Source: Bacteroidales bacterium (GTDB taxonomy: Bacteria > Bacteroidota > Bacteroidia > Bacteroidales > Marinilabiliaceae). Taken from it: 42,380 nucleotides of DNA. The notes beneath the pieces were generated by a model that had not been told where the DNA came from, did not search any database, and saw only the letters and a list, made by a program, of their open reading frames with translations. Location: NCBI GenBank assembly GCA_024401365.1, contig JAKSLE010000021.1, positions 1 to 42,380 on the forward strand, in the 5' to 3' direction. A program made the translations under genes and the position numbers. Positions 1-42,380 of the stretch are shown in pieces (position 1 is the first letter of the stretch; each line of letters opens with the position of its first letter).

Positions 1-67
1 TCTACTCTCCCTTATATCAGAATATACCCACAAACTACTCTCACACAACTCTCTCATGGTATACATA

Positions 68-199
68 TAAAAAATTAAAGGCCCTCCTTCTGGAAAGCCT
101 TTAATCAACAATAGACAACAACAGATGAAAAAATTACCGCGTTTCACAACGGGAATATCATAATTGAGTATCTGACCTGCAGACCTCATTTATTTTTCA
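68..199 (-). ncRNA. Candidate small RNA, about 130 nt
   Basis: A promoter matching the Bacteroides consensus on the - strand (TTTG at 236-233, 20 bp spacer, TATGTTTG at 212-205) predicts a start near 199. About 95 nt later the - strand forms a perfect 8-bp stem (75-82 with 97-104) followed by a run of T (plus-strand A's at about 69-74), which looks like a factor-independent terminator. Nothing between them encodes a protein longer than a few residues. I do not recognise the RNA as tmRNA, SRP, 6S or RNase P RNA. It could be a regulatory RNA, or the hairpin could end transcripts of an unrelated gene. Confidence 0.4.
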
Positions 200-204
200 T
201 GTAG

Positions 205-236
205 CAAACATACAACTTTTTTTTAATAGTAACAAA
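205..236 (-). promoter_or_regulatory. Bacteroides-type promoter facing left
   Basis: On the - strand TTTG (236-233) is followed by 20 bp and TATGTTTG (212-205), fitting TTTG-N19/20-TAnnTTTG. There is no leftward protein gene, so it probably drives the candidate small RNA. Confidence 0.55.
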
Positions 237-259
237 TGTTAACACAATTAATTTTTTAT

Positions 260-267
260 TACATTTG
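260..267 (+). promoter_or_regulatory. Possible -7 box of the YfiR-like gene
   Basis: TACATTTG followed by CAC fits the Bacteroides -7 element. The -33 box is weak (TGTT near 237-240) and overlaps the leftward promoter. If used, it gives a leader of over 200 nt before the gene. Confidence 0.35.
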
Positions 268-335
268 CACCCGTAAACAAACACACCATTTGATATATGG
301 CTATTTTCTAACGGTAATTTTACTATTGTGATTTT

Positions 336-351
336 TTGGCACGGTATTTGA
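336..351 (+). promoter_or_regulatory. Sigma54-like -24/-12 promoter
   Basis: TTGGCACG, four bases, TTGA matches the RpoN consensus YTGGCACG-N4-TTGC at every conserved position but the last. The GG and the position equivalent to GC are 12 bp apart, as required. The predicted start is near 362, about 145 nt upstream of the YfiR-like start codon. Inverted repeat TTTGATA (347-353) / TATCAAA (361-367) straddles the predicted start. No enhancer-binding activator gene is visible in the window. Confidence 0.45.
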
Positions 352-508
352 TACCTGACTTATCAAACAATAAAACAAACACTAAATCGATAACTTAATA
401 AAAAAATGAAGAGGATTTGAAGAAACAACACATTCACTAATCCTAAAAAATCAAAAAATCATCCTTACAATGAAACATATTGTATCACATTCAAGTATAG
501 AAGAACAA

Positions 509-1024
509 ATGAAGACAGTTATGAAAAGAGCTATTGTATCAATACTTCTAGTTGTGCTCGGCACCGCTTGCTACGCACAAATGGCTAAGTTCCAAGCTTT
601 GTATGTATACAACTTCGCTAAGAATATTGGCTGGGCAGCAGAAGATAATACACGTGATCTCGTCATCACGGTTGTTGGCGACAACGATTTGATTGGTGAA
701 CTTTCCAACCTAGCAAAGACTAAGAAAATCGGCGTGCGTTCAGTAGTAGTAAAAGAAGCAGCTACAGTAAACGCACTCCCACAGAGCGACATCATCTGCC
801 TCGGCGAAGCTAAAAGTGGACAGATAGGTACTTTGGTCGCTAACCAAAAGGACAACAAAACACTGATCGTAAGCGGTAAAAAGGGTCAGTGCGCTAATGG
901 TGCTAGTATATCTTTCTACACAGAGGGATCTAAACTAGCATTCGAAATCTCAGAAAAGAACATCAAGGCCAGAGGATTGAGCGTGCTCAAGAAACTCCTC
1001 GACCTCGGTACTCAAGTAGACTAA
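509..1024 (+). CDS. YfiR-like (DUF4154) exported protein
   Basis: About 171 aa. An N-terminal signal peptide (hydrophobic IVSILLVVLG, cut probably after CYA) is followed by the typical YfiR start KFQALYVYNFAKNIGW, an FxI/VxVxGD-type strand (LVITVVGD) and a second lobe with an SxxLAFEIxxxN pattern, so the protein matches the DUF4154 family. In Pseudomonas, YfiR is a periplasmic repressor of a diguanylate cyclase. No cyclase is found here, and the Bacteroidetes version probably senses something in the periplasm or pairs with a histidine kinase. In-frame ATGs exist at 470, 509 and 521; 509 and 521 give proper signal peptides, so 470 is unlikely. A sigma54-like site lies upstream and a bidirectional hairpin terminator follows. 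Confidence 0.8.
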   Translation: MKTVMKRAIVSILLVVLGTACYAQMAKFQALYVYNFAKNIGWAAEDNTRDLVITVVGDNDLIGELSNLAKTKKIGVRSVVVKEAATVNALPQSDIICLGEAKSGQIGTLVANQKDNKTLIVSGKKGQCANGASISFYTEGSKLAFEISEKNIKARGLSVLKKLLDLGTQVD

Positions 1025-1058
1025 TCAACAGACAACAGCAGATTTTCTAACGTACAAC

Positions 1059-1087
1059 AAGCGCTCATCGCAATGCGGTGAGCGCTT
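1059..1087. terminator. Bidirectional hairpin terminator
   Basis: AAGCGCTCATCGC pairs with GCGGTGAGCGCTT (13 bp including one G-T pair) around a 3-nt loop. It lies between the convergent YfiR-like (+) and RidA-like (-) genes and is AT-rich on the + side. It probably ends transcription from both directions. Confidence 0.7.
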
Positions 1088-1132
1088 AATATTTATACCC
1101 TATTCAAATAATTCCTTGTCGATCTCGCTACT

Positions 1133-2200
1133 TTATACAGCAGCTACACACTCCATCTCAATGAGCCACTTCGGACGACAGACAGGAGCCTGAAGGAACA
1201 CAAATGGCATCGTCTCCCCAAATCGCGACACAAACAACTGTCGCACAATAGCATAATCAGCTATATCCCTGAGATATACAATCATATACTGCACTTTCGT
1301 AAAGTCAGCCCCTGCTTCTGATAGAAGAACTTCAACATTCTCCAACATACGCTCTGCTTGCTTTACTACATCGCCTTCAAAAAGAACCTTACCCTTATTA
1401 TCTATCGATGCCGTCCCAGAAATAAACACCCTCCTGCCTCCAGGATAATCTACATAGGTACCTCTCTCAAACGAAACACCATACTCCGCAGTGGAATTTA
1501 AATGACTCTTCGCATACAAATAGTGAATATCACTAGGAGCAACTCCCTTAACGGAATAGGCATCCATCTGAACCAACGACGACGAGGAGATTGACTCGCC
1601 CCCTATACCCGTCGAGGCTATAAAATGGGTCTGCGTAGTAAGACCTTGCTCAGCAAATTTGTCATTCCTGCCTTCTACTACCCCCGAATAATGCCTGTCT
1701 ATATCATGAACAAAAAACCAAGTGCGTACACAGTTGTCAAGCAACGTCATGCCTTGCGAGCGCAACTTACTCACATAATCATCAAAAATGGAACGTGTCT
1801 GATCCTTCGATGTATCCCCACCAAAACGCACATTGGTAGTCCAATAATGACTTACCTCTCCATCTTGAACCTCAATAGTATCAGCATCTATTCGATTTAC
1901 CTTCACGTCTCGCATTATATATACTAATGCCGAAACTTTAGTGCCGTCTAATGGAGCCTGTCCAACAATACTCAAAGCATAATCAGTTTTTAATGTCTCA
2001 ACATATTCCAACTGATTGGCTACATCCGATAGAAACATCCTCACAAACACAATAGTAGAATGGGAAATCTGCGACATCTGGGACAATACTCGTATCTGTG
2101 ACAAAATCTCCCCAAACTGCTGCTCAGCAGATAACATAGGAGACGAAACTCTGAGCATATAATACCTGTCGCGTGAAACTATGGATGAAGTATTTGGCAT
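1133..2200 (-). CDS. Two-domain RidA/YjgF-fold protein, chorismatase-like
   Basis: 355 aa. The C-terminal part (FISGTAS, then GDVVKQAERMLENVEVLL, then VQYMIVYLRD) is a clear YjgF/RidA-like domain. The N-terminal part also resembles a YjgF domain (FVRMFLSD, VGQAPL). This two-domain layout is known in FkbO/Hyg5/XanB2 chorismatases and in uncharacterised Bacteroidetes 'endoribonuclease L-PSP' proteins. Whether it acts on chorismate cannot be decided by eye; MenB, another enzyme of chorismate-derived metabolism, is encoded 1.8 kb away but in the opposite orientation. I chose ATG 2200 because the longer frame begins with TTG at 2227, inside the promoter box TACCTTTG (2232-2225). No signal peptide, so cytoplasmic. 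Confidence 0.7.
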   Translation of the reverse strand: MPNTSSIVSRDRYYMLRVSSPMLSAEQQFGEILSQIRVLSQMSQISHSTIVFVRMFLSDVANQLEYVETLKTDYALSIVGQAPLDGTKVSALVYIMRDVKVNRIDADTIEVQDGEVSHYWTTNVRFGGDTSKDQTRSIFDDYVSKLRSQGMTLLDNCVRTWFFVHDIDRHYSGVVEGRNDKFAEQGLTTQTHFIASTGIGGESISSSSLVQMDAYSVKGVAPSDIHYLYAKSHLNSTAEYGVSFERGTYVDYPGGRRVFISGTASIDNKGKVLFEGDVVKQAERMLENVEVLLSEAGADFTKVQYMIVYLRDIADYAIVRQLFVSRFGETMPFVFLQAPVCRPKWLIEMECVAAV

Positions 2201-2224
2201 ACTGTTTGTTCTATTTTTCGCACG

Positions 2225-2232
2225 CAAAGGTA
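2225..2232 (-). promoter_or_regulatory. -7 promoter box of the RidA-like gene
   Basis: TACCTTTG followed by CG on the - strand. The predicted start near 2218 leaves a leader of about 18 nt before ATG 2200. No exact TTTG is found at 19-20 bp upstream; candidates lie at 14 and 23 bp. Confidence 0.5.
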
Positions 2233-2323
2233 ATGCTTTATTCCCTCAAATAAAACAAATGCAACCTTTTAGTTGCCCTTTCGTAAAATACTCAGATTCA
2301 CAGAGCAGCATCAAACACCCCAA

Positions 2324-3928
2324 ATGCTTATGAAAAATGGAATAATACGACTTGTACGCACAGTAGGCTTGGTAGCGCTACTGGTTTTCTGCTGTACATA
2401 CCTAGCAAACGCACAAAAAAACAAGCAGTCCGAACAGGAGTCTGTAACAGGTTGCGTAAAGGGCGACATGTATTTCTTTGCTGGCAGCTACAACAAGGCC
2501 TACAATGAATACTTGAAATTCTATTCAAGATCTAAAAATAAGGCTAATCCTGAATTGCTCTTGAAACTTACCGAGAGTATTATCAACGAAGATATGCCTA
2601 AAGATACTGCTTGCTTCTTCGCTGAGCAGTATATGGCTCTTAACCCAGAGGACTACAACGGTATTTTCTTGGCAGCTAAGGCATACTATCACACCCATAA
2701 ATTCGATAAGGCTGATAAATATCTCGAGGAGTACAAAAAAGTATTGTCCGAGGAAAAAGATATAGCCGAAGCTAACGATCTGGCTCGCCGCATCAAAAAC
2801 GCACGCCGAATGGTCAAGGATTCTGCTAAAATCGTTTTGCACAACATGGGTGAGATGATCAACTCGCCGTCTAACGAACTTAGCCCTATTATCGCAGCCG
2901 ATAATAGCGTATTGTATTTCTCGTGCGACGAAAAGTACAACAGCGGCATCATGCTCAACTACTTCAGTATCAAGTATGCCGAGAATCAGGACTTGTCTTG
3001 GACCAAAAGCAAATTGGCTACTGGCCCTATAAATACTTTGTTCGATGAGTATGTAACTGGCGTCTATGAGGGTGGCCTATTGCTGACTAGTAACAGAACT
3101 GGCGATTTCGGTATCTTCGAGTGCCCTATCCGTAAGGGCCCTGCTGGTAAATTCGTATCTGCAACTAAACTTCCGCCTCCTATCGACCTCTACGGCGACG
3201 AGGTGGGTGCTTGCATGATGGGAAATGATACTATCATCTTCTCCGCTACAACTCTTAATGGCAAACTCGATCTTTATTATTCTATCAGGGTTAATGGTAA
3301 GTGGGTTGAAAGCCGACCTCTCCCTGGTGAAATAAATACAGAATTGTACGACGAAAACTACCCTACCCTCGCAAATAACGGCACTCGCCTATATTTCGCC
3401 TCTAACAATGAGACTTCTATGGGTGGTTACGATTTGTACTATTCCGACCTCGACCCTAAGGAGTTTAAGTGGGGAAAACCGGTACAACTCCCTTATCCTA
3501 TTAATGATACTTTCGACAATATGTCTATCTCTTTCACTTCTGATAACAGATACTCGTATGTCAGCAATGTAAGAAAAGAAGGATATGGTTGCCGCGATAT
3601 CTATTGTATTATCAACGACAGCAAGGCAGCTACCCACGCCATCATGAAGTGCTTCGTGGGCATAAATACTAAGCCTAAACCTCGTCCCCTCACTCAAATG
3701 CCTCTAATACAGGTATTCGACACCGACGAAGAGATAGTATCTACGGCTAGACTCAACCTCCAGTCATCAACTTTCGTATTGGCCCTGGAACCTGGCACAT
3801 ATACTCTTAGAATTACTTCTGAAGAGGCCGAGGAATTTGAAACTCCTATCGTCGTAGAGGAGAAAGTATATAGCCAGGATGTCATCCAAAAGATATTCTT
3901 GCTGACAGCTAGTCAGCCTGCTGAATAA
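2324..3928 (+). CDS. Exported TPR/PD40 protein, PorE-like without OmpA domain
   Basis: About 534 aa. A signal peptide ([15 protein letters not shown]) precedes two or three TPR-like repeats ([20 protein letters not shown], then [21 protein letters not shown]). The middle holds PD40/WD40-like propeller blades: [32 protein letters not shown] with [10 protein letters not shown], and [15 protein letters not shown]. The C-terminus resembles a carboxypeptidase-regulatory-like beta domain ([15 protein letters not shown]). PorE of the type IX secretion system has the order TPR, propeller, CRD, OmpA; here the OmpA peptidoglycan-binding domain is absent. The role may be envelope-associated but is unproven. 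ATG 2324 (or 2330) gives the signal peptide; the upstream ATG at 2273 does not. It is followed after 22 bp by menB. Confidence 0.7.
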
Positions 3929-3950
3929 CAAAAAACTCAACTTACATACC

Positions 3951-4751
3951 ATGTGGAAGAAAATTAAGGATTACGAGGAGATTCTCTTCGACGAGTATAA
4001 CCATATAGCACGAATAACTATCAATAGAGAGAGGTACAGAAACGCCTTCACTCCATTGACAGTCGAGGAGATGATTGATGCCTTGAACTATTGCGAGAGA
4101 TGCTCCGATATACGAGTCGTCGTTCTCACAGGTGCCGGCGATATAGCATTCTGCGCCGGCGGTGATATGCACGTCAAGGGTTTCGGTGGCTATGTCGATA
4201 AGGATGGCGCTCCTCACCTGAATATCCTCCACGTACAGAAACAGATCAGAAGTATCCCTAAGCCTGTCATCGCTATGGTCAACGGCTTTGCCATAGGCGG
4301 AGGTCACGTACTTCACGTCGTTTGCGACTTGTCTATCGCTTCCGAGAACGCCCGCTTCGGTCAGACTGGCCCCCGCGTCGGTAGTTTCGACGCTGGTTTC
4401 GGCGCATCTTACCTCGCTCGCGTAGTCGGACAGAAGAAAGCTCGAGAGATTTGGTTCCTGTGCCGACAGTATACCGCCCAGGAGGCTCTCGAAATGGGCC
4501 TCGTAAATAAGGTAGTCCCTCAGGACCAACTCGAGGCAGAGGTGATTTCATGGGCTGAGGAGATGATGCAACTTTCTCCACTGGCTCTTAGAATGATAAA
4601 AGTTGGCTTGAACGCCGAACTTGACGGCCAAGCAGGTATCCAAGAGCTTGCAGGCGATGCTACAATGCTCTATTACATGACCGAAGAAGCCCAAGAGGGC
4701 GGTAAGGCATTCCTGGAGAAACGTAAGCCTAACTTCAAGTACAAATTCTAA
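3951..4751 (+). CDS. menB: 1,4-dihydroxy-2-naphthoyl-CoA synthase
   Basis: 266 aa, crotonase fold. It closes the second ring of the naphthoquinone in menaquinone synthesis, turning o-succinylbenzoyl-CoA into DHNA-CoA in the cytoplasm. MenB-specific stretches are present: [48 protein letters not shown] and the closing EKRKPNF. The oxyanion-hole regions FCAGGD and IGGGHVL are intact. The length is normal. No other men gene lies in the window, so it is separated from menFDHC-type partners. It is 22 bp after the PorE-like gene and may share its transcript. Confidence 0.95.
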
Positions 4752-4772
4752 TTACGTCTTATACAACCATTT

Positions 4773-4801
4773 GCGACAAGCCCCCACAAGGGACTTGCCG
4801 C
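4773..4801 (+). terminator. Imperfect hairpin after menB
   Basis: GCGaCAAGCCC can pair with GGGaCTTGcCGC (3+4+3 bp with a mismatch and a bulge). There is no T-run after it, so termination is uncertain. Confidence 0.3.
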
Positions 4802-4824
4802 TTAACCATTAACTTTATTACTAT

Positions 4825-5991
4825 ATGATTTCAATTAAGCAGACTTTATTGAGCATCGCTGCTGTGACTAGCCTCACTTGCTACGCTCAGGAGAATTACA
4901 AGGAGGTTATCAATAAAACCGAACTGAAAGAGTACACAAACAGATATACCCCTGTTCAGTACGTAACTCCTGATACAAAATTTGCAAAAGCACCTAAAAA
5001 TGTGATTTTCTTTATCGGTGACGGTATGGGTCAGGCTCAGGTATATGCCGCACTGACCGCCAACGGTGGCCAAATGTATATGTCGCAACTTAACTTATGC
5101 GGCTACAGCCAAACTCAGTCTGCCAATAACTACGTTACAGATTCTGCCGCAGGTGGCACAGCTTTGTCTACCGGAAAGAAAACGAACAACTATATGGTGG
5201 GCATGACTCCCGACTCGGTAGCTGTCCCTTCTATGCTCGAACTGGCTGAAAAAGCGGGCAAGGCTACAGGTATCGTTGTAACAGTAGCAGTAACCCACGC
5301 TACCCCAGCAGCTTTCATCGCTCATGTTCCCGACCGACATAGATACGAGGATATAGCATCTTTCTACCCCAACTCGGGAATCGACCTCTTCATCGGTGGT
5401 GGCATGAAGCACTTCACTCAACGTAAGGATGGCAGAAACCTCGTGAAAGAAATGACTGAAAAAGAGGGCTATAGATTCTACGAGAACCTGGAGTCGGCAA
5501 AAAATGACAACAAAAGCAAATTGGCCGTATTGGCATACCCCGAGCATATGCCTGATGTAGCTAGCGACAGAAAATTCTCTTTGGCTGAATCTACCAAAAA
5601 AGCTATCGACATCCTTAAACAGGATAAAAACGGTTTCTTCCTAATGGTCGAGGGCTCCCAAATCGACTGGGGAGGACACCATAATGTCATCAACGAGGTC
5701 GTAACAGAAACCCTCGACATGGATAGGGCTGTCGGCGAAGCTCTCAAATTCGCCGCAGAAAATGGCGAGACATTGATAGTAATCACAGCCGATCACGAGA
5801 CTGGTGGCCTTACGGTTATCGATGGCGACTACTCTACTGGTGCCATCAACGCCAATTTCTCAACGGGCAACCATACAGGTGTAATGGTTCCTGTATACGC
5901 CGTAGGCCCTTGTTCTGAACTATTCCACGGATGGTACCAGAATACCGAGGTATTCGACCGAATTGTTAAAGCGTTGAATATTAAGAAGTAA
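4825..5991 (+). CDS. Secreted PhoA-family alkaline phosphatase
   Basis: 388 aa. A signal peptide (LLSIAAVTSLTCYAQ) directs export. Catalytic features of the PhoA family are in order: IGDGMG (metal-binding Asp), VTDSAAGGTA (nucleophile Ser), EGSQIDWGGHHN (metal Asp/His), TADHETGG (Asp/His) and STGNHTG (His). It releases phosphate from monoesters in the periplasm. The sequence is shorter than E. coli PhoA but normal for the Bacteroidetes type. It stands alone; no pst or pho genes are adjacent, so phosphate control cannot be inferred. Confidence 0.93.
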   Translation: MISIKQTLLSIAAVTSLTCYAQENYKEVINKTELKEYTNRYTPVQYVTPDTKFAKAPKNVIFFIGDGMGQAQVYAALTANGGQMYMSQLNLCGYSQTQSANNYVTDSAAGGTALSTGKKTNNYMVGMTPDSVAVPSMLELAEKAGKATGIVVTVAVTHATPAAFIAHVPDRHRYEDIASFYPNSGIDLFIGGGMKHFTQRKDGRNLVKEMTEKEGYRFYENLESAKNDNKSKLAVLAYPEHMPDVASDRKFSLAESTKKAIDILKQDKNGFFLMVEGSQIDWGGHHNVINEVVTETLDMDRAVGEALKFAAENGETLIVITADHETGGLTVIDGDYSTGAINANFSTGNHTGVMVPVYAVGPCSELFHGWYQNTEVFDRIVKALNIKK

Positions 5992-6029
5992 CCCCACCTA
6001 ACGGGAGATACTCAACAAAAAAAGAATCC

Positions 6030-6073
6030 CCGAGTGTTTCAAAAGGTAAGAATTATACTATCTTTGCACTCGG
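6030..6073 (+). promoter_or_regulatory. tRNA-Thr promoter inside an inverted repeat
   Basis: TTTC (6037-6040), 18 bp, TATCTTTG (6059-6066) fits the Bacteroides promoter, with a start just before the tRNA. The whole promoter is enclosed by a perfect 7-bp inverted repeat CCGAGTG (6030-6036) / CACTCGG (6067-6073), followed by TTTT. The hairpin could also stop read-through from the phosphatase gene. Confidence 0.6.
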
Positions 6074-6077
6074 TTTT

Positions 6078-6150
<73 letters not shown>

Positions 6151-6154
6151 CAAC

Positions 6155-6187
6155 AGCCCGTAAGGTTAACCTTATGGGCTTTTTCTT
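6155..6187 (+). terminator. Terminator of tRNA-Thr
   Basis: AGCCCGTAAGG pairs with CCTTATGGGCT (11 bp with one G-T pair) around TTAA, followed by TTTTTCTTT. A strong factor-independent terminator immediately after the tRNA. Confidence 0.9.
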
Positions 6188-6239
6188 TGTTCATTACACT
6201 CAAAGATATTATCTTCGCATAATTTATAATCCAGTAAGT

Positions 6240-7037
6240 ATGGCAAGACTGAAAACACTCATATTTTCCTTGTTTACATTGGCAACAATGAGTATCGGCA
6301 TGGCCACTGCTCAGATACAACTCCAAGCCAACGTAGCCCCTATTGGTATGTCTGATCGACAAAATGCTCAACTCTACGACAACGTAGAATCCTACACTGA
6401 GACAAAGTATGCTGTCGACTATAGCCGACATACAATAGAAAAAGGACAGTGGACATCAAGCCATACTACATCTTTTACGTCCAATGGTAGCGAAAAAAGC
6501 GTTACCCTCCACAATAGCGATGGCTCCGACGTAGGAAAAACAATAACCCAATTCAACGAAAATGGTACCAAACGCGTCACTACCCAATATACCGAGGCTG
6601 GCGAACGCACCACACAGATGCTGTACTCATATACCGCCGATGGCTTGTGCGCTAGTACCAGAGTTACCGATGCTATGGCTATAACCATGGCAACGTCAGA
6701 AATAAGCCATGGCAAGGATTGGGCAAGTGTTACCGAAATTTTTGCTGTATCCGATCGTCTCTCTACCACTTCCGTGTGGAAGTTTGAGTATAACCCCGAG
6801 GGCCGAATCATCAAACAGACAGTCGATATGGATGGACATACAGCTACTTCTCAGGTAAAACTTGATTCTAATGGCCACCCTAAAAGCGTCATGGGTAAAG
6901 CCGACAATGGCGAAAAGAGCAAATTCACCTACGAATATGTGGTCGATAGCCACAAAAACTGGACCGAAAGAATAGAGTATATCGACGGGGAACCTAAATG
7001 GATAACATATCGTGAGATAAAGTACTTCGAGGATTAA
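6240..7037 (+). CDS. Secreted hypothetical protein with YD-like repeats
   Basis: 265 aa. A signal peptide (LKTLIFSLFTLATMSIGMATAQ) is followed by about 230 residues rich in short beta-strand units such as FNENGTKRVTTQYTEAGE, YTADGLCASTRV, YNPEGRIIKQTVDMDGH and LDSNGHPKSV. These resemble degenerate YD/RHS-type or MORN-like repeats found in exported Bacteroidales proteins. No catalytic motif is visible and I cannot name a function. ATG 6240 is chosen since the longer frame upstream runs through the tRNA. Its stop at 7037 is only two bases from the next start, so the two genes are probably co-transcribed. Confidence 0.65.
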   Translation: MARLKTLIFSLFTLATMSIGMATAQIQLQANVAPIGMSDRQNAQLYDNVESYTETKYAVDYSRHTIEKGQWTSSHTTSFTSNGSEKSVTLHNSDGSDVGKTITQFNENGTKRVTTQYTEAGERTTQMLYSYTADGLCASTRVTDAMAITMATSEISHGKDWASVTEIFAVSDRLSTTSVWKFEYNPEGRIIKQTVDMDGHTATSQVKLDSNGHPKSVMGKADNGEKSKFTYEYVVDSHKNWTERIEYIDGEPKWITYREIKYFED

Positions 7038-7039
7038 AC

Positions 7040-7522
7040 GTGGAAAAGATTTCAGAGGAGAGAATAGAGCTAGCAGTACAAAAATTCTATAGCGGATACA
7101 ACTGCTCTCAGTCTATATGTACTGCGTGGGCCGATGCTTACGGCTTCTCAGAGGAGCAAATGGCTAAATTATCGTCTTGCTTCGGCGGAGGAATAGGCAG
7201 AATGAGAAAAACTTGCGGCGCTGCTTGCGGTATGTTTCTGCTTCTAGGCCTCGAAGAGGGTAATGCCAACGCAACTGACAAAGACGCCAAGGCAGAAAAC
7301 TACAAGGTAGTACAGGAGTTGGCTCGCCGATTCGCAGAGAGAAATGGAGGAAGCATAGAGTGCGCAGAACTTCTGAAACAGGGTGGTATACAAACAACAA
7401 CGAATTACAAACCGGACGAACGTACCGCACAGTACTTCGCCAAAAGACCTTGCCCCAAAATAATAGAGGAGACTGCAAGAATATGGAATGAATACCTAAC
7501 CGAAAAAGAGAACAACAAATAA
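7040..7522 (+). CDS. C_GCAxxG_C_C family protein
   Basis: 160 aa with a GTG start, two bases after the preceding stop. It carries the family's spaced cysteines: [32 protein letters not shown], a later SIECAELL and RPCPKII. Such proteins are thought to bind a metal or a redox cofactor; their role is unknown. It is cytoplasmic by appearance. KdsC follows with a single intervening base, so it sits in a tight operon with the lipid and Kdo genes, without an obvious functional link. Confidence 0.85.
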
Positions 7523-7523
7523 T

Positions 7524-8042
7524 ATGAAACGCAACTTCAAAGAAGAACTATCAGATATAAAAGCTTTCGCATTTGATGTCGATGGCGTGCTAAGTATGAC
7601 ACAGGTTCCTATGTTCCCTAACGGAGAACCTATGCGTACCGCTAATATCAAGGACGGATATGCTATACAATTGGCCGTAAAACTGGGATACCACGTAGCT
7701 ATCATCACAGGTGGCAATACGGAGGCTATCCGTGTAAGGTATACTAACCTTGGCGTACAGGATGTCTTCATGGGACAGTCAAATAAAATTGCCGCATACG
7801 AAGGATGGAAGGAGAAGTACGGACTGGATAATAGCCAGATACTTTACATGGGTGACGATATGCCCGACCTCCCTCTCTTGAAACGCGCAGGTGTTCCAAC
7901 TTGCCCTGCCGATGCTGTTAGAGACGTACAGGAGGTTGCTCACTATATATCTCCATTCAATGGAGGTCAGTGCTGCGTTCGCGACGTCATCGAGCAGGTT
8001 TTGCGCGTAAATGGCGATTGGGGTAAGGACCTGGATTGGTAG
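7524..8042 (+). CDS. kdsC: 3-deoxy-manno-octulosonate-8-phosphate phosphatase
   Basis: 172 aa, HAD-superfamily C0 subclass without a cap domain. FDVDGVLS holds the nucleophile and acid Asp pair, ITGGN is motif II and [10 protein letters not shown] is motif IV. It releases phosphate from Kdo-8-phosphate in lipopolysaccharide core synthesis. Length and motifs are typical. In other Bacteroidales it is followed by a UbiA-like prenyltransferase, as seen here. Confidence 0.9.
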
Positions 8043-8110
8043 CCAATATATAATTGTGCATTGAGAGAATTCTAAGCTTGGTCGCAATCAATTATAAATA
8101 AACAGATCTT

Positions 8111-9040
8111 ATGCTGAGACTAATCAGAATAGAGAATTTATTGTTCATAGTACTGTTTCAGTACCTCCTAAGGTACTTTATCATCCTACCAGTACTGGCC
8201 AGTTATGGCATAGACCCAGTGATGACCCACTGGCAATTCGCCGTATTGGTCACAGCTACAGTCTTAATGGCTGCTAGCGGCAATGTTATAAATGACTATT
8301 TTGATATCTATGTCGATCGCATCAACAGACCTAAAACAATTGTGCTCGACCGATTGTTTGAGCGTAAAATAGCTATACTTGTCCATGTACTACTGACTTT
8401 AGTTGCTATTTTCTTAGGCATGTACATAGCTTTCGCTACCCGTAGAGTGGTTTTTGTCCTCCTATTCCTAGGCATACCTATTGTTTTGTGGTTCTACTCC
8501 ACTCATTTCAAAAGACAGATGCTGATAGGAAATATCGTAGTAGCTACCCTTACGGGCATTATGGCATACCTCGTGGTGTCTGTCGAATTGTCGTTCCTCG
8601 ACCTTCAGGATATAAATAAGTCTAATTCCGAGGGCTGTATGCACGCTTGGTACTATTGCGTGGCTTATTCTTTCTTCGCATTCCTATGCAATCTCGCTAG
8701 GGAAATAATAAAGGATATCGAGGATATCGAGGGCGATAGTGAGTATGGCTGCAAAACATTGCCTATCATGCTTGGCGTAGGATATACAAAGGTTGTAATA
8801 TCTTTCCTCAATGCACTGACTATCATAATGCTGTGGTCTATATACTGCATATCCCCATCACTGCAGAGTCACCCCTATAGCGAATTGTACCTGGCTGTCG
8901 GATTGACTTTACCTATTATTGTAAACACCTTATTACTATATAAAGCCGAAAGCAAGGCCGAAATACACCGCTGTAGCTTGTTTTGCAAGTTTATCATGCT
9001 CATTGGCGTATTATCAACCCTCTATTTCTGGCTGATATAA
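8111..9040 (+). CDS. UbiA-family prenyltransferase, DGGGP-synthase-like
   Basis: 309 aa, about eight or nine membrane segments. The two Asp-rich prenyl-diphosphate sites are present: NVINDYFDIYVDRINRP and IIKDIEDIEGDSEYG. It resembles the Bacteroidetes proteins annotated as geranylgeranylglycerol-phosphate geranylgeranyltransferase rather than MenA, judging from its KdsC neighbour. It should transfer a prenyl chain onto a glycerol-phosphate or related acceptor in the inner membrane; the real substrate is not shown by the sequence. MutS2 begins eight bases after its stop. Confidence 0.8.
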   Translation: MLRLIRIENLLFIVLFQYLLRYFIILPVLASYGIDPVMTHWQFAVLVTATVLMAASGNVINDYFDIYVDRINRPKTIVLDRLFERKIAILVHVLLTLVAIFLGMYIAFATRRVVFVLLFLGIPIVLWFYSTHFKRQMLIGNIVVATLTGIMAYLVVSVELSFLDLQDINKSNSEGCMHAWYYCVAYSFFAFLCNLAREIIKDIEDIEGDSEYGCKTLPIMLGVGYTKVVISFLNALTIIMLWSIYCISPSLQSHPYSELYLAVGLTLPIIVNTLLLYKAESKAEIHRCSLFCKFIMLIGVLSTLYFWLI

Positions 9041-9048
9041 AAGAGAAA

Positions 9049-11595
9049 ATGCTTTATCCAGAGAATATTGAAGACAAACTACACTTCGGGACTATACGTG
9101 AGAGTATCCGATTAAGGTGTAAAAGCGGAATGGGCCGCGAAATGGTGACTAGCATGGAGATGCTGACCGACTACGAGCCTATAATGCAAAAACTACAAGA
9201 GGTCAACGAGATGTTGGCTCTCATATCTTCATCAGACAACGACCTCCTCCCTTCTGACGAGTTCAACGACCCAAGGGAGATGTTCAACCGCATACGTATC
9301 ATCGGCCTACACCTCGAGGAGGATGAACTGGCCGACCTTCACACTATCCTTTCCCTTATCCGTCAGACCGTATCTTTTTTCAACAGAAATCAGGTCGATT
9401 CTGTAGGAGAGGACAACTACCCTTACCCTACCCTAAGGTTGCTGACTGATGACATACAGACATTCCCTCTGCTCATTCAGACTATCGATAAGGTAGTCGA
9501 CAAGTATGGAAGAATAAAGGATAGTGCTTCACCGGAACTGGCACAGACTCGTCGCGACATAAGGGATAAGGAGAGCCAGATAACACGACGACTCAACCAA
9601 ATCCTCAAGCAGGCTCAAACCGATGGTATTGTAGAGGCAGACGCTTCTGTAAGCATTCGCGATGGCCGCGCCGTAATCCCTGTAGCCGCAGCTAACAAAC
9701 GCCGCCTCCAGGGTATAGTGATGGATGAATCGGCTTCTGGACGTACCTCATATATCGAGCCTGCCGAGATTGTCTCTATGAATAACGATCTCCGCGAACT
9801 GCAGTATGCCGAGCGCAGAGAAATCATAAGAATCCTCACTTCTCTTACCGATAATATCCGCCCTTACTCAGAAGATATCCTTGATGGAGTGGATATGCTG
9901 GCAAAAACCGACTTCATCCGTGGCAAGGCTATCTACGCACGAGATATCGATGCCGTCATGCCCGAAGTCGACAAGAAGGCTGGTACATATATTTATGGTG
10001 GTCGACACCCTCTTCTTCATGTACAATTGAAGGCTCAGGGTAAGAGCGTTGTACCTTTAGACATAGAACTTAAATGGCCAAACGCCCGCATAGCTATTAT
10101 TTCAGGACCTAATGCTGGTGGCAAGTCTGTCTGCCTGCAGACCGTGGGTATATTGCATTATATGCTCCAGTGTGGCTTGCTCGTTCCTGTCAAAGAGGGT
10201 TCTAAGATGGGTATATTCAAGGATATCCTCATCGATATGGGCGACGAACAGAGTATCGAGAACGACTTGTCTACTTATTCGTCCCACTTGACAAATATGA
10301 AAATGTTCGTCAAGGTGTGCTCTAAATCTTCTTTGATACTGATAGATGAGTTCGGAACAGGTACCGAACCAGCTATCGGCGGCGCTATTGCCGAGAGCGT
10401 ATTGGACGAACTGAACAAGATGAGGGCATGGGGTGTCATAACAACCCACTATACCAACCTTAAGCATTTTGCCGCACAAACCGACGGTTTGGTAAATGCA
10501 GCTATGCTATTCGATACCCATAAGATTGAACCTTTGTTCAAACTGAGAATGGGACAGCCTGGTAGCTCTTTCGCATTCGAAATAGCTCGCAAAATCGGAT
10601 TACCAGAGAGCATCCTCGAGTCCGCTAAAGAGAAAATCGGACAGGAGCACCTGGATTTCGATAAGCATCTCCGAGAGATTATCCGCGATAAAAATTACTA
10701 CGAGCAAAGACGAGAACAGATTCGCCAACGAGAAAAACGCGTCGAGGAACTGGAGGCTCAGTACGACCAAGGCTTGCAGAATATCAAGAAGGAACGTCGA
10801 GAAATCCTCGATAAAGCTAAGACCGAAGCTCAACAGCTACTCTCCGAAACTAATCGACGTATCGAAAATACTATCAGGGAAATCAAGGAGAGCCAAGCCG
10901 AAAAACAGAAAACGAAGGAGGCTCGCGAGGCCCTGAACGCTTTCGAACAGACCGTAGAGGAGTCCGATGCGGATAAAGAACGAGAAGCAAGCATCAATCG
11001 TAAAATAGAAAAAATCAAGCGCCAACAGGAGCAACGAGAAAAACGCAGAGCTCAACAGGGTAACACTCCAGAGGTAAGCACCGAAAAGAAAGCACCTGAA
11101 CTGGCTATCGAAGTGGGTGCCATGGTGCAGATCGATGGCAAGGCAGACCGCATCGGCGAAATCCTCAAAATAAACAAAAATGAGGCTCTCGTCGCCATGG
11201 GCGGAATGCAGAGTAACATCAAACTTAGCCGCCTCAAGGCTATCAGTAAGTCTGCCGCCAAAAAGAGCGCCGGGTCTGCTTCAGCTAATATGGCTCTGGC
11301 TCGCACTTACTCTAATGTCATGGAGGCTGTTCGCGAGAAAAAACTCAACTTCAAGCCCGATATCGATGTCAGAGGTATGCGTACCGACGAGGCTATCGAA
11401 CAGGTGGCTGGATTCATCGATGAGGCAATAATATGCGAACAGAGCCAAGTCAGAATCCTCCACGGCAAGGGTAATGGCATCCTTCGCCAACAGCTGCGTA
11501 TATTCTTGCGCTCTATCGATGGCGTGCAACATATCGCTGATGAGGATATCCGACTGGGCGGTGCCGGCATAACTGTCGTAACGCTTAATTCTTGA
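9049..11595 (+). CDS. mutS2: Endonuclease MutS2 / RqcU
   Basis: 848 aa. The order is MutS core/lever region (about 1-330), ABC-type ATPase with Walker A SGPNAGGKS (about 352) and Walker B LILIDEFGTGTEP, a long charged coiled coil (about 530-690), and a C-terminal Smr domain (DVRGMR near 772, then ILHGKGNGILR). The usual Smr LDxR motif reads IDVR. MutS2 lacks the mismatch-binding domain; in other bacteria it suppresses recombination or splits collided ribosomes. I chose ATG 9049; the frame extends upstream to 8983, but that stretch lies inside the prenyltransferase gene. Confidence 0.95.
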   Translation: MLYPENIEDKLHFGTIRESIRLRCKSGMGREMVTSMEMLTDYEPIMQKLQEVNEMLALISSSDNDLLPSDEFNDPREMFNRIRIIGLHLEEDELADLHTILSLIRQTVSFFNRNQVDSVGEDNYPYPTLRLLTDDIQTFPLLIQTIDKVVDKYGRIKDSASPELAQTRRDIRDKESQITRRLNQILKQAQTDGIVEADASVSIRDGRAVIPVAAANKRRLQGIVMDESASGRTSYIEPAEIVSMNNDLRELQYAERREIIRILTSLTDNIRPYSEDILDGVDMLAKTDFIRGKAIYARDIDAVMPEVDKKAGTYIYGGRHPLLHVQLKAQGKSVVPLDIELKWPNARIAIISGPNAGGKSVCLQTVGILHYMLQCGLLVPVKEGSKMGIFKDILIDMGDEQSIENDLSTYSSHLTNMKMFVKVCSKSSLILIDEFGTGTEPAIGGAIAESVLDELNKMRAWGVITTHYTNLKHFAAQTDGLVNAAMLFDTHKIEPLFKLRMGQPGSSFAFEIARKIGLPESILESAKEKIGQEHLDFDKHLREIIRDKNYYEQRREQIRQREKRVEELEAQYDQGLQNIKKERREILDKAKTEAQQLLSETNRRIENTIREIKESQAEKQKTKEAREALNAFEQTVEESDADKEREASINRKIEKIKRQQEQREKRRAQQGNTPEVSTEKKAPELAIEVGAMVQIDGKADRIGEILKINKNEALVAMGGMQSNIKLSRLKAISKSAAKKSAGSASANMALARTYSNVMEAVREKKLNFKPDIDVRGMRTDEAIEQVAGFIDEAIICEQSQVRILHGKGNGILRQQLRIFLRSIDGVQHIADEDIRLGGAGITVVTLNS

Positions 11596-11622
11596 TAACT
11601 GAACAACAATTATATACCTAAT

Positions 11623-13611
11623 ATGAAACGACTTTTATTTGTTGCTCTGATGCTGAGCGCAACTTCTGCTATGGCTCAGCTGACCGTAGAGAACACTACA
11701 GCTGGCACAAAAGAGTATAGAGAAATATACCCTCGTGGCATATATACTACTTTTTGTAAACAGACTGGCGACGTACTTGCATACGATAATGAGAGTAAGG
11801 ATTACTACGTTGCAGCGTCTACCGACAAAAAAAGAATCGGTAAGCGCTCATCAATAGACGAAGTAAACAAAAACGAGGAACTGCCCTACTCCGCATACCA
11901 CCAGGGTGATTCTCTCCTAGTAAAGGCTCCCGCTACAAATGGCATCGCAGTGTTGATCAACGATACTATAGCTGATGGCCTCGTTTTCGGTAAGTCTGTC
12001 CACCGCAATGAGTTCGGTATCATGGATGGTCGCTTCTGGAATCACAACGGCTCTCTCCTCGCCTTCTATCGCATGGACGAACGTATGGTCGCCCAATACC
12101 CACTGGTCGATATACCAGAGGTAAATAATGGTATAGCTACCGCTCATCCCGACCGCTACCCTATGGCCGGAAGCACTAGCCATAAGGTCAAAATAGGAAT
12201 CTTCGATACTAATACCCAGAAAATCATCTATCTCGATACCGAGGGATACGACGAAAACAGATACCTTACCAACATTAGTTGGTCTACCGACAACAAGTCA
12301 ATATGCGTAGCCGAGATCAATCGCGAACAGAACCACATGTGGTTCAATATTTACGATGCTACAACGGGTAAAAAAATCAAGACTTTGTTCGAGGAGGAGA
12401 GCAATTCTTGGGTTGAACCTTGTACTGCCGCTAAGTTTATCGATGATAACACAATGTTGTGGCTCTCCGAACGTGACGGATACCTACATATATATAGGTA
12501 TAACATCTCTAATGGCTCTTGCACTCAGTTGACTCATGGCAATTGGGTCGTAACTGAACTCTTGGGATATGATGCCAAGACCAAAAACGTAATCTTTCAG
12601 GCAAACAAGGAGAGCTACCTGTGCCGTGACATCTATTCTGTAAACATCAGCGGCAAGAAGGAGCCTGTCCGTCTCACCCAGGGCGAGGGTGTTCACAATG
12701 GCGATTATAGCGACAATAGCCGTTTCTTGGTAGACCGCTGCTCTGCTTTGATGCCAGCTATGACCACAAGTATCATAGACATTACAACTGGCAAGGTTGT
12801 TAAGGAATTGAATAGAATCGAGAAGCCTTGGGGTGATACAGCCCTTCCTGAAATGGAGTTCGTCAACCTCAAGACTGCCGATGGTAAACATGATATCACA
12901 GGCCGTATGATCTTGCCTCTTAATTTCGACCCGTCTAAGAAATATCCCGTACTGGTCTATCTCTATGGCGGCTCTCATGCCCACATGGTCGATAAGAGTT
13001 GGATAGGCGGAGCGTCTGCTTGGATGCTTTACTTCGCCCAGGAGGGATACATCGTTTGGTCTCTCGATAACCGAGGTAGCGAAAACCGCGGCGTGGAGTT
13101 CGAACATGCCACTCACCGACAACTGGGTACTTGCGAGAGCGCCGACCAGATGGAGGGCGTCAAATACCTCCTCTCACTGCCTTATGTCGACAAGGATAGA
13201 ATGGCTATCCACGGATGGAGCTTCGGCGGATTCATGACTCTCACTATGCTGACCCGATACCCCGATGTCTTCAAAGTGGGTATAGCTGGCGGCCCTGTGT
13301 GCGACTGGAGCCTGTACGAGGTTATGTACGGCGAGAGATATATGGATACCCCACAAGAAAACCCCGAGGGATACGCATTCAACAATATCTCTAATAATAT
13401 CGAAAAACTGAAGGCTAAATTGCTCCTCATCCACGGATACCAAGACGCAACAGTAGTCCCCCAAAACGTACTCGGCCTCATCAAAACGGCTGTCGATAAA
13501 GATATAATGATCGATATGGCTTTCTATACCGGCCACGCTCATAACGTAACCGGCCCAGACAGAGCTCATTTGATCAAGAGAATCAAGAGATATCTCGATG
13601 ATAATCTCTAA
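11623..13611 (+). CDS. Secreted S9 dipeptidyl-peptidase IV-like protease
   Basis: 662 aa. A signal peptide (LLFVALMLSATSAMAQ) leads to an eight-bladed beta-propeller region (to about 390) and an alpha/beta-hydrolase domain. The catalytic triad is visible: Ser533 in HGWSFGG, Asp608 in HGYQDATV and His640 in GHAHNV. It cleaves dipeptides, typically after Pro or Ala, from peptide N-termini in the periplasm. It is a little shorter than typical Bacteroidetes DPP-IV (about 720 aa), with the difference in the propeller. It starts 27 bp after mutS2. Confidence 0.92.
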   Translation: MKRLLFVALMLSATSAMAQLTVENTTAGTKEYREIYPRGIYTTFCKQTGDVLAYDNESKDYYVAASTDKKRIGKRSSIDEVNKNEELPYSAYHQGDSLLVKAPATNGIAVLINDTIADGLVFGKSVHRNEFGIMDGRFWNHNGSLLAFYRMDERMVAQYPLVDIPEVNNGIATAHPDRYPMAGSTSHKVKIGIFDTNTQKIIYLDTEGYDENRYLTNISWSTDNKSICVAEINREQNHMWFNIYDATTGKKIKTLFEEESNSWVEPCTAAKFIDDNTMLWLSERDGYLHIYRYNISNGSCTQLTHGNWVVTELLGYDAKTKNVIFQANKESYLCRDIYSVNISGKKEPVRLTQGEGVHNGDYSDNSRFLVDRCSALMPAMTTSIIDITTGKVVKELNRIEKPWGDTALPEMEFVNLKTADGKHDITGRMILPLNFDPSKKYPVLVYLYGGSHAHMVDKSWIGGASAWMLYFAQEGYIVWSLDNRGSENRGVEFEHATHRQLGTCESADQMEGVKYLLSLPYVDKDRMAIHGWSFGGFMTLTMLTRYPDVFKVGIAGGPVCDWSLYEVMYGERYMDTPQENPEGYAFNNISNNIEKLKAKLLLIHGYQDATVVPQNVLGLIKTAVDKDIMIDMAFYTGHAHNVTGPDRAHLIKRIKRYLDDNL

Positions 13612-13656
13612 AGAACGTTAAAGGGCAATGTTTTGTCTTATTTTTTAATAGCTACT

Positions 13657-13688
13657 CTTGCAAAAGAAAAAAATAATTACGAACTTTG
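13657..13688 (+). promoter_or_regulatory. Promoter of the L28-L33 cluster
   Basis: CTTG, 20 bp of A-rich spacer, then GAACTTTG (13681-13688) gives a near-consensus Bacteroides promoter. The predicted start near 13695 leaves a leader of about 30 nt before rpmB. Confidence 0.6.
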
Positions 13689-13725
13689 CGCCGTGTTTTG
13701 AAAAGTATCCGTAAAGGAAAAGAAA

Positions 13726-13968
13726 ATGTCTAAGATTTGTCAAATAACAGGCATCTCGTATCAGTCGGGAAACAATGTTTCTCACTCAAAGCGTCGTGTC
13801 AGAAGAAGATTTGAACCAAATCTCTTCGTAAAGAAGTTTTACATCCCTGAGCAGGATGCATGGGTGACTCTCAAGGTCTCTTGCGCTGGTCTTCGTCTTA
13901 TCAACAAGATCGGCATCCATGCTGCACTTAAGCGTGCCGCTGCTAATGGTATTATCGCTAACTATTAA
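13726..13968 (+). CDS. rpmB: 50S ribosomal protein L28
   Basis: 80 aa, basic. It begins MSKICQITG and contains [19 protein letters not shown], the conserved L28 signature. A structural protein of the large ribosomal subunit. A purine-rich AAAGGAAAAG lies before the start. It is followed by rpmG and a DUF4295 gene, the normal Bacteroidales order. Confidence 0.97.
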
Positions 13969-13973
13969 TCCAG

Positions 13974-13979
13974 AGGAGG
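13974..13979 (+). promoter_or_regulatory. Strong Shine-Dalgarno of rpmG
   Basis: AGGAGG lies 8 nt before the rpmG start. Full-length Shine-Dalgarno sites are uncommon in Bacteroidetes, where most genes here have none. Confidence 0.6.
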
Positions 13980-13987
13980 CTTAAAAG

Positions 13988-14176
13988 ATGGCAAAGAAAG
14001 CAAAAGGCAATCGTGTTCAGGTAGTACTTGAGTGCACTGAGCAGAAAGAGAGCGGCGTTCCAGGAATGTCACGTTACATTACTGTAAAGAACCGTAAGAA
14101 CAGCCCAGATCGTTTGGAGCGTCGTAAGTATAACCCTTTCTTGAAGCGTGTAACACTTCACAGAGAGATTAAATAA
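13988..14176 (+). CDS. rpmG: 50S ribosomal protein L33
   Basis: 62 aa, basic. [13 protein letters not shown] and [22 protein letters not shown] are the L33 signature. The zinc-binding CxxC pairs seen in some L33 forms are absent (C- type). Encoded 19 bp after rpmB and 8 bp before the DUF4295 gene. Confidence 0.97.
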
Positions 14177-14184
14177 TTTGACCT

Positions 14185-14340
14185 ATGGCTAAGAAAGCAG
14201 TTGCTACATTGCAAAAAGGTGACGGCAAAGGTCACGTTAAGTGCATCAAGATGGTGAAGTCTCCTAAGACAGGTGCTTATGTATTCGAGGAGGAGATGGT
14301 AACTACAGAGGAGGTTAAGGATTTCTTCGCTAAGAAGTAA
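14185..14340 (+). CDS. DUF4295 small basic protein
   Basis: 51 aa, reading MAKKAVATLQKG then KCIKMVKSPKTGAYVFEE and ending FFAKK. This is the conserved Bacteroidetes DUF4295 protein that follows L33; its position and charge suggest a lineage-specific ribosome-associated protein, which is not proven. The terminator follows after 25 bp. In many relatives ftsY comes next; here it is replaced by a GNAT gene on the opposite strand. Confidence 0.92.
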   Translation: MAKKAVATLQKGDGKGHVKCIKMVKSPKTGAYVFEEEMVTTEEVKDFFAKK

Positions 14341-14365
14341 TTTCTCCTTTAGCACATTAAGTTAT

Positions 14366-14403
14366 AACACTCGTTGAGCAATAGTTCAACGAGTGTTTTT
14401 TAT
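14366..14403 (+). terminator. Terminator of the ribosomal protein cluster
   Basis: AACACTCGTTGA (14366-14377) and TCAACGAGTGTT (14386-14397) form a perfect 12-bp stem with an 8-nt loop followed by a T-run. Ends the rpmB-rpmG-DUF4295 transcript, convergent with the GNAT gene. Confidence 0.93.
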
Positions 14404-14413
14404 TTCCCCTACC

Positions 14414-14962
14414 TCAAATATCGTCTACATCAGCAAATACGGGCTGCCACTCTTTAAACATCGGCTCGTCATACATCTTCCTGAAATCACCTTCCCTGAA
14501 TGGCGCCTTCGTACACATTATCTCAAACGTACTGCCAAAATACGTCATACATCTGCCCGTGTGAGAAAAACCATATCGCTCATAGAACCTCGTTCGCATA
14601 AGCCGCTCTTCATAATTGCCTGCACCCTCCTTCAATGGCCCCATATCAAGCACAAGCTGACAGTCAGGATACATAGATATAAGCTTCTCCAACGCCTTGC
14701 CCCCTATACCCCTATTCCTATACTTCTCGTCAACAGCAAAGAACCAGAAGTATACAATCCTATTCTCTAGCCTGGTCATAATATTGAGCAACCCCACAAG
14801 CACCTCTTCTTCATATATCCCATAGATATCTACCGAATATTCTTCAAGCATATCATAATACTTGTCACTCTCTATGCGCTCACTATCAGGAAAAGATCTC
14901 TCATATATATCCAACAGCTTGCCAGCATCTTTATGGCTCCTGTCTATCTTCAGCATTTCCAT
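14414..14962 (-). CDS. GNAT-family N-acetyltransferase
   Basis: About 182 aa. The acetyl-CoA-binding motif is seen as FFAVDEKYRNRGIGGKALEKL, followed by the later motif-B region (MRTRFYERYGF). It transfers an acetyl group from acetyl-CoA to an unknown amine in the cytoplasm. The longer frame begins with TTG inside the upstream MBL gene, so ATG 14962 (preceded by AAGGAACGAG) or 14956 is preferred. It follows the MBL-fold gene by 20 bp on the same strand, so the two are probably co-transcribed. Confidence 0.82.
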   Translation of the reverse strand: MEMLKIDRSHKDAGKLLDIYERSFPDSERIESDKYYDMLEEYSVDIYGIYEEEVLVGLLNIMTRLENRIVYFWFFAVDEKYRNRGIGGKALEKLISMYPDCQLVLDMGPLKEGAGNYEERLMRTRFYERYGFSHTGRCMTYFGSTFEIMCTKAPFREGDFRKMYDEPMFKEWQPVFADVDDI

Positions 14963-14982
14963 ATCTCGTTCCTTGTTTATGT

Positions 14983-15735
14983 TCAACACTCTATACTCGC
15001 CCCGTCTCTCTCTATGCACCAATATTCAATACCTTTGGCCGCACACTCGTCTTTCACCCTCCACGAACTCTCAAACCCACTCATCACAAAGTGCATCGGC
15101 ACAAATAGCCCTACCTTGAACTTATCAATAAACTGACGGGCACCTAACGTATACCCATTGCCAATCCTGCCGTCTACAGGAAACATCGCAATGTCAAACT
15201 TGTCCGTCAACTTGCCTATATCTTTTAGCTCTCCCAAAAAGCGCTTTTCTTCTTTCAACGGATCTATCTCACAGTATTCATCACTGATTATCATCGGGGG
15301 CACATTGTCTCTGTCATAGAGAAACTTCGCATACCAGTTGTTCAAATCGCCTGCATGAAATATCTTCTTCCCTCCTACCTCAATAATCCAACTGACACCA
15401 CTGTCATTACTGCCCGTTGCCGTGACTTTTATATGCTCATCTTGCCACATAGCCCCCTTGCCCATCCATACGTCTGCCTCTTCTTGCTTCGCTCTCTTGC
15501 GTCTCAATATATCCTTGGATAGTATATAGGTAATATCTTTTTTCTTTTCTCTCCACGAAAAGATAGCGCGACTGAAGTGGTCTTCATGAAAATGACTGGA
15601 GAATACATAGACGGGCTTCGACTTCCCTAGCACGGGAAGAACAACATTCGCCGGATCCATCCAATAATCAAATATCAGTATACACTCTTCCGACTCTAGC
15701 ACAAAACCGCTATGAAAAATATATGTCAATGTCAT
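14983..15735 (-). CDS. MBL-fold metallohydrolase
   Basis: About 250 aa. It starts MTLTYIFHSGF, a common start in a family of small cytoplasmic MBL proteins, and has the metal motif SSHFHEDHF and later FHAGDLNNWY (Asp/His ligand region). The substrate is unknown; distant relatives include UlaG-like lactonases. The promoter box at 15764-15757 sets the start at or after 15744; ATGs at 15744, 15741 and 15735 are possible. A gap and a terminator separate it from the AstE-like operon upstream, so it is a separate unit that merely lies nearby. Confidence 0.82.
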   Translation of the reverse strand: MTLTYIFHSGFVLESEECILIFDYWMDPANVVLPVLGKSKPVYVFSSHFHEDHFSRAIFSWREKKKDITYILSKDILRRKRAKQEEADVWMGKGAMWQDEHIKVTATGSNDSGVSWIIEVGGKKIFHAGDLNNWYAKFLYDRDNVPPMIISDEYCEIDPLKEEKRFLGELKDIGKLTDKFDIAMFPVDGRIGNGYTLGARQFIDKFKVGLFVPMHFVMSGFESSWRVKDECAAKGIEYWCIERDGASIEC

Positions 15736-15756
15736 ACCCATCATATATTCGCTATG

Positions 15757-15764
15757 CAAATATA
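15757..15764 (-). promoter_or_regulatory. -7 promoter box of the MBL-GNAT pair
   Basis: TATATTTG followed by CAT on the - strand. The predicted start near 15750 leaves a very short leader. No clear TTTG at -33. Confidence 0.5.
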
Positions 15765-15824
15765 ATCACAATTACCAGCATACACCACGACATCGCCAAT
15801 AAACATCTTTATCGTGTAAAATTA

Positions 15825-15871
15825 AAAAAACTGCGAGCAAACACTACCCTCGCTTATATCAGACTTATATC
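15825..15871 (+). repeat. Dispersed intergenic element, copy A
   Basis: AAAAAACTGCGAGCAA (15825-15840), then 12 bp, then CTTATATCAGA CTTATATC with two CTTATAT words exactly 11 bp apart (15853 and 15864). The same layout, with the same 22-bp distance from CTGC to the first CTTATAT, recurs at 27574-27613. It lies between the operon terminator at 15890 and the MBL promoter. Confidence 0.6.
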
Positions 15872-15885
15872 TCACACTGCAAAAA

Positions 15886-15916
15886 CAAAAGGGCTAGCCT
15901 ATCTCAGACTAGCCCT
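15886..15916 (-). terminator. Terminator of the ATP-grasp/AstE operon
   Basis: AGGGCTAG (15890-15897) and CTAGCCCT (15909-15916) form a perfect 8-bp stem with an 11-nt loop. On the - strand it is followed by TTTTGTTTTTG, so it ends the leftward operon 48 bp after its last stop codon. Confidence 0.85.
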
Positions 15917-15964
15917 CCGTGCGTTAATTGTTAGAGTAACCGTTGTGTGATTTTTGCAAAAACG

Positions 15965-16897
15965 CTATTCTATATATTCTACTATCTGGAAAATCCTGGA
16001 GTGCTGGTGAATCAGCGGAGTGTGATGCGCAAAAAATACCGTTCCCGTTACTGGCGAATAGATGGAGTCCAACGTCTCTCCCATATATGGCGAGAGTACT
16101 TCTGCCAATAAATCGCCTTTCTTCACGTTTTGCGCTATATCACATCTCGGATATAGTATGCCTGATTGTCTCGAAACTACTGTGCTCAACTTATCGTTCT
16201 TCAACCTGAATGGTACCATTCCTCCATGCATAGGCTTGTCTATTATCCCCTTGGCATGCAGAAACCTCAATATTCCTGTCCACGTCTGCTTCGCTAAATC
16301 TTTATTGATGACATCGGTCGAACCTCCATATACACTGAACGCCTTCGTCTCAAATATCTGCCAGTTGTAGTTCAACAACGTCGTATCATAAGGCCTTGGC
16401 TCATATTCATATACGAATGGCAAACCAAAACTCTCGGCACTCTCAATGTCTTGATAGCCGGTATCCATAACCCTCACGTGTGGCACAAAGTTTCCATTCA
16501 AATAGTAACTAGATAGCTGTATGCCATACTCGTATCCCTTAACGGTCTCAAAAAGAGCTGCAGCAATACGCTGCGTAGTCTCTCCCTGATCATACCCAGG
16601 AAACATACGGTTGATGTCCGTATTGTCCATCGCCCAGAATCGCTTATGTATATTCAGCGAATATGGATTGACCGTAGGTATTACAAGTATTCCTACATTG
16701 GGATTTATCTTTCCTTCACCTTCTAACGCTATGAGATTCTTCACCAACTGCGAACATATAAATAGCTGCTGCACCTCATTGCCTCGCATAGCACCAACAA
16801 TTGCCACAGTTTTATCTCCATTACCGAAATAAAAACCTGGTATGCGATAGTCATCTCTAAAAGGTGATTTCATCGTAAAAATATCACATTGTTTCAT
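15965..16897 (-). CDS. AstE/AspA-like protein lacking catalytic residues
   Basis: 310 aa, succinylglutamate desuccinylase/aspartoacylase fold (M14-like). Against its intact neighbour the zinc His38 is Arg (GAMRGNE), Glu41 is kept, the second zinc His is Gln127 (YGIQLSS) and the catalytic Glu is Tyr190 (FSVYGGS). The substrate-binding stretch DINRMFPG near 94-101 and the C-terminal beta domain with the turn KKGDLLAEVLSP remain. It is therefore probably not a zinc hydrolase and may regulate or scaffold the active copy, or bind the product. It is the last gene of a five-gene operon, two bases after the upstream stop. An alternative ATG is at 16873. Confidence 0.82.
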   Translation of the reverse strand: MKQCDIFTMKSPFRDDYRIPGFYFGNGDKTVAIVGAMRGNEVQQLFICSQLVKNLIALEGEGKINPNVGILVIPTVNPYSLNIHKRFWAMDNTDINRMFPGYDQGETTQRIAAALFETVKGYEYGIQLSSYYLNGNFVPHVRVMDTGYQDIESAESFGLPFVYEYEPRPYDTTLLNYNWQIFETKAFSVYGGSTDVINKDLAKQTWTGILRFLHAKGIIDKPMHGGMVPFRLKNDKLSTVVSRQSGILYPRCDIAQNVKKGDLLAEVLSPYMGETLDSIYSPVTGTVFFAHHTPLIHQHSRIFQIVEYIE

Positions 16898-16899
16898 TT

Positions 16900-17832
16900 C
16901 TATACTGGATTATTTTCGTAGAATATTCGAGCCAATAACGACCCTTCGTATACTATTGGATAGCTACGCATTGTAAATAATAGGCCATCAACTGGCGCCT
17001 CAACATTCTCAAGTACATCTCCTGTCAAAGAACTTACTATCTGACAGAGCACATCGCCCTTGCTGACTCTTGTCAAATTTGGTATCGTATTTATTATAAC
17101 GCCGGAATAGTTGGCATTGATAAAACATACATCACCTATCGTGGATACTATCGGCTTGTGTATCCTCACTGGCAAATCGCCTCCCCACATGCCAAACTTG
17201 TCCAACACATTTATAATGCCATCCACCAGTTTATCTCCATACTCCTTGGTAATCTTCATACCTATTCCCATCTCTACCACTACCGTAGGCGTCCCTATCG
17301 AATTGAGAGAATGGGCAATGGTCGACTCTAGCACAGTGGCAGCATCATGTACCCATATAAAGTCTAGATTCAACATCTGTACTATCGGCATAAGCTTGTC
17401 CGCAAATGTCTTGCTTACTCGAGCCTGGGGTATCTCATATAGATAAATGTTGGATGAGTGAATATCAATAACTAGATCCGCCCCAGCCAGATCTTCAATA
17501 ATCCTATGAGCCACATACTCTATCATATGCCCATCTGGATTTCCAGGGAATATGCGGTTCATGTCTAAATCAAATGTCGGAATCGCTCTCGACACCGAAT
17601 CTACTCCTAGCGGATTTAAAGCGGGATACAACTCAACGAGCCCCTTAAGCTGATGTATGTCTTTCTTCAGCCTTCGCATTAGTTCATAGCAGACGTACTG
17701 ACCCTCTAGCTCGTCTCCATGAATACCTGTAACGATACACACTCGCTTCCCACCTTTTGTTCCTATAGAATTCTTCTTGATGATAAGTCGCTCATCAACT
17801 GGAAGATTCTCTGATATTACGGTTTGTATCAT
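16900..17832 (-). CDS. AstE/AspA-like zinc hydrolase, intact
   Basis: 310 aa, same family and length as the next gene. The active site is complete: His38 and Glu41 in GIHGDELEG, His125 in VIDIHSS, catalytic Glu187 in VVVEMG, and the substrate-binding NRIFPG. It should hydrolyse an amide bond, perhaps of an acyl-amino acid or a small peptide made by the upstream ATP-grasp protein. Its ATG overlaps the TGA of the transglutaminase gene (ATGA), implying coupled translation. Members of this family act in the cytoplasm. The true substrate is unknown. Confidence 0.85.
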   Translation of the reverse strand: MIQTVISENLPVDERLIIKKNSIGTKGGKRVCIVTGIHGDELEGQYVCYELMRRLKKDIHQLKGLVELYPALNPLGVDSVSRAIPTFDLDMNRIFPGNPDGHMIEYVAHRIIEDLAGADLVIDIHSSNIYLYEIPQARVSKTFADKLMPIVQMLNLDFIWVHDAATVLESTIAHSLNSIGTPTVVVEMGIGMKITKEYGDKLVDGIINVLDKFGMWGGDLPVRIHKPIVSTIGDVCFINANYSGVIINTIPNLTRVSKGDVLCQIVSSLTGDVLENVEAPVDGLLFTMRSYPIVYEGSLLARIFYENNPV

Positions 17833-18629
17833 ATTGTACTATTAATAATATTGCCTCTCAGAACTTCTCGTACCGACGTGCTTACATGTATGGTCTGATC
17901 TCCCGCCCCTCTAAAAACTCCATGATTGGTACAGCAATCATTGTAGTCTCGTCCATGGGCCAACTTGATATATGTGTCATCTACAGCCTTGTTGTTGGTC
18001 GGATCAAATGCATGCCACTCTTTTAAGTCAGCTACATAATACTCTACCCACGCATGGGTCTGCCCTTCTCCCAACATATACCCATTGACATACCTGGCTG
18101 CTACTCCGCATAAACGACATAGACATATGGCTATATGCGCAAAATCTTGACATACCCCCTTGCCTTGCGCAAACGCTGCCTCGGCTGAGGTACAGACGTC
18201 CGTGCTCCCAGATACATATTGTATATGCACATGTATAAGGTCCGAAATCTTGCGAATCAAAGCCTCCTCACCAGTCGTGCTACCTAATTGATGAGCAAGA
18301 TACATTAGTGCCGCCGACGGACTGGTGAGGGGCGATTCATATAAGAATAAGGGATTGAAATCTCCTGGATATATGTGTCTATCGACCGAGACTAGCCCAC
18401 GACTCTCAAATGCAAAAGAGTCGTGGTAGTCATCGATATACCCATAATCTACAGTATTTCCCATGAAATCTGTATTCCTACTTATATTGCAGTTCGGAAT
18501 GGCCGAAACATGCTCTTCTATAATGTGCTGACATATACTTTGGTACGGAGAACAGCGCATACTGAAACTGTGTGCGTGTATCGGCGACGAAAACGTAATT
18601 ACAGTAATATGGCTGTATTTGAGTACCAT
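17829..18629 (-). CDS. Transglutaminase-like cysteine protease-fold protein
   Basis: 266 aa. The N-terminal beta domain of the bacterial transglutaminase-like family is followed by the catalytic core: Cys in GKGVCQDFAHI, His in THAWVEYY and Asp in HAFDPTNN. Proteins of this type commonly neighbour alpha-E and circularly permuted ATP-grasp genes, as here, and are predicted to hydrolyse or transfer amide bonds. No signal peptide. It is 3 bp after the alpha-E gene and overlaps the next start by 4 bp. Confidence 0.9.
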   Translation of the reverse strand: MVLKYSHITVITFSSPIHAHSFSMRCSPYQSICQHIIEEHVSAIPNCNISRNTDFMGNTVDYGYIDDYHDSFAFESRGLVSVDRHIYPGDFNPLFLYESPLTSPSAALMYLAHQLGSTTGEEALIRKISDLIHVHIQYVSGSTDVCTSAEAAFAQGKGVCQDFAHIAICLCRLCGVAARYVNGYMLGEGQTHAWVEYYVADLKEWHAFDPTNNKAVDDTYIKLAHGRDYNDCCTNHGVFRGAGDQTIHVSTSVREVLRGNIINSTI

Positions 18630-18632
18630 CTG

Positions 18633-19310
18633 TTAGGCAGCAAAAATATTGTTGAGGTTATCAAGAACTATCGGAGAAAGTGTAACTTCTGTAATCCCAC
18701 TACGAACTACCGACATCTTTCGGTCGTCACATAGACTCGACTCAACATTTACAAAATACTCCAACCTGTCAAGCATCTCTTCTATACGATTTCGTGTATA
18801 ATCAAATCTGATGTACAAATCCGATTTCTCAACATACTTGCCTATAAGTATCAGATTGAGCACTTCCATATTGTATACCCTCTCTTCAATAGCTCCAAAA
18901 AACGCAAAGAGAAAATCTGTTACTGGCTGCAAGTCATAGAGACGACTCTCGTCTTCTTGCGCCTTCTTCATATAGTTAATCGCCATCTCAACATACGCAA
19001 GCGACTCACTCTTGAGCTCTTCTCTCAATAGTATAGCATTGTCTTTTACTCGCTCCAACATGTTGATTACCGAATATTCTTTCTCTCTGTTGTAGAGGAA
19101 GTCTTTTAGAAACTGCCTTGCATTCTCTTCCTCACATGGAATACCTAAACGAGTACAGAAACTCTTATGTACATTGGTGCTCTCGTTATCTAGTACCTCA
19201 TCATAATCTTTGTGTAACATATGAAGTACCGTACATACACGCTCTGAATATCTACCCAACCAGTAAAGGCGACTTGCCTTCGCAGGGGAAATTGCAATAT
19301 TGTAAGTCAT
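18633..19310 (-). CDS. Alpha-E domain protein
   Basis: 225 aa, almost wholly alpha-helical, starting with the family signature ISPAKASRLYWLGRYSERV and a region of repeated acidic helices. The alpha-E domain has no known catalytic activity and is nearly always encoded with a circularly permuted ATP-grasp and a transglutaminase. It probably binds one of them. It sits 22 bp after the ATP-grasp gene in the same operon. Confidence 0.9.
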   Translation of the reverse strand: MTYNIAISPAKASRLYWLGRYSERVCTVLHMLHKDYDEVLDNESTNVHKSFCTRLGIPCEEENARQFLKDFLYNREKEYSVINMLERVKDNAILLREELKSESLAYVEMAINYMKKAQEDESRLYDLQPVTDFLFAFFGAIEERVYNMEVLNLILIGKYVEKSDLYIRFDYTRNRIEEMLDRLEYFVNVESSLCDDRKMSVVRSGITEVTLSPIVLDNLNNIFAA

Positions 19311-19332
19311 AACTCTAATTTTTTTTAATTTC

Positions 19333-20652
19333 TTATTTATCTAGTACCCATGTATCCTTGAAACCACCGCCTTGCGATGAATTGACAATGAACGATTTGC
19401 TGTCTCTTGTAAATCTGGTCAATCCGCTTGCCCAAACTTTTGTCTGCTCTCCTGAGATAACAAATGCTCGCAAATCTGCCTTTCGCTTAACCTTCTCCCC
19501 ATTGTCTATAATATCAAGATCAATGAAGTTGATTACCTCCTGCGCAATCCACCTACGAGATTCTGTCTCTATGAGATGACGCATCTCTTTGAGTTTCTCA
19601 GGACTCATATCCCTGCCAAACATTACACCATATCCTCCGGCTTCCGAAACGTCTTTCAGAACTAGTTTCTCTAGATTCTCCAATACATACTTGCGATCTT
19701 CTTCATAGAATGGAAGATATGTAGGCGCATTCTTCAGTATAGGCTTTTCATTGAGATAGTATTCCACCATCTTGGGTACAAAGTAATATAGTCCCTTGTC
19801 GTCTGCTACTCCGTTACCAAAAGCATTCACTATGGCTACATTCCCTTGACGATATACCTCAAATAGATTGGCAACTCCCAAAAGCGACGATGGCTCAAAT
19901 GTCATAGGATCCATATACTCGTCTGATATACGACGGTATATTACTCCTACCCTCTCACTCTTGTTGTTCAACCCCTTGTAGTAAACATGACCGTTGTCTA
20001 CAAATAGGTCATCAGGATAGGCCAAAACTACTCTGGCTTTTTCTGCTAAATAGGAATGCTCAAAATATGCCGAATTGTATCGCCCTGGCGTAAGTATTAC
20101 CTCTAGACCATTGTCAACATTCACATAGTCCATCGATTCTCTGAGCAACTGAGCATAGTTTCTGTTGTCTATCAATGACGAATCTGTAAATGTCTCAGGC
20201 GAAGCCTTCCTCGTCAAATCCCTGGCAATCATAGGATACGACGCACCCGACGGCACTCTTAGATTGTCTTCTAGTACATACCACTCGCCTCCTTCTGCCT
20301 GAACAAGATCAATGCCCGATATATGGGAGTATATTCCCCTATATGGCTCAAACCCTTCACATTGTGGCAAATATCCTTTCGAGGAATAGATAAAATCAGC
20401 AGGAATAACCCCATCTTTCACAATACTCTTCTCAGTATATACATCTCGAAGAAATGCGTTCAACGCATCAACTCGCTGCTTAAGTCCTACCTCAAGTTTT
20501 TGCCAGTCAGCATGACTGATAATGCGGGGAATCGCATCAAATGGGAACAACTGTTCCTTGAATTCGCCGTTCTTATAGATGCCAAAGCGCACTCCATATC
20601 GCTCCATCCATCTGTTGACAGCATCAGTTTGTTTCAAAAGTAGACTATACAT
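19333..20652 (-). CDS. Circularly permuted ATP-grasp protein
   Basis: 439 aa. Signature motifs are EDNLRVPSG (about 128-136), a Gly-rich loop near KDVSEAGGYGVMFG, the QEVINFIDLD segment, DLRAFVISGEQ and a C-terminal NSSQGGGFKDTWVL. The circularly permuted type-2 ATP-grasp fold is expected to join a carboxylate and an amine using ATP, making a peptide-like bond. First gene of the operon, under a near-perfect promoter. I use ATG 20652; the longer frame starts with GTG two codons earlier. The substrate is unknown. Confidence 0.92.
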   Translation of the reverse strand: MYSLLLKQTDAVNRWMERYGVRFGIYKNGEFKEQLFPFDAIPRIISHADWQKLEVGLKQRVDALNAFLRDVYTEKSIVKDGVIPADFIYSSKGYLPQCEGFEPYRGIYSHISGIDLVQAEGGEWYVLEDNLRVPSGASYPMIARDLTRKASPETFTDSSLIDNRNYAQLLRESMDYVNVDNGLEVILTPGRYNSAYFEHSYLAEKARVVLAYPDDLFVDNGHVYYKGLNNKSERVGVIYRRISDEYMDPMTFEPSSLLGVANLFEVYRQGNVAIVNAFGNGVADDKGLYYFVPKMVEYYLNEKPILKNAPTYLPFYEEDRKYVLENLEKLVLKDVSEAGGYGVMFGRDMSPEKLKEMRHLIETESRRWIAQEVINFIDLDIIDNGEKVKRKADLRAFVISGEQTKVWASGLTRFTRDSKSFIVNSSQGGGFKDTWVLDK

Positions 20653-20698
20653 ACACACTATACAAATAAATTAAACACTCTTAGTTTCAAATTCACTA

Positions 20699-20729
20699 CA
20701 AAGATACACGATTACTTTTAATATGCAAA
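20699..20729 (-). promoter_or_regulatory. Promoter of the ATP-grasp operon
   Basis: On the - strand TTTG (20729-20726), exactly 19 bp, TATCTTTG (20706-20699). This is a full match to the Bacteroides consensus. The predicted start near 20692 leaves a 40-nt leader. Confidence 0.85.
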
Positions 20730-20795
20730 TTTTCACGGGCGATTTACAACGATTTATAAGTTAAAATGCAAAGCAACTTACAATCTCTAAATGAA

Positions 20796-20832
20796 AAAAG
20801 AGAGCCGAAAAAATAATTTTCAGCTCTCTTTT
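20796..20832 (-). terminator. Terminator of the PqqD-kinase-peptidase cassette
   Basis: AAAAGAGAGC (20796-20805) and GCTCTCTTTT (20823-20832) form a perfect 10-bp stem. On the - strand it ends in a T-run, 31 bp after the peptidase stop. It separates the cassette from the ATP-grasp operon. Confidence 0.85.
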
Positions 20833-20863
20833 CGCCTTATTTTTTGAATTTATCTACTCCAAT

Positions 20864-21331
20864 TTATTCTTTTGGATACCGAATTCCCATAAAAAGTGCA
20901 ACTTTCACTACGACTTTTGTAAAATAAAAATTTAACACATGCATCAAAAAAAAATTTACAAACAACCACCTTTGAACCCTCCAATAGAGCGATTTTTCAT
21001 TGATTGTGAACTTTTTAAATAGCACAAATTCTACCACCTTACATAGGTAGTTCGTCGTATCTACTACCTCATCTTTTACACGACACGAATCTCCTTGCGT
21101 ACGCACAAATCCGTCCCCTATCTCTACTACTCGATGTGCTACCATCTTGTTGCCTCTCTGAAATATAATAATATCCCCCTTACCTACTTCTTCTAACGGA
21201 AACTTCACAGCCCTCAGAATACTGTGTGGCCAAATCGTAGGAAACATGCTAATACCAGCAGAAAGGGTCTCATATACACCTACCTTCCCTTCCGCCAACA
21301 TCTTCCTTACCAATTCTGGCATGCAAATCAT
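20864..21331 (-). CDS. S24/S26 signal peptidase, SipW/ER type
   Basis: 155 aa. The nucleophile Ser28 is in GISMFPTI. The general base position holds His66 (MVAHRVVEIG) instead of Lys, as in SipW, archaeal and ER signal peptidases. A box resembling GDN...D follows (TQGDSCRVKDE). A C-terminal hydrophobic stretch (about 118-150) could anchor it in the membrane. It should cut a leader from an exported or modified peptide. Its ATG overlaps the stop of the kinase gene (ATGA). An alternative ATG is at 21322. It is not the housekeeping LepB type. Confidence 0.82.
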   Translation of the reverse strand: MICMPELVRKMLAEGKVGVYETLSAGISMFPTIWPHSILRAVKFPLEEVGKGDIIIFQRGNKMVAHRVVEIGDGFVRTQGDSCRVKDEVVDTTNYLCKVVEFVLFKKFTINEKSLYWRVQRWLFVNFFLMHVLNFYFTKVVVKVALFMGIRYPKE

Positions 21332-22233
21332 AAGCCCGCTTTTTGTATCTCGTCTACTATACGCTCGTCTGGAAGAAAACCACAGTCGGCAAAGCCTACC
21401 GATGAAGATATATCCATCATCAACTTAATATACTTCTTGAGATATTCTGGCTGAAATGTCTGATGCGCCGTGTGCGACATCAATTGCATAACATATACAG
21501 CCCCGGATAATGGAGCTACCTCATTGTTCTTACTCTGACGAATGAAAAATATCGTGTCCAATAGTACCGACCTCTGCACATCCTTATAATATGGCATAGG
21601 TATATTAAACACCCATGTCTTTTTAGTCGGACGGTGAAGTCGCATTATCAACATGTCATCATTGATAATCGTAGCCCCACAACGCTCCCATATTCGCGCC
21701 ATAGTACTCTTACCGGTACCGGAAACAGCCGTAAACAACCTACCCCTGTCTTTGTACGATACACACGACGCATGTATCAATACCGCATCAAATCGCCATA
21801 ATACTCGCGACAGGAATAGCATAAACAGAGGCATAATCATAATGTCTTGCTGCTCTGGATTGGGCAACAACTGCATGCTTACCTCCGCCTCAAATGTATC
21901 TGGATTAAAATCTACTCGTACCCTCTTCAAAAATGGATGTCTGGAGAAATAATTGACATACAATACCTCCCTGTTCCTCTCATCTATGCATACCTTCCAC
22001 TCATAATCATACGGAGTGTCCGGAACATTCTCACTGGTACTCTTGCAATGCCACGCAAATTCTCCCTCTACTACTTCGGGAACTTCCTCTTCTATACGGA
22101 ATCTTACACCTACGTCTCTTCTCTCTGGCTCGCCTTCTCGCATGAAGCCATGAAAGTCTTGCCGAAAATCAACCCACCTCGGGTCTTCAGATAACTCTAT
22201 ACCGAAATTTATGCCAGCTAATGATAGGTACAT
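21328..22233 (-). CDS. HPr-kinase-related P-loop protein
   Basis: 301 aa. The C-terminal half resembles the HPr kinase/phosphorylase catalytic core: P-loop SGTGKST (171-177), INDDMLIMR with Asp192/Asp193, and a later LSGAVYVMQL. The first 140 residues are not like the HprK regulatory domain. HPr-related kinases of this class are found with PqqD-like proteins in Bacteroidetes and in lasso-peptide or exosortase settings, where they are thought to phosphorylate a peptide or protein Ser. No HPr gene lies nearby. It is translationally coupled to both neighbours. Confidence 0.82.
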   Translation of the reverse strand: MYLSLAGINFGIELSEDPRWVDFRQDFHGFMREGEPERRDVGVRFRIEEEVPEVVEGEFAWHCKSTSENVPDTPYDYEWKVCIDERNREVLYVNYFSRHPFLKRVRVDFNPDTFEAEVSMQLLPNPEQQDIMIMPLFMLFLSRVLWRFDAVLIHASCVSYKDRGRLFTAVSGTGKSTMARIWERCGATIINDDMLIMRLHRPTKKTWVFNIPMPYYKDVQRSVLLDTIFFIRQSKNNEVAPLSGAVYVMQLMSHTAHQTFQPEYLKKYIKLMMDISSSVGFADCGFLPDERIVDEIQKAGL

Positions 22234-22523
22234 TACTCAGAGCGTCTCGTTACATATCCATATTCAACAAGCTGTCCGAGAAAGGTATCTACGTCCAACT
22301 TCACCTGGTCAAGCGATTCTGCATCAAATTCTTCCATAATCTTCGATGCTATATCTGTCGTCGCGTGTTCTTGCCCATCTGCCAAACAGTCTATCATGGC
22401 ACGACCGCTACTGTTGGTGGCCACCATACTTTTCATCTTGGCTATATCTTGCTCTACCGCTATTATCGCAGTATCGCCCATCACATCCTCAAGTATGTAA
22501 TTGTTATTCGACTTATATATCAT
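22233..22523 (-). CDS. PqqD-like peptide-binding (RRE) protein
   Basis: 96 aa. The pattern YILEDVMGDTAIIAV, then LADGQEHATTDIASKIMEEF, then LDQVKLDVDTFLGQLVEYGYV is that of PqqD: a three-stranded sheet followed by winged-helix-like helices. PqqD binds the leader of a precursor peptide and presents it to modifying enzymes. It starts the three-gene cassette; its stop overlaps the kinase start by one base (TAATG). No precursor peptide is seen within the cassette. Confidence 0.85.
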   Translation of the reverse strand: MIYKSNNNYILEDVMGDTAIIAVEQDIAKMKSMVATNSSGRAMIDCLADGQEHATTDIASKIMEEFDAESLDQVKLDVDTFLGQLVEYGYVTRRSE

Positions 22524-22559
22524 CGTGATGTATATCCAGATTGTTTATGTTTATGCCTA

Positions 22560-22567
22560 CAAAGATA
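22560..22567 (-). promoter_or_regulatory. -7 promoter box of the PqqD cassette
   Basis: TATCTTTG followed by TAG on the - strand, just outside the end of the histidine kinase gene. The predicted start near 22553 leaves a 30-nt leader. A possible -33 (TTGC) lies 21 bp upstream, inside the kinase gene. Confidence 0.5.
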
Positions 22568-22574
22568 GTATAAA

Positions 22575-24074
22575 TTACGACTTCGATGGCAACCACAACC
22601 AAAAGTCACTGCCATGCCCCTTATCCGAGGTACATCCTACTTTTCCTCCTAAAGCTATGGCCAACTCCTTACAGATAAATAGCCCAAGTCCTGTACCTGG
22701 AACATCCGAGCCCAACATCTCATATCTGTCAAATACTCGGTCACAATCTTTCTTGGCTATGCCTACTCCCGTATCCTTAACGTGGAAATAACATCCATCA
22801 TCTTCTTCATGGCACGAAAGTGAAACCGACCCTTCGTGGGTATACTTTATAGCATTGGAAAGATAATTGTTCAATATCTCTATGAGTCGCATCTTATCGG
22901 TCTCTATGGTCAACTCTGTTTCTGGCAAAGAAAGATGCAGGTCTATCTTCAAGTCTTTGAAAATGGGTAAATGGGCCGAATATACATCGCTCATTACCTC
23001 TTTTACATCTATACTTCGCACATTATACTTCATCGTCCCCGCATCAAGTCGGGACGATTCTAGAATATCATTGACCAACAACGACATCTGCTCTACCCCT
23101 TTCTTGATAAAGCCAAACAATTCTTCCCTCTCTTCCCTGCTGTCTACCGTAGTCATCATCTCACTAAAACCTAGTATGGAATTCAATGGTGAGCGCAAAT
23201 CATGCCCCATCATCGATATCATCTCATCCATACGCGACTTAGTGTCTTCTATATCTTTCTTCTCTTTCCGTAGCCTGTTGATACTCGCATTTTTCTTTAT
23301 ATCGTGCCTCTTTATCTCCGACAAGCGCTCTGTCATGTCTACACAATACCCAGAAAACTTCAAGAATGCACCATCCACATCTTTAACAGGGAATAACTTG
23401 AACGCAAATTCTCTATACTCCTTCAGGGTTTGCGAATATATCCTAAGCATCGTACTGTGGGGCTTGTCTGTACTCTTGGCCGCCCTCTTGAAATAGCTCA
23501 ATCCTCTCTGCAAATCGTCGGGATGCACTATGTTCCTCAACGGATCTTTGAGCGAAACACCTACAGCATTGTGACCATCACGACCTCCTACTATATCCAA
23601 CATCATCTCTTGCGGCATAAAGTCTATGTGCGCCATACCTACGGTCGACATGAGGTCCCTGAACTTCGCAGAGTCAATACTCTTTTCATATACCGTTCCC
23701 ACATAGTCCGTCGCATCTTTGATAAGGAAATAGTGCAGCACCTTCCCCGTCTCACCATCTATCACTGGCTCATACTCAGCATAATAAGCGCGGCAACCGT
23801 CCACGTCACTTAGGCGACGTATGTTTGTAACTTCCGACTTATAATTGACAAAAAATGCATCGTATGTGTGCTTTTTAATTTTCATCGCATTGAGCAGCTT
23901 CGGACTGAGTGCCTTATATAGAGGTAATTGCTCTAATGGAAATGACGATTTTTCTTCAAATGACTCCTTTGCATACTTGTTGTACCGCACAATATTACAA
24001 TCATCGTCACAAACAATCTGTACGATGTGTATCTCATCAAAATTATTTCTGATTATATCATCTAGTACTCTCAT
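22575..24074 (-). CDS. Soluble PAS histidine kinase
   Basis: 499 aa. No membrane segment. Two PAS-like regions lie at about 5-110 and 125-250. They are followed by a coiled linker, a HisKA domain with His near 291 in MMGHDLRSPLNSI, and an HATPase_c domain with N-box LNNYLSNAIKYT, G1 VKDTGVGIAK and G2 GTGLGLFICKEL. It should sense a cytoplasmic signal and autophosphorylate. No response regulator is adjacent, so it is an orphan. It lies 51 bp upstream of the PqqD cassette on the same strand and could control it. I see no good promoter before it. Confidence 0.93.
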   Translation of the reverse strand: MRVLDDIIRNNFDEIHIVQIVCDDDCNIVRYNKYAKESFEEKSSFPLEQLPLYKALSPKLLNAMKIKKHTYDAFFVNYKSEVTNIRRLSDVDGCRAYYAEYEPVIDGETGKVLHYFLIKDATDYVGTVYEKSIDSAKFRDLMSTVGMAHIDFMPQEMMLDIVGGRDGHNAVGVSLKDPLRNIVHPDDLQRGLSYFKRAAKSTDKPHSTMLRIYSQTLKEYREFAFKLFPVKDVDGAFLKFSGYCVDMTERLSEIKRHDIKKNASINRLRKEKKDIEDTKSRMDEMISMMGHDLRSPLNSILGFSEMMTTVDSREEREELFGFIKKGVEQMSLLVNDILESSRLDAGTMKYNVRSIDVKEVMSDVYSAHLPIFKDLKIDLHLSLPETELTIETDKMRLIEILNNYLSNAIKYTHEGSVSLSCHEEDDGCYFHVKDTGVGIAKKDCDRVFDRYEMLGSDVPGTGLGLFICKELAIALGGKVGCTSDKGHGSDFWLWLPSKS

Positions 24075-24162
24075 AGCTTTAGTAATTAATAGAGCATCTT
24101 CTTCATATCTCTATTTACGTATGAAATAACTCCGAAGGTTACTGTTTACCCAATAATATTTA

Positions 24163-24170
24163 TACATTTG
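24163..24170 (+). promoter_or_regulatory. -7 promoter box of the YeiH-like gene
   Basis: TACATTTG followed by CAG, 18 bp before the chosen start. The -33 region has only a weak match near 24140. Confidence 0.45.
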
Positions 24171-24188
24171 CAGAAAAAAAAACTTATT

Positions 24189-25271
24189 ATGAAACGCAAC
24201 AATATCATCTACATCACTATTGTTACTGTTCTGACCTCTTGCCTTGTCTTGGGTTTTATCTGCGAAATAACAAATATTAACCTCGGTTCTGCTTCTTGGC
24301 TAGCCAAATGGGTAACCTCTCCTGTAGCTCTGCTCATCGGATTGTCTTTCGCACTTATTTTTGGTAAGGCTTATCCAGATTTCAATAAAACAATGTCAAA
24401 AAAACTTCTCCAGTATTCTGTCATCGGACTGGGATTCGGTATGAATGTTTACAAAGCTTTGGAATCTGGTAGCGAGGGCATGATATTTACCATTATCAGC
24501 GTCTTGGGAACTTTGGCTATTGGTTGGTTCTTCGGTCGTAAATTGCTTAAGGTCGATAGCCAGACTTCTTACCTCATCTCTTCTGGTACCGCTATTTGCG
24601 GAGGCTCAGCTATCGCCGCAGTGGGTCCCGTAATTAAAGCAAAGGCCGAGAATATGTCTGTCGCACTCGGCGTAGTGTTCATCCTCAACGCTGTCGCCCT
24701 TTTTATTTTCCCTTATATAGGCGACGCTTTAGGCTTGACAATGAAGCAGTTCGGTATGTGGGCCGCAATCGCAATCCACGATACTAGCTCCGTAGTAGGC
24801 GCCGGAGCAGCATACGACCAAATGAACCCCGACCTATTGTCGTCCGAAGGTGTTTCCGCCCTGGAAGTCGCTACTACAATCAAACTTACCCGAGCTTTGT
24901 GGATTGTCGCCATCGCTATTATGACTCCTTTCTTCTTCAAAAGCCTCCAGTCTAACTCTGATGGTAAAAAGAAACCTTGGTACAGAACTATCCCTACTTT
25001 CATTATCTGGTTCGTAGCCGCAATACTATTTAATACATATATATTGTCCAACGATTCCCTAATCGGTAATGACGCCGCAGAAATAGGTACAATGGTGGGT
25101 AGCGCAATAAACAAATTGGCTAAACACCTCATTACATTGTCGTTGTTCTTTATCGGAGCAGGCTTGACCCGAGAGACTCTTAGAGCTGTGGGGGTCCGTC
25201 CTTTATTCCAGGGCATCTTGCTTTGGATTACCATAAGCATCGCTTCTTTGGTATACATCATTTACGCATAA
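24189..25271 (+). CDS. YeiH/UPF0324 family membrane exporter
   Basis: About 360 aa, roughly ten membrane segments. Family features include GLGFGMNVYKALESG, SSGTAICGGSAIAAVGPVIKA and HDTSSVVGAGAAYD. Members are annotated as putative sulfate exporters. ATG 24189 gives a normal N-terminus; the upstream ATG at 24168 overlaps the promoter box. The next gene, a GH43 enzyme, starts 30 bp later and could be on the same transcript. Confidence 0.9.
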   Translation: MKRNNIIYITIVTVLTSCLVLGFICEITNINLGSASWLAKWVTSPVALLIGLSFALIFGKAYPDFNKTMSKKLLQYSVIGLGFGMNVYKALESGSEGMIFTIISVLGTLAIGWFFGRKLLKVDSQTSYLISSGTAICGGSAIAAVGPVIKAKAENMSVALGVVFILNAVALFIFPYIGDALGLTMKQFGMWAAIAIHDTSSVVGAGAAYDQMNPDLLSSEGVSALEVATTIKLTRALWIVAIAIMTPFFFKSLQSNSDGKKKPWYRTIPTFIIWFVAAILFNTYILSNDSLIGNDAAEIGTMVGSAINKLAKHLITLSLFFIGAGLTRETLRAVGVRPLFQGILLWITISIASLVYIIYA

Positions 25272-25301
25272 TCTTATTTTTTTACATAGCAATATTTATT
25301 T

Positions 25302-26900
25302 ATGTCTAACAAGTTTTTTCGTTCTCTAGCAGTGGGTGCTGCTTGTATGCTCGCTAATCTGACTCAAGCGGCTAACCCTTATCTTCCTTTGTGGGAGCAT
25401 ATCCCCGACGGAGAGCCTTATGTCTTCGAGGACCCAGATAACCCTGGCAAATACCGCGTATACATCTACGGCTCTCATGATACACTCATCAAGGCATATT
25501 GCGGTAAGGAACAGGTCGTATGGTCTGCTCCCGTCGATGACTTGAACAACTGGCGCTACGATGGCATAATATTGGAACCTGTCAAGGACCCTAATGGCCA
25601 ACTCCTCAACGCTGATGGTAAGGGCGACGTCCTTTTCGCCCCTGATGTAATGGAGTACCGTAACCCTGATGGCTCAAAGACATACTACCTCTACCCTAAT
25701 AACCAAGTTGGTGGTCGCCAGGGCATGATAGCTAAGTCCAACCGCCCCGATGGTCCTTTCGAGGTATGTAACTGGAACCCTAAGAACCCTCGCGAAACGG
25801 TGGGCGATCTTCGTTTCGACCCAGCAGTTTTCCAGGATGAGGATGGCAAAGTGTACGCATACTGGGGCTTCGAGTCTTGTACAGGCGCCGAGGTCGACCT
25901 CAACACTATGGCAACAGTAAAGCCTGGTGGCAAAAGGGTCGATAATATGATATCCGACTATAAGCACGAGGGCGTTTTCCGCTTCTTCGAGGCTTCGTCT
26001 ATGCGCAAAATCAAGGATAAGTATGTCTTTATATATAGCCGTATGACCGCTCCTGGTGAGTTCGGCTTGCCTCAGACTAACTATACTCTTGCTTATGCTT
26101 ACTCCGACTACCCTCTGGGCCCATTCACCTATGGCGGAACTATCATCGATGGCCGCGCTCGTGGCAAGAATGAGAATGGCGAAATAATCCCTACCGCTAC
26201 ACCAAATGGCAATACCCATGGCTCAATATGCGAAATCAACGGCCAGTGGTACGTATTCTATCACCGCCAGACTGGTACAACAGAGTATTCTCGCCAGGCT
26301 ATGGTGGCTCCTATTACTGTCGATGTTCAGACTGGTCTCGGCGGTAAGGTTACTATCAGCGAGGCTGAATATACTTCCGAGGGCTTCGAACTTAATGGCC
26401 TCGACCCTTACAAGGCTTACCCTGCCGGCATCGCTTGCTACTTCACAGGTCGTGGCATAGGCCACCAGGAGTACCCTAATATGATATACACAGGTTCTTA
26501 TTTTAAGGCTACTTACGCCGAGAACCCTAATTTCAAGGAGCCTTACAAAAACAACGACGATTACACCCCAGTAATCAACAACAACGATGGCTCTGTAGTG
26601 GGATATAAGTATTACAACTTCGATAACTTCGATGCTGCAAAAGCTAAACTTGCTCTCCGCCTCACGTCAACTGGCATAGCAGGCAATATCAAGATTATGC
26701 TCGATAGTCCTTGGGAGTCTCAGGGCGGCAAGGTAATCGGCAATATCAAGCTTGGCAAGAAGATTTCTAAGCCTACCAATGTCTCAGCTAAACTGAATAT
26801 GCCAAAACTCACAGGCAAACATGCCATCTATTTGGTATTCTCTTCGAAGACAGCCGAGAAGGAGCTCTGCGAACTCTACACTATACAGTTCACAAAGTAA
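25302..26900 (+). CDS. Secreted GH43 glycosidase with CBM6-like tail
   Basis: 532 aa. A signal peptide (LAVGAACMLANLTQAA) precedes a five-bladed GH43 propeller. The likely base Asp is in IPDGEPYVF, a second Asp is in DLRFDPAVF and the acid Glu is in RFFEASSMRK; a conserved HGSICEINGQWYVFYHRQ follows. The last 120 residues look like a CBM6-type beta-sandwich. It should remove arabinose or xylose units (or galactose) from plant polysaccharides. No SusC/SusD pair lies in the window, so this is not a full polysaccharide-utilisation locus. Confidence 0.9.
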   Translation: MSNKFFRSLAVGAACMLANLTQAANPYLPLWEHIPDGEPYVFEDPDNPGKYRVYIYGSHDTLIKAYCGKEQVVWSAPVDDLNNWRYDGIILEPVKDPNGQLLNADGKGDVLFAPDVMEYRNPDGSKTYYLYPNNQVGGRQGMIAKSNRPDGPFEVCNWNPKNPRETVGDLRFDPAVFQDEDGKVYAYWGFESCTGAEVDLNTMATVKPGGKRVDNMISDYKHEGVFRFFEASSMRKIKDKYVFIYSRMTAPGEFGLPQTNYTLAYAYSDYPLGPFTYGGTIIDGRARGKNENGEIIPTATPNGNTHGSICEINGQWYVFYHRQTGTTEYSRQAMVAPITVDVQTGLGGKVTISEAEYTSEGFELNGLDPYKAYPAGIACYFTGRGIGHQEYPNMIYTGSYFKATYAENPNFKEPYKNNDDYTPVINNNDGSVVGYKYYNFDNFDAAKAKLALRLTSTGIAGNIKIMLDSPWESQGGKVIGNIKLGKKISKPTNVSAKLNMPKLTGKHAIYLVFSSKTAEKELCELYTIQFTK

Positions 26901-26929
26901 TCTGCTTACATCGTACTCACAATAAACAC

Positions 26930-26964
26930 AAAGCGCCCCGTGAAATCTCACGGAGCGCTTTCTT
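26930..26964. terminator. Bidirectional terminator after the GH43 gene
   Basis: AAAGCGC (26930-26936) and GCGCTTT (26955-26961), extended by CCGTGA / TCACGG with one mismatch, form a long stem ending in TTTCTT. It sits between the convergent GH43 (+) and Spy-like (-) genes and can serve both. Confidence 0.85.
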
Positions 26965-26987
26965 ATTTATTGCATGACATAGCTCTA

Positions 26988-27356
26988 TCAAAAGCCGCCA
27001 CCCATATTTCTGCGCATCTCTTGCATGTGCTCATCCCACTTCTTGAACTGCTCCTCGTCAAGAACTTCCTTGAGCTTCTTGTTCTGGTTCTCTTGAATTG
27101 TACGGAAAACACTGAAGTCTGGCTGACCACCACCTTGGAATACCTTCTGCATCTCTTCGCTTTGCTCCTTGAAGATTACTAGTACTTTTGCGTACTGGTC
27201 ATCCGACAAACTTACTGTTTGCTTCATCTGGTCTGCCTGCATCTTTGCCATCTCCTCTGGGCTAGGCATCTGACCTCCAAATTGTGCATTTGCTGCACAA
27301 ACACCCATAACTGCCATAAGGCATGTTACGGCCAATTTAAATAGTTTGTTTTTCAT
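26988..27356 (-). CDS. Small periplasmic Spy/CpxP-like protein
   Basis: 122 aa. A signal peptide (LAVTCLMAVMGVCAANAQ) is followed by a helical, Met/Gln/Glu-rich protein: SPEEMAKMQADQMKQTVSLSDDQYAKVLVIF, later FKKWDEHMQEMRRNMGGG. The LSDDQ-type helix start followed by a second helix resembles the Spy/CpxP (LTxxQ) or DUF4890 class of periplasmic chaperone-like proteins. Function is inferred from that resemblance only. A weak box TGATTTTG (27393-27386) lies before the start. Confidence 0.7.
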   Translation of the reverse strand: MKNKLFKLAVTCLMAVMGVCAANAQFGGQMPSPEEMAKMQADQMKQTVSLSDDQYAKVLVIFKEQSEEMQKVFQGGGQPDFSVFRTIQENQNKKLKEVLDEEQFKKWDEHMQEMRRNMGGGF

Positions 27357-27567
27357 GATACATTATGTGTGTAATTATAATTTAGCAAAATCACTAAATT
27401 CTTACCATAGGGGTAATTATCTAATGATTTCACTTGCAAATATAGGGATTTATTCATTTAGTTATTGTTTTTTCTATCATCACAAATGGTTGATTCGTCG
27501 ACAAAATCGGCTCGTTCTTACATACCCCCTTTTCCATTCTTCGTTTTCTTCTTGTTATTCGCTAAAT

Positions 27568-27623
27568 AAAAAACTGCTAGCAACTTTATACCTCGCTTAT
27601 ATCTGGCTTATATTAGACTTGTC
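27568..27623 (+). repeat. Dispersed intergenic element, copy B
   Basis: AAAAAACTGCTAGCAA (27568-27583, 15 of 16 identical to copy A), then CCTCG CTTATAT at the same distance. CTTATAT words start at 27596 and 27607 and a degenerate CTTGTC at 27618, all 11 bp apart. It lies about 80 bp upstream of the GH2 promoter. Confidence 0.6.
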
Positions 27624-27701
27624 TTCCCCTCTTTGCACAAACAACTTCTATTTTTGTCAAACAAAGAACCTCAACCTTCTCTTTCTCACACTTATTATTA
27701 G

Positions 27702-27709
27702 TACATTTG
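27702..27709 (+). promoter_or_regulatory. -7 promoter box of the GH2 gene
   Basis: TACATTTG followed by CATC, giving a leader of about 27 nt. The -33 is imperfect (TTTC, 16 bp upstream). Confidence 0.5.
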
Positions 27710-27742
27710 CATCACAATTTATTACACAACAAACGCAATTCC

Positions 27743-30403
27743 ATGAGATTATTTATCACTTTGACGTTGGCTTTCATAGCACTTTCTTCTAGTGCCCAAC
27801 GCAAAACTGGCCTCGAAACTGATTGGAAGTTTCATCGCGGAAGCCTAGTAAGCCACGAGCTTATCATGAACGATGAGTCTCAGTGGCAATCCATTACTTT
27901 ACCTCACGATTTTAGCATAGAGCCTGCTATGCCTGTTCCTGACAAACGTCAGCGTGCCGCCGATTGGAGCAATGTTCAGGTGGGGCCTTTCGCCCGACTC
28001 AATCTGGGTAACGAGGATCAGGGCCAGACTATCGGCGGTGAGGGTTGGTACATGAAGTCTTTCTCTTTGCCTGTCAACAATAATGAATCCCTCGATTCTT
28101 TCCTCGCCAACAACGAGGTGTCTATCAAGTTCGATGGTGTATATAATAGCGCCGAAGTTTGGATCAATAACGTCAAAAGCGCTATCAACCTTCATGGCTA
28201 CATGCCTTTTAGCGTAAATATCAATAGGGTGCTTGCCAATAAGGATAACCGAAATAGTAATAACGAGAAACAGGTAACAGTGGTTGTTCGTGCCTTAAAT
28301 GCCGACCACAATTCTCGTTGGTATTCTGGTAGTGGCATCTATCGCCACGTGTGGCTGATTACTACCCCTAAAATCCACCTCAACGAGTATGATACTTTCG
28401 TAGATGGCTCTAATGTCCACCCAAAGAATGGCGCCAACATAAAGGTTTCTGCTAAAGTTTTTAATGAGAGTACTACCCCAACTGGAGGTGAACTCGTCGT
28501 AAGTATCTTCGATAAGGATGGCAATAAGGTGGCTACTTCTACTAAGGCTTTTGCTTCTGCCAATGCCAATGGCTCAATGGTCAACTTGGAGGTAAATGTC
28601 AAAATGCCTCACCTCTGGTCTACTGAAAACCCTTACCGATATACTGCCAACATCAGTGTCGTGGCTAATGGCAGGGAGCAGGATGCCCTCAATATCCCTT
28701 TCGGCATACGTACCATAAGTTTTTCTGCCGAGGAGGGTTTCAAACTTAATGGTAAGTCCTTGAATCTTAAGGGTGGTTGCGCTCATCACGATAATGGTCT
28801 CCTCGGAGCCGCAGCTATCGATCGCGCCGAAATTCGTAAGGCGGAATTGCTGAAGGCTCAGGGATTTAACGCCGTGCGTTGTAGCCACAACCTCCCTTCC
28901 GAGGCTTTCCTCTACGCTTGCGATAGCTTGGGCCTCTTGGTTATCGACGAGGTGTTCGACCAATGGGAGGTGTCTAAACGACCTAACGACTATAGCACTA
29001 TCTTCTCTAAAGAGAAGGTGCAGTTGGTTAATGGCCATATAACGGGCCTCGGTATTTCTAATTTCGAATACGACGCAGCTCTTATGGTGCGTCGCGACCG
29101 TAACCACCCTAGTATCATCATCTGGAGTATAGGTAACGAAATTTACCAACGCTCAGATGCTACCCGAGGTCAGGAGCTGGCTAAGATCATCTGTAAGGTA
29201 ATAAAAAGCGAGGATACTACTCGACCTACTACCATGGCCAATTGTACCTACTGGGACCAGCCTGGTAAGTCTTGGGAGGTCGACTCGCCTATCGCTTTCG
29301 AGAATATCGAGATTGGTGGCTATAACTACGCTGCACAATACTACGAGGCCGATCACGAGAAATTCCCTAACCGCATAATGGTCGGCACAGAATCATACCC
29401 TAATGGAATAGCTGAATACTGGAATCTCGTCGAGAAGCATCCTTATGTCATCGGCGATTTCGTGTGGACCGCAGTCGATTACATTGGCGAGGCTGGCGTA
29501 GGCCATACATTCGAACGTACCGATGACGCTTGGGTACAGACTTTGGGCTGGCCTTGGTTCAACGCTTGGTGCGGCGATATCGATCTCATCGGAGATAAGA
29601 AAATGCAGTCGTACTACCGCGATATTGTCTGGGGACGTAGAAAAATAGCTATGGCTGTCCGACCAGCTATACCCGTTGGCGAACACGAGGAGGTGCGTGG
29701 TTGGTGTTGGACCGCCGAGGAGAATCACTGGAACTGGGGCAAGGGTATCGCTAATGCAGAAATATGGAGCAACGCTTCTGAACGATACCTCCCTCTCGAA
29801 CTTCGTCCCGAAAATTACAATACAGAGGGCATTGCTGGCTACGTAAAGCATGATATCAACGCTCCCCGCCCCGATTCTTTGCGCGTCAACGTCTATTCTC
29901 GCGAAAAACGAGTGCGCTTGTCTATCAATGGCCGCATAATAGGTGAACAGAATACTAACCCTAATAATTATACGGCTTCTTTTATGGTGGCCTACGAACC
30001 TGGCGAAATAAAGGCCGAGGTCGTCTCTAAGGGCTCTCCCGCAACTGTCTCTTATAGTACGGCTTCTGCCCCTGCCGCTATCCGTATCGACGCTGTCAAG
30101 AGTAGCATATCTGCTTCTCACAACGATCTGGCCTATATATATGTAAGCATCGTCGATGATAAGGGTAATCTCTGCCCTACCGCACAGTTGCCTGTCTCTA
30201 TCGAGACTTCGGGTACTAAGCATATAGCTACCGCAGGTACAGCACACCCGTACGACATGAAGTCTTTCCGCTCTTTGAACCCCACTACTTACCGCGGCCG
30301 AGCATTGATCATAATACAGCCTCAGGACGTGAGTGGTCAAGTTTCGGTAAGGGTCAACGCCCCTGGACTTAAATCTGCCGAGCAGGAAATAATCCTAAAA
30401 TAG
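27743..30403 (+). CDS. Secreted GH2 beta-galactosidase-like enzyme
   Basis: 886 aa. A signal peptide (LFITLTLAFIALSSSAQ) is followed by the GH2 sugar-binding jelly roll (about 10-220), an Ig-like domain (to about 320), a TIM barrel, and C-terminal beta domains (DUF4982-like, about 640-880). Acid/base Glu466 is in GNEIYQ and the nucleophile Glu550 in MVGTESYPN. GCAHHDNGLLGAA and RCSHNLPSEAFLYACD are typical of Bacteroidetes GH2. It probably removes beta-galactosyl or related sugars in the periplasm. ATG 27743 is selected because it begins the signal peptide; the ATG at 27707 overlaps the promoter. Confidence 0.92.
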   Translation: MRLFITLTLAFIALSSSAQRKTGLETDWKFHRGSLVSHELIMNDESQWQSITLPHDFSIEPAMPVPDKRQRAADWSNVQVGPFARLNLGNEDQGQTIGGEGWYMKSFSLPVNNNESLDSFLANNEVSIKFDGVYNSAEVWINNVKSAINLHGYMPFSVNINRVLANKDNRNSNNEKQVTVVVRALNADHNSRWYSGSGIYRHVWLITTPKIHLNEYDTFVDGSNVHPKNGANIKVSAKVFNESTTPTGGELVVSIFDKDGNKVATSTKAFASANANGSMVNLEVNVKMPHLWSTENPYRYTANISVVANGREQDALNIPFGIRTISFSAEEGFKLNGKSLNLKGGCAHHDNGLLGAAAIDRAEIRKAELLKAQGFNAVRCSHNLPSEAFLYACDSLGLLVIDEVFDQWEVSKRPNDYSTIFSKEKVQLVNGHITGLGISNFEYDAALMVRRDRNHPSIIIWSIGNEIYQRSDATRGQELAKIICKVIKSEDTTRPTTMANCTYWDQPGKSWEVDSPIAFENIEIGGYNYAAQYYEADHEKFPNRIMVGTESYPNGIAEYWNLVEKHPYVIGDFVWTAVDYIGEAGVGHTFERTDDAWVQTLGWPWFNAWCGDIDLIGDKKMQSYYRDIVWGRRKIAMAVRPAIPVGEHEEVRGWCWTAEENHWNWGKGIANAEIWSNASERYLPLELRPENYNTEGIAGYVKHDINAPRPDSLRVNVYSREKRVRLSINGRIIGEQNTNPNNYTASFMVAYEPGEIKAEVVSKGSPATVSYSTASAPAAIRIDAVKSSISASHNDLAYIYVSIVDDKGNLCPTAQLPVSIETSGTKHIATAGTAHPYDMKSFRSLNPTTYRGRALIIIQPQDVSGQVSVRVNAPGLKSAEQEIILK

Positions 30404-30495
30404 TATCAAGTATTTAAATAAACATAGCAAGAAAAAGAATCTGACAAACCAAACTATCCTTATCATTTCATAACCCTTCCTCTTCTATGTGACTT

Positions 30496-30528
30496 CTATA
30501 TAGGCTCTATATAGACACTATATAGACA
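30496..30528. repeat. Three CTATATAG palindromes at 11-bp spacing
   Basis: The 8-bp palindrome CTATATAG occurs at 30496, 30507 and 30518, exactly 11 bp apart, in units of the form CTATATAG(A/G)C(A/T). The period is the same as in the dispersed CTTATAT elements. It resembles a helically phased protein-binding array. Confidence 0.7.
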
Positions 30529-30623
30529 GACACTACCCAGAGACCCCAATTTCACCCCACTAAATATTATCTTTTTCATATCCCTTTCCCCATCCTTCTG
30601 TCGGAGCATCTTCCCAGACCCAA

Positions 30624-30682
30624 AGCCCGACATTTCGCGACATTTCGCGACAAAGTCCGACAAAACCCGACAAAGTCCGACA
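30624..30682. repeat. Six CGACA words at 10-bp spacing
   Basis: CGACA occurs at 30628, 30638, 30648, 30658, 30668 and 30678. The spacer bases vary between TTTCG, AAGTC, AAACC and AAGCC. The exact period of 10 bp places all words on one face of the helix, 20-80 bp upstream of the TATATTTG box, where operators or activator sites would be expected. Confidence 0.75.
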
Positions 30683-30701
30683 GCGCCGTTTTGGACTGTA
30701 T

Positions 30702-30709
30702 TATATTTG
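30702..30709 (+). promoter_or_regulatory. Orphan -7 box beside the CGACA array
   Basis: TATATTTG followed by CATCG. There is no TTTG 19-20 bp upstream; that place is taken by the last CGACA word, as in an activator-dependent promoter. The only rightward reading frame (ATG 30735) soon runs antisense into the DUF418 gene. Confidence 0.4.
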
Positions 30710-30766
30710 CATCGTCAACGTTAATACAATCCGTATGTCCCATAAAAGTCACCCCAAAAAACGTCT

Positions 30767-31891
30767 CTACAACCGTATCCACGTCAGGCGGCGCCAGAGA
30801 CTTTCGAATGGACCACGAGTGTTTTTCCGTGCCCATATACGGCAGAGTTGGTACTGGATAATGATGATGACAATGCCTACAAGCATGCTGTATGTTATGC
30901 CTATCATATTGGAAAGGCCCATACCGTATGCGCAGAAATAAGCACAACCGAGTATCGACTGCAAGAAGTAGTTGGTCATCGACATCTTACCTATCACGGT
31001 CAGAGGAGCAGCAATGCGACTCATCCAGGTCGTCTTGTACCACAGAAGCGTGACTGCAGCCACAATAGCCATGGTCATGCAGAAATTCTGTATAGGTCGG
31101 AACACGCTCCCCCAAGAGCTATATTCTGCCAAAGTGTACATGCCAGCGTAGCCCATCACGCACAATAGCAAAATGGTGGACCATCGCTTCAGGTTGTCGC
31201 CTTCGTCATAAAACATCCTAGCGCGACCGATAAGCATACCCAAGACGAAAAGCATAAGTGTCTGCGTCAGACGGCCAAACATCAAGAACCACATAAACGA
31301 TGCATACTGACCATAGCGCAGATTGGCCCATGCATTCTCCATGAATGTTCCTTGGTGATGAGCCTCGCCCATTTTACTATAGGCGGTCCACACATCGCTT
31401 GGGTCTACAGTATTATCCGTGACCAGGAAATATATATCCAGCGGTTGGCACGCCAAAAAGATTGTCAGCGCAATAGCCCATCTATTGGGCAGCAGGCTGA
31501 TAGGGATCAAGAACAGCCCCAGATAGGCATAGGTAAAGAGTATATCGCCGTCGTAAAAGACCGTATTGAGGATGCCGAAACCCATAAGCAGAATCATACG
31601 CCACGCAAAACGGCCCAGAAAAGAATTACCCTTTTTCTGCTGATTGTCATTCATGATAAAGAACGACAAGCCGAAGAGCAGCGCAAATATGCCGTACATC
31701 TTTCCGCTGAGCAAGAATGACGCAACCTCAGCTACCATGGCATCGCACTCCAGGGTGTAGGGCAAGGCTATCGAGGGGTCGTACATATTGAATTGTTCAG
31801 ATGCATGCATGAGAATGATCCCGACAATTGCCAGGCCTCGCAAAGCATCTGCCACGTGGATACGATTATTTGTTTTGACGACGGTATTCAT
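30767..31891 (-). CDS. DUF418-family membrane protein
   Basis: 374 aa, about eight to ten membrane segments. The N-terminus IHVADALRGLAIVGIILMHA is the family hallmark, and GKMSMTNYFLQSILG plus the ending GPFESLWRRLTW match the C-terminal DUF418 region. The family is related to acyltransferase-3/heparan acetyltransferase-like membrane proteins; its function is unknown. I use ATG 31891; ATG 31903 is also possible given the promoter box at 31924-31917. The longer frame upstream overlaps the WYL remnant. Confidence 0.9.
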   Translation of the reverse strand: MNTVVKTNNRIHVADALRGLAIVGIILMHASEQFNMYDPSIALPYTLECDAMVAEVASFLLSGKMYGIFALLFGLSFFIMNDNQQKKGNSFLGRFAWRMILLMGFGILNTVFYDGDILFTYAYLGLFLIPISLLPNRWAIALTIFLACQPLDIYFLVTDNTVDPSDVWTAYSKMGEAHHQGTFMENAWANLRYGQYASFMWFLMFGRLTQTLMLFVLGMLIGRARMFYDEGDNLKRWSTILLLCVMGYAGMYTLAEYSSWGSVFRPIQNFCMTMAIVAAVTLLWYKTTWMSRIAAPLTVIGKMSMTNYFLQSILGCAYFCAYGMGLSNMIGITYSMLVGIVIIIIQYQLCRIWARKNTRGPFESLWRRLTWIRL

Positions 31892-31902
31892 AGGATTCAA
31901 CA

Positions 31903-32196
31903 TCAATAACAGGCTGCAAAGGTAGCAAAAATCAGTCGTACATCTCCCAAGCCTGGCGGTGAGTCGGAGATATAATAATTGAACGGCGGGCGACGGTCGC
32001 ACTCCACCGTTACCCCCAATTCATCGGGCAGCGCAGCCAACCAGTTGCGAAATGTACGCTTAGCCAGATCTTCACCATTAGGGTTGAGATTGGTATTGCG
32101 TTTCCAACGGCGATTAATCTCCTCGTATGTTATTCCGTTAGGAGCCTCTTTGACTTGGCATACCAGCCAGAGATATTTTTTGAATAGACCCTGCAT
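31903..32196 (-). pseudogene. Truncated WYL-domain regulator (N-terminal fragment)
   Basis: 97 aa. The first 80 residues (LFKKYLWLVCQV, ITYEEINRRWKRN, KRTFRNWLAAL, CDRRPPFNYYIS) match the N-terminal helix-turn-helix part of Bacteroidetes WYL regulators, which are about 300 aa long. The WYL and WCX domains are missing. After YYISD the frame runs through unrelated residues to a stop at 31903, and the DUF418 promoter lies inside it. A deletion or rearrangement probably removed the rest. It follows the reductase gene by 21 bp. Confidence 0.7.
31917..31924 (-). promoter_or_regulatory. -7 promoter box of the DUF418 gene
   Basis: TACCTTTG followed by CAGC on the - strand, within the truncated WYL gene. 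Predicted start near 31910. Confidence 0.55.
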
Positions 32197-32217
32197 AGTG
32201 CTCTGTATTTATATGGG

Positions 32218-33048
32218 TTACCAAGGGAAGGTCTCTGGGTCGTTGAACTTGTTGCTGCGGAGATTCTGGTTGAGAGCGCTTATGGCCTCCATATCCTCGG
32301 CAGACAAAGAGAATTCCATTATCTCGAGGTTCTCTGCAAAATGGTTTGGCTTGCAACGAGGAATGGTAATAAGACCACGCTGTAATATCCATCTGAGGAC
32401 TATCTGCGATGCTGTCTTATTATATTTCTTGGCAAGCGACTGCAATACGGGATGACCTACCACGTCGATATCGCCTTGACCGAATGGTCCCCACGCCTGC
32501 ACCTGAATGCCCAAGGAACGGTTGTACGCTATATTCTCTTCCTGAGACATAAGTGGATGAACCTCTATCTGGTTTATCACGGGACGTATCTTGGCATAAG
32601 AGAGAAGATCCTCAAGGTGGTGACGATTGAAGTTGCTGACACCTAGTGAACGAACCTTACCTTGCTGAACGAATTCTTCCATTACCTGCCAGGTATCCTT
32701 CACACAATCCTTAACTGGCCAGTGGATAAGCAGGAGGTCGATATAAGGTGTTTTGAGCTTACGCAAGCTCTCCTCGATAGATTTGCGTACGGCATCCCTA
32801 CCCTCGCGCATGATGTTGGTAGCAACCTTGGTTGTGAGGAATATCTCCTCTCTAGGCACACCGCTATTGATGATACCCTGGCCAACAGCCTCCTCGTTGT
32901 CGTAGCCTTGAGCTGTATCTATATGGCGGAATCCAGCTTCGAGAGCCAATCTTACGTTCTCGGTAGCAACATCATCCTTGAGGGTCCATGTTCCTACGCC
33001 TACCTGTGGGATATATGCTGAGTTGTTCAGCTCAATCATATTGTTCAT
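32218..33048 (-). CDS. Aldo/keto reductase
   Basis: 276 aa, (beta/alpha)8 NADPH-dependent oxidoreductase. The catalytic tetrad is visible: Asp and Tyr in HIDTAQGYDNE, Lys in LTTKV and His in LLIHWP. The cofactor-binding end has ITIPRCKPNHFAENLEI. It resembles 2,5-diketo-D-gluconate reductase types (AKR5), which reduce carbonyl compounds or aldehydes; the substrate is not evident. A consensus promoter precedes it. ATG 33048 or 33039 may be used. Confidence 0.93.
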   Translation of the reverse strand: MNNMIELNNSAYIPQVGVGTWTLKDDVATENVRLALEAGFRHIDTAQGYDNEEAVGQGIINSGVPREEIFLTTKVATNIMREGRDAVRKSIEESLRKLKTPYIDLLLIHWPVKDCVKDTWQVMEEFVQQGKVRSLGVSNFNRHHLEDLLSYAKIRPVINQIEVHPLMSQEENIAYNRSLGIQVQAWGPFGQGDIDVVGHPVLQSLAKKYNKTASQIVLRWILQRGLITIPRCKPNHFAENLEIMEFSLSAEDMEAISALNQNLRSNKFNDPETFPW

Positions 33049-33087
33049 AATGAATCTTTTATAGTTGCGTTACATTTTCGCTTATCG

Positions 33088-33119
33088 CAAATGTAGGCAT
33101 ATAATTCACTAAAAACAAA
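33088..33119 (-). promoter_or_regulatory. Promoter of the aldo/keto reductase gene
   Basis: On the - strand TTTG (33119-33116), 20 bp, TACATTTG (33095-33088). A full consensus match. Predicted start near 33081. Confidence 0.8.
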
Positions 33120-33125
33120 AGATAT

Positions 33126-33620
33126 TTATCTCACTACTATTTGGGTTCCTTCCATTGTTATATCGAAGCCTGAAACCATAGAGAGCGCCTCGAGCACCTC
33201 GTTGAGAGGCTCATCGGCTGCGAATTCGGCTGTGATATTCATATCGTCGTATAGATTAGTCATATCGACCTCTACGCCATACTTGGCACTTATGGACATC
33301 AAGACATTGCTCAACGGGGTATCTGTAAAGGACAATGCCTGAGGTGCAGGAGCCAGTTCGGTAGATGCAGGCCACAACCTAAGGACATCGGTCCATCCAT
33401 TCTGCCAAGCGACAGCCCAAGCGAGTACGCACAGCACAGCTATACTAGCTGCAACGCTCCACTTACGCATCCAAGAATGCGCATTAGGGTGGAGCACTGC
33501 CTGCGAACGAACAGGGCGTTCTGTTTTCAGTCGGCTCAGCAACCTTTCATAATTCTCGTCGGTAGCTGCATATTCACCCTTAGGCGAATGTGTGCGAGCT
33601 TCTATGTCTTTGTAATCCAT
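33126..33620 (-). CDS. Minimal anti-sigma protein (DUF4974, no FecR domain)
   Basis: 164 aa. A short acidic/basic cytoplasmic part (1-52), a membrane segment (about 54-72, SVAASIAVLCVLAWAVAW) and a periplasmic part. Residues about 95-164 (FTDTPLSNVLMSISAKYGVEV, then LNEVLEALSMVSGFDI) match the DUF4974/STN-like C-terminal domain of Bacteroidetes FecR proteins. The central FecR domain present in the usual 300-400 aa proteins is missing. It should hold the ECF sigma factor inactive until the receptor signals. It is the last gene of the operon, 3 bp after the DUF4249 gene. Confidence 0.78.
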   Translation of the reverse strand: MDYKDIEARTHSPKGEYAATDENYERLLSRLKTERPVRSQAVLHPNAHSWMRKWSVAASIAVLCVLAWAVAWQNGWTDVLRLWPASTELAPAPQALSFTDTPLSNVLMSISAKYGVEVDMTNLYDDMNITAEFAADEPLNEVLEALSMVSGFDITMEGTQIVVR

Positions 33621-33623
33621 AAT

Positions 33624-34643
33624 TTAGTAATACGGAACGTTTGAAATATCGAAATGACTAGCCCATTTGATGCTATATACAGATGCATTCTCTACGCCCA
33701 CGAATCCGAAGCCTCCAGAGACATTGGATTTAAGGACAGGAGTACCACCGCTAAACAAGTCGACGCCATCCAAGGAGACAACGCATACGGTCTTGAGGTA
33801 ATTATACTCATCGGAAGAGATAGTAGATACGACGCACTGCAATTCCTCCTCCCAAGAAAAGATATTTCTTGGAACATCGACGACAAGCGTATATGTATCG
33901 CCATCGAAGAAGTCGTCGGTAAATACCCCGTAACGATTAGGCGTATCATCGGTAAAGTTAATAAGAGGATCGTCATCCGTATTGACATTACCATTATTCA
34001 AAGCCACATCATTTTTGTATGAGAAACGGTATTCGTCATGAGGGACCAGTTCCCTTACGAGATAATAGGTATTAGTAGCGTAATCGTATTCGGTCCATAT
34101 AGAAGCCAGTGTTATAGTATGGCGCATATCCAAGCGATAGAAATTACCATTTCTTTTGGCGCCCTGAGGTTTTCTTATCTTGATACGGACTCGGTACAGA
34201 TTATCTACTCTAGCATCCGAGTAGCTTACAGAATAGGCAGTAGTATCCACGCTAACTATCTCCACAGGAGCTAGGCAATGCGACTTAGAAGTAAGCACCA
34301 CATCACCCACATGAGCAACCACCTCGACCTCATCATTTGCGGAGAAGAGCGGTTGGAAATAGTAATTACCCTCATGGTCGTCACTAGCAGCGACACTCTG
34401 TTGGAGTTTGCCATTGACCAAGATATCGACCACGGCATTATTCACGGGGTCGGATATATACTTCTTAACGCGTCGGATGGAGACATGAGACAAGGAATCG
34501 GAAGTATTGATGATAGCGCTCATCAGATACTCGCCATCGTTATCGTGCATATAGACACCTATCTCCTCCTCGGTACAAGAGGTCAGCAATTGGCTCAAGA
34601 AGAAGAGACAAGAGAAAATATATAATATATTGTTTTTCATCAT
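33624..34643 (-). CDS. DUF4249 outer-membrane lipoprotein
   Basis: 339 aa. A lipoprotein signal peptide ends in the lipobox LLTSC, with Cys as the acylation site. The rest is a beta-rich domain of the DUF4249 family (the DILVNGKLQQSV and FYRLDMR stretches, the C-terminal FSGGTPVLKSNVSGGFGFVGVENAS). DUF4249 proteins are encoded beside TonB receptors in Bacteroidetes and probably form a surface lid or substrate-binding partner, a role like that of SusD but of a different fold. ATG 34643 or 34640 is possible. 29 bp after the receptor gene. Confidence 0.88.
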   Translation of the reverse strand: MMKNNILYIFSCLFFLSQLLTSCTEEEIGVYMHDNDGEYLMSAIINTSDSLSHVSIRRVKKYISDPVNNAVVDILVNGKLQQSVAASDDHEGNYYFQPLFSANDEVEVVAHVGDVVLTSKSHCLAPVEIVSVDTTAYSVSYSDARVDNLYRVRIKIRKPQGAKRNGNFYRLDMRHTITLASIWTEYDYATNTYYLVRELVPHDEYRFSYKNDVALNNGNVNTDDDPLINFTDDTPNRYGVFTDDFFDGDTYTLVVDVPRNIFSWEEELQCVVSTISSDEYNYLKTVCVVSLDGVDLFSGGTPVLKSNVSGGFGFVGVENASVYSIKWASHFDISNVPYY

Positions 34644-34672
34644 ATTTAATGTGTTACGGTGAGCAAAAGATA

Positions 34673-37480
34673 TTAGAATTTGATACTATATGAAACAGAC
34701 GGCAAGATAGGAATGATAGTAGACTGGAAGAGCACAGTCTTCTTTGCGGACACATCGGTAGGCAATATTTCGCCACCTGATGGGCGCAGGGTACCATCTT
34801 CTCTAGCGCAATGGCCCTCCTGCTCGGCATATACAATATCTTGATTGTGTCTAGCATAGACATTCATGACAGAAATGCTGAGGGTACGGCTCACGCGCTT
34901 AAGTTGCTTGTGAAAATTGACGCTCAGATCCAAAGAATGAGTAGGTGCCAACCTATAATTATTTCTTGAGCTGCACACGGCAGTATTATCGATATTGTAT
35001 AAATTGCCATCGTTAGGAGCAGGCAGTTCCAGCTTTATCAGTTTATCCGGCACTGACATACATGCACCACTTGCGAAATTCCATTGAGCACCCAAATCGA
35101 CACGATCATTAACCTGCCATTGAGATACAATACAAAGGACATGGCGGCGGTCGTACCTAAACGGGAACCACTGTCCAGCGTTAAGGTCCTTGCCATACTT
35201 CTGATCGGTCTTAGACAACGTGTACGACACCTGGCCAGTTATACTGCCCTCGGTACGTTTAGCCGACAATTCGATGCCTCGGCTACGACCGATACCGCTC
35301 TCCACCAAGCGTTGCCAACCTGTAGAACCACCCCCGAAGAAGGCGCCATCCTTGAAATCGAGAATATTATTCAGCCACTTATAGTAGAGTTCGACAGACA
35401 ACTTAAAGGTAGGCACAGCATCGGAGTATGCGCCCATAGAGATCTGATTAGAACTCATAGGCTTGATATTCTTTGAAACAGGCACCCACAAGTCGGTAGG
35501 CAATGATATAGGCATGGTAGAGAGCAGATGGACATATTGGTGCATCATAGCATAAGACGCCTTGATACGCCACGCGGGCGCAAGTTGGTAGCTAGCCGCC
35601 ACGCGAGGCTCGAATGCAGGATAGACCTTATTTTTGACAGCGAAGAGGCTTGCCCTTGCGCCCACAATCATCTGGAAGAGATCGGTAATACTCATATCGT
35701 CCTCGGCATAGAGAGACACATCGTGTCCCGTAGTCTTTTCGCCATTGGTATTGAACTGACTAGAAGAATCAACGTCATCGCCATCGACCATTGTACTAGT
35801 TGAACCTTCTGTCACCTCGGGCAAGAAACGGTGCAATACATACTGAGCGCCCATACGGACATGATGATCGGGAAGAGGGCGATAATCCAAGTCGTGAATA
35901 AACGTAAGATCAGTGATACCGCTCTCGTATCGGCTCTCGTACTCTTCACGGCTCTTAAAGTCGCCTTCGACCCATGTATCCTCGCGACGACTCTGCTTAT
36001 CGTAGAAATGGAATTTGTTGAATGCCACTGTGGTATTGGCAAAAAGGCGAGGCGAGTAGACATGATTCCACCTCAAAGCGCCCTGCATATTACCCCAGCG
36101 AGCCTTCATGTAAGCCTTGGTTCTTATGTAATACTTGTCGCTATAGTAATTATTGCTATTCTCTTCCCACGTAAAGCCATCATCCGACCACACCAATGTC
36201 GACTGTTTATTGCGGTCTTGGAACTTATACCTATAAGAATCCTTGCCCACATAGAAGCTAGCGAAGAGACGATCGGCGTCCGAGAATATATGGTTAAGTT
36301 TCACGTTCACATCATAGAAACTAGGACGGAGCGCATTCACGTCGGCATCGTTAGCCACTTTACTAACCAATGCAAATAAACCATCGACATAGCTACGGCG
36401 AGCTGCGATGCTAAAAGAGGTCTTGTTTTTCTTTATAGGGCCCTCCAACGAAGCATGAGAAGAGAGGAGTCCCACCGACAATGTGCCGTGGTACGACTGC
36501 ATATCGCCATCCTTGGTACGCACATCCACTACAGAAGAGAGGCGTCCGCCGTAGCGTGAAGGGAAAGCCGACTTATAGAAATCAACATTTTTTACGGCAT
36601 CGGGCATAAAAGCGCTCATGAAGCCAAAGAGGTGGTCGACATTATAGAGCGACACGCCATCGAGCAAGAAAAGATTCTGCTCCTGGCCGCCACCGCGGAC
36701 GAATATACCACTTGTGCCAGATATACCCTTTTGAACGCCAGGCATAGTCTGGAGAGCTCGCATCACGTCGGGCTCGCTAAACAAACATGGCAGATGATTG
36801 ATATACGATATCGGCACGGTCTCGGAACCAGTACGTGTACTAGCGTTACCCGTCTCGGGGCGATCGGCCTTGACCTCAATTTCGGCTATGCGGTTATCCG
36901 AGTACATCAAGACATTGAGAGACACATCGCCGCCATCGGGCAAAGCAATAGTCTGAGAATTGTAGCCCAAGTAAGAAAAATGCATTGTCACTGCATCATC
37001 AGGCAAAGTGAGAGAAAAAAAGCCATACTCATTCGACGGAGCACCCTGACGGGTATTCAAACAATAAGCCACGGCACCTATAAGAATCTCCCTACTCTCG
37101 GCATCCTTAATAAAGCCAGATATGGTACGAGTAGGCTTAATGGGTTTATTATCGCCATCGCTACCAGATTTGACCTTGCCTATTACGACATGTCGGTCGG
37201 TAATACGATACATAAGACCCGTATCGTGAAGAGCCTGAGACATCACATCATTCAAGTTGGCATTTGTGAGGTCGACATTTACCTTTACATCCCTGACCAC
37301 ATTCTCCACGTAGACGAAAGTATAATCGGCCTGGCGCTGAATCTCCTGAGCCAACTGAGCCACTGACGCGTCCTTGAGGTGTACATTGAGTTTCTCCTGA
37401 GCATAGAGTCCGCTCACAGAGGATATGAGCAGAAAGAAGAGCGAGAAGAGCTCCAAAATAAAACTTCTGTAAATTGACAT
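34673..37480 (-). CDS. TonB-dependent receptor with STN signalling domain
   Basis: About 935 aa. After the signal peptide (LFSLFFLLISSVSGLYAQ) come a secretin/TonB N-terminal (STN) domain (about 25-90), a carboxypeptidase-regulatory-like domain (TISGFIKDAESREILIGAVAY, about 115-195), a plug with FVRGGGQEQNLFLLDGVSLYNVDHLFG, and a 22-strand barrel ending in an aromatic residue (SVSYSIKF). The STN domain means that it signals to the anti-sigma protein on ligand uptake. The partner is DUF4249, not SusD, so glycan uptake is not implied; the ligand is unknown. ATG 37501 is an alternative start. Confidence 0.93.
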   Translation of the reverse strand: MSIYRSFILELFSLFFLLISSVSGLYAQEKLNVHLKDASVAQLAQEIQRQADYTFVYVENVVRDVKVNVDLTNANLNDVMSQALHDTGLMYRITDRHVVIGKVKSGSDGDNKPIKPTRTISGFIKDAESREILIGAVAYCLNTRQGAPSNEYGFFSLTLPDDAVTMHFSYLGYNSQTIALPDGGDVSLNVLMYSDNRIAEIEVKADRPETGNASTRTGSETVPISYINHLPCLFSEPDVMRALQTMPGVQKGISGTSGIFVRGGGQEQNLFLLDGVSLYNVDHLFGFMSAFMPDAVKNVDFYKSAFPSRYGGRLSSVVDVRTKDGDMQSYHGTLSVGLLSSHASLEGPIKKNKTSFSIAARRSYVDGLFALVSKVANDADVNALRPSFYDVNVKLNHIFSDADRLFASFYVGKDSYRYKFQDRNKQSTLVWSDDGFTWEENSNNYYSDKYYIRTKAYMKARWGNMQGALRWNHVYSPRLFANTTVAFNKFHFYDKQSRREDTWVEGDFKSREEYESRYESGITDLTFIHDLDYRPLPDHHVRMGAQYVLHRFLPEVTEGSTSTMVDGDDVDSSSQFNTNGEKTTGHDVSLYAEDDMSITDLFQMIVGARASLFAVKNKVYPAFEPRVAASYQLAPAWRIKASYAMMHQYVHLLSTMPISLPTDLWVPVSKNIKPMSSNQISMGAYSDAVPTFKLSVELYYKWLNNILDFKDGAFFGGGSTGWQRLVESGIGRSRGIELSAKRTEGSITGQVSYTLSKTDQKYGKDLNAGQWFPFRYDRRHVLCIVSQWQVNDRVDLGAQWNFASGACMSVPDKLIKLELPAPNDGNLYNIDNTAVCSSRNNYRLAPTHSLDLSVNFHKQLKRVSRTLSISVMNVYARHNQDIVYAEQEGHCAREDGTLRPSGGEILPTDVSAKKTVLFQSTIIPILPSVSYSIKF

Positions 37481-37604
37481 TGTATTGTCTTTCTTTTTCA
37501 TTGCTGTTTTCTGTTATCTGTCCATAAAGACCGACCAATATCAATTAACACCTATGCCCGATGTGCATTTTTTCAACATTTCTTTTACAAAACACACAAC
37601 CGAC

Positions 37605-38171
37605 TCACAACCATATTATTAGCAACAACTGTAGCAAAGCCTCCCTCAGTGCCTTGAGGGCTTTGGATATTTGAGCATCGACAGTTTTCTCGCTTATACC
37701 CATACGTTGGGCCACCTCGGCGTGGGATAATCCCTCCTCTCTGACCATTTGCCAAGCCATCCTGCAACGCTCGGGCAAGCTCCACACTGTACGCTCATAT
37801 ATACGGTAAGCCTCATCGGCCTCCACCTCATCGGCAGGAGAGACATTGTGAGAGACATCCCCTTCCTGAGGTTCGCCTACCCCACGTCTGCGAGACTCCC
37901 TCTCCAATGTATTAAGCGACCTATTTTTGGTAACTATAAAACTCCACCTCTCCCAGTCGTCGGGAATTATCATACTCTTGCGTTTATCCCACACATCAGC
38001 CAGCACATCCAGAACAACCTCACGTGCCAAATCATCGCTATGGGTGAAATAGTACGCTGTACGGAACAAGCGTTCGTAGCTCTCATCGTACAGACGGCGG
38101 AAATCCCTATCGGTTCCTGTTTTACTTATTGCGACAAGCAGTTTTTTATATTCTTCAGCAGTCAGCGACAT
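37605..38171 (-). CDS. ECF sigma factor
   Basis: 188 aa. Region 2 (FRRLYDESYERLFRTAYYFTHSDDLAREVVLDVLADVW split over helices) and region 4 (LPERCRMAWQMVREEGLSHAEVAQRMGISEKTVDAQISKALKALRE) are intact, typical of the Bacteroidetes FecI-like class. It starts the operon sigma, receptor, DUF4249, anti-sigma. A gap of about 100 bp before the receptor gene may hold the promoter it recognises; no TAnnTTTG box is seen there. Copy C of the dispersed element lies just upstream. Confidence 0.93.
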   Translation of the reverse strand: MSLTAEEYKKLLVAISKTGTDRDFRRLYDESYERLFRTAYYFTHSDDLAREVVLDVLADVWDKRKSMIIPDDWERWSFIVTKNRSLNTLERESRRRGVGEPQEGDVSHNVSPADEVEADEAYRIYERTVWSLPERCRMAWQMVREEGLSHAEVAQRMGISEKTVDAQISKALKALREALLQLLLIIWL

Positions 38172-38190
38172 TTGTACTTTCTATCATTAA

Positions 38191-38229
38191 TGTGATACTA
38201 TAGAGCGTAGTTGTTGCTCGCAGTTTTTT
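38191..38229 (-). repeat. Dispersed intergenic element, probable copy C
   Basis: On the - strand AAAAAACTGCGAGCAA (38229-38214) is identical over 16 bases to copy A, followed by an ACTAC word and CTATAGTATC. The tail is shorter and less similar than in A and B. It fills the gap between the helicase stop and the sigma-factor start, so it may instead be part of that gene's promoter. Confidence 0.4.
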
Positions 38230-38232
38230 GTT

Positions 38233-40137
38233 TTATATTGATGACTCACCGTCGATATACTCCTTCAGTTCTCGGAAGAAACGGTAGCGACAAAGGTTTT
38301 TAGAATTGCCTATGATGATAAGCTTCATACGAGCACGAGTCATGGCCACATTCATACGCCTCAGATCGGACAGGAAGCCAATGCTATTCTCGGGATTAGC
38401 GCGAACCAGAGATATAAGTACTACATCGCGCTCCTGACCCTGAAAGCCATCCACTGTACCCACGGTAATGAGACGCCTTATCTGCTTGAAGAAAGGATGC
38501 GACTTAAGGAGTTGGCGTATGAGAGAAGCCTGCGCCTTGTAGGGTGTGATGACACCGAAATTGATATTATCGTTCAAGACGCGATCCTTGCCTATGCTAT
38601 CGATATAATATCTAAGGGTACGGAGAGTAAGCTTAGCCTCTGTACGGTTGATACGGCTCCCGCTATCGGTAAGTTCGTCGTTGATCTCGGCCTCTTCCAC
38701 ATCATCAAGAAGAGATGTATCCTTCCATTCGATGAAAGGGTCCCATGGGATGATGGAATTATAAGCCACCTCATCGGCTGCTACTATCTGTCCATTATAG
38801 AACCAGCGGCTAGGGAAATCCATTATAGGCTGAGCCATGCGGTACTGTACACCCAGCAATGTGACGCAATCGGGCTGAGACTCCACGACAGTCTCCATAA
38901 GAGTCTTACCCAGACCACGTCTCAAGGCATCGTGGCACTTGACTGTAGGAGGCAACTGCATGTGGTCGCCAGCCAACACTACCCTACCAGCCTTGAGGAT
39001 AGCTATCCAACACGAAGCCTCGAGAGCCTGACCAGCCTCGTCGATAAAGACAGACGAGAAATTCATGCCCGTGAGAAGAGGGTGACCAGCGCCTGTAAGG
39101 GTACAAGCGATGACTCGAGCGCTCTGCATTATCTCCTGGCGGATACGTATATCCAAATCCTGAGCGCGGTCGCGCAAAGAAGCCAACTTCTGATGAGTAC
39201 TCTCACCCTTCGACTTCTGAGACTGGAGTTGGCGTATAGCCTTACGGATAGACCAAAGTTGCGGATAAGACGGATGGGCTGCATATCGACGTTCGAATGT
39301 AGACTCCAGAACAGAATCGGATATACGAGCCGAATTGCCTATTCGAAGGACCGATATACCCCTGTCGATAAGTTTCTCTGCAATATTATCCACGGCCGTG
39401 TTACTAGGAGCGCAGACCAGAATCTGTGTTTCACGGAAGAGCGTCTCGAAGATAGTCTCGGCTAGAGTTGTAGTCTTACCCGTACCAGGAGGGCCATGAA
39501 CTATGGCTACATCCTTAGCCGCAAGAACCTTATTGACAGCCTTAACCTGTGCGTCGTTCAAACCATAAGGCTTGACATGTGGCATGTCCTTGGCGAAGTG
39601 GGCCTTGTCCAATCCTGCAAAGACGTAGCGCAGCTCCTTGAGTCGACCGCTATTGGCCTCTATAGCAGAGTCGATGGCATGGAACATCAGTTTATATGTA
39701 TAGTCATCAAAAGCAGGCATAACGCCCAATGATGATACATTCTGTGCTATACGGGTAGCCTCGTCGTAGCTTGAGACTATGACAGACATACGGGTATTAT
39801 CGGCGAAAGCCACTGTACCCTTGACCTTAAGGACTACGGCCTGATTGGGGTTAGCAGGTGAAGGAGTAAAGAAAGCCACCGGCTTGGCATATTCGAAGAG
39901 AGGTTCGTCGTCCTCCTCCTCGGGGTCTGATAAACGTCGGGATATTTCGACCACTATCTGGTCGAGAGCATTGCGATAAGTACGCCCCACCTCCACAGGA
40001 TACCAGCAAGTGCCTCGCAGCATCATTCGCTGCAAGCCCGTTCTGTCGGTACGCATCTCGAAGGATTTTTTCTCCTCGGCGTACTCTATTTCGAGCAACT
40101 GTCTATGTTGAGATAATCTTTCCTGCGATTTATCCAT
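38233..40137 (-). CDS. Upf1-like superfamily 1 helicase
   Basis: 634 aa. SF1B helicase motifs in order: Q-motif region LNDAQVKAVNKVL, Walker A GPPGTGKTTT (about 215-224), motif Ia APSNTAVDN, Walker B DEAGQA (about 366), motif III GDHMQLPPT, motif IV region GVQYRM, motif V TVDGFQGQERDVV and motif VI VAMTRAR. An N-terminal beta-barrel-like region precedes the core, as in IGHMBP2-type helicases. It unwinds nucleic acid in 5'-3' direction by analogy; its cellular role is unknown. ATG 40137 is used because the longer frame begins with TTG. Confidence 0.93.
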   Translation of the reverse strand: MDKSQERLSQHRQLLEIEYAEEKKSFEMRTDRTGLQRMMLRGTCWYPVEVGRTYRNALDQIVVEISRRLSDPEEEDDEPLFEYAKPVAFFTPSPANPNQAVVLKVKGTVAFADNTRMSVIVSSYDEATRIAQNVSSLGVMPAFDDYTYKLMFHAIDSAIEANSGRLKELRYVFAGLDKAHFAKDMPHVKPYGLNDAQVKAVNKVLAAKDVAIVHGPPGTGKTTTLAETIFETLFRETQILVCAPSNTAVDNIAEKLIDRGISVLRIGNSARISDSVLESTFERRYAAHPSYPQLWSIRKAIRQLQSQKSKGESTHQKLASLRDRAQDLDIRIRQEIMQSARVIACTLTGAGHPLLTGMNFSSVFIDEAGQALEASCWIAILKAGRVVLAGDHMQLPPTVKCHDALRRGLGKTLMETVVESQPDCVTLLGVQYRMAQPIMDFPSRWFYNGQIVAADEVAYNSIIPWDPFIEWKDTSLLDDVEEAEINDELTDSGSRINRTEAKLTLRTLRYYIDSIGKDRVLNDNINFGVITPYKAQASLIRQLLKSHPFFKQIRRLITVGTVDGFQGQERDVVLISLVRANPENSIGFLSDLRRMNVAMTRARMKLIIIGNSKNLCRYRFFRELKEYIDGESSI

Positions 40138-40177
40138 TGACAAAAAAGTTGGCTATCCGTTTTTGCAATATTTAGGG

Positions 40178-40185
40178 CAAAAGTA
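40178..40185 (-). promoter_or_regulatory. -7 promoter box of the helicase gene
   Basis: TACTTTTG followed by CCC on the - strand, with TTGT 19 bp upstream as a weak -33. Predicted start near 40171. Confidence 0.55.
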
Positions 40186-40189
40186 GTGA

Positions 40190-42380
<2,191 letters not shown>

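Follow-up and report, generated by a model that had tools for sequence, protein, structure and literature searches.

A probable Anbu-operon variant carrying an AstE/AspA metallohydrolase and its remodelled twin in a Bacteroidales genome

The window, that is the whole stretch of 42,380 nucleotides analysed (contig JAKSLE010000021.1, assembly GCA_024401365.1), contains among its open reading frames a series of five genes, all on the minus strand. A predicted amide ligase of the circularly permuted type 2 ATP-grasp family comes first (19333..20658, with an ATG at 20652 and a GTG at 20658), followed by a short alpha-E helical protein of 225 residues (18633..19310), a transglutaminase-fold enzyme (17829..18629) and two AstE/AspA-like proteins, the metallohydrolase AstA (16900..17832), whose frame overlaps that of the transglutaminase by 4 bases, and the pseudo-hydrolase AstB (15965..16897). 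All five proteins score over their family cut-offs in Pfam (CP_ATPgrasp_2, 455 bits; Alpha-E, 62.6; Transglut_core, 69.5, together with Bact_transglu_N, 39.8; AstE_AspA_cat, 89.4 for AstA and 48.1 for AstB). An intrinsic terminator on the same strand (15888..15918), with a stem of 14 pairs and a T-rich tail, lies downstream, and a promoter of the type TTTG-N19-TATCTTTG (20699..20729, minus strand), matching what we take to be the Bacteroidota consensus, is placed 46 bases upstream of the ATP-grasp ATG. With a gap of 17 to 21 bases allowed, the window has 6 matches to this pattern, where 0.76 would be expected and no more than 3 turn up in any of 100 shuffles; one of the six, across the start codon (20666-20635), is probably due to chance, and a sigma-70 scan gave no site upstream of the operon. 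Gene layout, family scores, promoter and terminator thus bear out the single operon of five assigned families proposed in a first-pass annotation of this DNA. As a correction to that annotation, the assembly carries two complete cassettes, the second on a 5.5 kb contig.

The ATP-grasp protein matches over nearly its whole length a circularly permuted ATP-grasp structure, 3n6x (E 3e-108), whose name, putative glutathionylspermidine synthase, is the depositors' label. The assignment of its neighbour to the alpha-E family holds by Pfam, with the amendment that it is a short form, matching positions 6-164 only of the 294 of the profile; it is 220-244 residues long in 81 cassette copies, with a C-terminus that is not conserved among them, and its AlphaFold2 model is helical (pLDDT 92.5). 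The Cys160-His192-Asp209 triad of the transglutaminase is present in all 84 copies kept for the count, and the core domain, over residues 87-251 only, resembles the transglutaminase-like protein 3isr (E 1e-18).

AstA has kept H38, E41, H125 and E187, which we take to be the zinc site and the catalytic glutamate on the model of the AstE/AspA family, in 87 of the 87 copies counted, as well as its N92-R93 pair, again in 87/87. AstB retains the fold of the family and its profile match, and the other residues of the pocket, whereas two of the three zinc ligands and the catalytic glutamate are uniformly gone: the first histidine is replaced by R38 (89/89), the second, at AstB position 129, by A, T, S or P (89/89), and the glutamate by Y190 (87/89, with F and I in the remaining two). 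In a comparison of two species of the genus AstB is the least variable of the five genes, varying less than its active twin. Because the lost site is uniformly remodelled and the variation is the lowest of the set, AstB, judged from its sequence, is not a decaying gene, and the proposal of an intact hydrolase accompanied by an inactive twin is well matched by these residues. Both proteins are distant relatives of DoeB and CphZ, a branch of the AstE/AspA family covered by PF24827. Neither can be named DoeB, with 74.3 bits for AstA and 29.7 for AstB against an NCBIfam equivalog cut-off of 402.7. Where both structure and substrate of a relative are known, as for DoeB, CphZ, AstE and aspartoacylase, the substrate is a small N-acyl amino acid or a dipeptide.

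How far do these genes belong together? Surveys of the genus, family and order recovered 19 copies with a short alpha-E, and AstA and AstB accompany every one of them. Among the top 80 AstB relatives on genome contigs, drawn from several phyla, 72 come with all five genes. With linkage of this order, the cassette is no chance neighbourhood, and the expectation that the AstE-like genes travel with the trio is borne out for this form. It does not extend to every trio: four with a full-length alpha-E have no AstE genes, and in a phylum sample of 326 genomes alpha-E is present in 124, with a strong AstB in the window's own genome only. These two observations go part of the way towards refuting the annotation's proposal on its own terms. 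AstA-AstB pairs also exist apart from the trio, on four fecal scaffolds and at locus L080, and they count against the cassette as a strict unit; at a further locus, L071, AstB is present with no AstA within 2 kb upstream. Carriers, going by record titles, include many bacteria from the rumen and from horse and rabbit gut; Ruminococcus flavefaciens FD-1 (L045) is one of the cassette's hosts.

The first-pass annotation rightly saw in the first three genes a conserved trio, of unknown product as it stated, but did not recognise these genes as the Anbu operon's core. Adjacency and order of circularly permuted ATP-grasp, alpha-E and transglutaminase, with a hydrolase gene alongside, are common to both, and the ATP-grasp is 44% identical to that of a Bacteroidales Anbu-type locus, L018. 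The differences are that the cassette has two AstE-like genes in place of the proteasome-type NTN hydrolase Anbu, that its alpha-E leaves the latter half of the Pfam profile unmatched, and that the large transglutaminase-DUF2126 amidoligase protein adjoining Anbu-type locus L102 (and, as a similar open reading frame, L101) is absent beside it. In the four full-length-alpha-E trios of Bacteroidales that were read, Anbu stands at the AstE position, and AstE genes are found in none; Anbu has no match in the window's assembly, which is 87% complete. Since full-length-alpha-E trios in this order carry Anbu, and short-alpha-E copies AstA and AstB, we may understand the cassette as a variant of the Anbu operon in which the hydrolase slot would be filled by a metallohydrolase and a pseudo-hydrolase, a reading to which we give a probability of about 0.55. 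The alternation is not universal, because 103 of the 124 alpha-E genomes of the phylum sample are without Anbu as judged by a four-row profile, and 102 have neither Anbu nor a strong AstB. We know of no solution to the role of the Anbu operon after 2017. A paper on Anbu from 2017 (PMC6376114) still describes every hypothesis on this role as unconfirmed, and reports that none of the substrates it tried revealed a peptidase activity.

Published data on other phyla link the trio, in its full form and not in the AstE variant, to NtrC and nitrogen limitation: nitrogen shortage switches the known trios on, not off, while Anbu itself in P. putida (PP_2685) changes only 1.1 to 4.8 fold in nitrogen data. 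Around the cassette, a gene for the ammonium transporter AmtB lies near 7 of 89 copies, against 0.5 to 0.7 genes expected (P 0.002 to 0.006 if counted as about four lineages, 0.01 to 0.03 as three), and it is adjacent in one of the 18 cassette-bearing Bacteroidales genomes. Type III glutamine synthetase accompanies 4/89 copies, all in Ruminococcus, and peptidase C26 7/89, all but one in the same genus; in a set of 81 co-directional neighbours chosen out of 159, even the commonest families are represented no more than three times. By analogy with the full trios, the cassette may work under nitrogen scarcity, at odds slightly short of even.

A chemical scheme can be put forward, tentatively and with the chances leaning against it as a whole. 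The ATP-grasp protein, aided by alpha-E, would couple a carboxylate to the amine of an amino acid; the transglutaminase-fold enzyme would then move or exchange the amide through a Cys-acyl intermediate; AstA, gripping an acidic end by its conserved Asn-Arg pair, would cleave the resulting amide or isopeptide; and AstB would either partner AstA or bind the same ligand uncut, setting the timing of its action. The complete make-and-trim pathway and the tag imagined in the first-pass annotation go beyond these results.

The small substrates of the AstE/AspA relatives, the lack of a candidate tag gene in the cassette and the unconserved C-terminus of alpha-E all speak against protein tagging, in which ATP-grasp and transglutaminase would decorate proteins with amino acids or with a short peptide, for AstA to take off again. 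Such tagging, which we consider unlikely, had already been proposed for the Anbu operon, according to citations in two papers (PMC6376114, PMC5666114). Somewhat less likely still is a nitrogen reserve, made and mobilised as a cyanophycin-like, nitrogen-rich amide by way of a CphZ-like AstA. The AstB profile, and weakly that of AstA, matches CphZ (8ein, 8eip), which belongs to the AstE/AspA family and hydrolyses the dipeptide beta-Asp-Arg, and the links to nitrogen described above count in favour, as do the glutamine synthetase and peptidase C26 clusters near some copies; yet the resemblance is shared with DoeB, which scores higher, and with others, the cassette is without a gene of the cyanophycinase type, and a trio induced by nitrogen shortage behaves contrary to what a reserve would suggest. 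The likeness to CphZ, from which a hydrolysis of beta-Asp-Arg would be predicted, is one of fold and weak profile similarity.

It is about as doubtful that AstA and AstB form an independent hydrolase pair for peptides or acyl-amino acids, merely co-transcribed with the trio. Three of the five trio-less pairs (L107, L109 and L080) do keep the AstA zinc site, but site residues are lost in the other two, as relics would show (Asn-Arg has become Asn-Met in L099; the first zinc histidine and the Asn-Arg pair are gone in L108), and the linkage described above holds in constant order across several phyla. The distance matrices of the five proteins also correlate (r 0.81 to 0.89), as shared ancestry would suffice to produce. 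A patchy distribution over phyla and variable flanking genes would suit a secondary-metabolite or defence cassette, which we find quite improbable: PADLOC is blank for four of the five proteins, the weak AbiEi match of alpha-E (E 8.5e-4) being read as chance, no conserved transporter or carrier protein stands beside the cassette among the neighbours surveyed, and a search of 72,556 plasmids at E 1e-20 and a pattern-based scan of viral contigs both turned up no AstB.

Overall, we infer that an Anbu-operon variant devoted to the turnover of an amide or isopeptide under nitrogen scarcity, with AstA as the predicted hydrolase, accounts best for this cassette. A bolder and rather unlikely extension would make it a nitrogen-scarcity system that is widespread in gut anaerobes, has apparently been passed on horizontally, and both makes and recycles an isopeptide. 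AstB would serve in it as a pseudo-enzyme receptor: its Arg38, near Glu41 at the place that zinc would occupy, would hold the uncleaved product together with Tyr190, and so gate AstA. Were this true, the hydrolase step would have a second, non-proteasomal answer in the Anbu system. That a metallohydrolase from a family with known reactions stands in for Anbu would in turn narrow the product of the core to compounds that enzymes of the AstE family can cleave, and AstA, a soluble enzyme that lends itself to assay, would allow a direct screen for its substrate.

The genes for a circularly permuted ATP-grasp protein, an alpha-E protein and a transglutaminase (the trio), followed by those for two AstE/AspA-like proteins, AstA and AstB, lie in that order on the minus strand of the window, together with a promoter-like site and a terminator (20729-15888), and every element of the five-gene operon proposed in the first-pass annotation is present. 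As the successive genes are separated by 22 and 3 bases, then overlap by 4 bases, then are separated by 2 bases, a single transcript would be expected. A hairpin followed by a T run near 20828-20794, spotted by eye and absent from the output of the terminator scan, separates this operon from an upstream one (20864-22523, minus strand), which codes for PqqD-like, HprK-related/ScmC-like and signal-peptidase-like proteins and is similar to modified-peptide systems; the PqqD-like protein passes the Pfam cut-off, and the other two are both under NCBIfam cut-offs. Immediately past the terminator (14414-15759, minus strand), a gene for a metallo-beta-lactamase-fold protein overlaps an ORF for a GNAT acetyltransferase.

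Do both AstE genes always travel with the trio? Alpha-E was used as the first query, which kept the AstE genes out of the question. The genus survey found it in 10 of 15 genomes and the family survey in 12 of 71; at the level of the order, two samples that overlap gave 5 of 119 and 12 of 314. In these surveys it came in two forms, a weak match in G252 (26.9 bits within an 870-residue frame) being disregarded. The short form (about positions 6-164 of a 294-position profile, in frames of 229-282 residues; 19 copies in 18 genomes) was accompanied by AstA and AstB at 19 of 19 loci, that is, at every locus read. Eighteen display the five genes in identical order, including L009, where ATP-grasp runs over two frames; the remaining one, in G360, is divided between the ends of two contigs, and each of its AstE genes is truncated. 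Four genomes, G174, G265, G310 and G349, had the full-length form. At the four loci of this form (L018, L100, L101 and L102) a protein of 234-253 residues, beginning with Met-Thr-Phe/Tyr-Cys, adjoins the trio; all four are above the Pfam Proteasome cut-off, and that of L102, the only one compared with solved structures, matched three named Anbu, a proteasome homologue (E between 1e-35 and 2e-34), and, less strongly, two named Peptidase (4e-25 and 1e-23). The constant association asked about in the first-pass annotation holds for the short form and fails for the four full-length trios. Because the latter carry an Anbu-type gene and the former AstA-AstB, Anbu and AstA-AstB are, in the loci read, alternatives on the same core. 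Beside its trio, L102 has in addition a second ligase, a protein of 1159 residues (9964-13443) that combines transglutaminase domains with an amidoligase domain, DUF2126, and L101 a similar transglutaminase-like ORF of 1155 residues (1611-5078), whereas the AstE variant is without such a large protein.

Across the phylum, alpha-E matched in 124 of 326 genomes, at full length except in the window's genome, in G658 (a fragment) and in G531 (below cut-off). A four-row profile detected Anbu in 21 genomes, all 21 with full-length alpha-E and 16 with the two genes within about 1.2 kb, and did not find it in the window's genome, the only one with a strong AstB. G534, which has Anbu, gave a single partial AstB hit of 83.5 bits, at a distance of 30 kb from alpha-E. 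At the thresholds used, 102 of the 124 genomes had neither Anbu nor a strong AstB. Alpha-E matches lying within frames of 844-905 residues (G506, G661, G471, G517, G570, G606, G582, G534 and G470) are perhaps fusions of ATP-grasp to alpha-E.

An AstB alignment scan of genome contigs gave at least 586 relatives, of which the best 80 were analysed, seven of their contigs being already counted among the 19 short-alpha-E copies. Judged by record title, these best 80 came from Bacteroidales including Prevotella, Lachnospiraceae, Ruminococcus, other Bacillota, Desulfovibrionaceae, Duodenibacillus and Planctomycetota, and 72 of them have the full five-gene set; the arrangement is that of the window, with every gene on the same strand, in 70, and divergent in two, both from Planctomycetota. 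One gene is split or short in six of the 72: ATP-grasp is split between two frames in L026, L040 and L083 and truncated at a contig end in L036, and alpha-E is likewise split between two frames in L037 and L046. Six of the eight loci without the full set lie on contigs that end at most about 2.8 kb from AstB (L048, L051, L062, L071, L086 and L088), and in L071 AstA was not found within 2 kb before AstB. L069 and L080 are incomplete despite 7 to 8 kb of upstream sequence, with transglutaminase and AstA broken in L069; the only trio sequence in L080 is the C-terminal 75 residues of alpha-E, followed by an intact AstA-AstB pair. Outside these loci, a search for alpha-E found one each in the assemblies of L062 and L048 and none in those of L080, L069, L071 and L051. 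Because AstB was the criterion of selection, this sample shows AstB to be accompanied by the trio, and not the converse. Distance matrices of the five proteins are correlated (pairwise r 0.81 to 0.89), which shared ancestry would also explain. In a tree of cassette copies, branch support not being considered, those of Desulfovibrionaceae and Planctomycetota are placed among Bacteroidales ones. The window's own assembly harbours a second complete cassette, L003 (G000:C41, 5,477 bases), with rumen Bacteroidales and Prevotellaceae copies as kin; either it was acquired from a foreign source, or it is contamination from binning.

AstA and AstB share 24% identity over 288 residues, and their profile alignment spans the whole length. 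From the general chemistry of AstE/AspA enzymes, the site residues are taken to be zinc ligands and a catalytic Glu. H38, E41, H125, E187 and N92-R93 are invariant in 87 of 87 AstA copies. All 89 AstB copies keep E41 and N96-R97, have Arg at position 38 and have A, T, S or P at 129 (the counterpart of H125); 87 of 89 have Tyr at 190 (the counterpart of E187). The earlier proposal of an intact hydrolase with an inactive twin is supported at the level of sequence, the site of AstA being invariant and that of AstB uniformly changed, and such uniformity points to one old remodelling. In a comparison of the window with L014, a single genome pair, AstB shows the smallest non-synonymous difference among the five genes, which argues that selection maintains the remodelled protein. 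The predicted model of AstB, with a pLDDT of 88.7 and a poor stretch at residues 89-99, is matched from end to end by the structures of DoeB, CphZ and other family members.

In a phage collection, four fecal scaffolds have AstA-AstB but lack the trio within the stretches covered, and no alpha-E was found in the two records searched at full length. Among these scaffolds and L080, the AstA site is kept in L107, L109 and L080 and altered in L099 (Arg93 lost) and L108 (first zinc His and Asn-Arg pair lost), and Arg38 of AstB is kept in all five trio-less pairs. As such pairs exist, some with losses in the AstA site, the pair can persist after the trio is gone, and in some cases it decays.

The literature on the component families, in the portions consulted, yielded no description of the five-gene variant; an earlier one is possible, likeliest in Iyer et al. 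2009. According to portions of two papers on the Anbu operon, the ATP-grasp of the Yersinia operon releases phosphate from ATP, and none of three tested peptides was cleaved by Anbu (PMC5666114, PMC6376114). A peptidase C26 (gamma-glutamyl hydrolase type) lies immediately 3' of AstB in L061, L068, L074 and L086 and near the cassette in L040, L045 and L065, one of these cassettes being from Acetatifactor and the others from Ruminococcus, with the assignment checked against Pfam in L061, L065, L068 and L074. A RelA/SpoT-domain protein adjoins the cassette in L040, L045 and L065 (at about 9110-10108) and in L083 (9291-10268), the assignment being Pfam-checked in L065.

A relation of the trio to nitrogen metabolism emerges from passages of three published studies. 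In an ntrC mutant of Burkholderia cenocepacia H111, I35_5080-5083 are down 8.2, 9.4, 9.4 and 6.0 fold, the fourth gene (I35_5083) coding for a large transglutaminase-domain protein, and Anbu goes unnamed in the sections consulted (PMC5491218). Nitrogen limitation raises PP_2686-2688 of Pseudomonas putida 11 to 37 fold in three strains, with a 1.1 to 4.8 fold change for the proteasome-like PP_2685 (PMC7801951); from operon order, we infer that PP_2687 is alpha-E and PP_2688 ATP-grasp. In marine metagenomes the domains of the trio are associated with urea-metabolism domains (PMC3597751). As for the AstE variant, the ammonium transporter AmtB occurs in the covered flanks of 7 of 89 cassette loci (Pfam confirming 7 of 7), where 0.5 to 0.7 would be expected by chance if a genome of 2.5-3 Mb has 1.7 to 2 copies (P 0.002 to 0.006 if counted as four lineages, 0.01 to 0.03 as three). 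Among the 18 cassette-bearing Bacteroidales genomes it is adjacent in G132 only, and about 20 kb off in G126. A nitrogen link of the AstE variant is suggestive, and it is better founded for the trio elsewhere.
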